From Lunularia cruciata (lineage: Eukaryota; Streptophyta; Marchantiopsida; Lunulariales; Lunulariaceae): a stretch of DNA of 64,000 bases. Positions 1 through 64,000 of this stretch are shown here, piece after piece. The translations under genes were made by a program, and so were the position numbers. The DNA lies in the NCBI GenBank assembly GCA_948567375.1, contig OX419761.1, positions 61,045,089-61,109,088 on the forward strand, read 5' to 3'. Under the pieces are notes generated by a model. It was not told the origin of the DNA. It did no database searches and was given only the letters and a program-made list of their open reading frames with translations. Each line of letters begins with the position of its first letter. The stretch's first letter is position 1.

Positions 1-758
1 AAGACCTGAAACTCCCCCAAGAACTCTGTACCCTGATCAGTCAAAACCTCAGCTGGTGCACCAAAATGACTAAGAACTCGATCCAGGAACGAGTGACCTA
101 TCCCTTCACTAGACTTGTCAGGAAGTGCCACCAACTCAATCCACTTGTAGAAGTGCTCCACCATCACCAAAACATACTGATGATGTCTCACAGTCAGCGG
201 TAAAGGTCCGGCAAAGTCCAAACTCCAACGGAAACCCAATCCCATGATAGGTAATAGGTGTAACTATGGCGTAGGAGCATTGAATGATGCTCTGACTCGG
301 TCACAAACCACACATCTGGCAACAAATTGTTGTACCTCGGTATGCATACCGCACCACCAATAATGACTCTGGAGTAAGCTATATGTACGCTTTACTCCAA
401 AATGTCCTAGCTCCTCATGAGTATGACGGACCAACTGTGGTCTCTATGATGGAAGTGGTACTACTTGCACTCTACCATCCTCCCATACACGCAAAAGGTG
501 TCTACCCTCCAATCTGAACCGTCTGGCTTGCTGAAGAACACGGTTTCTCTCCTTGGCTCCAACTATGCCACCCACAACACCAGTGCAAAGATAGTCCATC
601 ACTAAGACATCATCATGAATGTCTCGCTGAACTATACCAATATCTTCACTCTTTGGATCTGTGACCTCAATAACTCCTCTTGTATGCACTAAGAGAGATA
701 CCACCAAAGCCTCTGCAAATATACATAGAAAGGCCGATGCATGCCAACCTGGCACCAT
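1..758 (-). pseudogene. Integrase of the methyltransferase gypsy element (partial, broken)
   Basis: The integrase would splice the cDNA into the host genome. From 758 leftwards there is an N-terminal spacer, then an HHCC zinc-binding module near 340-425 (HEELGH, then a CVVC pair) followed by the catalytic core. The first catalytic Asp is in DFAGPL and the second in TDQGTEF near the left edge; the catalytic Glu would lie outside the window. Two in-frame TAG codons interrupt it, one just before the HHCC module (stop at 444-446) and one between HHCC and core. It is in the same frame as RT and RNase H. The presence of a chromodomain cannot be judged because the C-terminus is missing. Confidence 0.85.
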
Positions 759-794
759 CTCCTCATCTGTCTCACCATGCCAACGTGCTCCGGT

Positions 795-1256
795 CTGATC
801 CTACTGGCTGGGACATGGGTTTCTACTCAACCCATCTGCATCACGGTTCACCACTCTAGGTCTGTGCACAATCGTGAAATCATACTCCTGTAAAATCAGA
901 GCCCATTGTGCAAGCTTCCCTGAAAGCTTGTCGGACTCCATCAACCACTTCAGCGGTTGATGATCAATGATGAGAGTGAAGGGGTTACCAAACATGTAAC
1001 ATCGGAAATGTGCTACTGCCCAAACTGCTGCCAAGCACTCTCCCTCATATGAACTATACTTTGCCTCTGCTGAATTGTTGGAGCGACTAGCCTAGGCCAC
1101 CATAAACTCCTTCTCCTCATCATCATGTTGGGTGAGCACCGCTCCAAGCCCCAACATACTCCAATCAGTGTGAACCTAAAATGGTCATCCCTTGATTGGT
1201 CTCCTCAAAATAGGAGCAGATGTCAACCTCTCCTTGAGCTCTACAAAAGCTCTCTC
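795..1256 (-). pseudogene. RNase H domain of the methyltransferase gypsy element (broken)
   Basis: This domain follows RT in the same frame and would degrade the RNA template during reverse transcription. Visible marks are HTDWSMLGLGAVL (first acidic residue), SSYEGECLAAVWAV, LIIDHQPLKWL and the terminal RDADGLSR block, all typical of plant Ty3/gypsy RNase H. Several in-frame stops (TAG at 1257, then a TGA and further TAGs in the first third) break the frame; the remaining 801-1034 stretch is open. A long open frame on the opposite strand here (1125-1517) is an antisense shadow. Confidence 0.85.
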
Positions 1257-2190
1257 CTACTCATCTCCCCAACACCACTCTTGTGTAAGCCTAGTCAGCT
1301 TCGTCAAGGCCTTGGCAATGGCACTAAATTGTCTAACATAGCGGCGATAGAAGTTCACCAACCCAAGGAATGCTCGCACTCTGCTCACATCCGTAGGCCA
1401 AGGAATACGTGCAATAGCCTCCACCTTGGTCTGCTTAACACCAAGTCCTCCGGGGTAGATAGTGTGACCCAAATACTCAACCTGCTTGTAGAAGAACCTA
1501 CACTTCCCAAGATGTAATTTGAGTCCATGAGATCTCAACCTCTCAAACACCTCTAACAATTGTCTCTCATGCTCCTCCACAGTAGTGCTATAAACCAAAA
1601 TGTCATCAATATAGCACCAAGCAAAATCCAATCTAGCTAGGATCCTATCCATGACCCTGTGGAACTCGGCAGGAGCATTCTTTAACCCAAATGGTAAGAA
1701 CTTCCACTGATATAACACATCCTTGCCGTGAGGATCAATAGCCCAAAATGCTGTCTTGGACTTATCCTCCTCCTTGATCGGCAATTGATGATATCCCGCT
1801 CAAAGATCCAAAGTACTAAAGACCTTTGCATGCCCAATCGCATCAAAAATCTCCTCCGGTGTAGGCATGGCATACCAATCAGCCCTGGTCTGTTGGTTGA
1901 TAGGACGGTAATCTCCACACATCCGCCTATCTGTATAGTTGCCATGCATATCCTTCTTGGCTGGCATCACTGTCGCTGATGCATACTCTTCATGTGAAAT
2001 CTCTACTAAACCAGCCTCAAAAAGGTCACTACTCCGGCTCTGAATCAATGTCCTCTCCATCTCACTATATCGATAAGGACGTCTGAAAACTGGTGTGTTG
2101 CTAGTCAGCTCAATCCGTATACCAGGTCCCTTCAGAGCACCCAAATCTTTCATACTGAAGGCAAAACAACTCGTGTGACTCCTCAAGAAC
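1257..2190 (-). pseudogene. Reverse transcriptase of the methyltransferase gypsy element (broken)
   Basis: The RT starts in FAFSMKDLGALKGPG near 2165. It continues through RRPYRYSEMER, the motif MCGDYRPINQQT, then KTAFW, FLPFGLKNAPAEF and the catalytic YIDDIL (about residues 58-63 of the 1257-1784 segment). The connection FLGLVNFYRRYV follows. A TGA at 1800-1802 sits exactly where family members have the Arg codon of the DLR-GYHQ motif, consistent with CGA to TGA. The start lies in a different frame from gag-protease-methyltransferase; the upstream residues EGLEVLEE are in yet another frame, so an indel is present near 2170. Length and motif order are normal for Ty3/gypsy. Confidence 0.92.
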
Positions 2191-2653
2191 CTCCAAACCC
2201 TCCGTCTTTCCTCTCCAATAAGCTTGGGTCCAAGATCTGGCTCCCAAGTATCCTCTGTAACTGTAGTAGGAGTGGAAGATATACTGATTGACTGACTGAC
2301 TGCTACACTTGGCCCTTGGGAGCAATAGTGTCATGCTCCCGACCACTAGAGGTCCCAACCTCTGTGTGAAAAACTCCCTCCACTCTGGCTGCAAGCTCCA
2401 CACGTCCTCTGGCTGCATCCCATGTGGACCAAGGGTGTAATCCAAGTAGCCCATGCTCACCTAGATGGACTCCAAGTAGACCACTCTCCCTAGTAGCTAC
2501 TGGATGTGTACCAAGAATACCATGTCCACTCGGTCCATCGCCCCCAGCATGTGCCTGAATCGTCTCGATAGGCACAGGGCTCACAAGTGTCCGAGTGGTG
2601 ATGCCTATCAAGTGCATCCTACGCTGCTCTCCCAAGCCAAGGCTCACAATCTA
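2191..2653 (-). pseudogene. Linker between methyltransferase and RT, frame-shifted
   Basis: Coding-like sequence joins the end of the methyltransferase (stop at 2651-2653) to RT. One frame (2303-2647) continues the gag-methyltransferase frame, is rich in Gly and His, and has no recognised domain. A second frame (2110-2460) carries the residues immediately before RT. At least two frame changes are therefore needed to connect methyltransferase to RT. Whether one was an original programmed frameshift cannot be told from a single decayed copy. Confidence 0.6.
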
Positions 2654-3691
2654 GGTCAAACAATTCAGGTCCATAGCCTGACCTAACACCTGATGCCTGG
2701 ATGCCTCTGACACTACTAGAACGGCGGTAATACCGGTGCAAAAACCCATCACCCGCTCTCTCTCATCAGCGTTGGGCTCCACCAATTGCTGTAATTGTGA
2801 GTCCCAAACAAGTCCAAGTCCTCCTTCTCAAAAAGCATGAGAGCCTAGGAAACTCATGAGTGTGGGAAATGCAGCTCTAGGCTGTCCAACTAGGTTCACC
2901 ACTGCCATAGGTGACCTATCAGCCACGACCACTGTCTAAGATTGACGCCCAACATCCAAGATATCATCAACAAGAATATGGTCCAGTCGCTGAATCCCAT
3001 CATAAGCACGCTGTAGAACCTCTCTGGGTAAGAGGTACCAAAGATGAAGACGATGAGCCCGTGATCCCACTTTGGCTGCATTTAACAATACAGTAGGTCC
3101 CATCCAAGAATGGACTTGATGTGTACTCGCCACCACTCTAGTGCGAGAATCAACCATCAAGGGAACGTTCTCTAAAAGGTAAGCTGGAGAAACAGACTGA
3201 TGAACCTGGAGATGTCGTAGTATCCGTAACATCTCCCAAAACACACCAGAACAAGGATCTTGAAGACCCAAACTGCGGCCCACACGTGTATGTCCCTGAC
3301 ATGGCCATCTAGAAATCACCAAGTGAATAGGTCCATGTCTCTCTAGGTCATGCGCTCCCAATAAGGAAATGTCTCCTGGTAGGGCCTTTTGGTAACCTCT
3401 GACTGCTAACATCGGTAATAACTCCGGATACCGATAGGCCAAGTGTGCCACGTGATGTAGAGAGACTTGCCTAGCAGTCTCATCTCTCTCTATATACAAG
3501 CACCTCTGTACTCGAATACCCACATGTAACACCGCAGCTAGTCCGGTGCTGATCCCACCAAACAAATCCAATAGGCATATCCCCTCTACTAGATACTGCC
3601 AAGCAATGAGTGTGGTATCTAGAGGTGTCAAAGCAATTGCTTCTGGAGGCTCATCCTCACACTCATCCCCTGATGGTACAAAGGCTCCACT
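2654..3691 (-). pseudogene. C5 cytosine DNA methyltransferase domain embedded in gypsy pol
   Basis: The domain would transfer a methyl group from S-adenosylmethionine to C5 of cytosine. Numbering from 3631, motif I is LLDLFGGISTGLAAVL (residues 20-35, SAM binding), motif IV is WPCQGHT (109-115, catalytic Cys codon TGT at 3299-3301) and motif VI is LLENVP (152-157). Motif VIII-like GSRAHRLHLWY is at 189-199. After an in-frame TAG (2936-2938) and TGA (2828-2830) come motif IX-like PRAAFPTL with ADERERVMGF, and motif X-like LGQAMDLN, ending at a TAG (2651-2653). It is separated from the protease by one TAG (3692-3694) with no frame change. The relation to host families (CMT, DRM, MET1, DNMT3) cannot be settled by eye. 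It resembles retrotransposon-borne methyltransferases known from charophyte algae and dinoflagellates. This copy cannot make a full protein. Confidence 0.9.
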
Positions 3692-4780
3692 CTAAGCCTG
3701 CTGCACCAACTGATCTGCATGCTGTTGCAATGCCTCCTCTGAACTCCACAATGGAACATCCAAGGTGGATTGAACAATCCCACTCGTACTCCAAAGCCGA
3801 GTGATCTCCTCTGGTACTGGAGTATCCTCTGCATGGGCGTTCCCCTCCAACAAGTCACCAGGCCAAGTAACTGCACCGTTGAAAGCCAAAACTGATGTTG
3901 CCATGGTCCCGGACTGTAGTGAGCCAAGACTGCTACTACTGAAACGTACTAGTAGGCGACATACCCGTCCCTCACCAGACTGCCAACCAGGTCTATAAGA
4001 GGTTGTCTCCTCCCAATAGTCAATGCTGAAACCCATGGGGTATAACATTGCTCCCCCAACTAGCACATCATATGACTCAGCTATCGCCGCAATAGCCTGA
4101 GCTCTCACCACCGAGCTATTAGTTGGATGACCAGGTTGAACCTGGACAACAAGCTCCCCACGTGTGATGTATTGTGTCGAACCACCACCTAGAGATGTCT
4201 GGATCTGAAATGGACACCTCTTCACATCGGTCTTCCGTAACTCCAGACCGACAACTGCAGCCTTCCTCAACACAAAGGGCTGCGCACCAGAGTCTAACAA
4301 GACTCTCTGTGGTATATAGACCTTCCTTGAAGGTCCCACCAAACAAAAAATCCCCTTCTGGTTATCCAATAGGACAACACCAGGTGTAAACCGCGCTCTC
4401 TCAAAGGCCGGTCTAGCTGGCAACTCTTCCAGTCTAGCCGCTACTGCCTGCCATAAACCATTGGTTGCTGAACGGATCCCATGCTCCTCAACCAAGTCAG
4501 CTCCACTACCAACCACCTCTGCTCTAGTAGTAGGAACTGCACCATCCCTACTCTCACACAATGTGGCAGCCAACCTGAATACTGGGGCTGGGTCAACTCC
4601 CAATGTAAACATGTCACTGGCTGAAAACAAAGGATGCCGCATAATCAGTTGAGCCGCCCCCAACATCATGCTAGGCTCAGTCTGTGTAGTAGCAGGTGGC
4701 TGACTAGCAAGTACTCCATCAAGTACTCCATCACCACCCACCACACCTGCACTAGGATGTCTAGGAACCATGGATGTCGT
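3692..4780 (-). pseudogene. Retroviral-type aspartic protease region of the methyltransferase gypsy element
   Basis: The 359-residue open stretch has an Ala/Gly-rich N-terminal half and a pepsin-like retroviral protease half. The active-site motif is VLLDSGAQPFVL with Asp at residue 160. The flap-like and C-terminal part runs through SYDVLVGGAMLYPMGFSID. This enzyme would cleave the Gag-Pol polyprotein. It is in frame with gag upstream (TAG at 4781-4783) and methyltransferase downstream (TAG at 3692-3694). Both stops fit CAG to TAG changes, so the ancestral element probably encoded gag-PR-methyltransferase as one polyprotein. Confidence 0.85.
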
Positions 4781-6478
4781 CTAAAATGCCTCGGATAGCG
4801 TGAAAGACTGGGGAAGTCTGACCTGTCTCCCAACCTCTCCTCTCTGTGGGTCCAACTCCACTGATGCTCCTCTGGGCTCTGGAGCACGTACTGCACTCCT
4901 AGTCACTACTGCAGATGCATCCACCTGTGTTGCTCCACACATGAAGTCCAAAGCATCTCTATCACCAGCATATGAGGTAGAAGCCTCAGCACCCAAATCT
5001 GATCTCCTCTTAGCAATAGCCATACTAGCCAATCTCTGCTCCAACTGCTCAATCCGAGTAGCCATAGTTGTGTCAAAAGTAAGGGCAGGTACTGCACTCC
5101 TACTAGGTGTAGATCCTCTACCACCACCTCTACCACCTTGTCCTCCATGAACTAGAGCTCCTCTACTACCTGCCATAGCAGCCCTACCACTCCGTAACTC
5201 CGGGTGTAGGTCAAAACACCGATCACTAGTGTGACCAAATCTGTGGCAGTGCTCACACTGCCTCTGTGCTGGCTGTGATGCACCAGAGGTATCAGGTCCG
5301 CTGCCTTGAGTACACTCTCTCCTATGGTGAGGTCCACCACAAGTCCAACAAGCAACACCACCACTCATTGGTTGCTGCTGACTCAAAAATGAGAGTAAGG
5401 GTCTAACTCCACTAGGCCCTCCACTCACTCCATATGATCTGGGCTGTCCACCCTGTCCTCGAAAACCAACTAGGCATGGTGCACTCTGCTGCACTCTAGA
5501 AGAAGTCACAGCCATGGATGAGGTCTCCCTACCAAATCCAGATGTCACCACTCTCTCCTCCACCATGTTGAGCTCAATACGCTCAGCCAAACCAAAGACT
5601 ACTGCCAAAGTGGGTGAAGTAGCCTACAACAACGTAGCATCACGAACTCTACATCGCAACTCCCTGTCCAGTATCCCATACCAAAACTGGACTGCCTGGG
5701 CCTCAGTAACTCCCTGAGTGAAACTGATCAGCCGCCTCATGCGAGTGTATGCCTCGCGTAGGCTCTCTCCAGCCTTCCGCTTGAACTCTTGCAAGCTCCT
5801 CAGCTTGTTAGTCCGCACTCCTTGGTAGTTCTGCCTCAAACACAGGAAGAACTCCACCATGGGGTTAAACCCCGGTACCACACCACCTCCTGCAGCGGTA
5901 CCTCCACTCATAGTAGCACTATCTCCAGCTAGTGCACCTCCACTAGCTCCACCAACACTACTCGAGCTAGAACTCGTAGGTACAGCCGACCTACTCTTGG
6001 CCACCAAACCTGAAGTGATAGAGACATAGTTCGGAGACCAATATTGTCTCCATAACTCGATCTCCTCCAAATGAGCTCTCTTGAACTCATGGTAGTCATC
6101 CATCGGTGGACCCTCCAAGTGCTGAAACAACCCCTTCCATGCCATGAAGGGTGTGAACAAAGTCGAGTTCCACATCTGTTGCAGATCACACCAACTGTCA
6201 AACTACTGGATGAAGTCATCCAACTCAATGGTACCCACTATACCAGAGTAACGCCTAGGGCCTTTGGAGGCCCCATAAATCTTGTCCATGTCCCACAACA
6301 ACGGTGCGGACACACCAAGTGCACTCTCAACTAAATCAACTCTTGTGTCGAACTCCAACTCAGAGTCAATCTCCTCCCTCACTGGGACCGGAGATACAAG
6401 CTGATACCAAGCACCACTCCGAGTAAACCCACTGCGTACTACAGGGCTAACTCCTCTGGAATCTCCAAAGAACTCCAT
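4781..6478 (-). pseudogene. Gag polyprotein with two zinc knuckles (broken)
   Basis: Gag would form the virus-like particle and bind the RNA. The likely start is ATG at 6478 (MEFFGDSRG), chosen because it opens a run homologous in style to other gag N-termini; an upstream extension to 6583 is probably leader. The capsid-like core (5624-6175) contains LREAYTRMRRLISFTQGV and VQFWYGILDREL. The nucleocapsid part has a C-x2-C-x3-H-x4-C knuckle (CWTCGGPHHRREC) and a canonical C-x2-C-x4-H-x4-C knuckle (CEHCHRFGHTSDRC), followed by a Gly/Arg-rich stretch that can bind nucleic acid. In-frame TAG codons at 6203 and 5624 break it; all pieces are in one frame. Confidence 0.85.
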
Positions 6479-6910
6479 CGTGACAAAGTAACCACAACAG
6501 CAAACCCAAACCACCAACTGCAACCGCAAGTCGCAACCGCAAGTACCCCACCAAGTGCCAACACCACCACGTGCCAACACCAACTAAACACCACCCACTA
6601 ATGTAACTCTACCAAGATAACTACACTAGGGGAAAGGGCAACCTGTAACTTGCCATCATAACACGCACTGTCACTATCTGCAGGTCATCACTTCCTGCCT
6701 CACCGGAGAGAAACAAAGGTAGTCTGACTGGTCATCACTCTAGCCTCACCACCGAGAGCACACCAGAGCACCAACGCTCAAAAGTCAAAGCACCTCACAC
6801 AAACGTGGTGCACAAACAAGAAGTAGAGAATAGAGGGGATCCAATCACAAGAAATCTAAACAAAAACCCTCCATCTCATAACACAACACGGGACTGACTC
6901 TGCCACCATT
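6479..6910 (-). other. 5' leader of the methyltransferase gypsy element with candidate primer-binding site
   Basis: Untranslated leader between LTR and gag. At its upstream end (6892-6908, minus) is TGGTGGCAGAGTCAGTC. It starts TGG like every LTR-element primer site and resembles the initiator-Met site TGGTATCAGAGC with changes; it sits two bases after a CA that would end the LTR. The matching tRNA is not certain. Confidence 0.5.
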
Positions 6911-7049
6911 TGGCATTTGACATAAGAGAATTTGGTATCTAAATCCTAAGCTACCAGGATCACCAAGAATGGGATCAAACTACCTCTCCTAGCCAAAGCT
7001 ACATGTGTATAGATAACAGTGTCATAGTCATTATGACAACAAGTGAGGG

Positions 7050-7125
7050 TGGACCAGTTGGCTAGGGCACCAGTCTAGGAACAAGAGATCTAGGGGTCAA
7101 ACCCTGTTGCGCACAATCTAGCAGG
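7050..7125 (+). repeat. tRNA-like (SINE-head-like) block with pol III A and B boxes
   Basis: TTGGCTAGGGCAC at about 7058-7070 resembles an internal pol III A box, and GGGTCAAACCC at 7094-7104 matches 9-10 of 11 B-box positions. Their starts are about 35 nt apart, the spacing seen in tRNA-derived SINEs. No folded tRNA cloverleaf, poly(A) tail or target duplication was found, so this could be a SINE fragment, a decayed tRNA copy or chance. Confidence 0.4.
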
Positions 7126-7308
7126 AAAGGCAGATTTTGCCAACCAATGACCAAGATCTACTCTAAACTAGCTAGCCTCACGCCAGCAAGCTGACTTGCT
7201 GGCCCTTCTAGGCCTTTGTAGCCTCTCATAGCCCACAGCCCTATGCCTCAAAACGCCAAAATTCAGCCAGATAAGGCCTTTCTTGTTGCCACTTCGAACC
7301 TCCTCCAA

Positions 7309-7412
7309 AATTGGCAAAACTTCTCCAAATCTGCAAAAGTCCTCCAAACTAGCAAAACTCCTCCAAATCTGGCCAAACAGCAAAAACTCCTCCAATTCTG
7401 GCCAAAATTTGA
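7309..7412. repeat. Short degenerate minisatellite inside the LTR
   Basis: At least five imperfect units of about 18-22 bp built on CTCCAAA...GCAAAA repeat head to tail. They create long apparent open frames on both strands (for example 7168-7533 minus) that are not genes. Confidence 0.7.
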
Positions 7413-8002
7413 CGTAAACCCTAAAGATGGTTGTCCGCCAAATCCCCGCTAACTTTCCACTCGAGCCAAATTGACAAAACAGGTTTTTCCAAATCACAAA
7501 TTCATGAGAAAAGCTTCCCAACTCCACCTTCAATTTGACTTTCTAAGCCCAATTCACAGCAAATTGGTCCTGCTTTCACCTCTTGAGCTCAAAATCACAA
7601 CACTGCTCGAAAATTGCTCCTTCTTTGCTCAAAATTTGGCCAGCGCTTCCGCACACCATCCGCCTAACTGCCAAATTTGCATCAACTGAACGAGCTTCTG
7701 CACACTAGGGAAACACAGAACTTGAATCGAGCCACCACGATCTACCGAGCTTGGAGATACCACCAACACTCAACGTTCCTACACCCGATTTCCCCCTGAC
7801 TTCACTTCTCTGATGTAATCAGATTGCTTACAACTCTCAACTCAACTCAACACAGATCAGTATTTGATTTGTCACTCTATAAACTGCCAACAACTAGGCA
7901 CTGATTACAGTCAAGCCACACCCACTCAAGCATAGAGAATCCAAGTGACGCTCGCCGGCCTCTATCCACCATAGCCAAGAACTCGATGGCTCAACATCAG
8001 AG

Positions 8003-8026
8003 AAGTGAGCTCTCTGGAGCTCACTT
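8003..8026. promoter_or_regulatory. Perfect palindrome in the LTR
   Basis: Arms AAGTGAGCTC and GAGCTCACTT are separated by 4 bp. The same palindrome with the same arms is conserved in the solo LTR at 21708-21731. It is degraded in the older copy near 8787-8810. It lies upstream of the TATA-like TTTATAG, so a role in LTR transcription is possible. Confidence 0.5.
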
Positions 8027-8264
8027 CAAAACTATACCCCTTGGACTCGAGCTAGCACTGAAACCCTAACGGTCCCGCTGACGGCACACTTGACGGTGCA
8101 AATGGTGCAAAGTGACGGTGGGCCCCACCGTGAAGTCAGTACCCTGAACACCAAATCTGACCGTCGGAAAGTAGTCTCTGAGATATTGCTGAAATAACTC
8201 TAACTACTATCACTGCAACTCCAATGTCCGAGCATCTAGACGCGGCACTACAAATGGCGTGACA

Positions 8265-9047
8265 AATTTAAGAGATCCCCAAGTCCTTTGTTGATCTTGA
8301 AAACCCCTGAATCCATTGCCAACATAGCCCAATTTCTCCAATTTGAGAGATAAGGTTTTCCAAATCCTTAATTTGAGAAGATAGGTTTCACAATCCGCAT
8401 CCAATTTTGCTTTTTAGGTCCAATTTGTAACACCAAGGCCTCTAATTTCACTCTCTTGTCCTCAAATTGAACATCTATTGATTCAAGATTGACCTCAATT
8501 TTGAGAAAATTGTGCATCACTTTTAAACACCGCCTGCCCCATTGTCAAATCTACAACAAATTGAACAAAGCTTCACCAACGCCTTAGTTCCTATACCCAA
8601 TTTCTCACTTCTTTGATATAATCAATTCAAACTCAACTCAAATCAGAATAAATCATTAAACTCAATGGTCTACCAACAACAAGCCATGATTACATTAAAC
8701 CACACTCACTCTAGCTAAAAGATTCCAAGTGATGTTCATCGGCCTCTATCCACCATAGTCAAGAGCTCAAAGGATCAACATTAGAGAAGGGAGTTCTTTG
8801 GAGTTGCACTTTGAAGGTATACCCCTCTACTCGATTTGACTCTCCAGCTCTAACGGTACCGTTGATGGCATATTTGACGGTGTGAATGGTGCAAGTGAAT
8901 GTGGATTCCATGGTATGATCAATAATCCTAACACAAAATCTAACCACGATTATGTAGTCTCTAAGCAACTACTAATATAACTATGACCGCCAAGACTATC
9001 ATTCCAATATCCAAGCAAACTAGCTTTGGTGTTACAAATGCGTGACA
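8265..9047 (-). repeat. Older diverged LTR-like copy of the same gypsy family
   Basis: It aligns throughout with the neighbouring LTR (7480-8264) but with many substitutions. Shared landmarks are the outer end TGTCACGCATTTGTAACACC (from 9047), the block around CATCGGCCTCTATCCACCATAG, the region with CGGTACCGTTGATGGCA, and the inner CCAATTTGTAACACCAAGG segment. Its inner end is cut exactly where the younger LTR begins, as if the younger element landed inside it. Confidence 0.65.
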
Positions 9048-10015
9048 TCTCAATCAAATAGAATTTATAGTATCATATGGTTGAATTTATGTCTTATGAA
9101 GTGTATTCCATGCAAACTCCTATAAGATAGCACAATCCCTTGCTCAAAATCTGCAAAATCTAGTAACCACCTCTCTCTACCTCACATATGACTTCCTCTA
9201 GTATTGCAAAGATACAATTGTAGGAGTACAAGGAATAAGAACAACTCATCCATGGGATCATGAGCCTATTGATCCATGAGATCAATTGGGACGAGTTAAC
9301 TTATCCATGGGATCACAAGCCAATTGATCAAGCGGTAAGCAAAAGGCATATCTAGTCTCATCATGGAGTGTACGGGGAAGCCTAAGGAATAAGTGTGAAC
9401 CAGGAAAACTAGTCTCAAATGACCCCAAAATACAACCCGTTGGAGATATTAACTACTCCCATGACATGATCTATATCCCCGGGGTGATCAATGAAGGGAT
9501 AGACAAAGCATGTATAATCCCGAGTATCAAAGATCTCAATGTGGTTGTTTGTTTCACATGGTCCAATCATAATCCTTGTGAGTTCTTTCACACATGAGTC
9601 TTTACTCCTTGCAATTTAAAGAGTTGATGATATATTAGACATGGTGTATCTTGTGATACTCTAGGTGACACCACCTCGGAGAATGAAGCGATAGCTAGCA
9701 CAAAAGTAATGAAAATAATATATAATTCTCTTTTTCATTTCTCTACACACCTACAAAACCATAACACATTCACATCTCTCTTCACATCAGTAAATGTTAA
9801 TTCTCAAACATTAAAATATTATAATTTCTCATAATTTTCAAAAAAATTAAAAAATATTTTAAAATATAAAAATTAAAAAAATAAATTGAAAATTCACTAG
9901 CAACAATCATCATGAGCGATTGGTAGTGATTACAAACCCTACAATACCTAAATTTGTGGTATATCTTTCTACTAAATTTTCCATGACCTTCAATTTAGGG
10001 ACGATGGGAAGAACT
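9048..10015 (-). mobile_element. Fragment D of the non-LTR reverse-transcriptase element (upstream part only)
   Basis: It aligns with the right-hand parts of copies A (about 17500-18340) and B (about 21270-22540). Shared markers are TCATCATGGAGTGTACGGGG, the block around CCCCAAAATACAACCCGTT, the CCTTGCAATTTAAAG segment and a terminal AT-rich stretch. No RT-coding part is present. Orientation is taken from the coding strand of A and B. Confidence 0.6.
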
Positions 10016-11056
10016 AAGAACTAACTCAGTAGTTTTCGTAAGCTATCAAGAGTTCGTGTATCCGTCCGAGCATTTCTTCTTCCTTCATCTTCCCTAGACA
10101 CTACTGCAGGCAAGACGGATACGATAGTCAAGGCTGACCTAAGAGACACTTCAGTACGGCATCATAGACGCAGGCCTTTCCAGAAAAGACGATCTTAGAA
10201 TATGTCCATCAAAAACGGCTCAAGCGTTGCAGTATGCGTATAGTGTAGTGTAGCGTTTCGTTGTCGTTTGTCGCGATTCCAACCTTTGCTATGGGTATCT
10301 GTGAGCCAGGTGGCCGAAGAGCGTAGGCAATCGTAATTCATTGGTAAGGACATCAGCGAACGAAAAGGGCGTAGAAAACACGAAGGATGGCCGTACAAGG
10401 GTGAGACAAAATAGGTATAACTCTAAGGACTTCAGCTAGTGGCTTCAATAGCGTGCCAAACTGGGCGGCCCGTGAAAGTTTGGGAAGTTGAAGCAGGGGA
10501 TCATTCATTGAAGTGCATACATCCTTTTATATTCCTTGATTCGTTTGCAGACCTTGAAGAAAAGGCGAGAAAAATGTAGCTCAACTTATGGGGAGAATCA
10601 AAGTTCTCCGTGGTGGCGGCTAATAGTAGAGAATTATCTCCGGCGAATTACCTGGTGCTGTGTACTACTGAACGAAGCAGTGTAGTTTCCAATGTCGCAG
10701 ACGCCTCAGTCACTTTCACAGCTTGTCCTGTTTAATGTTGGTGCACTGCTGGAGACAGCTATGGTTTAAATGCAGAAATCAGTTCATTCTCTGACTTCGC
10801 CACCTTGCTCATTGTGGACTTGTTTCTCTGAAGTATAGAGCTTGTCTACCAACAAACTTAAAGGGAGTACCTCAAGTTGCGAGGTCTCCGTGGATAAGTT
10901 GTACGCTGGTCGAAGCTCAATGATCGTTTTATGTCGGCATCGAGCTAGGAGAGGACCTCCATATTCAGTCATTAGCTGTGTTTTTGAAGCCATCAGTCAG
11001 TCGGATTGAACTGCGCACAAACTGCAAGCAGTGGCGTGCAAGAACGAGTGGTCACA
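10016..11056 (+). other. Upstream region and 5' leader of the CAT gene
   Basis: Less AT-rich than the flanking repeats. I see no repeat family and no supported open frame; short minus-strand frames are unsupported. An ATG at 11006 is in frame with the CAT coding sequence and could add 17 residues, but the start at 11057 fits family N-termini better. No TATA box or transcription start can be placed with confidence. Confidence 0.5.
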
Positions 11057-14000
11057 ATGGGGAGGTTCTTACCTGAGGAATCTTTCCGGAACTTCAAAGC
11101 TTACCGGCTAGCACTCTCACACACTCCCCAGAGATTTCGACAACGCCTATTTGCGAGATCGTCTGTTTCAGAAGAAACAGGGGAGCTTGTAAAGCGAAGC
11201 GGAGGGGGCCTGAAGAAGAATCTCACATGGTGGGATCTGATGTGGTTCACAATTGGCGCAGTCATTGGTGCGGGCGTCTTTGTTCTTACCGGTCAAGAAG
11301 CTCATGAAACAGCAGGTCCTGCTATCATCCTCTCATACGCGGCTGCAGGTTTTGCGGCCTTGCTCGCTGTCTTCTGCTACACAGAGTTCGCATGTGAGAT
11401 TCCTGTAGCAGGTCAGTCCCGCTTTCATCCCTGTCAGGATTGCCAAATTCGCTTTATGCATAGACCGTCAGTGTGAAATCTGTTCTGACAGTAATTATCG
11501 TGGTAAATTTCCGCTCTGTCGTAAATTTGTGATCTAACATTCAAAGTGTGTTCTACTCAACATGCGTCTTGATACCCCATTATTGTACCTTTATAACTCA
11601 TGATCCTATTAGAGGCCGTGAACATGTTCAATGGAGAGTTTCGCAAAACCTCGAGTTCCGGGCCATGTGCAGAGGTTGTAAGCTGTTCAATTTGTGATCG
11701 TAGAGATCCTTTTTCATCGTGAACAGTAAGTTCCCGGTTGGGCCGATATCAAATAATGCTTTGTAACTGTCACTTAGTGCTAAGCCATAGAGTAATACCC
11801 TGATACGACTACTCTAGTGAATTACCGGGCATGAATCGCAGAAGCCTATGTGCTCGTGTGCACCCTATGTTCGTTAGTTGTTAGCTTGTCAGATTCCGGC
11901 TGGATCTGCGGAAATTACTTTAGACTCCAGATTGTCGTTTTCTGTCTAGGATTTGTTCCCGGATCCATTCACGTCAGAAGCGGACGGGGATAAAGCGTTG
12001 TCGTGGCCTGCCCTGGATTAGTGCGATGGAGGGAAGTCTTTTATTAGTTCTAGTTCATGTGTCTGACTTGAACAAGGCCATTTCGTATCGTTTTAAGTAA
12101 AGTGATGCTGTGCTGAAAGGTCAGATCATCCCCGTACCTGGGGAATTCGGACTAGGAGCACCTTCAAAAGTTCAGAGACCCACCATAGAGGCCTTCTGCA
12201 AAGTATTTATGCTATAATCTCCGTTTGTGCTTGAGTTCTATGTGATCTTTCTATCTTATATTTTGAGTCTCTCAGTATCAACATCAAGAGCAATGGCGTT
12301 GCCTATGCACAATTTCGGTCTTAGTCATTCGCTTGATGCAAAAGTCACTCGGTACAGCGTTGCGGTCGCGACATTATCACTGACAGCATTTGCGGCTCTA
12401 TGGCATTATGAAAATTTACTGCCTTTCCTCGAATCCAACTAAGCATTTTCGCAGTTTGAGAAAACAATTCTACGACTTATATATTTCAGTTTAGCGGCCC
12501 TCCACTTTTCCTAAACGAATTGTGATGTTTTTATTTCGACTGATTGTAGTCCAAAGATTGGTAATTGCTAATGAGTGAAGCTGTAAAGGGGGTTATTTAT
12601 GAAAATGGACAAAATATTGACAACTTCTACGAGGTTGGAAAACAGGGCTAGAATCACATTTCAGGAATGACACCATGTGAGTCTGGGTTCTCACACCATA
12701 CGTGCCTGACAAAAATGTTCGGGTGACTGACAGGAGGATCCTTTGCCTACTTGAGAGTGGAGCTCGGAGATTTTGTAGCCTTCATTGGAGCTGGCAATAT
12801 TATCCTTGAGTATATTATAGGAGGAGCTGCTGTTGCCCGAGCGTGGACCGATTACTTCACTGCATTGATCGACAAACAGCCGGACGACTTGCGGATTCAC
12901 ACAGGTTTAGCCCACAACTACAATATGCTGGACCCTATCGCCGTCGGGGTGCTGATAGTTACGATGTGTATTGCTATCTACAGCACCAAGGGCACTTCTA
13001 TCCTCAACTGGATTGCTTCAATCGTCAACATGGCTATCATATTATTTATCATCATCGCCGGACTCAGGCATGCAGAACCCGAAAATTACAGACCCTTCAG
13101 TCCTTTTGGCGCCCACGGCATGTTCAAAGCAGCTTCGGTGCTCTTCTTTGCATACTTGGGGTTCGATGCTATTTCAACTATGGCGGAAGAAACGAATGAC
13201 CCGGGAAGAGACATTCCAATTGGACTAGTTTCAGCCATGCTCATAACCACCGTTGTCTACTGTCTCATGGCTTTGACCCTTTGTCTCATGGTACCTTATG
13301 AGCAAATTAACTCGAGCGCAGGTTTCTCTTATGCTTTCGAGTCCGTCGGGATGAAGTGGGCCAAATATGTAGTGGCGCTGGGTGCATTGAAGGGTATGAC
13401 CACGGTGATTCTTGTCAGCAACATCGGGCAGGCGCGCTACATAACGCATATTGCTCGGACGCATATGATTCCCTCATTCTTCGCGAAAGTAAATAGCTGG
13501 ACCCAAACTCCAATCAATGCCACGGTGGCCATGATTTTGGCCACCTGCGTGGTGGCCTTCTTCTCGGATTTGTCGGTTCTGGGCAATCTTCTCTCTGTGA
13601 GCACGCTGGTTATCTTCTCTTTGGTGGCCCTTGCCCTTCTAGTTCGGCGACATTACGATCCCGTGCAAACCACCGCACAAGAATCCAGAATCTTCCTCAT
13701 CTCCTTGATGGTCCTTATTGCCGCTTCGGTAGGAATTGCTGGCTATTGGGCTTCCACTACCGAAGAAAATAAAGGATGGGTAGGGTACTGTATTGCAGTG
13801 CCCATCTGGTTTTCAGCTACTCTAGCCATCCAGCTCTTCTGTCCACAGCGCCGGAAACCAAAAGTTTGGGGTGTGCCGTTTGTGCCGTGGATTCCATCTC
13901 TGACTATCGCGTTCAATTTCTTCCTTTTGGGTTCTTTGGACAAAGACTCCTTCATCCGCTTTGCAATCTGGACGGGTGTTATACTACTTTACTATTTCTT

Positions 14001-14154
14001 CTTCGGACTGCATGCTTCTTACGATGCCGCAGCAGACCACAAACAGGCAGTGGAGCCCTACAGTGAGGACCACGTGGAGGGCCTTGGGGACCTGAAGGCA
14101 AAACAGACTCAGCCTAGAGACGAAGATAACAAACAGATGGCAATCGGGCCTTGA
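11057..14154 (+). CDS. Cationic amino acid transporter (CAT family, APC superfamily), two exons
   Basis: A proton-coupled importer of basic and other amino acids in a plant membrane. The predicted CDS is join(11057..11411, 12734..14154), 591 residues, the usual CAT length. Exon 1 carries the family N-terminus (FLPEESF), TWWDLMWF and the first membrane segment GAVIGAGVFVLTG. The splice recreates the conserved AGGSFAYLRVELGDF across a phase-1 intron. Exon 2 has GNIILEYIIGGAAVAR, DPIAVGV, LFFAYLGFDAISTMAEET, NPGRDIPIG (here DPGRDIPIG), GMTTVILVSNIGQARY and VPFVPWIPS. The many hydrophobic stretches fit about 14 membrane segments. The closest Arabidopsis group by eye is CAT1/CAT5/CAT8, recognised from FLPEESF and GIGAVIGAG-like motifs. 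No frame disruption is seen. The plasma membrane is the likely location, by family. The paralogue within the family is not certain. Confidence 0.95.
11412..12733 (+). other. Intron of the CAT gene
   Basis: A 1322-bp intron with GTCAGT at the 5' site and CTGACAG at the 3' site (phase 1, after the first base of a Gly codon). Joining restores the family block VAGGSFAYLRVE. I see no transposon or RNA gene inside; a 71-codon frame at 12227-12442 has no support. Confidence 0.93.
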
Positions 14155-14544
14155 GTAGCAAACTTTGTTGAATGATGCATGGTAATGATGCAAACAGAGT
14201 TCTCGTGATTGAGTTGTTAATAGCTGGAGTATTTACAACGGTCACCAACCACTTCCACTTCCAAGCCCGCGTTCTCGGGTTCATAACCTTCTTTCTCTCG
14301 TGGAAGTATATGCAGGTCGAGCATGTCTAGCTTGAGCTTTGTTCATGTTATTTCTTTCCTGTTCATGATTAGTTACAGCTCGGAATATTCTTCAATTTAC
14401 CCTTCTATACGTTATAGATTCCTGTCCCGTGCCTTCGTCTCTCGCCTCTACGGCCTCCGGGGAGTGGTGGATATTATTTATTACTTCCTTATCACACGTC
14501 TACTTTGTAACAAGGGCGATAACAAGGGCGATAACAAGGGCTTA
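14155..14544. other. 3' flank of the CAT gene with a 12-bp tandem repeat
   Basis: No gene is seen. Near 14509-14540 AACAAGGGCGAT is repeated nearly three times head to tail, directly abutting the left (3') end of non-LTR copy A. It could be the simple-repeat tail of that element or a tandem expansion at its junction. Confidence 0.6.
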
Positions 14545-15795
14545 GCAGAAAAATGGAGGATGGGAAGACCCCATCAAAGCCGCACAAGGGAGAGATGAAG
14601 AGGTAAAATGGGGCTAAGCCCCAGTAGAGTCCATAGGAGAAATCTGCTCTATTGCATTTAAGAAATTGGGCTATGCAGGTCATGTGATCTACAAACAGTG
14701 GGAGTATCCAAAGAACCATCCTCTAGTGTTATTGTTCTCTTATGGATTGCAATTGCCATTACCTTATGAAAATTAATGAATACATATTATCTAAAATATA
14801 TAATAAAATATGAGAGTGAGAGTGGTATCTTTTGTTTCTAATATGATAAGTTCTTGCACTTTTTTCAATAAATGTGTCACCCTTTTCAACAAATGTGTTG
14901 AACGTCATGTCCATTGTTCCAAACAACTCCAAGGTTTGAAGAACAAAGAGATGATTTTGTTGTATGCCTTTATATTTGAAGATCTTATGACCTGTTGTAT
15001 TCCTTGTTCATCTAAGGGGATGTGTAATCACTCCCTTTGAAATTGTTTCTCGTGTAGGGTTTGCAATCATGACATCCATTATTATCATTTGATCATCTTG
15101 ATGCAAATATAAATTTGCATTTACATGTGTCATCTGCAGAGCATACATATACTCTTTCCAAGCCAAATATCCTCTTTCTTGTGCCATAGCAAGCACTATG
15201 TCCCTAATAGCATCATGCATAATTATCCTTTGTCCTCCAAAAGGACACTATCATATATCACGTTGTTGCATCTAATGGTGAACCACACTCACAAGTGAGT
15301 AATGAAGATATAAATGGGTGGACCAAACTTAGGCAAAACTTCATTGTTGCAGAGAAAGTAATTAGTGCAAGTCGAATGCCCTAATGCACCGTCGAGCTAG
15401 GATCCAAGAGCATGCACTCTTGTTGGAGCAAGAGCAAAGACGGGCTCTAGTAGCATGAGGAATGGACAAGTCAACTAAAAGAGAATATAGCTTATGTTCA
15501 CATTATTACTCCATCAAGAAAGACTGTAAACCTCTTGTCCAATCTGACGATAATGAAGCAAAAGATGGAGAGTCCTCTCGTGCCCATGAGGATAGACTAT
15601 CTCTCGTCGTGCACAATAACATCTGGAGAAACAAGGATCCTCCCTCCACCTTTGTCTCTAAAACCTACCTATCAACAACCACAAAACAAGAAGAAAGTAG
15701 GGGTGCCAAGAGAGCACAATACCCAAAACCACTATAGGTGTAGTCTCCTCCATAAATAGCAAGCCAACCCCACCACACGAGATTGGCAGAGCCAT

Positions 15796-16330
15796 CTATT
15801 TATGTGCCAAATCCACTATCATACACCCAAATGTCCTTGGTCCAATAATATCACCAAAGACTCTTATAATCTTCCTATCAAAATCTCTTGGACTCAATAG
15901 GAAGGACAAGGAGGAAGGAACTATACAAATGAGGTAGGACGGTTGACAAGCAATACTAGAAGGACGGTTGACAAGCAATACTAGAAGGATGGTTGACAAG
16001 CAATACTAGAGGAGAGTATACCAAATGCCACTTATGGATCTTCGAGCAATGGAAGGTCATTCACATGGAGAACGTCCTCTACAAGGGCAACTTCTAAGAA
16101 GTGTGTGACAAAATCCTTGGATCCTACTAGCACTCCAAGAATACATAGTCCATATGTAGATGTGATACACCACTCTGGAAGCTCAAGGTAGGGAGGAATA
16201 CCTAAAGAGGACCATGCCTTGCACTTTGACACCTTGACACTCAAGCCTACTAGATGTAACTTGGTAGTCAAGTAGTCAAAAGCTTGCCTAATCTAATCTA
16301 CATGGCCCACAATGTGTGTATCATCTTCCA
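15796..16330 (-). pseudogene. RT palm-to-thumb remnant of copy A
   Basis: Two adjacent open stretches in this interval carry the RT end. The upstream one has EDDTHIVGHVD, KLHLVGLSVKVSKCKAWSSLG and YGLCILGVLVGSKDFVTHFL. The downstream one has LLSPRDFDRKIIRVFGD and GPRTFGCMIVDLAHK. The Asp-Asp pair of the active site is present here, whereas copy B has Tyr-Asp. A triple 25-bp repeat and the 16032 boundary interrupt the frame. Confidence 0.6.
15936..16010. repeat. Three tandem 25-bp units in copy A
   Basis: AGGACGGTTGACAAGCAATACTAGA is present three times in direct succession (15936, 15961, 15986; the third with one change). Copy B and copy C have a single unit at the equivalent place, so this expansion happened after A and B separated. 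The unit length is not a multiple of three. Confidence 0.95.
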
Positions 16331-16590
16331 AGGAGGGAAATATACAACCTGGCATGGTCAAAGTAGTAGATAGGAGAGCCTTAAAGTGAGCCATGGAAAA
16401 ATAAGGATCTCCTTGACGTGTACCCACAACTGACTCCAAGATGGTGACTCCCTCTTATGAACCATCATGTTGGTAGTAAAGGGAAGCAGGAGAGCCATAA
16501 AAAGACCGCATAAAAGGAATAAGACTCATCAATGGTCCACCAGCCTATCTTAGCTCTCTAAAGATGGATGCCCATGAGACATTATTAAAA

Positions 16591-16643
16591 TCATTCTCAA
16601 CATCCACTTGTAGGGTCATCCTACAAGTGGATGTTGAGAATGA
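16591..16643. repeat. Perfect 24-bp inverted repeat with 5-bp loop
   Basis: The left arm 16591-16614 (begins TCATTCTCAACATCC) and right arm 16620-16643 are exact reverse complements with GTCAT between. Copy B has only the left arm at the equivalent place, so the right arm is a secondary templated copy. Confidence 0.95.
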
Positions 16644-16759
16644 TTTGGATGGATATCTAGGAGTGCCCTAATGCCTAGAGATATAGACTCACATCCTCTA
16701 GGTGTAGCTACTCCAAAATGATATAGACTGAGGTGCTATCAAAAGTGAGAACAATGTTG

Positions 16760-17130
16760 AAGGACAATGGTGTGGCTGACCAAATGCAAAAAGATATCTC
16801 CAATAGCAATCGGTCTAATGCCCCCATGTCCTTCTCCATCGCAAGAAGTCAACTAGCACCTAGCACTTGACTAACAGACATATGAATGTCTCCTCTTGTT
16901 ACTACTGCAACCACGTGAAACAACTTGATAAAACCATTAGATGCAATGGTACGACTACCCAATGAAAAAAGATCTCTCCAACAACAATCGGCCTAATGCT
17001 CTTGTGTCTTTCTCCACCACAAGAAATTGTGGTGGAGAAACACCTAACTAATAAATATAGGAATGTCTCCCCTCACTACTGCTGTAGCCACTTGAAACAA
17101 CTCAATAAAACCACTAGAAGGATCATCTAC
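16760..17130. repeat. Diverged tandem duplication of about 185 bp in copy A
   Basis: 16760-16945 and 16946-17130 align along their length (shared TCTCCAA-AGCAATCGG, AGGAATGTCTCC and AAACAACT-ATAAAACCA blocks). Copy B has one unit (about 20705-20885). The second unit also contains a perfect 14-bp inverted repeat with a 4-bp loop at 17009-17040. Confidence 0.75.
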
Positions 17131-17397
17131 TTGAAAATAATCTCTAAGGTGCTCATGAACCATCCTTAACAAGCTTCTTGAGGAAAGGCAAGGGGTAGTG
17201 CACAATGCTTGGGCAAAAAGTGACCTATCAAGACATGAAGGCCGCTCAGGCTGATAATCTAAGACCTCTAGTAGTAGTCCTTCTATTGCTATAGGATGTA
17301 GTGAGCATAAGGAAGAGATAGTCTCATCAGTAGGACTTGCCATAGACAAAGGATGTAGCACTTGTGCTGCTCTACTAAACTCTCTTGCCCTACCCAA
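17044..17397 (-). pseudogene. Upstream domain of the non-LTR RT polyprotein, copy A
   Basis: The 117-residue open stretch has LLRMVHEHLRDYFQVDDPS and FIELFQVATAVVRGDIPIF. In related proteins, as I recall them, this segment directly precedes the RT fingers. It is the longest intact piece of the element in the window; copy B has the equivalent region broken (about 20830-21120). No catalytic residues are assigned. Confidence 0.5.
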
Positions 17398-18554
17398 GGT
17401 CCTACACTATCGTAATAGAGAGGACTCTATGGTATCCTATGGTGAAACTTGTCTCCTAAAATGTGTAGCCCTAATAGACTCCTCCTTAAGGGCCACCCAA
17501 TCCTCCGCTCAAAATCAACAAAATCTAACAGCCACTTCTCTATGCCTCGCACGTCTCCCTCTAGCATAATAAAGACACTATCAAGGGAGTAAGAGGAATA
17601 AGAACCATGCTAACTCGTCCAAGGGATCACATGCCAAACGATCAAGTGGTAAGCAAAAAGTTTGTCTAGCCTCATCATGGAGTGTGTGGGTAGCCTATGG
17701 AATAAACATGGACATGGAAAACTAGTCACAAATAACCCCAAAATGCAACCCACTTGAGAAGCTAACCACTCTCACAACTCAATCGATATCCTTGGAACGG
17801 TCAACAAAGGGATAAAAGAAGTGTGCATAATCCAGAGTGTCACTATTGTTGATGTGATTGCTTGCCTCACATAGGCATCCCAAGTGGTCCAATCATAGTC
17901 CTTCTATATTCTTCCCACATGGGTCTTTACCCCTTGCAAGGTAAAGCATCGGTGACACACTAAGCATGGTGTAGCCCAAGCCGCTCTAGACGGCCCCACA
18001 TGGGGAAGTGTAACCATCATTAGCACAAGAATAATGATAGTAAAACATGATGCTCCTTTCTATATCTTCCCGTACTTGCAAAACTGCAACCCCACACATC
18101 CCAACTCACATAAGAAAATACAATCTCTTCAAACCCTAAAAACTATAGACTCTCGTAATTTTCAATTTCCATCTCCAAACTAAATATTCATTGAACTTAA
18201 TCATGAAAACCAAGAGATTAGAAATGAAAATTCTCAGCCCATCACTTTCAATGTGTAATGATCTATCTAAACCTAAAAAACTGAAATATCTTTATAACTT
18301 TCTACTCAATTTTCCATAGTCTTCAATCTAGGTACCAATGGAACCAAAATTGAAAAACAAATAGAATCAACTATTCATTCAAGTGCTATATGCTAGGGAG
18401 CACTCAAAAAATATGAATCTTTCCTCTCATATCTCTCCCTCTCCTCTTCCATCTCCACCTTTTCCTGAACTCCTCCCAAACTACTCAAGAAGAAAAGATA
18501 CAATCTACTTAGGAATACAAACAATTTAGCAAAGGAGAAAGGGTGACCGCCAAG

Positions 18555-21500
18555 AAAACATGGAGGATGGGAAAACCTCATCAAGCATTACAAGGATGAG
18601 ACAACAAAGGTAAAATGGGGCTATGCCCCAACATGGTCTATATGTGAAATATGCCATACTATATCTAAGATATTTGAGCTATGCAAGTCATAAAATCTAT
18701 AAACAATTGGAGCATCCAAAGAAGTATTGTCTAGTGCAATTGCTCTCTTATGGATTGCACTTGCCATTGCTATCTATAGAGCAATGGATAAAAACTATCT
18801 AAAATATTATACAAAGTATAAGAGTGAGAGTGGTATCCCATGCACCTAACATGATAAGTTCTCTCACTCCTTGACAAATGTGTCAAATGTAATGTCCATT
18901 GCTTCATATAACTCCAAGTCTAGAGGAACAAAGAGGTGACCTCAATGCATACCCCTATACTTGGAGACCTTATGAGTTTTTGTTGCATTTCTTGCCCATC
19001 TAGGGAGATAGGTAATCATTCCTTCCAAAATTGTATCATATGTAGGGTTTGTAACCATGACATACGCTATTATCACTTGATCATCTTGGACCAAGTGTAA
19101 GTCTGCCCTAACATATGCTATCTACAAAGCATATGAATGCTCAATCCAAGCCAAGTATCCATTCTCTTGTGCCATAGCAAACACCATGTCTCTAAGCATC
19201 ATGCGTAGCTATCCTTTGTCCTCCAAAAGGACATCATGTCATATGGACCGTTGTTGTATCTAGTGTAGAATCACACTCACACAAGTGAGTAATGAAGATG
19301 AAGATGTGTGGACCAAACCTAGGCAAAACCTCATTGATGTAGAGAAAATAGTTGGTGCAAGTCAAAATGCCCTAATGTAGAGTTGAGCTAGGATCCAATA
19401 GCCAACACCCTTGCCAAAGCATGAGCAAAGATGTGCTCTAGTAGCATGAGGAATAGACGAGTCAACTAAGAGAGAATGTAGTGTATGTTGACATTATTGC
19501 TTGATCAAGGAAGATTGTAAACCTCTAGTCCAATCTGACAATAATGAAGCAAAAGATGGAAGGTCTCCGTGTGCCCGTGGGGATAGACTATCTCTCATCT
19601 ACCGCAATAATATTTGGAGAGAAAAAGATCCTCCGCCTATCACATAGTCTCCAAAATTGACCTACAACCACCACAAAATAAGAGGAAAGTAGGGGTGTCA
19701 AGAGAGCAAAACTACCAAAAAATGTTATATGTGCCATCTCCTCCATAAATAGCAAGCCAATCCCTCCACAAAAGATCAGTACAAATGTATGTTTATGTGC
19801 CAAATCTCCTATCACACACTCAAATGTCCTTGGTCCAATCATATCACCAAAGACTCCCATAATCCTCCTATCAAAGGTTGTTAGACATGATAGGAAGGTC
19901 AAGGAAGGAGGAATTATGCAGAGGAGGTAGGTCAGTTGACAAGCAATACTAAGGAGAGCATACCAAATGCCACATGTGGATCTCCTAGTAATGGAAGGTC
20001 ATCTACATGGAGAACATCCTCTGCAAGGGCAGCATCTAAGAAGCATGTGACAAAATCCTCGGATCCTACTAGCACTCCAAGAACATGTAGACCCTCTCTA
20101 GATGTGATACACCCCTTTGAAAATTAAAGCTGGAGAGGGATACCTAAAGGAGACCATGCCTTACACTTTGACACCTTGACTCTCAAGCCTACTAGATGTA
20201 GCTTGGTGATCAAGTGGTCTAAGGCCTGCCTAATCTGATCTACATGGCCCACAATGTGTGTATCGTATCCCAAGGAGGGAAATACACAACCTGGCATGGC
20301 CAAAATAGTAGATAAGAGAGCTCTAAAGTGAGCCATGGCAAATAAAAGTCCCCTTAAAGGATCTTCCTATTGTGTACCTATAGTTGACTCCAAGACGGTG
20401 GCTCCTTCCTATGAGCAATTGTGCTAGTAGTAAAGGGAAACAAGAGAGCCATAAAAAGACCATATAAACGGAATAAGACTCACCAAGGATCCACCAACCT
20501 CCCTTAGCTCTCTAAAGATGGATGTTCATGAGATGCTATTAAAAGCATTCTCAACATCCACATGTAAGACGACCCACTCTAGATAGATATCTAGGAGTGC
20601 GCTAATGCCTAAAGATATAGCCTCATATCCTTTAGGTGTAGCTACTCCAAACTGATATGGACTAAAGTATTGTCGGAAGTGAGAACAATACTAAAGGACA
20701 ATGGTGTGGTTGACTAAATGCAAAAAGATATCTCCAATAGCAATTGGTCTAATACCCTTGTGTCCTTTTCCATTGCAAGAAGTCAACTAGCACCTAACAC
20801 CTGACTAACAAACATAGGAATATCTCCTCTCATTATTGTTGCAGCCACCTAAAACAACTTGATAAAACCATTAGAAGGTTCATCTACATGAGAGCAATCT
20901 CTAATATGCTCATATACCATCCTTGACAAGCCTCCTAAGAAAAGGTGAGAGGTAGTGCACAATGCTTGTGCAAAAAGTGACCTATCAAGACATAAAGGAT
21001 GCTCAGGCTAATAATCTAAGACCTCTAGTGGTAATCCCTCTCCTGCCATATGATGTAGTGAGCATAGGGAAGAAATAGTCCCATCAGTAGGACTGGCCAT
21101 GGACAAAGGGTGTAGTGCTTTTGGCGCTCTACTAAACTCTCCCGCCTTACCCAATGTCTTACACTGTCATAATCGAGTGGACTTTGTGATATCCTGTGGC
21201 AAAATCTATATCCTAAGATGTGCAACCATAATAGACTTCTCCTATAGGGCCGCCCATCCTGGCTCAAAATTGACAAAATCTAGCAGTCACCTCTCTATGC
21301 CCCGCACATCTCCCTCTAGCATAACGAAGACAGCATCAAGGGAGTAAGAGGAATATGAACCATGCTAACTCGTCCAAGGGATCATATGCCAAATGATCAA
21401 GTGGTAGGCAAAAAGCTTGTCTAGCCTCATCATGAAATGTATGGTGTCACGCCATTTGTAGTGCCGCATCTAGATGCTCGGACACTGGAGTTCTAGTGAT

Positions 21501-22600
21501 AGTAGTTAGAGTTATTTCAGTAGTTTCTCAAAGACTACTTTCCGACGGGCAGATTTCATGTTCGGGGTACTGACTTCACGGTGGGGCCCACCGTCACTGT
21601 GCACCGTTCACACCATCGAGTGTGCCATCAACGGGACTGTCGAGTGTGCCATCAACGGGACCGTTTAGGGTTTTGGAGCTAGCTCGAATCCAGGGGGTAT
21701 AGTTTTGAAGTGAGCTCCAGAGAGCTCACTTCTCTGATGTTGAGCCTTCGGGTTCTTGGCTATGGTGGACAGAGGCCGGCGAGCGTCACCTAGATTCTCT
21801 ATGCTTGAGTGGTTGTGGCTTGACTGTAATCAATACCCAGTTGTTGGCAATTTATAGAGTGACAGATCAAGTACTGATCTGAGTTGAGTTGAGAGTGGTA
21901 AGCAATCTGATTATTGTGGCACTTTAGAGTCTATGTATGATTTATGTGTGAGTTGTGCTTCTATAATGTATGATGTTGACAGCGATGTATATACGCACGA
22001 CAACGGAGTAGCCTATGGAATTGATGTGAATATGGAATACTAGTCTCAAATAATTCCAAATGCAACCTACATGAGAAGCTAACCACTCCCCCAATTCAAT
22101 CGGTATCCTTGGAACGGTCAACAATGGGATAAAGAAAGCGCGTATAATCTCGAGTATCACTATTGTGTATCCCCAGCCACTCTAAGCAATCCCACATGAG
22201 AAGGTGTAACCATGGTTAGCACAAAAATAATGATATTAACATATGATGTTCTTTTCCATATCTTCCCATACTAACAAATTACAACCTCTCACTTCTCAAC
22301 TCACATGAAAAACTAAAATCTCTCCAAACTTTAAAAATTATAAGTTCTTATAATTTTTATTTTATATTTTAAAAAATATTACGATAAATCCCCTTAAAAT
22401 AAATAATAAAACTTTTAAAAAATTCACTACACATTAATGTATAATATCACTCTATATCCTAAAAAAAATCTTTAAATCATTATAATTTTCTATTCATTTC
22501 TGTATAATCTTTAAACTAAATATCAATATCAAAATTATAAAATAAAATATTTATTTAAATATTATATAATATAAAAATTATTCTTTATTTATTTTTTTAT
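18555..22600 (-). mobile_element. Copy B of the non-LTR reverse-transcriptase element, decayed, split by a solo LTR
   Basis: It has the same order and strand as copy A, starting with GGAGGATGGGAAAACC at the left (3') end. Coding remnants include GPRTFECVIGDLAHK with GGIGLLFMEE and SSYFVVVVGQFW (19588-19902), and the RT end HIVGHVDQIRQALDHL plus KLHLVGLRVKVSKCKAWSPLG (20124-20336). The active site reads GYDT instead of DDT, so it is catalytically dead as well as frame-broken. An LTR of the methyltransferase gypsy family interrupts it at 21445-22002. The 18421-18554 spacer between A and B holds nothing recognisable. Confidence 0.65.
21445..22002 (+). mobile_element. Solo LTR of the methyltransferase gypsy family
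   Basis: It begins TGTCACGCCATTTGTAG and aligns, in opposite orientation, with the LTR at about 7800-8264 for about 470 bp, including the palindrome at 21708-21731, the TATA-like TTTATAG and an internal duplicated 25-bp unit (TCGAGTGTGCCATCAACGGG twice near 21618-21665). After 21915 it diverges from the other LTR and ends near CA at 22001-22002. It interrupts copy B between ATGTATGG and AGTAGCCTATGG. Flanks ATGG and ACGG are an imperfect 4-bp target duplication, as for an old insertion. Confidence 0.75.
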
Positions 22601-23090
22601 ATTTATATATATCCTTCTTCTCGTACCAATCGCCATAACTCCCAAAACTATAAACATTATTCACAAGGACCCTATAGAACCTAAACCGAAAGACTGACCA
22701 GTCCTTCGTATCATTTGGGTACTTTTCGACTTGTGCTGACAACGCACAGTATTTATCATACGATGCGTTCGGAAAGAAGATCTTTCACGAAGCACCCTGA
22801 ACTACTTATTTCAATTACTGGTGGTCCTCTCACCTGTACTATAATTAATAATGGACTGTCTAGGTTCACTCCTCCATTTGGTAGGTTGACAACCCTAACT
22901 TCAAAGTTGATTCTAATTGGTTACCCGCTGTTACCACCGCTTTGATTCGGGCGGCCCGCACTGTTGACCACGCAGGTACGGGAAATGTAACCAAATCGTC
23001 TGCCGCATACGGTGATCAAACAATCGGGAATAAACCTGGGTGTCAAACTAGCAGAGGGTTGGTCAACCTAGACGCTCCCTTAATTAAATA
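22601..23090. other. Spacer without recognised features
   Basis: A mostly less AT-rich stretch between non-LTR copy B and fragment E. A 76-codon plus frame (22715-22945) has no recognisable content. Nothing else is seen. Confidence 0.5.
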
Positions 23091-23930
23091 GGAAAAACGG
23101 GATGGGAAGATCCCATCAAACTTTACAAGGATAAATCCCGATAGATAAAAATGAGTTTAAGTTCCAGTAATAGCAGAATAAAAAATTTCACTTACAATAC
23201 TTAAAACATCAAAGTTTTGTAAGTAAAAGGTTCAATATTCCATTGGAGTTGGAGTATTTTACTTGACTCGATTGCTTTCCTCTAGAAAATATGGAGGGAA
23301 GATCCCATCAAACCTTACAAGGATATATCCTCACAGATTAAATGGGTTTAAAGTTATAATAAGAGCAAAACAAATTTCTTACCTTGGTATACTTGAAATA
23401 TTATAAGTCAAATGATCTATATTCCATTCGATTGTTTACTTGACATGATTGCTTTACAGAATATGCGGTGTTTAAAATAAATTACAGAATAAGAAAGTGA
23501 AAATGATATCTCTGTTTGGTAAACTTTTGGACAATCCTTCACATAACTCCTTTACCACTATGACCTATAAAGGAGACTTCAGTTACCTCCATTTTCTTTG
23601 CCGCCTATCCTAAGGATGGATAATCACCCTTTTTGAAAGTACATTTAACCACAATGCTATTATCACTTGATTGTATCAGAACATTTACAAGTTTACTTTA
23701 ATTTCTGTTACCTATAGTATATATATAAACGATTACTCTAAGTGAAGGATGCACTGTCATGTACTGTCGCATACACTAGATCCACTCTTTTGTTCCATCA
23801 CAAACACTAAATCCTAAACTGCATTAAGGTAACTTTCTTTTATCCTCCACAAGTACAATCAGTCACGTGGACCCTACAAATTTAACAGTACTACATTAAA
23901 CCAAATCTTAGCAGAAATTAATTATTAATA
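23091..23930 (-). mobile_element. Fragment E: 3'-end pieces of the non-LTR element
   Basis: GGGATGGGAAGATCCCATCAA at 23099 and GGAGGGAAGATCCCATCAAA near 23292 both match the left ends of copies A and B; the following sequence (to about 23880, TCCTCCACAAGTAC and GTGGACCCTAC) matches A at about 15000-15260. Only 3'-terminal sequence is present, as expected for 5'-truncated non-LTR copies; the start is duplicated over about 190 bp. Confidence 0.6.
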
Positions 23931-26900
23931 AAGAGAATGACTCGTTGAAATCAAGTATTATTGCAAAATTGGACTAAAATCCAAAAGTTTACAGATTACG
24001 TCGTATGAACTGCAATTGGGTCGTAGGAACTGCAATTGGACGAAGTTCAATGTACAAAGAAGCATTCCTCCCGAGCATTTGATGCTTTTAAAGTTTACAA
24101 CAAGGAGGGTTCTATCTTTGAAGAAAAGTCAGTGATGAATAACGGTGAACATTGGTTCGACACAAGAGGGTTTCAAATCGTATATCATATACCGAAACCC
24201 TACTCTTTTATTTGTGATCTGTAGAATTGATAGGGAGTGTGTGGAAGTGTTATATCAATACTTGACGAGGTTCAATTCATTTTACTAATTATCTCTCTTT
24301 TATTTATTTCTCAGTCCATTTTTTTGAAAATTATTTCTATGGAATATCCTTTCAATATGTAAGTAATAGTTCATTTCCACAACGAAATCATAAATATTTG
24401 AATCGACGCTCTAGTGACAGAGTATCCATTTTCAAACTAAATAGGATCCTAGAATTGATAATTCTACCATCTACACATAACTTCATTTACCAAATATAGT
24501 TACTAAATACAGTTTCAAAAATCGCTCCTTCATTATACGATTAGCATCATTTATGGAAAACTTACTATCCTGGAGTTTAATATAAAATTTGAATTTAGGT
24601 TTTAGAAAGCAATCAATAATCCAAATACAAGACTAGGGTATGTTAACGCATACAAAGTTAAAGGTGCCCTACTAATACATTGCTATGTTTGTTATGGTTG
24701 CAAAATATGCTATAGTAAATATTGAAAATCTTTTAAATTACTTTTAATCTTCAATTTTCATCTTATCATGATATATAAATTTCCCAAAAAATCTTTTTTT
24801 ATTTTGACTTTTTCGTTTGATTTTCCGTTCAGTTCTTCGATGCAAGCTCATAAGAAAAACCATTTAATATTAATATCTAATGATCTCTAGGAGGCAATTT
24901 CCCAATCAAGAAGTTGATAGATATACATGTTACGTTCGGATTCTCATAGTTTTTCCACTTGAAATTGTCTTGTCAATTCTCTTGATATTCTCGGTTGTAA
25001 TTCATATAGGATAAGATCAAATGGTCTGCGTATTCTACTGGATGCCAATTCACAATAAATGGGTGTCAATTCACACAATTAGGTTACTGCATATTAGTTT
25101 TGTTGGGAGCGTGGTCATAAGATCGTTGCTTTCGTGATTCCTACGTTGATATATAGATTTTTACCGCATGATCTTTTACTTCCTTTTTGCATCTATTGTG
25201 ATATAGTAGAATACGTTTTTTTTATCAAAATATAGTTCTAGTCATATTTGAAATTATGTCCTCATATCTTTTAAATAAATCATTAGCTCTTGATCTATTG
25301 CGTGTCTAAATTTATATGATATTCTCTACAATCGTAGACTTTTCACCTCTAGACTCTAGTAAGATTTAGGTGAATTCGAAGAGAGTATGCGCTTTCACCA
25401 ACGTTTTTGCTTTCTGAATATGTATTTATATTTGCTAAAGTTAGGTTTTTCTCTTGCAGAGATAAATAATCTCGAGCTTGGCTTTATGCTTTTCCAATTT
25501 GAGACTTTCATATTTCATCTAAGGAGTTCACTGTAGCACTCCGTCTACAACGTCTTGCACTTCTAGCTTTATTAGACCTTTGTACTTGTGTGTCTCCATA
25601 CACCATATATACATTTTTTCTCCGTGCTTTGGATGGATAGATATCAAAATCCATAATATTATTAGAGATACAATGTCACATAGATCCTACAATTCACATG
25701 GTCTCATTTAAAGATCAAATGGTAATTACATGAGTTTTCTATCTCTTCAAAGAGTGAGGAAAAACATAGTAACTTTCATTTATAGGATATATATATTGTT
25801 TGATGATAGTTGCAAACCTTTTATGTGTAAAGTCTTTACCTCAAGCATCCACATAAGCACAAGTAAGGATGGCCATTAGCATTAGGCACAAGAAAGACCA
25901 TTATGCACCATGACTAACCTTTGATACCATTGTACCTTTAGAATAGGAGACTTTTGGCATCTTCACGTCATTTTTATGGTCTTCTCACAAGGATTTTTGC
26001 ATAAGAGAGAAGTTAGGGGAAGTTTATACATCACGTTCTCATATTTTAGATAGAGTCTTCATCACCTTATAATGATTCATTCTGTACATTGCATGCACTT
26101 GAGGTAATAATAAGAACTCCCACTACATTGGAGACACATCCACCCATCAACCAGACATACATTTAAAAGACCTTTATCATGTAAGTTCAACAATAGACCA
26201 GACATATTATATATCAGCTTTGGTTAGCTTCTATGTTTCCTTTAGATATAAGGCTTTGCACTCCTTTGTCGAATCTCATGCTTTTTCTTCTTTTATAAAA
26301 CTTTTGGTCCTTTGTATTCCGTTTTCTTGTTTGTTTTGTGTATACTAAGTGGCCTTGTCTCACTACTCTAGTAATCATCCTATCTTTTCTCTACCTCCTG
26401 AACCGCACGACCCACATAACATTCCCGTTCGTTCCAGTAATCTTCAAATAAACGTGAAATAGATGGCCTTTGTCCACTATTCTCTTATTTTATAAGTTTT
26501 GTTCCGGTCCAAACCTAGAGGATTCAAGACTATCAGTAACATTTTTAATATAATAGTCTTTTTTACAGTAACTTTTCACGATATTAATACTCACTAATAT
26601 TCATAATTTTACGTATATTTCACTTTTATTTCTGTATTTTATTTAGATAACTTGATATTTAGAACTCAAACTATTTAGAGAAATTTTTCATATTAGTTAA
26701 TCCTTATGACAGATATTTATAGTCAAACGTGTCTCTCATTGCTCGATAAAACACTAGTCGACGAATGCCCCAAGAGCTCTTCACTTTGTTCAGTGACGTG
26801 CGTTGTTAGCGACAGTTTTCTAACCAGTCTAATATCTATAGGTTTGAAAGAGTTAATTTGGGTTTCAAATCAACGTTCTCCAAAACTACAGATTTCAGGT

Positions 26901-29900
26901 TTTCAAACTGGATAGTTAGATCTATAACTTTTTGACTTTCTATGGTCCAAGGTATATGAAACTTACTGTTAAATTATATAAAATTATTTTCCTTTATTCC
27001 ATCTCTTCGTTAAATTTTCTCATAAATTTTGTTATTTTGATTTTAAAATTATATTTTTCTTCGATTAAATGATGTTGATATGAAAATGAACCTTTTTACA
27101 TTTTTTTAAAATTAAATATTTCAAAACCTCATTAACCGTTGAAAATGCTTATTCTGAATATTGAAGAAAAGTTCAAACCTTTCCTTAAGTCTTTTCCAAT
27201 TGATAATTACCAATTTAAATGCTATGATAGTCCGAGAGTATTATTTAGTGGAAGAAGTACATTGGCAAGATTATTTGGTTAGCTTATAAGTTTACTCAGT
27301 GCACAATACTCGAATTTTTTAATTTACAGAAATATATATATTATAGATATTTTATATTTTATTAGTAATTGTCTTGGATAGACTTAGAATATATTAAATA
27401 ACGAACTATATGTACCGCTTGAAATTTGATTGCCCGTTTGAAAGGTCGAATCTATTCCCCAAATTTATACTCAATTAAAGAGTTGATATTTTTCACATGA
27501 TTTAAATGGAAATGGAGTTGAGTAACGAGTTGATTTATATTGAAAAGCTAAAATGAAATGCAAATTACCTATATCAGAAGTACATGCACTGTGTCTGAAC
27601 CCAAAAGCCCACTCTACGTTAGCGCGGAGATTGAGAAATTATACGACGGTAGAATAGCTTTACTTAGGTGGCAGATATTTTTTAAAAACAACATTTAAGG
27701 AAAGGAGTGCAACCAGAATATCATCATGTGAAACCTGACTATGAACCAGCCATCAATTCTTCTAATACCTATCAACTATAATCTTTACCTACAAAGAAAT
27801 CTATAATATTATAATATTACTTAAAATGTAGTTGAAACACAAAAGAGTTAGATGCCCAGTAATATTTTCTGCAAGCAACCCAACCTTTAAATTACATTCC
27901 TAAGTAGCTAAAATGGTTGAAGAAAATTACCAAATTAATGACCGACAGTCAAAATTAATGACCGACATGACGAAGGAAATAATCTTATTAAATCAAAAGA
28001 AAGTGTTTAAGAGACTACATGTCCAGCGCACGGATTGAAATACATAGACTTACTATTAGCTAAACCATGAAATACTAATAAGTTGATTGTGAATATTCTA
28101 AAATATTAGAATTTCGACGATAGATTTATCATCTAACCTAAAATCATAGAAGACCCATTTATTAACCACTTCCGCATTTACAATATCCAGACTTCAAACA
28201 ACCCATCTCAACAACTTAAATCACTGTATGCAAGCTTGTTACTTAGACGCTCAATACCACTTAAAAAATTAATCTCCCACTAAACGACATACAGTATCGT
28301 GAAATATGAGAAAATGAGATAAGTTTCTTATTAACATGCTTCACGATTAAAAGAATTGTTAAGAAGTTCAATTGCAAGCACACGTAAGATGATGAGCACA
28401 ATGCCCCGATAAACACAGATGGGAAGACCCCTTTAACCGTTGTAAACAAATCGAATGACAAACCTCATTTTTACATATAGAGATATCTCTACCTCATCCT
28501 TCCATAAAGATCAATTGCTGCGCCAGTCCCACAGTAGGTCAGTTGATTATCGTTGTCAATGTCAAGCGTGACAACCTTCTGTGGCCCAGAAGAGGTTTAG
28601 GGTTGATCTAGTTCTGTCGCTCTTCTAGGAAGACCATAAACGCTTATAAAACTTAGGTGGCCTTAAATACACACTTGCCGTTAGCAAATGTACATCTAAG
28701 GCAAATGAAGAACTAATTTATATCCTTGACCATCTAGACAAAAGTTGAAATCTACGGATCACACTTGAAGTCAAAGTTTGAAGGAAAGCAACACAAACGG
28801 CCATAACCAGTCAGGTCATACAGGTCCACCATGTGAACACAGCTAGGCTTCGGAAGTTTTATGTGAACGCGGAATACTCATTGGCAACATGATAAGGAGG
28901 TATTAAGCTGCTACTTTATCTAATTTATCTACAACGTACTGTAACACTTTTCCTTGTATTACAGGTAAGAGATGCACAAAAGTAGTTGAGCGCTGTCATC
29001 TAAGTACTTTAACCTCTCAGAAATATTCTCTGAAAATATAGTCGAATTTCCCATGAATTTGATACTTGTTCTTTAAATTGCTTCACTGCACGCCTTTCAA
29101 CATTGAGTGCTAATCCAAGTACACGGGACAAGTGATAAGCGATAGGCGAGACATAGAGTCCTTGCGAAATTGAAATAAGGTTAGTTCCTGGTTAAAGAAT
29201 TTATTTCAAACCTCCAGGTAAATTGCTGTAGCTTCTTGGACCAAACAATGCCAACCAAACTCAGCAATTGAAATTCTGCAGACCATAAGGTGCAGGATGT
29301 AGTCTTCCACAACGAAGGCCAGAAACAACATTAGTCCTGTAACAGGTGCAACATTTATACAGGTCCACAGGTGACCATTTACGAGAAGTGCGGCCAAAGA
29401 GAAAGTTTAAAGGACACACCGAATCCTAAATCCCACAAGTATATCCCAAAGTCCCATCAAAGCGAACAAATTTACAAAATAAGGTAGCTCTATAGTGCAT
29501 GGGAGTTTGCCGCTGTTGTCACCATGTGGAGGAAGCATGGAGTTCTGAGCTTCAATATAGAGCTGGGAACAAGGGAGTAAATTCCAGTAACGAGGTCCAA
29601 CTGCGATGTAATAACCGCAAATCTTCAGGGAGTTTACAAGATATTTATGACAAGCAGGCAATCCTGATGTAAAATGCCTATGTTGATATGTAGCGGGCCT
29701 GCAAGAAAGAACGAAGCAATTGGCTCCTCAAACAAATTCAGATTCATCAACCGCGAAACGGACAACCAGCTAGAAACAAGTCTGCTTTCAACTTAGATTT
29801 GCCTGCTATAATCTGAGCAACACATGTGAAGAGCTATTCTTTCCCACAGACTACCTATCACCGTAGTCCTTCTTAAAATGCGCACTGCATACCTTCCCAG

Positions 29901-30160
29901 ATTCACAGGAAACGCAGGGATGGCATATAACTTTAGACATCCAAAAGGAAGATTGTGTGCCTCTCGTAGTCCTCCAAATAAACTTTTACTCAGGAACTTT
30001 AGCAATTGGAGTCATGCACAAGTGCAAACAACACGGCAAACATAGGTGGGAGCCTCACTCACATCAAAAGGCGACGTCCTCATTTCCTGATGACTGCCAA
30101 TATTCGCTGACAATAGAGCCAGTGCGCTGAAAAGTGGAGAACGAAACCTCTCTCATTTGG
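23931..30160. other. AT-rich intergenic region
   Basis: About 6.2 kb with no supported gene, LTR or RT remnant. Small open frames (24036-24224, 26706-26915, 28261-28461, 29206-29397, 29407-29661) show no recognisable domain. The last 1.1 kb before 30160 is less AT-rich and may hold the 3' untranslated part of the gene at 30161. Confidence 0.5.
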
Positions 30161-32218
30161 TCAAAAGCGTTTCTTTTTGTTGACAAATATCTTGTCTCTT
30201 CTAAACCAGACATAAACTACTGATCCTACACACGATACAAAGACAAGACTCCAAAGCCATGGATATGGAGGATCCTTGTAACAAATCATAGTGGCTTCGA
30301 AGTCACCAGACGCGGTGTATGCAAGATTGTGAATAGCAAACAGATCATGCTCTGCTGATTTGAGAAAGTAAAGCCCCGTCTTGAAGTCAAAGTGTGAGAT
30401 AGTTGACACGGCCCTGTCCAATTTGTAGACGAACAAATTCCATCGTTGCAAAAATTCCAAGTGCCTCTTCTGTCCAAAAAGCTTCTTCTCCCCACCATGC
30501 ACCTTTATAGTTTCTAAGAGATCAAGGGCTGTCGAGATGGACTGGTTCAGCATTGAGTAAAGAACGTTCCGTGGAGCTGCATCCTTTTGGGCAAATGACA
30601 GTGACATACTATCGGAGAATGGACCAAATGGCGTCTGCCCAACAGCCCATCTGTAGTCTACCAAAGAGCTGTTGTGTTGAGCACTCCAAGTCAAATGTGT
30701 AGGTGCAACGCCCCACAATGTCTGTAGAAGGGCGCCTACAATCGGCCTTTCTAGCATACGAGTTTGTGCCACCATAGGTCGACCATTGCAGCTATACTCA
30801 GTTACCACTTGGGCTGCCTTGCTTCGTACAGCTATAACCATGTCTCGAAAAGGGATCACCTGGTGATAGCGGTCCAGAAGCAGCTGCCGATCAGAATCTA
30901 CATCCAAGATGTAGATGGGAAGTATATGTGCTGAACTTGCACGATCTATTTCCATTTTCTCTTCCAAGTCGGTACCAAACTCAGAGAGAAACTCATGAAG
31001 TTGCTTCGAGTCCAAGTAGTCATCAACGAAAAGACTATACCTTTCTAAGAAAACTCGAGCAGTGAACGTCCTGTGAGCACGAGCTAGGGCTGCTGCGCAT
31101 ATAGGACACTTCGCAAACTTCAGATTGAAGTACTTGAACGTCAAACTTTGTTTTGGCAACATCAGGCTCTCCTTCTCCTTCAAAAATGCCTCTTTGATAA
31201 GTTCCAGCTCGATACCTTTGCTATCTTCTGTGGTATTCGCGCCTTGTATGTGGATCAGATGAACTTCTATATCTTGCTCAAAAGATACAGGTATCCGAAC
31301 GGATGGTACGAACAGCAGACGCGCAGCACTCCAGATCATTGCGGCCAGATCTGCAAGTAGAACATTCTGGAACTGGTTCAAGCCGTAGGACTGAGCAGAA
31401 GGGAACATTTCCCCTTTAACATACCCCTCTCCAGAACTTGAAGGGCCATACTCTACAGGACCGGCAGCAATGTCTATCCACATGTAACGGTCCTTCCCTG
31501 TCCAGAAAGTCCCGAGGCACTTGGTGAAATAGTTGGACTGACCTCCAGTCCCATACTCGTACCCGTAGTTGGATTCCTGTGCACGACTGTTGAGAATATA
31601 CACCGTGTATGAAGAGAGTGGCTTCTCCAAATCTGCCTGGATGATATCGTCGACAATGCTGTAAGGTACAGCTTGAATTGGATTGTAATTAAACCGAACA
31701 CCTGAAGCTGCTGGAGGTGTACTATCCAGGTGCGCTTTGACAGCACTGAAAACTTTGTCTGCCAACTGCCGGCCAACCCTAGTAACCTCTACGGAGATCT
31801 TCGTTTTGATCATCAATTCATGGGCCTCGGATCCTATAACACTAACACGAAGCTCCTGGTTTAGAGCGTCGATATAGCGGGCAAGTTGAGATTCCAATTG
31901 GCTCTTAGTTCGGTCATCATCACCCGGAAATCCAACAAGTTTGACATTGATTAGGGTGGTAGATTCAATGCCAAAAAGACTCTGAATTTTTTTGTTCGTG
32001 TCGAAGCTGGGATCTTTAACGAGGAACTTCTTTAGGGCTGGTGACAGAGAGAAGAAAATGTCATTATCAGCCAAGGGATCGCTCTGAGCTTGATTGAGTG
32101 CACTGTCCAGACCATATCCTATGCTAGAAGCGACCAACCAGCTATTGCAAAGGATCACTATCAAAACCATAGAAAATGATATCCCGCTCCTCATGTCTCC
32201 TAAAGCACATGTGCCCAT
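30161..32218 (-). CDS. Plant-specific single-pass membrane protein (At3g28720-like / SPOT1-related family)
   Basis: An uninterrupted 685-residue open frame. An N-terminal hydrophobic segment (about residues 13-31, FSMVLIVILCNSWLVASS) reads as a signal peptide, followed by a long extracytosolic-type domain and one C-terminal membrane segment (about 650-672) with a short basic tail ending KKKRF. A CPIC pair is at 371-374. It matches, by recollection, the uncharacterised plant family of Arabidopsis At3g28720 (about the same length) and the longer At5g58100/SPOT1, implicated in pollen exine patterning. The molecular function is unknown; location in the endomembrane system is inferred. Start chosen at 32218; Met9 is an alternative. 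No introns are seen, unlike the CAT gene. The frame is intact, so it is probably functional. Confidence 0.88.
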   Translation of the reverse strand: MGTCALGDMRSGISFSMVLIVILCNSWLVASSIGYGLDSALNQAQSDPLADNDIFFSLSPALKKFLVKDPSFDTNKKIQSLFGIESTTLINVKLVGFPGDDDRTKSQLESQLARYIDALNQELRVSVIGSEAHELMIKTKISVEVTRVGRQLADKVFSAVKAHLDSTPPAASGVRFNYNPIQAVPYSIVDDIIQADLEKPLSSYTVYILNSRAQESNYGYEYGTGGQSNYFTKCLGTFWTGKDRYMWIDIAAGPVEYGPSSSGEGYVKGEMFPSAQSYGLNQFQNVLLADLAAMIWSAARLLFVPSVRIPVSFEQDIEVHLIHIQGANTTEDSKGIELELIKEAFLKEKESLMLPKQSLTFKYFNLKFAKCPICAAALARAHRTFTARVFLERYSLFVDDYLDSKQLHEFLSEFGTDLEEKMEIDRASSAHILPIYILDVDSDRQLLLDRYHQVIPFRDMVIAVRSKAAQVVTEYSCNGRPMVAQTRMLERPIVGALLQTLWGVAPTHLTWSAQHNSSLVDYRWAVGQTPFGPFSDSMSLSFAQKDAAPRNVLYSMLNQSISTALDLLETIKVHGGEKKLFGQKRHLEFLQRWNLFVYKLDRAVSTISHFDFKTGLYFLKSAEHDLFAIHNLAYTASGDFEATMICYKDPPYPWLWSLVFVSCVGSVVYVWFRRDKIFVNKKKRF

Positions 32219-33009
32219 GTCAAACTAGATTTCGGCTCCTTCGATTTCAGTGAGCGCAAGAGCATTCGTCTCCTCTTGAGTGGAAGCTGGTGTTCGGCCT
32301 GAAACAGTGGGCTATATTATGGACTTTTCGACAGAATTTCATCGCAAACTCTGCAAGACTTCAAGAGATCCTCAATCGAGACCTACTCTGAGAATTGGAG
32401 CAAAACGCACTGATCATGTTGGAAAGCATCCAAAACAAACGGATGTCCTCACGGATCATCCATTTCTCTACTTGTGAGTGACAATCTTGATTGTAAGCTT
32501 CTCCCAACCATGGGAGCAGGAGCAAGACGCAGACGAACTCAAATCGAAATCTGAATGTTAATACCAAAATCGACCACTGATTCCAAGGAACATGTAAGGC
32601 GTCGATGACCTACCTCAAACTAGTTGCTGCCAGCTTCGCACAGCTTGATCAGCTCATGATCGATGTAAATCTCCTCGCGAGCTGTCCCAACATTAGCAGG
32701 GATTCGACTGGACTCAAGATACAGAAAGGAAAGTGTTTTTCCTTGTGGTTCCGATATTAGCCATACTTGTGATTATACCATACGGAGAATAGCAGGCCGA
32801 CTCCCCGCATGGTCTGCATTGCCAATAGAACTCGCTAACGTATTTGGTATCAGAAACCCCTATACGTGTGTATAACTCCGTCTCCATATCTGAAGTGTTC
32901 GGCAAATGATGGCCGGCATCCACTACTTCCCGGGAAACAACTGCATGAAAGTAAGAAGAACTTGGAAGTTTTCGATCATAATGGATTAGTCAGAACCGAT
33001 TCTATCCAT
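32219..33009. other. Upstream region of the membrane protein gene
   Basis: The probable promoter and 5' leader of the minus-strand gene. Short frames on both strands are unsupported. No repeat family is recognised, and no TATA box or transcription start is assigned. Confidence 0.45.
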
Positions 33010-36000
33010 TTGTTACCCAATTCATGATAGGTATGAATGCATTTTAGTCTTGTAGGGTTCGGAGATGGTCTGGAATTTCCAATTTTAATCTCTTTGTTTT
33101 CATGCTTTAGTTTTATTAGAACTAAGTTTGAGATAAATGCATTTAATTTATAGGGATTGGAGATAGGTTTGGAATTTTAATCTTTTGGTGTCATGCAAGA
33201 AATAAAATTGATGAGAATTTCTAGTTTTTAGTGTTTCTAAAAGTTAGCATTTATTTATTTGTGGGAGTGGGGTTGTGGTTTTGTGCAAGTATAGGAAGAA
33301 GTGCCAGCCTTGTCACTGTTCTTATTCTTGTGCTAGCTATTGCTTCATTTCTCTGTATGGTGTGTTTTAGAGTAGCCCTAGATACATATGCCTAGTATGG
33401 ACACTCTTTATCTTCCAAGGGGTAAAGACACGGTGAAGATGCACAAGGACTATGATAGGACTACATGGAATTTTCAAGTGATGCAAGCATCATTCCCATT
33501 ACCAATTGAGTCCTAGGAGTGGTTAGTATCTCAAGTGGATTGTATTTTGGTGCTATTTGAGATTAGTTTTCTAAGTATATTCCGTATGCTTCCATCTGCA
33601 TTCCATGATAAAAATAAGGTAAGATATGCCTTCTGCTTAGCATTGGATGGATTGGTACATGATCGCTCATATGGTTAGCATGGTTCTTATTCCTCTTACT
33701 CCCATGATGGTGTCTTTATTATACTAGAGAGGGACATGTGGTACAAAGAGAGGTGTTTGCTAGATTTTGTAGATTTTGAGTGGGAGACTAGTCTACCCTA
33801 CAAAAAGAGTTTGTAGGGTAGGCTTTGGGCTGCACATCACATGAGATAGATTCATCCACATGATACTAAAAATTCCACTCCTTAAGATGATATAAGATAT
33901 TAGGTCAAGCTAAAGAGTATAATAGAGAAGCACAAGCCCTACATCCTTTACTTATAGCTAGTCCTAGTAACGAGAATACCTCTTCCTTACATTTGTTGCA
34001 TTTCTTTGTTGGAGAAAGAGTACCATTGAGGTTTTAGTACATGAGCCAATAGAGCCTCTATATCTTAATGGATTTCTTTGCACATGTATTGTGCATAAAC
34101 TCATCCATCTCCTTTTAAGAGATTTGTCAAGGATTGTCTATGAGCATCTTAAAGATGGATTCCAAGAAGATTATCCCTCTAGTGATTTTATTTAGTTGCT
34201 TTATGTGGCTACAATAATAAAGAGGGGAGAAACCACTATGTCCATAAGTCATTTCTTGCAAAGGAGAAGGGTACAAAGAGCATTAAACCAACAGTTATCA
34301 AAGAGGTATTCTCATGTCTAGTTAGTCATGCAATTATCCTTCAACATTGTTCTCACTTCCAATAACATCTTAGTCCAATAACACTTTAGTTCACATCAAG
34401 CAAGTGTTGTTACAGTGGGAGATTGTGAGGTTATATTTCTAGGCATCAAAGCACTCCTAGATATCCAAAATGGGTTGTTCATAAGTGGATGTGAGAATGC
34501 TTGTAATAATGTCTCATGTGTAGCCATTTTTAGAGAGCTTAGGAAAGCCAATGGGTCCTTTGCAATTCTTATTCCTTTCATGTAGTCCTTATATAGTTCT
34601 CCTTCTCATCTCTATTACTACCATGATTTCTCACAAGATGGAGTCACTATATTAATACAATTGATTGGTGGTACATGACAAAGAGATCCTTTAGGGTATC
34701 CTTTTTTTGGCCTATCTTACTATTGAGCTCTCTTATCTACTACTTTGACCATGCTAGGCTATGTCTTTCCTTCCTTGGTAAACAACACACACACATCATG
34801 TATGTTGTAGATAAGATTAGTTAAGCATGTGAACACTTGACTACCAAGCTTTATTGTGTAGGATTGAGATTCAAGGTGTCAAATTGTAGAGCATGATCTT
34901 GTTAAGGCATCCTTCCTCTTCTCTAGCTTCCAACCAAAAGGATGTATCACATCTACAAAATGGTTTACGTATTCTTGGAGTGCTAGTAGGATATGAAGAT
35001 TTTATCACATGACTTTTAGACATTACTCTTGTAAAATATATTCTTCATGTGGATGACCTCCCTCTAGGAGGTCCACATGTGGCATTTGGTGTACTCTCGT
35101 CTAGTATTTCATGTTGTCCAACTGACCTACTTCACACGGTTCCTCTTTCTCAAACATACCTATCCACTTTGAAGGATTTTAATAGGAAGATCATTGGTGC
35201 CTTTGGTGATATTATTGGACCAAGGACCTTTGAGTGTATGATAGGGGACTTGCATATAAAAAAATAACTCTACCAATCCATTTGGAGAGGTAGGTCTACT
35301 ATCCATGGAGGAGGTGACACTTGTAGCATTTTTAGGTAGTTAAGCTCTCTTGGTATCTTTAGTGTCCTCCTATTTTGTGGTTGCTAATAGTTTAATCTTG
35401 GAGATATATATAATCAAGGTAGAAGAGGAATATTTTTCTTCCCTTGTGATATTGTGGTAGACAAGAGATTTCTTATCCATACAAGCATAAGATAGCCTTC
35501 TAACCTTTGCTTCCTTATTTTTTGATTGGACCAAAGGTTTGCAATTTTCCATGATGTGTTGAAAATTTTAGTATGCACTACATTCTCTATTACTTTACAC
35601 ATCTATTCCTCATGCTATTAAGAGACATCTTTGTTCTTGCTCCGGCAAGGATGAGGCTCTTGGCCCTAGCTTGACAAGGCATTAGGAAATTTGACTCATA
35701 CTAATTGCTTGCTTTCCAATAATAATAATGAGGTTTTGCCTAACTTTGGTCCACCCATCTATACCTTCATTACTAATTTGTGAGTGAGGTTTTACACTAA
35801 ATGACTTGGTGTAGGAATCTATATAATTGAGTATCCTTTTGGAAGTTAGAGAATAGCTACTCATGATGCTATTGGAGATATAGTGTTTGTTATGGAATGT
35901 GAGAATGCATACTTCACTTGGAGAGAGCATTGTATGCTTTGCAATGATACAAGTTAGTGCAAACTTACACTTGGTTTGAGATGGTCAAGTGATAGTAGCA

Positions 36001-36010
36001 GATGTTAAAG
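33010..36010 (+). mobile_element. Copy C of the non-LTR reverse-transcriptase element, inverted and decayed
   Basis: It is the reverse complement of copies A and B over about 3 kb: the upstream AT-rich end at about 33010-33240, the CATGATAAAAATAAGG segment, the RT end with LTTKL-like remnants near 34840-35050, DDLPLGGPHVAFGVLSS and FNRKIIGAFGDIIGPRTFECMIGD (35049-35267). It ends with the 3' segment CAAGTGATAGTAGCAGATG near 35980. Frames are broken throughout. The opening contains a diverged duplication of about 75 bp (33030-33105 and 33130-33200). Confidence 0.6.
35049..35267 (+). pseudogene. Best preserved coding remnant of non-LTR copy C
   Basis: The 72-residue open stretch has DDLPLGGPHVAFGVLSSS and IIGAFGDIIGPRTFECMIGD. 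It is equivalent to the minus-strand stretches at 15796-15999 and 19588-19902. The same block is preserved in three copies, so it was a real protein segment downstream of the RT palm. Its function beyond RT thumb or connection is unknown. Confidence 0.6.
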
Positions 36011-38470
36011 TTCCACCCCATTCAGAATCTACTTTGAAAAGCCACTTCTTGAGCTGGACACCTTCTATATACATACATACCCTCACTCCTCCTAATTTTA
36101 TTACTTTCCAACCCTTTAAATAAATATTCTCCAAGATAATATCAGAGAATCTTCTATGGGACAAAGGATGGTCATGGATCACACAAATAATGCAATTTTG
36201 GAGGGGCTGATTATTCATAATCATGGATGGGCAATGAATGGAGTAGAAGCAGCCAAAATCTCCAAGTATATAAGTACTCTTGTACTTGGAGATCTTCATA
36301 ATAAATTTTATTTCATATTTTATACCTAATGATATATAAGACTATATAAATTTTTATTTTATACTTAATATTATATAAGACTACATAACTTTTTATTTTA
36401 TACCTAATACTTTATAAGACTATTAAATTTTATTTTATACCTAATAATGTATGAGACTATATATAAAAAATTCAAAAATATTACTACACAATTCATAAAA
36501 TTCTCAACAAGAAAAATTTGAATTCTTGTTGTAATTTTTATGGAAATATCAAGAGAATGAAATCTATGAAACATTAAGTAGAGATTAAACAAGATAACAA
36601 AAATTATTAGAACTGAAATTTTGTAAAATCAAGAGAAGACAATTAATATAGAGAAATTTTTATGAAATAAATAATAATAATAATAATTTTATATACCTCA
36701 TAAATTTTTTATCAAACTACACATACAAAATTTATAAATTAATGTCCAATTGAGTAGATATGACTAATTAAACTATCAATATATAATACTATATGCCTAA
36801 TTAAAAATGTAATAATAAGGGCACACCATTATTGCAAATAGGAACTACAATTGGTAGACAATAAAAGTCGACTCAGAAGAAAATAGGAACTATTATTGGT
36901 AGACCCTAAACTCATGTTAAAAGAAAATATCAAGTAAGTCATGTGTCCTCTCAAGCTTCCTCTAGGTTCCTCTTAGAGTTGAACAAGAGTTACCATTGGG
37001 CATAAAAGTATAATCTTTTATGGAAAAACTCTAGTAATTTCTTTTAGATATATCTTGATAACTCCTCCTCCAGGCCCAAATTTTATTTTATTTCATTAAT
37101 TTTTATTCCTATTTTATTTGTTGGCCAGAGTTCCCATAAGCTCAAAATCTTATTATCTATAGCAACATCCCATACACCACCTTTGTGCCAAGCTCCCCTA
37201 TCCATCCCAAAATCTAAGTTTTCCAATTGAATTCTAGTCCATATTGGAACTTTTAATTCTTGTGCTTGGGGCTTGAACACCAGACCAGGTTAAATTCCAA
37301 CTCAAAGTCCAATGGAGTTATAATAAAGAACTTTCACCTCCCAAGAAATCCATACAAAAAGTTTATAAGTATCATAAAAGAATTGTATGGGTAGTATGTA
37401 AGGGGTAGTTTTTTGGGTAGAGGTCCATAGCCATAAAATATTTACTAGAACTAGCAAATGTGAACCACAGCTTTTTATGGGTTACGATAATCCTATGAAT
37501 TTAGTTACTAGCAACTTAATTAAAGGTGGCACTTCCAATCAAGTTTGAATATAGGAAATAGGTAACATGAGTATGAGCTCGTGGAGTTGTGAGCAAAAGG
37601 AAATAACCATTTAAAGAAATTTGAAATTTGCCAATTGTGCAAAGGGAAAATTTAGTATTGGTGAACAAAAATAGTGAAGTGCAGAATTAGTATAGATTTG
37701 AGCTGCCATAAACCTTGATGCACATCTTGCATACTTATGGAGGAAGGAAGATTAGGCTTGCTATTTAAATAGCACCAAGAGATTAAAATGATGCGTTGCA
37801 TTAGTATTAAGAATGAGCTCACCAACAGAATAAAAAGTTATATGCGGTATATGAATATTTTTTGTGTTTCTTCCTATTGAATACTATCAGTACTATAGTT
37901 CAATTAAGACCAGTCAAGGCATTTCTCCAAATGAATTACCAAGGATCACATGCACTAAATACTTAGCACTCCTGCTACAAAGATTCCTCAAGAGCCTTTC
38001 AGCAAAGACATGACATGAATACTCAAAATTAAGCAAAGCAACAAAGGTCTTTTGGCTCTTTCACTTTATTTGGCTTTTTTTGATTAAATAAACATGTGAA
38101 ATTCAAATTTAACCTTAAATAGCAAGTCCTATTTGTAGTGTAGTAGATCTAATGGTTGAAAAAGTGCAAAGATCTATTGAAATTGAAGTTTTCCTCATCT
38201 TTATTGTATGTTGGTTATCTCTTTATCTTGTCTTATCTTATCATGATTACCATTACACTAATTTATACTATCCACATGTATTGGAAAGATGCTAATTCTT
38301 CCCCAAAGGAAACATCCTTCTTTTTTGTCTTCAGACTTCTTCTTACTCCACAGATGATTAAAAGAACCTCCAACTACAAAGAATTATTCTATGAAGAGTT
38401 CATATGCATAGTATACAACTGCAAAGAACTTCTTTTGCCTTTATTACTCTAAGAGAAGTTCAATCCTATC
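36011..38470. other. AT-rich region without supported genes
   Basis: 36300-36800 is very AT-rich with repeated TTATATAAGACTA-type units (36340-36460) and an AATAAT run near 36670. A minus frame at 37083-37280 reads coding-like (IWTRIQLENLDFGMDRG) but no family is recognised. Nothing else is seen. Confidence 0.4.
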
Positions 38471-38473
38471 CTT

Positions 38474-39180
38474 TTAATCAACTATTTCTAACATTAAGAT
38501 ATCATATGACTCAATGTATTTCTTGTTTATGTGTTCCCAAAGTTTTAGAGCTTTGCAATCTATCCTTAGGTATTTAAATATCTTTGTACTAAGAATTTGG
38601 ATCTGCAACCTCAATTCATGCAGTTTTCTCTTTGTCATTGTTCCCTCCGTTGCTTCTTTAGCAAGGGTCATCAATTGATCCCAAAGATCTTCCAAAGTCT
38701 TGTATACTTTTGTAATTGAATCCACATCTTCCATGGTGCTATATAGATTTTGGACTTTCATGGTGATCTCCTCCTATCATTTCTTCTTGTGGGTGGTTCA
38801 TTACCCATTCTCCTCCCAAAGGTCTTCTGCAAGGACTACAACTTAAGACCAATCTCCTTCTAATTTTCATCCATCATTGCTTGCAAGGTGGTATACTTAC
38901 ACTACATGATCTCCACTTCTTGCTTGAGTTGAAAAATATCTATATTGTAGTCTTGTAACTCACCTTTGAAGTATTTTTGGCAAACATTGCTGCAATCCAA
39001 AGAGTGTCTATCTCTTCTTGCAATCTTTGGACCTATTCTTATTGAGTTCTCTTTCACCTTTTAGCAAAGATTTCTCCATCTTCAACTCCTTAACTTGTTA
39101 TATCAATGTGTTCTCTCTCTTGCACTCCTCCTTACAAAGGTGTTGATATTTCTACATCTCCTCCTTTAGCTATTTTTCTT
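38474..39180 (-). pseudogene. Lys/Glu-rich coiled-coil-like coding remnant
   Basis: The minus-strand frame 38474-38761 (95 residues) is heptad-like and charged (LEDLWDQLMTLAKEA, KRKLHELRLQIQILSTK). Sequence upstream on the same strand to about 39180 continues charged coiled-coil-like stretches (KELKMEKSLLKGERELNK) in broken frames. The family is not recognised. It resembles in style, but does not obviously align with, the minus-strand remnant at 60550-63970. It may be an unclassified retroelement protein or a decayed host gene. Confidence 0.35.
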
Positions 39181-42100
39181 TGCCTTCATAGCAACCTTGT
39201 TTATATACAACTTCTATACCAACAAGGTGTAATCTACAATCTTAGGCCAAGCCTCTTGACATTGGGGAATGATTATCTATATCTATCAGCCTCTTGACAT
39301 TGGGGAATGAATTGACAATGAATGGAGCTTAGATGATGCACACATTGAAGAGGTAGATTTAATCTTGAAATGGTAGGACTTTGCTCACTCTTAGAGATCT
39401 CTGGTAGAGAGAATTTATGGTGATCAACATAGTGAATTTGTCTTTGTCCTCCTACTTTGGGTGGAAGATTGAAGTTGTTCTATGCTTTGCTAGAGCTCGT
39501 TAAAGATTTAGGTATAATGGGAATGGAGCCTATGCAGCAAGAGGGATTAATTTGTGATGCATCAACTCTAGATCCACCACAAGATTTATTGATAGAATCA
39601 TTATAGCTATTTTATCTCAACTTGTGAAGGAAGTGGCTTGGCCTAATAGAAAAGAGAGAGAGAGAGATGATTTCCCATGTATTTGTATTGAATTTCCCAA
39701 GTGTAAGAAATAAGTGGACATGACACTCTTCTTGTTAATACAACAACCAAAACTTGATGGAGAAATCTATTTTAGTAGGAATGGTTCTTATTCCATCAAT
39801 GGACAAGTGATTTGTGTGACATGAGACAAATATAAATCTCAAAGAGGTAAAGGTCATTGATTTGGTGAGTTCCATGTTTGTGTGCCTTATTGTCACTAGC
39901 TTTTATGTGCTTTTTCTCATAATGGTTTAGGGTGGTGTAGGATCTATGGGCATCCTTGCAAAATGCACATATCATAACATGAAATGCCTTAAGAATTCAC
40001 CCCTATATAGATAGATTTGAATCAAAGAGGAGAGAATTACTCATTTGAACACTACTAGTATTTGTTGTGTAATTTTGGCTATGTCCTCATGAACCATTTG
40101 GTGCCCTCATTTAAAGTGCAAAGTTACACATGAGAAAATAACTTTGTAGCTAGAACTCATGTTGTCAATGAGCATTTCATAGGATTTTTAAAGGTTAGAT
40201 GGCATTCCTTGCATGAATTAATAGTATAGTTGAATAACAACAAGAATAGGTATTGGAATCTCTTGAGGCAAGTTAGTGCGTACATCATTTTACATAACTT
40301 ATTGATTTGGTAGAGCCAACATTTGAGGAGAATAAGAAGAAGGCAAGTTTACATTGGAAGAATTGGATGTAGACCATGGACATGAATGTGTTTATCCCAT
40401 TAGAACTCATTTGAGAGAAGAAACAAGATATATAGTTTTACAAACATGTAACACATTCAACTTGCGTGTGTAATAATGAAGATATTTGGTACAGAATTTG
40501 TTAAATTTGTGTATGTCTTTTGTAAAACAAACCTCATTCTTCTAATTTCCATGGGGTGTCATCTGTGGTATGTGGTGTCAAGAGGGATTAATTGTGTAAG
40601 AAATATCACAATTTAAATCCAAGTTTTGAAATTCATGAGATAGTTGTGTAAAGAAGTACTCACATTTTTAGTCCAAGTATTGAAATTCACTAAATTAACT
40701 ACAAAATTTTTGTTGGCCAACATCCAAATCTCTTGAAGTTTTTGTTTAGTTGGGGTATGAAATTGGAATTTTGCGTTATGGTGTGAAATTTTCCCTTTGA
40801 TATCATTGCATGAAATGAATGTTGTTGTGGGTGATATTGTGAGAAGGAGTGAAGAGTCACCTTCAAAGGAACTCGTTCCATGTATAAATTCTTGTGGAGC
40901 AAAGAGCTAAGGCATAAATTTGAAAACTCTTTGAGAGAGGAAGAGTGAGAAAACTCTAAGGCACATTGCAAAATTTCAAAGTTGAGAGAGGAAGGATGAG
41001 AGATAAAGGTAGAAAAATTTTAAACACTTGAGGGAGAGGAAGAGGGAAAGGACCACAAGAGAGTGGATATAGAATTTCATTAGGTGAGATGGCTGAAATT
41101 TCTAGTTATGAGAAAATGTAAGATATGTCCAAGATGAAGGATTTTCACAAGAGGGATTGGTTGATCAGATTCCATTCCATTGCAGAGCATTTGACTTACA
41201 TCAAATGGGGATGGCTACAACAGAAACAAGTCAAAAATTTAGTTGAATCCATTCAAGAGTGGGACCTTGACTTACTTGGGTTGAAGGTGGCATCAGAAAG
41301 CACTAACCATGTCCAAATGTAAGGAATTCAATTTCTCTGATTTCATTGTTGTGATCAATCCATGTACTATTTTGGTTTGCAATATATATATCACTACCCA
41401 CTCCAATGAGAACCTTGCCTCATTGACAAACTTGGACATAGACAATTTAGGGATTTGAGATCAACACAACAAACCTTTTATCAAGTCCTCACCAAACCCC
41501 AATAACCACAACAAATCCCACAAATATGACATGAGTAGTAAACCCTAGCTACTTTGGGTGTTGTTTTGGAATTTGATTTTAGGTGTTTTTTTGGTTTTGT
41601 TTGCCTAGGTTTGTTTATGCACAAAGTTAGTTCTATATTTGTTAGCACATGGGATGGGGAGAGTTAGTGGGAGACCATTTACATTGATACCGAGGGGCAT
41701 TTGTAAGGCATTTTCTTTGCCAATTGGGACTAAGGAGAGGAGGATGTTGATTCCTTACCATTGAGTGTAAGATTGGTTTTCTATGTGAGACCACACTACC
41801 AAGTGATATTTGGCTAGGCAATGTGTTTATCCAACATACAGATGATAGTTTCACTTCTTGTCCCAACTAGGAGGTCCAAGGTGGTACATGGAGGCATATC
41901 ACATTTAATATGAAGACAAAGTTGGAGGTCTAGAGCAATTTGAAGAGGATTATCATTGGTAGAACTTATGTTGCATGTTGTTGAGGCAAAGATTGCATTC
42001 TTATAGAAGAAACTTCACCATCCAAATGATCAACTATTCAAGGGGACCTTTGTAGAATAGTTCCTCACTCATCTCTTCTTGGAGGGTAGATTGATGGGTA

Positions 42101-42400
42101 AGATGAGGTGACATACACTAATGCCACTCATGACAAGGAGGTTTTGTCCATGATGCTACCAAGGATGAAGATTAGGATGAGGATGAGGATGAGGAGGAGT
42201 AGGTGAGTGAAAGTATTGTAGAGATTTGTATTGAGAACTATATATTGAGATGCAAAAAGGCCAAGTGTTAAGTATGGGAAATATCCTCTATGGGAATGTA
42301 TAGAAGAGAAGTGTGGGATTGTGGGATCCTAACATCCTATAAGATGTGTGGGAAATGTTCTATGGACCAATTTTTTGGGTGTGAGATTAGTTCCTTTGGG
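39181..42400. other. Low-information region with weak plus-strand coding remnants
   Basis: A 21-bp segment (CCTCTTGACATTGGGGAATGA) occurs twice at 39251 and 39290. Plus-strand coding-like traces are seen near 41125-41322 (DWLIRFHSIAEHLTYIKWGW) and 41640-42240, which ends in an Asp/Glu-rich run (GATGAGGATGAGGATGAGGA). No family is recognised. These may belong to an older element than the gypsy element that follows. Confidence 0.35.
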
Positions 42401-43364
42401 AATGTAAAATAGCAAGAGACAAGTAGTAAAGCTAAAAGCAATGCTCTAGCTATATCAAGGAATGATATTTAGTACAAAGAATCAAGGGACAAGAATCATT
42501 AAGCATTCATTGTGTGGCTCATCAAGGAGGCAGTGGCCATAGGTAGAGTGTTGTTAGGAAGCAATAAAAAAGTATTTTTTGGGTCTAGGTAGCCATATAT
42601 AAGTGGGCTTGTGCCCTTGGCTAAGGTTTCCTTGATTTTTCTTCTATTGGTGATTCTTCTATCACCAATTCATTGTTTTTAAGATAACCTATTTTTGAGA
42701 AGACTCAATTCTTGTAAGTAAACTCAATTGCTTGCCGTAATCATTAGGTCCAAAGACTAAAATTTTCCAAATGTGGTTGTGAGAGCTTGTTCTTGTAATT
42801 GTGTTGATAATTCATGTTTGATCAATCCAACTACTATCATTAGTAAAGAAACTACCTTTTTCCCTATTTCTTTAAATATCGTTGGATTCATTCCCAAGTT
42901 ATGAATGGATAAGTGCATGAAGTGGTGGTCCTTGCTTTGCTCATTGCCCTATTATCTATAGCATAAAGTGCATTGCAAAATTTCCCATAACATTGTGGTT
43001 GTTGACTAGAGAGTGAAGGTACCATGGAAGTTGAAAGGCTCACAAGGGTGATAGACATGTGAACCATTTTTTATTTGAAGTGCCAAGGATGAACCCTATT
43101 CCTTAGTAGAGCTACAATTGCTACATGAATCCTAATAGCAATTTCTCCCTAAGCCAACTAAAAGGCCATTTGTGCAAGCCTTTTTTATTTGAAGTGCCAA
43201 GGATGAACCCTATTCCTTAGTAGAGCTACAATTGCTACATGAATCCTAATAGAAATTTCTCCCTAAGCCAACTAAAAGGCCATCTGTGCAAGCCTTCCAT
43301 TGTTACTTCTCTTTCCCATAGCATTCCATAGCCTCCACTATGGGACTGAACTAACCTACCAACA
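42401..43364 (+). repeat. Probable 5' LTR region of the older Tat/Athila-like gypsy element
   Basis: Inferred only from its position directly before a primer-binding-like site at 43369. No second LTR copy was matched at the other end by eye, so the left boundary is arbitrary. It contains the 114-bp tandem duplication. Confidence 0.35.
43067..43294. repeat. Tandem duplication of a 114-bp unit
   Basis: 43067-43180 and 43181-43294 begin TTTTTTATTTGAAGTGCC and differ at only two positions by eye, so the duplication is recent compared with the surrounding decay. Confidence 0.97.
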
Positions 43365-43368
43365 TTTT

Positions 43369-43386
43369 TGGCACCATTGCCGGCTG
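43369..43386 (+). promoter_or_regulatory. Primer-binding-like site of the older gypsy element
   Basis: TGGCACCATTGCCGGCTG closely resembles the TGGCGCCGTTGCCGGGGA site common in plant Tat/Athila/Ogre-type gypsy elements, including the preceding T run. It fits the RT type seen downstream on the same strand. Confidence 0.7.
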
Positions 43387-44014
43387 ATGTGTATGTCTTC
43401 TCCACTACTATTTACAACTTGCTCAAAATATGTTTATTCTACTCCATGCCATGAGGCCACTGCTATTTAAGTCTAGGGAAAGCATTACCTCCCACATCTA
43501 CAAGTACTATTGCTAAATTGCAAAAAGGATCTTTCATTGCAAGCACTTTTGCCCAAGGAAACCTATCTACACCAGTACCACAACTTCCAGCTACATAGGC
43601 CTCCCATGTAGCAAAGACACCTCTCCTCTCTCTTGTGATTCTTACAGTTACCTTGGCAATGGCATCAACCTCAAGAGGAGGAAAGAATTATATACCTTTA
43701 GAACAATAGTGTTCACAAGGAAAAATGACTTGGAATCATTCTTATGAATGTTTGAGAATGTCTATATGGCACAAAATATCTTGGAAGATATTGCCATGGT
43801 ATGACAAATTGGCCAATGTTTCACTGGAGTTGCACAACACTAATTTGGTGGCCTAATCCCAACCACATGGACAAGTTATGCATTGATATGAGTTAAAAGA
43901 CAACAAGATTAAGTATCTCCAAGGCAACAAGAACAACTCAAGGAAAAGATAAACAAGCTTTACAAAGGACATAATGAAAACATGCAAGAATTTATTCAAA
44001 GATTCCAATACATA
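43387..44014 (+). pseudogene. Leader and first part of the gag of the older gypsy element
   Basis: Gag-like residues occur in broken frames, with the last segment QEQLKEKINKLYKGHNENMQ followed by EFIQRFQYI ending exactly at the insertion point of the chromodomain element. The coding sense resumes at 50577 after the duplicated ACATA. Confidence 0.55.
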
Positions 44015-44736
44015 TGTAATACTCCGAGGACAAGAGAAGAACACAGATTGCACACTCAAACATTCGATGCCCCAAGGGAGCACCTTCTCTTTATTATATA
44101 GACAAAGAGGATCTCCTCCAAGGAAGCTCCACCATAGGATTAGGGACACAGATAGGTGACATGTAAGCAAGCTGCACCCTTGGATGGGTGACCTGTCTGG
44201 TCTAGGTCCTATCTGGTTGGTCAAACAAGCTTTGACCGGAGGGAATCTTTTAGGGAATCTTCTTGTAGGAATCTCAAAATCACGTGAGTAAGGTACCGTT
44301 GGAAAGCTCTCGACGAGACAAAGCAGGGGGGATGAAAGGCTAGCTTTTCCTCCATTGGGGGGGGGGAATCTGCACATTTTTGAGGCCTAATTCATCCGTT
44401 TAGGCCTCTGAAATTGCCTTCAAAGATTTCAGGCATATTTTGGTTCCTACTCTATTAGTAGAAGTCCCCTTTTGGTGATACCTCTTTCTGATCTGTTTAG
44501 TCCATCATGTGTAACCTCCTTCCAGATATTACCAAACAAATTCTCACCTTTAAATCATATATCTAGCTATTGGTTCTAAGGTTCTCAAGTCTATTTCGGT
44601 TTCTGCCCTATTAGTAGAAGTACTCTTTTGGTGATACTTCTATCTGATCTATTTTGACCATCATGTATAACATCATTCTAGATGTTACCAAACCAAATTT
44701 CACATCTAGATCATATGGCTAACCCTTGGTATTACA
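44015..44736 (-). repeat. 3' LTR of the chromovirus
   Basis: 722 bp bounded by an 8-bp terminal inverted repeat, TGTAATAC and GTATTACA. It carries a G10 run near 44357 where the other LTR has an interrupted shorter run. A 174-codon minus frame (43853-44377) crosses its boundary and is not a gene. Confidence 0.97.
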
Positions 44737-44752
44737 GACCTCCCTCCTTTTA
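44737..44752 (-). other. Polypurine tract of the chromovirus
   Basis: Minus strand TAAAAGGAGGGAGGTC directly abuts the 3' LTR, as required for plus-strand DNA priming during reverse transcription. Confidence 0.85.
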
Positions 44753-45526
44753 AGACGCAACGTCCTCGTTGTGCAATTGTTGCTCAAATGCTTGCACCAA
44801 CACCGGTGCATGTGCCAAATTGGCAGCGGGCTCCCAGGTTGCTTCATAGAGGGGGTAACCTTTCCATTGTACTAGATATTCCACCTGCGGATGGCGAGTA
44901 CCACGCATGCGCTTTTGGAGAATCCGCTCCACTTCATATTCCTCTGTGCCATCAATGAGTGTCGGACAAGGTTGAATGTCTTGTGTGGAAGGACCTTGGC
45001 CTGATCGGGGAGCATATCTGCGTAGTAGGGAGACATGGAACATTGGATGGATCTTCATGTGTGGTGGTAGCTCAAGGTGATAGGCCACAGCGCCGATGCG
45101 ACGAAGAATCAAGAAAGGCCTAATAAAACGAGGTCTGAGCTTACGAGATCCAACTAATGTTAGGTTGGTTGTTGATAGCCACAATTGATCCCCAACATTG
45201 AACTCCATGTGCCTCCGGTGTGCATCAGCATACTACTTTTGTCGATTTTGTGCAATCTGTAACCTATGCCTAGCGCTCTCCACACCTTGTTGGATTCTAG
45301 AAACAAATGTGTTGACTGCATCAACCTTGGTAGTCACTGGACGGATCTTCATCAAGCTAGAAGGTGTGAAGGGATGCTCACCATACATGAGGAAGAACGG
45401 AGTGACCTGAGTGGACGCATTCATTGAGTTGTTGTAAGCTAATTCCACCAACGGTAATAGAGTTTCCCACCTCTCTTGCTCTTCTAAGGGGAAGCCGCGT
45501 AACATGTCTTCAATTGTGCAATTTGC
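44750..45526 (-). pseudogene. Integrase C-terminal region and chromodomain of the chromovirus
   Basis: 45233-45505 has the late integrase segment (LPLVELAYNNSMNASTQVTPF, MYGEHP). After an in-frame TAG comes 44750-45208 with the GPF/Y-like part (RKLRPRFIRPFLILRRIG) and HPMFHVSLLRRY. The chromodomain follows at residues 91-145, with YEVERIL, YLVQWKGYP and ATWEP and its aromatic residues preserved. The chromodomain would direct integration to chromatin carrying methylated histone H3. A TGA at 45527 separates this part from the catalytic core; the same frame continues through all three pieces. Confidence 0.92.
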
Positions 45527-46317
45527 TCACTTTGTTTGGCCATCTGTTTGTGGGTGGTAAGCTGTGGTTATGGCCAACTTGGTTTTGAAGAAACCAAAGA
45601 GTGTTTGCCAAAACAAACTGGTGAATTGGGTACCTCTATCGGTGATGAGTACTCTAGACAAGCCATGGTGAGCAAAGACTGCATCTAAGTATAGTTGAGC
45701 TAGTTGTAGAGCGGTCATCTCCTTGGTGGTAGGGTGTACATGAATCATTTTGTTGAGCCGGTCCACAAAGACCACAATGGAGTCAAACCCTAAGGTGGTC
45801 TTGGGTAATTCATAGACGAGATCTATACTCACTTGTTCCCAACGTTGGGTAGGAGTGGGGAGAGGTTGAAGGAGCCCTGCAGGAGCTTGATTAAAAGCTT
45901 TTTTTGTTGACAAAGTAGGCAGCTATGCACATAGTCCATCACGTCGTTGCTCATCTTGGGCCAATAGTAATGGCGCTTGACTGCATCCAAGGTCTTGTCC
46001 ACTCCGGCATGAGTTGCAATGGCCAAATCATGACATTCTGCTAGAATGGTGGTGCATAATTCTGGGACATTTGGGATCCATAATCTGCCATCCCGAAAGG
46101 TGAGTCCTTGGGTGCTGGTGACGCCTTTGGACGATTGTGCTTCGACAATCTGTGGATCAGTTTTTGTAGCAGCTAGAATCTCTTGCCAGAACTCAAGGTT
46201 AATCTTAACCTCTGCCACCAAGTTGTTGGCCATTGGCATGCGGGTGAATGCATCTGCAAGTTTCTTCTTACCTTCCACGTAGGTGATTGTCATGTTGAAG
46301 CGTTGTTGCCACTCTGC
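45527..46317 (-). pseudogene. Integrase zinc-binding and catalytic core of the chromovirus, frameshifted
   Basis: The HHCC module (ECHDL, HAGVDKT, YYWPKM, CLLCQQKK) lies in the RT frame within 45829-46293. The catalytic core continues in another frame (45527-45913). The change falls at an A7 run on the coding strand (45899-45905), consistent with a one-base slip. Catalytic Asp residues are in SIDLVYELP and ITDRGTQF. The position of the catalytic Glu is Lys (DGQTK), directly followed by a TGA, so the enzyme is doubly inactivated. Confidence 0.88.
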
Positions 46318-47517
46318 CTACCAAATTTGGCGACGAGATAGATCCTTTTGCGTCTTGAGGTAGACTAGAGGTTTGTGGTCTGTCTTTACTACAAATGCCT
46401 TCTCGCCCAGGTAGTGCTTCCAATGCTTGGTTGCTAGAATGATGGCCAGCTCTTCTTGTTGTGTGGTGTGGTAGTTGTGCTCTGCCGGTAACAACTTTTG
46501 AGAGAAATATGCAATTGGATGCCATCCATCATGCCACTCTTGTTGTAGGACTGCTCCTATGGCTACGCCTGATGCATCTATAGCCAACTTGATTGGACGT
46601 TTTGGGTCATACCACTTCAAGATTGGTGCATGTAGCAAGGCGGCCTTCAATTCTTGAAAGGCCAACTCTTGTGCCGTTCCCCATGTCCACTTCTTCCCCT
46701 TGCCAAGAAGTGCCATTAAAGGTTGTGCAACCTTGGAGAAGTCCTTGACAAATCTATGATAGAATCCCGTCAACCCCAAGAAGCTCTTAAGTTGAGTCTG
46801 ATCTTCTGGGGCACTCCATTTTTGAATGACCTCTATTTTATCTGTCAATACTTGAATGCCCTTTGCACTTACTCTATGCCCTAAGTAGTCTACTTCAGAC
46901 TTGCCAAACTCACACTTTGAGATTTTGGCGTACAATTGATTTTGTCTTAGAATCTGGAGGACCTCTCGTAGATGTTGTTTGTGTTCTGTCATTGTGCTAC
47001 TATATACTAAGATATCATCCAAGAAGACGATAACAGACTTATCCAAGTATGGACAAAATATGTCATTTATTAGACTCATGAAAGTGGCAGGCGCATTGGT
47101 GAGGCCAAAAGGCATCACAAGATACTCAAAGTGGCCATACCTGGCTCAAAAGGCAGTTTTGTACACATCCTCCTCTGCAATTCGGATTTGATTGTAACCG
47201 CTCCGCAAGTCCAGTTTGGTGAAGTATCTCGCTCCATGGAGTTGATCAAACAAGTCATCCATGCGAGGTAAGGGGTATTTGTTCTTCATTGTTTGCTGAT
47301 TGAGACCCCGATAGTCAATGCACATGCGCATTGTACCATCCTTCTTCTTCACAAACAAGACAAGGGCCCCATATGGTGATACGCTAGGTTGGATGAACCC
47401 TTTCTGTAGCATCTCCTCAATTTGAGTCTTACACTCCTCCAACTCATGAGGTGATAGGCAATATGGGGCCTTACAAGGAGGTGTCTTCCCCGGGAGTGTC
47501 TCTATTTTGTGATCTAC
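46318..47517 (-). pseudogene. Reverse transcriptase and RNase H of the chromovirus
   Basis: RT begins in 47146-47442 ([44 protein letters not shown]). After a TGA at 47146-47148 it continues in frame with [12 protein letters not shown] and the catalytic [10 protein letters not shown], then [11 protein letters not shown]. RNase H follows with [26 protein letters not shown] and [14 protein letters not shown] at 46318-46320 ends the open stretch just before the integrase. Motif spacing is normal. Except for those stops the domain is well preserved. Confidence 0.93.
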
Positions 47518-48173
47518 TCACCTTTTAGGTGGTAATCCTGAGGGTAGATCATCGGCAAAGACATCTTGAAACTCATCCACCACATCCTTCAATTTCTCTA
47601 GAATTTGTCCAGCAAGTTGTGCACTCTGGACTTCTCTTATTAGACCCATAAAACATCTATCGGTCTTACAGACAGTTGTTGTCCCTACAACATATAGAGG
47701 CAGTTTCTGCCTGTGTGATTTTTCTGTAACCCCAATGATTGACCATTGGTGGGTTCTCACTACTTTCTTCCTCCAATCCACAATTGGGTTGTACTTCTCC
47801 ATCCATGGCATGCCTAAAATTGCATCATAACGGGCTAACTGTATCACTCGCCACTCAATTGCTTCTTGATATTCTCCTACAGAGAGGGTTACCCGTCTAG
47901 GTAATGATTCAATCCTCTCTGTTTGCCCATTTGGTAACTCTACTTCTTCACTTCCATCTCTCTCTAGATCCATTCCCAATCTTATTGCAACAGAGCGAGA
48001 CAAGAAATTCTCTGTTGCTCCTGGATCTATTAATACTCTCACTTGATTACCTTCTAGGATTCCATTCACAACAATCAGTTGAGAGGTTGCCTTTCGTGCT
48101 CTTTGCGCATTATTCTTCTTCCTTCCCTTGCTTCTCTACTTCCTTATTGAGCCAATAAGGCCGCAAGGTACAT
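47518..48173 (-). pseudogene. Aspartic protease of the chromovirus
   Basis: The 183-residue stretch has the active-site motif VLIDPGATENFLS (Asp-Pro-Gly-Ala instead of the commoner Asp-Ser-Gly-Ala), followed by LPNGQTERIESLPRRV and AILGMPWMEKYNPIVDW. It is in the RT frame and joined to RT by an in-frame TGA at 47518-47520. Gag upstream is in a different frame, so a frameshift separates gag from pol. Confidence 0.88.
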
Positions 48174-49271
48174 TTACTGGTGATCTTTGTTTTCCGAAGT
48201 GGTTTCCACCTCCTCCTCTTCAATGTGCCTCTCCATGTTGTTCAAAGCTCGCCTGTACAAAGGCCGAGGGCCTCTAGGGAAATGAGTGCAACAATTGGTA
48301 GATATGTGCCCAATACGGCCACAATTGTAACAACGGCGTTGTTCTTCTCGAGTCCTTTCTCCTTGTGGGGCTCCATCTTTTCGTTCTTCTACCCATCCCT
48401 GCTCTCCTTGAAGTGGTCGTGCTCCTCGATCCCGGAATCGAAGGTTGCCCAATTCCATTGGTATTGGTCTACCCATGTGTGGCATTTCTGCGCAATAATG
48501 TTGAGGTGGAACTACTCCTTCACCTCCACCTAATGCTCTTGCTATTCTCTACGCACAAGCAATGGCTTCAAATACCGTACGAGGGTTTTGCACCATGACT
48601 TCTTGGCGAATCCGCTCTTTCAACCCTCGTTTGAAATTGTCGAGAGCCTCTGCTGGACTCATTTCGGTAATTGCAACTTGTAGATCCAGAAATGCCTCCA
48701 CATACTCTTGTACGCTATTCTTCTGTCTCAATCCCCATAGTCGGGTTCGAGCCATCTGCACAGAATCCACCGATTGGAAATTCTTCAGCAATCCTTCTTG
48801 CATTGCTATCCATGTGACCTCCCTTCTCTCTGCCAGCATGGATCGTTCCCAAACATCATACCATGTGAGGGCTTTATCCGTCAAGTACCCACATGCAAAC
48901 ACGCCTGCAACATGCTCAGTGATCTCTGTTGAGAACAATAGGAAATATTGATTCATTCTTGAGATCTAATTTTCCACTACTCCCATCGTATGCTGCCCCT
49001 TGTAAGGCTCGATGTTGCAGGTCTTCTTCATCCGGAGTAGCAATGTGGCTTCACTGTTGATAGGGTTCGTGGGCACGGGTGCCTCTCCAAGCACTTCAGT
49101 CGCAGGTACAGGGTTTTGAGGTGGCTCTTCTTCTTGCATGGCTTGATTGTTCCTCAGGATCTGCACTTGACTTTGTAATGTCTCCATGGTCATCTTAATC
49201 TCTCGAAATTCATTCAACATCCCTTGCACCAGCTCTTGCAACTGCGGATCCATAGTTCCTGCAACATCCAA
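48174..49271 (-). pseudogene. Gag of the chromovirus with one zinc knuckle
   Basis: The likely start is ATG at 49253 (MDPQLQELV) or 49271. The coiled-coil-like N-terminus (EFREIKMTMETLQSQVQIL) precedes the gag core with ALTWYDVW, LLKNFQSVDSVQMARTRLW, VQEYVEAFLDLQ and EALDNFKRGLK. The knuckle CYNCGRIGHISTNC (C-x2-C-x4-H-x4-C) is in 48174-48485. In-frame TAGs at 48966 and 48549 interrupt it; the final TAA at 48174 may be the natural gag end. All gag pieces share one frame, different from pol. Confidence 0.9.
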
Positions 49272-49286
49272 TTGCTAATGTCTTCT

Positions 49287-49490
49287 TCAATACAGAGTCA
49301 ATATAATCACTCTGGAAGGCGCACGAACTATCGGAACTACCATTGGGACCTCAGAAGCTATCACTCGTTGATAATACTCCTCACCAAAATTCCTAACCAC
49401 AAAATCTCTAAACATCACTTTCGGCCTCACTACATAATGGATTTCTACTTGAGTGTTGAAAGGGAGAGGATTTTGGACATTCATATCCAT
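49287..49490 (-). CDS. Small leader frame 2 of the chromovirus (67 codons), unknown
   Basis: The open frame between primer site and gag is in the gag frame. It reads MDMNVQNPLPF at the start, with FRDFVVRNFGEEYYQRVIAS and PMVVPIV. Side by side with the next frame upstream it shares the pattern of FG-E---RV--S--PM--P-V and hydrophobic spacing, suggesting two related small proteins. No known domain is recognised. It may be a real accessory peptide or remnants of one. Confidence 0.4.
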   Translation of the reverse strand: MDMNVQNPLPFNTQVEIHYVVRPKVMFRDFVVRNFGEEYYQRVIASEVPMVVPIVRAPSRVIILTLY

Positions 49491-49494
49491 TTTA

Positions 49495-49716
49495 TCATAA
49501 TAGAATGTAGATCGTAAAATCCCACTCTATGTCATATATCACCACAGGTAGAATCATCGGGTTTGGTGAGTTCATCACTCTGTCCATGAATTCCGCACCA
49601 AAGTGATAAACTAGCAATACCCTCATCTGCTCATGCTGGATGTACATAACCTTGATGTGGAATGGGTTTGAGAATGGAAAGCTAGGTGCGGGACATTGTC
49701 CCCCCGGCGCATCCAT
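49495..49716 (-). CDS. Small leader frame 1 of the chromovirus (73 codons), unknown
   Basis: The first open frame after the primer-binding site, starting MDAPGGQCPAPSFPF, then VLLVYHFGAEFMDRVMNS and PMILPVVIYD. It resembles leader frame 2 in length, spacing and the FG-E---RV--S--PM block, which suggests a tandem duplication of a small coding unit. It lies in a different frame from gag. Not recognised as any known accessory protein. Confidence 0.4.
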   Translation of the reverse strand: MDAPGGQCPAPSFPFSNPFHIKVMYIQHEQMRVLLVYHFGAEFMDRVMNSPNPMILPVVIYDIEWDFTIYILL

Positions 49717-49840
49717 CCCCTCCGCTCTCTAAAGTCCTTCTTGAGTCTAGCGATTACTCTATGTTCTCCACCTCACATTACTCAGTTTCAGTAGTTTGTG
49801 CTATTCCAAGAGAGGTGATCCACTCTCTTGGACTAGAACA

Positions 49841-49855
49841 CTTGCTCTGATACCA
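49841..49855 (-). promoter_or_regulatory. Primer-binding site of the chromovirus (initiator tRNA-Met)
   Basis: Minus strand TGGTATCAGAGCAAG begins one base after the LTR end. The first 12 bases match the complement of the plant initiator tRNA-Met 3' end. Confidence 0.95.
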
Positions 49856-49856
49856 T

Positions 49857-50576
49857 TGTAATACTCCGAGGACAAGAGAAGAACACAGATTGCACACTCA
49901 AACATTCGATGCCCCAAGAGAGCACCTTCTCTTTATTATATAGACAAAGAGGATCTCCTCCAAGGAAGCTCCACCATAGGATTAGGGACACAGATAGGTG
50001 ACATGTCAGCAAGCTCCACCCTTGGATGGGTGACCTGTCTGGTCTAGGTCCTATCTGGTTGGTCAAACAAGCTTTGACCGGAAGGAATCTTTTAGAGAAT
50101 CTTCCTGTAGGAATCTCATAATCACATGAGTAAGGTACCGTTGGAAAGCTCTCGACGAGACAAAGCAGGGGGGACAAAAGGCCAGCCTTTCCTCCATTGG
50201 GGGAGGAATCTGCACATTTTTTAGGCCTAATTCATTCGTTGAGGCCTCCGAAATTGCCTTCAAAGATTTCAGGCATATTTTGGTTCCTACTCTATTAGTA
50301 GAAGTCCCCTTTTGGTGATACCTCTTTCTGATCTGTTTAGTCCATCATGTGTAACATCCTTTTAGATATTACCAAACCAATTCTCACCTTTAAATCATAT
50401 GTCTAGCTATTGGTTCTAAGGTTCTCAAGTCTATTTTGGTTTCTGCCCTATTAGTAGAAGTACTCTTTTGGCGATACTTCTATCTGATCTATTTTGACCA
50501 TCATGTATAATATCATTCTAGATGTTACCAAACCAAATTTCACATCTAGATCATATGGCTAACCCTTGGTATTACA
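49857..50576 (-). repeat. 5' LTR of the chromovirus
   Basis: 720 bp with the same TGTAATAC/GTATTACA ends as the partner LTR at 44015. By-eye differences include about 25 substitutions and a 2-bp length change in the G run. As the 5' LTR it would contain the promoter; no TATA position is assigned with confidence. Confidence 0.97.
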
Positions 50577-51500
50577 ACATATCATCAATGATCACACCAA
50601 CTCCATATCCTACTACAACTCTCATTTGGTTAAGGATGTATTGCTTGGAGATATTTACAAATTCCGCACCTATAACAAAGCTACTACATTAGCTCAAGCC
50701 GTTGAAGAAGCATGATGTTGGGCTTAAGTTAAAAATCTGGACATGGCCTTGTTTGACCCCTACTCTATAATATTGGGAATCAAAGTGAACATACAACATA
50801 TTCCTTATATTACTCAAGGACTCCAATAGCCAAATTACTTATATGGAGGAACTCTCATAGTTATGTTGGCCTAATATGAGATACTCCAACCAATACTTGT
50901 ATATGAGCATATGCATGTAGCCTTACCAATTCCCATAGCTCTTCAAGCCCAATTGGGACTTCTAGTTCTTGTAGCTACTAATGTTCTTGTAACCAATATC
51001 AAGATGGAGGACATCTTGGTGAAGTTGAACAACTTGAGAATCTTAACCTAGCATAGTAACCTCAAGAGAAGAATCTAGTGAGCATTTCTCTTTCATGTGT
51101 TACCTTGGACAGGAACATACTAATGCACAATGCATTTCCCTAGACATTCCAAATTATTAAGTCCATTATGGAAAGTATGGACATATAATTGAAAATTGTA
51201 GAATGCTTTAAAGGCCCCACAAGCCTTGCAAAGAAAGAGCACATGTTGTGGATGCTATTTCACAACACAAAAACTACAACCAACACTTAAAAGGTCTACC
51301 TTTTTGAGGAGTAAAAGGAAATTAGTTATGCAAAGGACCTCCTAGACCCAATATACATTGTCACATTTGTAGCAAGAATCATTATGCAAAACACTATCCC
51401 AATAGGCTTGCTCATTGTACATTCTACTCTAGAGTACATACCATGTCTCAATGCCTAGACTTCTAGAACTCTACTTGAGCATAAGGAACACATGTATAGA
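50577..51500 (+). pseudogene. Second part of the gag of the older gypsy element
   Basis: The plus-strand coding sense resumes after the inserted chromovirus: HLVKDVLLGDIYKFRTYNKA followed by TTLAQAVEEA is typical gag. Two decayed zinc knuckles follow: HYGKYGHIIENC near 51170-51205 (first Cys pair lost) and CHICSKNHYAKHYP near 51360-51405 (last Cys now Tyr). Many stops are present. Confidence 0.65.
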
Positions 51501-52059
51501 ACAATCCACAAGATAGTGTTGGTCCTAACAAGTATGTACATTTCACAACAATTGAAGAACGTTCTCCTACAAGAAAAATAATAACAACCAATGAAGGTCC
51601 TATTACATAGGCAATGTGTTCCTCATAACACATTCATGCACTAATGGCACTTATGGCACCTTGTCTAGGCAAAAACTCTATTTCGATAGCTATTCCTCCA
51701 GGAGTTTGGATGAAGAAACCATGCAAGATGAAGCTCCTTAGCCTACTCTAGAAATGTATAGGGCCATAGTCCTTATGTTTGACACTCTTGCAAAGCAACC
51801 ACCCACTTTTGTCATACCTGAATAAGATATTATTGCCAACTTGCTAACATAAAAGCCAATATCATTGTTAAACAACTTTGTTATTTGTCCTTCATGGTGC
51901 AGAGGAAACTATAGAACTTCCTAAAAAAGGAATAGCCCATAGTATGCGTCAAAGATCCACTAATTAGGAGTGTTCTATTTGGCCTTGCTCTTGTAGATGT
52001 ACAACATACTTTAACTATGGGAATCTTGCACATTGCCTCTATTGATATGATTCCAAGAG

Positions 52060-52420
52060 ATCACCATGTGTTCCACACAAAGATCCACAATCCAAACATT
52101 CTAGTAACAATCCAAGGAAGTATTATTCCAAACTATTGCATTGATTTTGGGTCCTTAGTGAATATAATGACAAAGGAGTAATGGAAACCCTAGGATAGAA
52201 GGGTATGGCCAAGACTTCCATCCTCTTCCATAAAGTTGATGGGAGAGAACATTGATCTCTTAGAGTGTTGTCCAAGGTCCCAACACTAATTGGTGAGCAG
52301 ATCTTCTTGGTTGATTACTTGAAAATAAATATGCCTACTCCAATGCAATTTCAACTACTATTGGGAGTTCCATGGCAGCTGGATGTTAATGTTGTTACCT
52401 CTTAGTGGATTGAAAACTGA
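52060..52420 (+). pseudogene. Aspartic protease remnant of the older gypsy element
   Basis: ILVTIQGSIIPNYCIDFGSL followed by VNIMTKE carries a D-x-G-S-type active site as in Tat/Athila-like proteases. LVDYLKINMPTPMQFQLLLG and VPWQLDVNVVTS follow, as expected of the C-terminal half. Broken by stops and frame changes. Confidence 0.6.
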
Positions 52421-53499
52421 CCTTTTAATCAAATCATAATATACTTCCAATGTATCCAACTAAGCCTATGTCAAGCTTAGATCGTGAAGAAGAACCAAGT
52501 TTGCATTGATGCATGGAACCTTGCTCATGTTGATAGTGATGAGGAAATTGCAAATGCCATTGCAAATTGTTCTTTTATGACCAAGGAAGAGATGAACGGT
52601 CAGGCCATACTTGGGTTAGCAAGTGATAAAATTCACATGGCCATAGCTCCACTCTTCCACCATGTTCAAGAAACATTCTTGGCATGCTCGCTTCCATGGT
52701 CCCAAGAGATAATTCTTTGGACTAAGAGGATGCCACTCCTAGGTCTCATGATGGAGCTTTCTACCAGACAATGTTTCCATTGCCTTACACAAAGGGATAT
52801 ACTTACAAAGCTATGGTTACCTCCTATTTTTATATCAAGAATGACATTGATTATTAGGACAAAGACTCAAATGAGGAACACCTTCATCTTGATAGATCTC
52901 TCCATGAAAATACCCCTCATCTCTCAAGAAGGAAAATGTAAGCCCAATTCATGCAAAGAAGTCTTCACAATTGCTATTGATAATAGTCCTCCACCCCAAC
53001 TGCTCAAGTAACTTTTGAGAGAAGTTCTTCCTATGGTTGATGATCCTATGGAGAAACCACAAAATGGGTTGAAAAAGAACAAGAATTCTATCAAAAAATA
53101 CATGAGGACAAATTAGAATGATGATTTTTGGAGAAACCTCTACAGCAATTGTCTAAAATCATCCCTCTCTACTTGTAGGTTGTGGATAAGTTTCAAGATC
53201 TTGATATCTCATGAACAAATGAGGCAGCTAGATATGTCAATATCAACACCAAGATGTCAGTTGAGGATCAGCCTACCTATCAAGATCTATTTCAAGAATT
53301 CCAAGAATTTTTTGCCTATGATTACTTGGAGCTTATTGGTTGATCTATAGATGTGTCAAAATTGGTTAGTACTCTATTCAAACATAGTCCCAATCAGATC
53401 TAAGCCATACAAGTTAATTTTAGGGGTTAGTTTAGGGTTTAGGGCCATTAGTTTAGGGTTATTTTATGCAAGACAAATTGGACAAACTATTGAAGTGTT

Positions 53500-54060
53500 G
53501 GTTCATCTAGGATGCACATTCCATCTCTTATGGAAGAAATAAAATATGCATTCTTGATCTTAGTGGTCCCTAAAAAGAATACAAGAAAGGTGCAAATCTA
53601 TGTAGAGTTTTGAAAGTTGAATGCCCAAACTATCCCAAACCCTTTTCCAATCCTATTCATAGATACATTTTTGGACAAGGTGGCCCATAGCCAATGCTTC
53701 TCATTCATGGATGGGTATTCCTGCTATAACCAAATTGCCATTGCTCTAGCATTCCAATACAAAACTGCTTTTGTTGTAGAGGGAGGCACTTTCTCTTACC
53801 AAGTGATGCCTTTTGGGTTGCAAAATGCTCTTTCAACGCTCCAATACTACATGATGAAATACTTTGGCAAAGTGAGGAAGGATATGAAACTATATTTGGA
53901 TGATATATGTACACATAGTTCCCATACTAATCATGTCAAAGTACTACAGGCCATTTTGTGCATGTGCAAGCAAGTCAAGATCTTTTGTGAATCCCCAAAA
54001 GTATGTGTTCATTATCTTGTATGGACCTCTCCTTGGTCACCTAGTTTGTGAAAATGGGCA
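53500..54060 (+). pseudogene. Reverse transcriptase remnant of the older gypsy element
   Basis: The best part, 53617-54051, has NPFPILFIDTFLDKVAHSQC, FSFMDGYSCYNQIAIA, KTAFVVEGGTFSYQVMPFGL and the catalytic YLDDI. The F-MDGYS-YNQI and GTF-Y-VMPFGL forms are typical of the Tat/Athila side of plant gypsy elements, matching the primer-site type at 43369. A stop precedes the first Asp-containing motif, and the N-terminal RT motifs are badly decayed. Confidence 0.85.
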
Positions 54061-54199
54061 TAATGGTGGACCCTAAGAAGATCTAGGTCATTCTTGAGTT
54101 GCCTATACCAAAATCCGTATGTGAGCTTAGACACTTCTTAGTCTATATAAGATATTACAAGAAATATGTCCATATGTATGCCAAGATAAATTCCACATT

Positions 54200-54770
54200 A
54201 ACTAGCCTATTGCATGAATAGTAAAATTTTGTACACCAACAAATGCACAAAAGCTTTTGAAACTTTGAAACAAAAGTTGGCCTTTGCTCCCATTCTAATA
54301 GCACCTAATTGGGAGCTAGGTTTTCATGTCTTTGTGGAAACCTCTAACATAGCAAGGGGTGTTATCCTAGCCCAAGATGATGATAGACAATGGGAACATC
54401 CAATCTACTATGCTAGTTGGCAACTCAATTTAGCATAGAGAAATTACTTGAAAATAGAGTAAGAGTGCCTTGGAATGATCTTTGTTATCCAGAAATTTCA
54501 CCACTACCTCATGGAGAATGGTTTTTTATTCCACAGATCATGAGGCACTCAAAGATTTGATTGGCAAACGATGTTGTGTAGGAAGATTGGCCCATTGGAT
54601 GTTATTGATACAAGAGTTTTCCTTTATGGTGGAAAACATCTTGGCAAGTCTCATGAAAATTCAGAATTTTTGTCCCATATTCCCAAACAACATGTATATT
54701 GTTCAATCAACCTAGATGATAATAAAGCACTACCTCTTTATGGGAAATGTGCATTAAGATTTTCCATGGG
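54200..54770 (+). pseudogene. RNase H remnant of the older gypsy element
   Basis: CTKAFETLKQKLAFAPILIA followed by PNW and FHVFVETSNIARGVILAQDD mark the start; the first catalytic Asp position appears to be Glu. PIYYASWQLNLA follows, then, in shifted frames, STDHEALKDL and a GRLAHWMLLIQEF block. Several frame changes are present. Confidence 0.75.
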
Positions 54771-54879
54771 CTAAACACAAACTTTCTATATGTCAACACT
54801 TCCCTTCATTATCTTGCAAAGAAACCTATATTGAATAGGTATGGATAGAGTGGATGGCAATTTGGCATTGCATCAGCCT

Positions 54880-55570
54880 AAAGGAAGTCTCTATAATACT
54901 GAAGGTATGCCATTTTGAAGAATCAAGAGGGCACTTTTCTGGTGAGCTTACTATGCATAAAGTCTACCTTGTAGGGTATTGGTAGCCATCTATCTCTAAT
55001 GATGCCAACTCATACGTCCACATATGTGATTCTTGTCAAAGAATTGGTAAAGCCTTATCACCATACCAAATGTACCTCCCCTTGGTATTGGTGGCACAAT
55101 AATTCCAAAAATGGAGGATAACTTTGTGGGACCTGTTAATCCCAACATGATGGAGGAGACATCATTGTTGCTATTGGTTACATAACAAAGTGGGCAAAAT
55201 TGGAATCTTTTGTCAACAACTCTACTATACTCACCATAAAATCTTGCAAAAAATTTATTTCTAGGTTTGGCATTCTCTTATCCATTGTCACAATAAATAT
55301 GTCCTACTTGATTAATGAAGGAGTACAAGACTTGACTAGTGCATAGCAGATTCAACACAATTGGTCTCTCCATACTACCCACATGTCAATGGTATTCTCT
55401 TAACCAAGAAGATGGTAAGTCTAAACCCCACAGATTGGGATCAAAAGCTCTTGGGCACTCTTTGGGCTTATGCACTACGGTAAAAATTTCTACAAGATAC
55501 ACTCTATTCCAAATTGTTTATGAGCTAGAAGCAACCTTGCCAATTGAATTCTTAATCCATCACTAAGAGT
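54880..55570 (+). pseudogene. Integrase remnant of the older gypsy element
   Basis: A decayed zinc-binding part (WPSISNDANSYVHICDSCQR near 54985-55045) is followed by a core with DNFVGPVNPN, TKWAKLESFVNNST and ISRFGILLSIVT, then YELEATLPIEFLIHH near 55520-55560. The catalytic residues are not all preserved. Broken throughout. Confidence 0.7.
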
Positions 55571-56900
55571 TATTACATGCACTTTCTTGGAGATGCCTCA
55601 ATATAAGGAGGGGGAGACAACTAAAGAAAGAGTTTTGTGCTGCATGATCTGACTAAAAAAACTCTACATGTAGTCTACACGTAGTGCACTACTAAGGCTA
55701 AGTGGAAAACACACTTTGAAGAAAAAAACAAGGAGGTCTCCCTTTAAAAAAGGGACATGCTATTGAAGTTTAATGATAGGGCTGGCCAATTCCCTAACAA
55801 ATTTTCTAAAAGATAGTTAGGTTCTTATTGAGTATGGGAAGTTTTTGACAATGGATCTATCTATTTGGAAACATTGGATGTAGAACTCCTAGAGTCCTAT
55901 ACCAATGGTGAAAAGTGCAAACCATAGAACCTACACTACATTCCTTTACATGCCCAAGAAGAGAAGATACCACAAGACACTTGATGTGTTCTTATTACTA
56001 AGGAAGGAGATACAAGAACATCACTATGAGAACTTCTTCCTTTAAGATATGAGTGACTTCTTGAATGGTTATAGGATTGACTATTGGCTCCTTTCTATTG
56101 TTGGATACCCTTTCCCAAACCTAAAATTTTGGGAGACAAATTCAAAAGAAAGAAAAAATGAAAAAATGAAAAAATCCTTGCAAGAATGTTTTATATCTTT
56201 GCGCATTTAACAACCACATCATTTTGAATTCAATGACAAAATAGCACCACAAAAACAACAATTCAAATTCAATTTCAATATGGCACTATTAGTGTGATGT
56301 TTTCAATTCAAGTGGAAAAAAGTACCAATGGTGTGATGATGTTTCCTGTTGAAGTGGAAGATGGCATAATACATGGAAAAGTTTAAATGCAAACCAAGAA
56401 AGTATGACATTCAAAGGTGATCCAACCCCTATAAAATCCTTGTAAAATTCATTCTTCACTTTAGATTGAAAAATCAAGATTGAGAGAGAGTTGATTATTG
56501 TGCTCTTGTGCCAAGGAGACTTTTTTAGTTTGTCAAGACGGCCTTGTCTAAAAGATTGAGAAACCAACAAGCAATCAAAGAATCTATGTGCATTGATAGC
56601 ATTTCTTAGCAAGATTGATTGTGGCATCAATCTTGGATAGGTTGGACCAAATAAGACAAGAGTCCATTGTCTTGTCCATTCATAAATTTTTTCACCATGT
56701 GGAGAAAAAAGAAGTAGAAGGAGTATTATTGTTACAATCTTTGACAAAATCTTTAAAGAACTCAAGTGTTGTGCAAACTTAGACCAACTACACAAAGGGA
56801 AATTAAGATAATCCAACAAATCCATCTAAAGTAACACAAGAAATAGAAAATATGGCACTTCAAAAATCCACAATTGCTAAAGTCCAATCTATATACAATA
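55571..56900. other. Downstream part of the older gypsy element and flank
   Basis: Plus-strand coding-like traces continue briefly (GDMLLKFNDRAGQFPNKF near 55752). The run around GAAAAAATGAAAAAATGAAA at 56151-56175 is a short tandem A-rich repeat. A minus frame at 56289-56825 (178 codons) is long but low-complexity and unsupported. The expected 3' LTR was not recognised. Confidence 0.4.
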
Positions 56901-56904
56901 GGGA

Positions 56905-58510
56905 CATTTGTGTAAGTTCAACAATGTAGACCTATGGACAAGGAAGAACATGGAAAAGGAGGAGATTTGGAAAGTTGTTGCTTGTAAGTTCTACTTACCA
57001 AGTGGTGAGGAGCTTACAAGAGTGGTGGAAATGGCAAAAGAAAAGCAAGTAGAGTCAAAAGTCATCCACTTACAAATTCCCATATATAGCCCACCCAAAA
57101 TCCTTCCCAGTAATTGAGGATACTATATGTGAGGTGTTCTACTTAAAGAAGAAGTCAACCAATGTTCCTATAGCTTGGAGGGGATTTAAGTTTATCCCAT
57201 GACATTTGCAAGTGCTTTTGTTCTTTAAACTTGCTAAGAATTTGTCCAGAACCATGAACAAGAATGGTTTCCTAATGATAATGGTCATGTACTTGTCATT
57301 GTATTTCACCATGAAGAAGTTCCACTAGCTTATTGGTGGTCAAGAAGAAATATCTTATGTAATTGTGTCATTCATATATGCTTTGATCCAAAGTGATTTG
57401 TGGGGAAGAATTTGACTATGTGTAATACTTGAGGACAAGAGAACCCTTCAAGAGAGAAAACACAGATTTCATACTCAATCCTTTGATGCCCCAAATAAGC
57501 ACCTTCTCTTTATTATATAACAAAGAGGATCCACTCAAAGGAAGCTCCACCCTTAGATCAGATACATGGATTGGTGACTTGTCAGCAAGCTCTATCCTTA
57601 GATTAGTTTTTTGGATAGGTGACATGTCAGTCCGTGTCCTATCTAGCTGGTCACCAATCTAGCTAGTTTGGACCAAAGGGAATATTTAGGGAATCTTCTT
57701 GTAATAAGCTTAGAATTGCATGGGTAAGGTACCATTGGAAAGTTATCGATGAGACAAATCATGGGGGAGAAGGCAAGCTATTTTGTCCTGAGGTGAAGCA
57801 ATATTTTCATTTTTGAGGTCTAATTCATCCGTTTAGGCCTCCAAAAATGGCTTTCAAGTTTTGAGGCTATTTTTGGCTTTTACCCTAATAGTAGAAGTGC
57901 TCTTTTTGTGATACCCCTCTCTGATCTACTTTCTCCATCATATCTAACATCCTTCTAGATGTCACCACTCCAAGTTTCACCTCTAGATCATGTGTCTAGC
58001 TATTGATTCTAAAGTCTTCTAGCATATTTTGGTTTTTGGCCTATTAGTAGAAGTACTCTTTTGGTGATACCTCTGTCTGATCTACTTAGTCCATCATGTA
58101 TAATATCCTCCTAGATGTCACCAAACCAAATTTCATCTCTAGATCATGTGTCTAGCTATTGGTATTACACTATGCCCTCATATTATTCAAAAAATTGTGG
58201 GAATGATGTGCTAGCTTTAAGATAGATAAGAAAAAAGGAGGGAAGCCTTTCATTATGGGGCTTGTAACTATGGCAATTGTGGAATATTTGTCTCCAAGGG
58301 CCTTCTAGCTGAAGGAAAATCTCACCAAAGAATTGGTACCAACTTTGCTGATGCCAATTTTCAAGAAAAGCTACAAAGAAATGAAAAAGTGGATTTGAGG
58401 TAGAATATGAATCCCCATGTGATAGCCCAATTAGTCTTCTATTTTACCAAATGTACCAAAAGGGAATGAGAAAACCTCTTCAATTTATGGATGATTGTAA
58501 CTATGGGAGT
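56905..58510 (+). pseudogene. Unclassified plus-strand coding remnant split by a solo LTR
   Basis: 56908-57117 is open and coding-like (EEIWKVVACKFYLPSGEELT, RVVEMAKEKQVESKVIHLQI). Coding-like sense continues to the solo LTR and resumes after it to about 58500, where remnants such as YFTKCTKRE and ANFQEKLQRNEKVDL are readable in shifted frames. The family is not recognised; possibly an accessory protein of a Tat-like element. Confidence 0.4.
57421..58169 (-). mobile_element. Solo LTR related to the chromovirus LTR
   Basis: 749 bp with the same TGTAATAC start and GTATTACA end as the LTRs at 44015 and 49857, aligning through GCACCTTCTCTTTATTATAT, GGTACC-TTGGAAAG and TTAGTAGAAGTACTCTTTTG but clearly diverged. 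It is flanked by perfect 5-bp duplications CTATG (57416-57420 and 58170-58174), as expected after recombination between the LTRs of an inserted element. Orientation assigned by alignment. Confidence 0.95.
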
Positions 58511-60930
58511 GTGACAATCCAACAAGTATCACTTTTGCAGTAATCAAGGTAATAAAGTTTGTTCACATAGAGATATGAGTCGGAAATAGTCAAATAAAAA
58601 GTAAAATGTAAAGAATGTAACAATGTCTTCTTGAATTCTTCTTTATTTTCTCAAGTAGAAACCATACCTAGAAGAGAGTAACAAGCATTGACTTGCTGTC
58701 TCATCACAATTACACAATCATAATCACAATACTATCTAATCTTTCCAAACCAACTTTGATTGTGATGATTCAGATTCTCCCAAAGATAGCTACTTCATTG
58801 CAAAAAAATCTCACTTCAAAATTGCGTTCCACCTGTCCACTCAAGGTGCAACTTCCTTGATCAAAATTGCTTCACATCAAACTCACGTTGCACTCACAAA
58901 TGCAAAATACTACCAACACTACAATTCCTCTTAGTTCTGCCAAGGCATTGCTTCAATTGCACTTCACTCAGGATCAAACACACAAAATGATGATCATCAC
59001 TATGGAATCCAATATTCAACAAGCACACTAACTTGCACTTCAAAATTCTCCCAACACTCACAAACACACATACAAACTTAATACTCAAAATGAAGCTTAA
59101 ATGACAAGCACTAAGATACAACACTTCACTTTATCTATCTTCAAAAATTATGGATGCTAAACATCATTTTGCTATGAATATCTCCTTTAAAATAGCCTAA
59201 GCACTTTGACAATTAACTAAGAATTATACCATTCTACCATAATTTTACCAACTTGCAGATCCAAAATGACAATGCACCTCTTCATATCTGCCTCCTCAAA
59301 TCTCAAATCTATCACTACTCTGATCCGATGTCAACCTTGACTTCAACTTCCAAACCCAATGTTCCTTCAAGAATTTCCCCTTCTTTGTGTCTCTCTAATA
59401 CTACTCTTATATCTTTTATTTCTACTATCTCTTCACCACAAACTACAATTGCACTCATATCTAATCTATCTACATTGTTATCTACTGACCCACTCTACTC
59501 TAATATCCCAGGTACCTCACCCAAAGACCTTTGCACTCCTACTTCTACTACTTTGGACTTCTTTTCTTCCTTCATCTCACTATGAAGTCTATCTAAATCT
59601 GATCTTACTAAATCTAATCTAAGATATATTATATCCTACCTCTAACATCTTCCTTTCAAGTTGATGTCTTAGAAAAATCAAAAGATTATTCAATTTAGTG
59701 TCCTACGCCTTCCTCTTTCAAATCTCCTTGTGACAATACAACAAATATCACTTTTGTGGTAATCGAGTAGGTAACATTTGTTTCCAAAGAGATACAAGTC
59801 AAAAATATTCAAATACAAAGCAGATGGTAATAATATAGTTCTTCTTGAGTTCTTCTTTAATCTCTTAGGTAGAAACCACACCCAAAAGAGAGTAACAAGC
59901 GCTGGAAGGCAATCTTGTCACAACAATTTGTCACCCATAGTCACAAATCTTTCAAATCTTTCCAAACAATCTTGATTGTGATGATTTAGTCTCTCCTAGA
60001 AATGGCTAGTTCACTATGAAACAATTTCACCTTGGAATTGTATTCCACTCCTCCACTGAAGGTACAACTTCCTCAATTGAAATTGCTTCACATCAACTCA
60101 GCGTTGCACTCACAAATGTAGAATACTACCAACACTACAATTCCTCTCAAATCTGTCAAGGCATTGCTTCAATTGCACTTCACCTAGGATCATACACAAA
60201 AAATAAAGATCAAGGCTACGGAATCCAACATCCAACAAGCACATTGGCTTGCAATTTGAATTTCTCCTAACATTCACAAACATACACATGGAATTGATAC
60301 TCAAAATTAAGCTCAAGTGATGAGCACTAAAATAAGCACTTCACTTTATCTATTCTCAAGAATATGAACATTGAACAACATTTTACTGCAAAGGCCTCCT
60401 TTAAATAGGCATATCCCTTTAGCGAGTGTCTAACTTCCTAAACCAATTCCTAATAACTTTACCAACCTGTAGATCCAAAATGAGAATGCACCTCTTCATA
60501 TCTGCCTCTTTCTATCTCAAAATTGTCCTAATCCAATCAAATGTCTACTTTTACTTTGGCTTCCAAATCCCAAAAAAGATCCCTGCACCTCATGTACTTT
60601 GGGTTCTACAACTTCCAACTCTTCTACTAATTCTAACATGTCTTCACTCTGATGTGCAATTAAACTCATAGGTAATCTATCTACCTCCTTATCTCACAAC
60701 CCACTCTTCTCTAAAGTCTCAAGTGACAAATCTGAAGACACCTGCACTCCTACCTCTCTTACTTTGGGCATGATATATACAATATTCCAAAGATTATCTT
60801 ACTCCAATTTAACCAAACCCAGCCAGATAGAAATGTTATTCTCTACATCTAACATCTTTCTATCTATCCGAGTTCTAAGACTGATTAAAAAGGCATTCAA
60901 GTCCTTGTCCTTTGCATTCTTACTCCTCAT
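58507..60930. repeat. Diverged tandem duplication with a unit of about 1.2 kb
   Basis: 58507-59730 and 59731-60930 align from GTGACAAT-CAACAA-TATCACTTTTG through CATTGCTTCAATTGCACTTCAC, CCAAAATGA-AATGCACCTC to CTAACATCTTCCT-type ends. The right part of each unit reads, on the minus strand, as the end of a coiled-coil coding region. The duplication therefore includes a 3' coding end plus downstream sequence. Confidence 0.8.
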
Positions 60931-63900
60931 CTCTTGCACAAGCAATCATAACTCGTGTTACGTCAATTCCTCCATTCTTACTTTGGCTTTAGTGGTTAAC
61001 CTCACCTTCATCTCTACGATTGCTTCTTCAACCAATTTTGCTAATTGCTTCTCTTGTCTCTCCTCCTCCATCACAAATCTACTTATTTTCAATTCCTCGT
61101 CATACTCTGCTGTGCAATCCTCCAACTCCTTCACGTACTCATAAATCTTTGCTTCCAATGTCTTCACAAGATCTCTCAACCTCCCTTCCTCTTTATGGTG
61201 CTTGGTTAATTTCCATTGCCAGGCTATTGTCTTCTCTTCTACTTTCTATTGGAATGCATCAAGCTCCTCTTCCTTAGCTTCAACCAATTCCCTTCTATTG
61301 TCTTTCTCTAAATTTACTTTGGTTTGTAACTTCTCTACCCAGAGTCTCTCTTGTGTTACTTCCTTCACGTTTACTGCTAACTCTCTTCCTTGCTTTTTGA
61401 ACTTCTCTTGCAGATTTTCATTTATCTTCTTATGTAATGCTACATCTACTTGCAATACTTCTCTTTATTCCTCTCTGTTGGTCAAACTCTCTTTCAAATT
61501 CAGATTCTCAGATTCTGATCTCCCCAACACCTACAATACATTCTGCACATCGAGATATCTACTTTGCATCTTCTTCTTCTTCTTCTTCTTCTTCTCCATT
61601 TGCAACAACAACGGACATACAACATCTTGAAGGTACCCCACTCCTTCACAACCTTCTTCATCTTCTACCTTTTCTTCAGGGATTTCATCAATCTTGCTCT
61701 TCCCTTTTGAATCCAATGCTTTACTATGAAGTCAAGATATTTGTATTGTAAACAATATATCATCCTCCAAACTTTCATCGTCATCTAAATTGATGATATG
61801 ATGTGCCACCTTTGAACTTTCTCCTTCCTGCATGTCTTGTAAGCCGGCGTGTCTCTCACTCAGGATGAACCTCTGATGGCTATTATGGTAGCGCACCATG
61901 GACTAAGAATGCAAGGAACCCCAACTTCATCATACTGCTCCAAGGCTAACACTCCAAGACTCAAGACATTTTTCACTAGAGAACTCAAATGAGAGAGATA
62001 ATTGCAAATGAAAGGATAATGAGTACCTCCTCACCCCTTGTTTATATACTTGTGAAACAGTTACGCACCAAAGTTATTAATTACTGGAGTAACTCAAGTT
62101 ACTAGGCTAAAAGTCAAGTAAAGTCAAAAAGTAGAAAGGAATATCCATTCACATGGGCATATTCCACTATCATGTGATCTTAGTCTTGATCCAACCACTA
62201 TGTCAAGGATTCCTTCACATGGGCTATCTTTGGACTATAGAAGAATCCAAAACAAAAAGGCTTGCGGGCCCAAGAGTTCTCAACTCTTTCTTCAAAGCCA
62301 AACACCTAGGAATAAAACCAAGTCAACACACTAGAATCCAAAATATTGGTGCTCATCTTTTCCACTTCCTCTAAATTAAGGTCCCCTCTATCTTAGCTAT
62401 GACTAACTTTAGCTAATCATGACTAATGTAGAACCATCTTTTATCTCTATATAAATAATATTTCTCAAGTACTTGTAATACCAAGCTAAATATCACAATA
62501 CCACACACATGCACAAATGGGTGTTATAGTCTTGCCTTGGCTTGGCCACCAATCCTTCTTCTCCTTCGATCACTAACTCCGCCACAGTCCTTTCTCTTGC
62601 TTCCTACTACTCAATTTCTTCATGTAGGGAAATCACCTTCTCTTGATTTTTTTGCACCTTGGCTTCACCTTCACTCTCCTCACTGGATTCTTCACTTTGC
62701 AGGGTTAACTCTACTTCTTCTTCCTTTGATCCCTTCAACACAAACTCTACTTCTCCTTTTGATTTGACCTCTTCTTCTGGTGCAACATTTTGGATTTGCT
62801 TTCCTTCCCTTTGCCTAATCATTCTTAACTTACAAGGCTGCATTGGCAAGCTCTCCACCTCAGGTTGACTTCTTTTCTTCTTTCTTGGCAGGGGTACAAA
62901 CATCTTTCTATTTTGTCCCGTTCTTGCATAGTGGTCGTCATTGCTTTTCAACTATCAAATATATTGTCGCTACTTGTCATTAGCTTCTTGATGCAGATTG
63001 GGATGGAAGTGAGATACAACCTTCTTCTTCTTCTCCTTGCTACTCAAAAAATTCAACTCAAGGTAAAAATGCACTACAAAAGGAACAAAATAATGCGGTG
63101 GTGTCAAACTCCTCCAATTTAGCACCATCTATCGCATCTGCTGATAGAAACACTTCACCTAATTGATTGGCTCTCTTGCAAAAATTTTATGGAAGAACAA
63201 TGCTTGTTGCTTTGTAGCATATGGATTGAAATAATGCAGTCATTCACTTACAATACTTCTCCGCCTTGGTTCTGATAGGTCTCCACCTTGTACCCATTCT
63301 TTGTATGCTTCAAGGTGAACAAATTTATGATTGCTTGGGTTTCTTTTGCAACTTCTCCTTTCCCCAAGAACATAGCTCCATGATCTTCCTCACTCTCTCT
63401 TCCTTACACCAATCTCCAATCCAACTCTGTCCATCGAGTTGGATTGCTTCTCTTTCGTACTATTACCCGTCCATCTATACTCTTATTGGCCTTGATCTCT
63501 ACCATGAAATTGGGAAAGCTCAAGTTCCAATTCCATGCAAGGAAAGTAATATGAATTTTATTGAGAACTTTGATGTGAGCCATCATGTCTAACTGCCTAA
63601 TCACTAGGTTCCTCACTACTAGTGTAGTTTCCTAATTCCTTTCATTCTACTCTCCTTTGTGATATGCTTTTGAAAGACAATTCTCCCATCTCTTGGGCAT
63701 GCAACTCTAAATCCCTATGGATTCACCAAAACTTCACTCACTACCAGTCCTCTTCCATGGTCTCCCTTGGGACAACTTCACAAAGGCAAAGGAAATTCAC
63801 TTGTCATTCATCTCCTTGATTCAAAACCTAACTTTCTAGTCCAATGTTTCTCAATCATTCTTCAAATGCTTGTTTACCAAGAAATCACACCTTTTGCATG

Positions 63901-63970
63901 CACTTCTCTTATGATTGTCAATTTCTCCCGCTTGTGCCTTAGCCATTTTTTGTGTGTAGTACAATCTTGA
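60550..63970 (-). pseudogene. Long decayed coding region, Lys/Glu-rich and coiled-coil, unknown family
   Basis: From right to left, readable minus-strand segments include an upstream part near 63250-63620 (FMVEIKANKSIDGRVIVRKR, and an EVAKETQAIINLFTLKHTKN segment) and a basic-acidic part at 62607-62951 (PLPRKKKRSQPEVESLPMQP and Glu-rich runs). A (CTT)n/polylysine stretch at 61571-61597, coiled-coil segments at 61246-61455 and 60958-61179 (EERQEKQLAKLVEEAIVEMK), and an end near 60780-60900 (NAFLISLRTRIDRKMLDVEN) follow. Frames change often. No known domain is recognised. It could be a decayed host gene or an unclassified retroelement protein. Confidence 0.4.
61571..61597. repeat. (CTT)n microsatellite
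   Basis: CTTCTTCTT... repeated about nine times; it would encode a polylysine run on the minus strand. Confidence 0.9.
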
Positions 63971-64000
63971 ATGTCCAACCCCAAAGGAAATTTGTTACAT

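Follow-up and report, generated by a model that had tools for sequence, protein, structure and literature searches.

We detected, in a 64,000-nt stretch of the Lunularia cruciata genome (the window, analysed at its full length), a copy of a Ty3/gypsy-type retrotransposon with a captured DNMT3-type DNA methyltransferase that is maintained by selection; from the sequence comparisons this identity and anatomy are practically certain. The original prediction had read the motifs of a C5 methyltransferase in the correct order between an aspartic protease and a reverse transcriptase (RT) on the minus strand, and its coordinates, including the catalytic Cys codon at 3299-3301, proved correct. The likeness goes far beyond chance, with 58 homologues at E up to 0.01, the best of them at 7.4e-96 with 65% identity over the whole piece, and Pfam matched PF00145 to window positions 2936-3691 (E 5.7e-6). 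The window copy has the following features.

7816..8264, minus strand: repeat A1 (449 nt), the 5' end of the element, starting TGTCACGC; 93.8% identical to A2
8265-8268: target duplication AATT, 4 bp, outward of A1
2303..6583, minus strand: ORF1 frame, Gag-protease-methyltransferase, a single frame with 7 internal stops in this copy
5624..6202, minus strand: Gag piece, weak Retrotrans_gag match (PF03732, E 0.013, below the cut-off)
4283..4294, minus strand: aspartic protease active site DSGA, as a sequence motif
2651..3619 (ends approximate), minus strand: DNMT3-type C5 methyltransferase domain, by PF00145, homologues, and the PDB and fold matches of relatives
3554-3568, minus strand: methyltransferase motif I
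3299-3301, minus strand: methyltransferase catalytic Cys
3164-3172, minus strand: methyltransferase ENV motif
about 2741-2767, minus strand: methyltransferase motif X, DERERVMGF
2297..2305, minus strand: end of ORF1, TAG then CAGTCA, a UAG-CARYYA context
1257..2330, minus strand: RT, PF00078 (RVT_1) E 4.7e-26, YIDD at 1602-1613, in another frame than ORF1
801..1091, minus strand: RNase H, PF17917 (RT_RNaseH) E 2.1e-22
3..263, minus strand: start of the DDE integrase core, PF00665 (rve) E 1.6e-7, just under its cut-off

Starting at 8264, the element extends past base 1 of the window by 1,634 bases, and its 3' end and the larger part of the integrase fall outside; by the family layout, the integrase, a PHD finger and the repeats B1-A2-B2 lie there. 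The window copy is dead, since its ORF1 has the seven internal stops besides the natural terminal TAG and its RT is read in a different frame. Four of these stops lie within or next to the methyltransferase, at positions where most aligned relatives read W, Q, R and W, and each is reachable by a single C-to-T or G-to-A transition. The motif VIII region of this methyltransferase is without residues present in the relatives, the Pfam scan gave no protease match in the protease piece, and Rfam and tRNA scans of the window found nothing.

ORF1 is uninterrupted in other copies of the host genome (566 Mb, 74 contigs searched), unlike in the window copy. The methyltransferase piece as query gave 11,878 first-look candidates; 150 were scored, and all of these had E below 1e-148 and identity of 90% or more. 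The original prediction had proposed to look for intact family members; 104 of the 150 matches are stop-free, and seven have a 1,428-aa open frame without a stop. The host genome contains at least 150 close copies of the element. The RT query produced 37,718 candidates, and ten of the best 150, which were scored, had a 1,037-aa open frame without a stop. From these top 150 matches to the RT, a selection biased towards close copies, 20 copies were taken in even steps, ignoring the methyltransferase. All 20 carry the methyltransferase at the expected place, and it is thus a fixed part of the element family, many copies of which are decaying: PCQG was readable in frame in 18, and 15 had at least one stop in the methyltransferase-tail stretch. 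A one-off insertion, the outcome that had been named as refuting the prediction, would leave copies lacking the domain, and there were 0 among the 20. Judged from these copies, the family is large and young in its host.

A profile built from the methyltransferases of 13 relatives matched DNMT3A (1.6e-19) and DNMT3B (2.2e-18) among PDB entries. It also matched 4onj (1e-10), which we take to be a DRM, and DRM2 (1.8e-7), both over half the domain, as would be expected of a rearranged enzyme, and HaeIII (5e-7), bacterial enzymes (from 5e-7), DNMT2 (1.6e-4) and DNMT1 (0.96). Foldseek with a model of the methyltransferase of the environmental contig L008 (pLDDT 70, pTM 0.75, several stretches under 50) returned DNMT3-family structures in all of the best 50 of 1,047 matches (best E 4.4e-14, TM 0.73 by target length). 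By profile and fold, the element enzyme is a non-rearranged DNMT3, closer to DNMT3 than to DNMT1, DNMT2 and the bacterial C5 enzymes.

The tree had 33 rows: 28 element enzymes from liverworts, Sphagnum and environmental contigs, together with DNMT3A, a host DNMT3, a host DRM and two bacterial/phage enzymes. The 28 element enzymes form one clade (support 100/99.9), which groups with DNMT3A, host DNMT3 and host DRM (97/97) in a tree whose only other rows are the two bacterial/phage enzymes. The place of the clade within DNMT3 is unsure, because long branches meet among the outgroups. The window enzyme falls within a bryophyte group (100/99), and so does another host copy in the 33-row tree. The host has its own DNMT3, apparently intron-split, and two DRM-like genes, all named by reading of motifs. 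The host element enzyme is 27% identical to host DNMT3 over 142 residues, 28% identical to a DNMT3A fragment and 52% identical to L008. Descent from a recent copy of a host gene was likewise foreseen as a refutation, and a tree joining the host element enzyme with host DNMT3 was rejected (p-AU 1.2e-7).

The motifs PCQG, ENVP and DERERAMGF are kept in nine of nine open host copies and vary little or not at all in alignments of 13 and 20 relatives that reach down to about 40% identity. We consider it highly probable that the methyltransferase is functional in intact copies and, given a functional enzyme, probable that DNA is its substrate.

The element ends were compared across ten copies: that of the window plus nine selected because their ORF1 is open. 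All ten have the order B (about 107 nt) - A (about 449 nt) - B at the 3' side, with a B1 match of 107 nt in nine copies and 78 nt in the window copy, and the 5' side starts with A and has no B. A1 matches A2 over about 450 nt in nine of the ten copies; one open-ORF1 copy has an A1 of 77 nt only, and in one copy the leader carries an additional short B-A junction piece. Identity of A1 to A2 is 96.5-99.3% in eight of the nine open copies and 93.8% in the window copy. A 4-bp target duplication, read by eye, is found at the outer ends of all ten copies. Ordinary LTRs were rejected, the full repeat not being at both ends and the 5' end being A without B. The DIRS order was also rejected, in view of the rve integrase and of the 4-bp duplications in 10/10 copies; DIRS elements carry a tyrosine recombinase and are not known to make a target duplication. 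On its sequence, the element is of Ty3/gypsy type with DIRS-like split repeats, A-coding-B-A-B. This layout is the one given for DIRS elements in PMC5890265, where the Klebsormidium nitens element is described as sharing the DIRS layout and having gypsy-like domains. Just upstream of the window element, at 8697-8803, lies an older remnant that resembles a portion of repeat A at about 81%, and the same region gave a 71% match to repeat A over 433 nt.

ORF1 is predicted to end at a leaky stop of the TMV type, UAG-CARYYA, as a candidate read-through site. UAG-CARYYA is described as the TMV-type read-through signal, with TMV read-through in plants measured at 32% by a reporter assay and at lower levels in stable plants (PMC2754532). 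In the nine open host copies ORF1 ends TAG CAGCCA, and in the window copy TAG CAGTCA. The frame runs open from the TAG into ORF2, which encodes RT, RNase H, DDE integrase and a PHD finger in the same frame as ORF1, in six of the nine; two of the other three have ORF2 in the TAG frame further on, and one does not. L008, which closes on itself via a 127-nt repeat, has an ORF1 (Gag-protease-methyltransferase) that ends AAG TAG CAA TCA and is followed in the same frame by RT-RNase H-integrase-PHD. Among fetched loci, both strands considered, the TAG is present in 41 of 41 distinct host copies and CARYYA in 40, the remaining one being gapped, while 7 of the 2348 TAGs on both strands of the window carry CARYYA. 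Among host copies the hexamer shows no higher conservation than the sequence around it, as expected of young copies; the case for a leaky stop draws its weight from the fact that the host element and L008, whose methyltransferases are 52% identical, both have TAG-CARYYA. In fifteen environmental ORF1 proteins (P0133-P0141, P0143-P0148) the chain stops 129-189 residues after motif X begins, and no RT motif is present. A programmed -1 frameshift from methyltransferase to RT, which the frames of the window copy suggest, was rejected because reading continues in frame past the TAG in the six open-ORF1 copies and in L008.

A PHD finger was detected by Pfam at the end of ORF2 in a host copy (E 2.2e-10), in L008 (4.3e-10), in a Marchantia protein (4.4e-9) and in two environmental elements (2.3e-9 and 9.7e-7), and a PHD motif pattern matched five of the nine open-ORF1 host copies. 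Its nearest solved structures include the PHD fingers of CHD4, PHF12, KMT2D, UHRF1, KDM5, PHF21A and AIRE, several of which read H3 unmodified at K4 or R2. The C-terminal PHD finger of the integrase thus resembles, at the level of sequence, readers of the histone H3 tail; ORF1 had no other reader domain above the Pfam cut-off.

Protein searches named Calypogeia fissa, Marchantia polymorpha, Sphagnum troendelagicum and S. tenellum as hosts of relatives, and gave a partial methyltransferase match, without motif IV, in Closterium sp. NIES-53. No vascular plant name stood among the relatives listed, and no K. nitens record among the matches listed, in three protein searches, one of them read as the best 120 of 339 and two of which scored only the candidates sharing most words with the query. 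The order protease to methyltransferase is found in Sphagnum P0062, Calypogeia P0071 and Marchantia P0119, a DSGA motif lies upstream of the methyltransferase in relatives, and L008 has protease Pfam matches. The order methyltransferase to RT is found in Marchantia P0125 and in environmental P0156 and P0161, the latter two having both domains in one frame without a stop. In P0163 and P0169 a methyltransferase-like domain lies between RNase H and integrase, with a Pfam match in P0163 only (E 0.05). In P0156, P0161, P0163, P0165, P0166, P0168 and P0169 motif IV has Glu-Cys where Pro-Cys is usual, the catalytic Cys being retained, and the activity of these relatives is doubtful. Over the pairs compared, RT and methyltransferase identities rank broadly alike, as expected if both travel together.

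A scan of a viral collection gave seven loci with 26-40% identity over short stretches, none of which resembles the element, and a scan of a genome collection gave one element contig, L008, and four Streptomyces loci. L008 (1-9285) is apparently an intact eukaryotic retroelement filed in a cyanobacterial MAG, and P0106 is named an Obscuribacterales protein; both records probably reflect contamination of prokaryote records by such elements, L008 probably being misbinned.

Selection was analysed on the nine open-ORF1 host copies, with 206 two-state sites and with neutral draws that excluded stops to match the chosen openness. In the methyltransferase, 33 of 61 sites were non-synonymous (0.541 against a neutral 0.708 +/- 0.063; 7 of 1000 draws as low), with pN/pS 0.37. 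The non-synonymous fraction was 0.618 in Gag (23 of 1000 draws as low) and 0.5 of 14 sites in the tail (21 of 1000), and the protease-containing stretch looks neutral (461 of 1000 draws). These counts indicate that the methyltransferase domain is under purifying selection. C-to-T or G-to-A made up 158 of the 206 changes, and C-to-T change per site was 18.5% at CG, 15.5% at CHG and 2.4% at CHH. Such a footprint is expected of CG and CHG methylation on the host copies, by whatever enzyme, and can reflect host silencing alone.

We propose the following function for the enzyme. ORF1 alone would be the bulk product, so that each particle would hold many methyltransferase domains beside Gag, and occasional read-through of the UAG would supply the polymerase (RT-RNase H-integrase). 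If the UAG leaks as in TMV, the methyltransferase would be in every ORF1 product, which would point to a role either inside the particle or on newly made cDNA. The most likely substrate of the enzyme is cytosine in the element's own double-stranded cDNA, while this is within the particle or on its way out, or else cytosine at the insertion site, and a new copy would arrive already bearing the mark that the host places on its repeats. Methylation of cDNA has already been proposed for a retroelement enzyme (PMC5890265). Insertion is most likely guided by the integrase PHD finger, through recognition of a histone H3 tail. Methyltransferase dosage at the level of Gag is not universal, since relatives differ in frame (P0156 and P0161, with one frame) or in position (P0163 and P0169, between RNase H and integrase).

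That the element has the identity and anatomy described, that the enzyme is functional in intact copies and that DNA is its substrate is, taken jointly, the moderately favoured reading. Given a DNA substrate, its own cDNA or the insertion site is the target we would favour, by a modest preference; adding this target to the joint reading makes a whole that we hold only tentatively. A wider proposal, somewhat less probable again and best regarded as speculative, is that the element carries a PHD reader of unmodified H3 tails on its integrase and a DNMT3 writer produced in Gag-like amounts by the leaky stop, that it inserts where H3 is unmarked and methylates the DNA there, and that a single capture of this set predates land plants, with its spread continuing in bryophytes today. 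It would be the retroelement parallel of the animal ADD-plus-DNMT3 pairing.

The alternative that survives best, although we consider it unlikely, is that the enzyme restrains the element or manipulates host silencing, for instance by keeping its own copies down or targeting host DNA, instead of marking new cDNA. The strong CG/CHG deamination footprint on host copies would fit this, and a slowing of retrotransposition is among the possibilities given in PMC5890265; however, the many young copies look unrestrained, and the host DNMT3 and DRM-like genes can explain the footprint. It is improbable that the fold has been retained as a binder of RNA or cDNA inside the particle, with DNA methylation not its task. 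The position of the methyltransferase beside Gag, the inactivity of the K. nitens domain in yeast (PMC5890265) and the Glu-Cys motif IV of the seven relatives speak for binding, but PCQG, ENVP and DERERAMGF are kept in all nine open copies, PCQG also in 18 of the 20 RT-selected ones, and motif IV, ENVP and motif X are near-invariant in the 13 and 20 aligned relatives.

Marking of new cDNA or of the insertion site remains our preferred function, and its history has an alternative of its own. The strategy of a retroelement-borne methyltransferase was suggested to persist or to have arisen again in a land-plant lineage; this was supported, and persistence fits better because the elements form one clade, the RT and methyltransferase identities rank alike and the split repeats are as in KnitGypsy-Dnmt3. 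Most likely, on these comparisons, the strategy persisted from algae into bryophytes. Independent capture of DNMT3 by the bryophyte elements and the charophyte element is quite improbable: the link to the K. nitens element rests on anatomy, which leaves such a capture some room, but the split repeats and domain content are shared, the bryophyte elements form their clade with diverse environmental elements, and the identities of RT and methyltransferase rank broadly alike. A one-off insertion or recent copy of the host DNMT3 gene can be dismissed, with 0 of 20 RT-selected copies lacking the domain, a p-AU of 1.2e-7 and 27% identity over 142 residues.

Retrotransposon-borne C5 methyltransferases were earlier known, as the original prediction stated, from dinoflagellates and charophyte algae; among them are SymbioDIRS-Dnmt3 and KnitGypsy-Dnmt3 (PMC5890265). 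Compared by description, KnitGypsy-Dnmt3 of K. nitens and the host element share Gypsy domain content, a non-rearranged DNMT3 in the polyprotein, DIRS-like split repeats and purifying selection (PMC5890265). Methylated copies were measured for KnitGypsy-Dnmt3, whereas the host element has the mutational footprint only, and the K. nitens domain had no activity in yeast, a result that its authors call inconclusive (PMC5890265). The host element differs in its bryophyte host, large family, predicted leaky UAG at the end of the methyltransferase frame and C-terminal PHD finger; the words PHD and readthrough are absent from the main text of PMC5890265. SymbioDIRS-Dnmt3 likewise has a DNMT3 in a retroelement with A-coding-B-A-B repeats, but it has a tyrosine recombinase (PMC5890265) where the host element has a DDE integrase and 4-bp target duplications.

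Animal DNMT3A/3B are the best sequence and fold match of the element enzyme and have the same motif order; the element enzyme differs in being part of a retroelement polyprotein and in its low identity (28%, to the DNMT3A fragment). Chromoviruses share with the host element a Ty3/gypsy Pol and a domain of histone-reader type at the integrase C-terminus, but the host element has a PHD finger in place of the chromodomain, and a methyltransferase in addition. Chromodomains are thought to steer chromovirus insertion.

A search of the literature, judged by titles, abstract openings and text passages, found no description of such elements in bryophytes, nor of a PHD finger or leaky UAG in them. The kind of element is known from K. 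nitens; what appears to be new is the bryophyte hosts, the size and youth of the family, the PHD finger and the predicted leaky stop that follows the methyltransferase; both of these last features may well occur in the K. nitens elements too. The large young bryophyte family and the copies in Marchantia polymorpha make the purpose of the enzyme testable in land plants, and the leaky stop and PHD finger yield concrete predictions on dosage and targeting.

The window contains a second Ty3/gypsy element at 44750-48965 (minus strand), a chromovirus with SH3_Tf2-1 and chromodomain matches at its end and no methyltransferase match in the three pieces scanned, and a further RT fragment at 53614-54051 (plus strand; RVT_1 E 7.7e-15). 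Two frames at 10988-14154 (plus strand) match amino acid permease and are apparently exons of one gene, and an open 687-aa frame with DUF7906 at 30161-32224 (minus strand) is apparently a host gene with one long exon.
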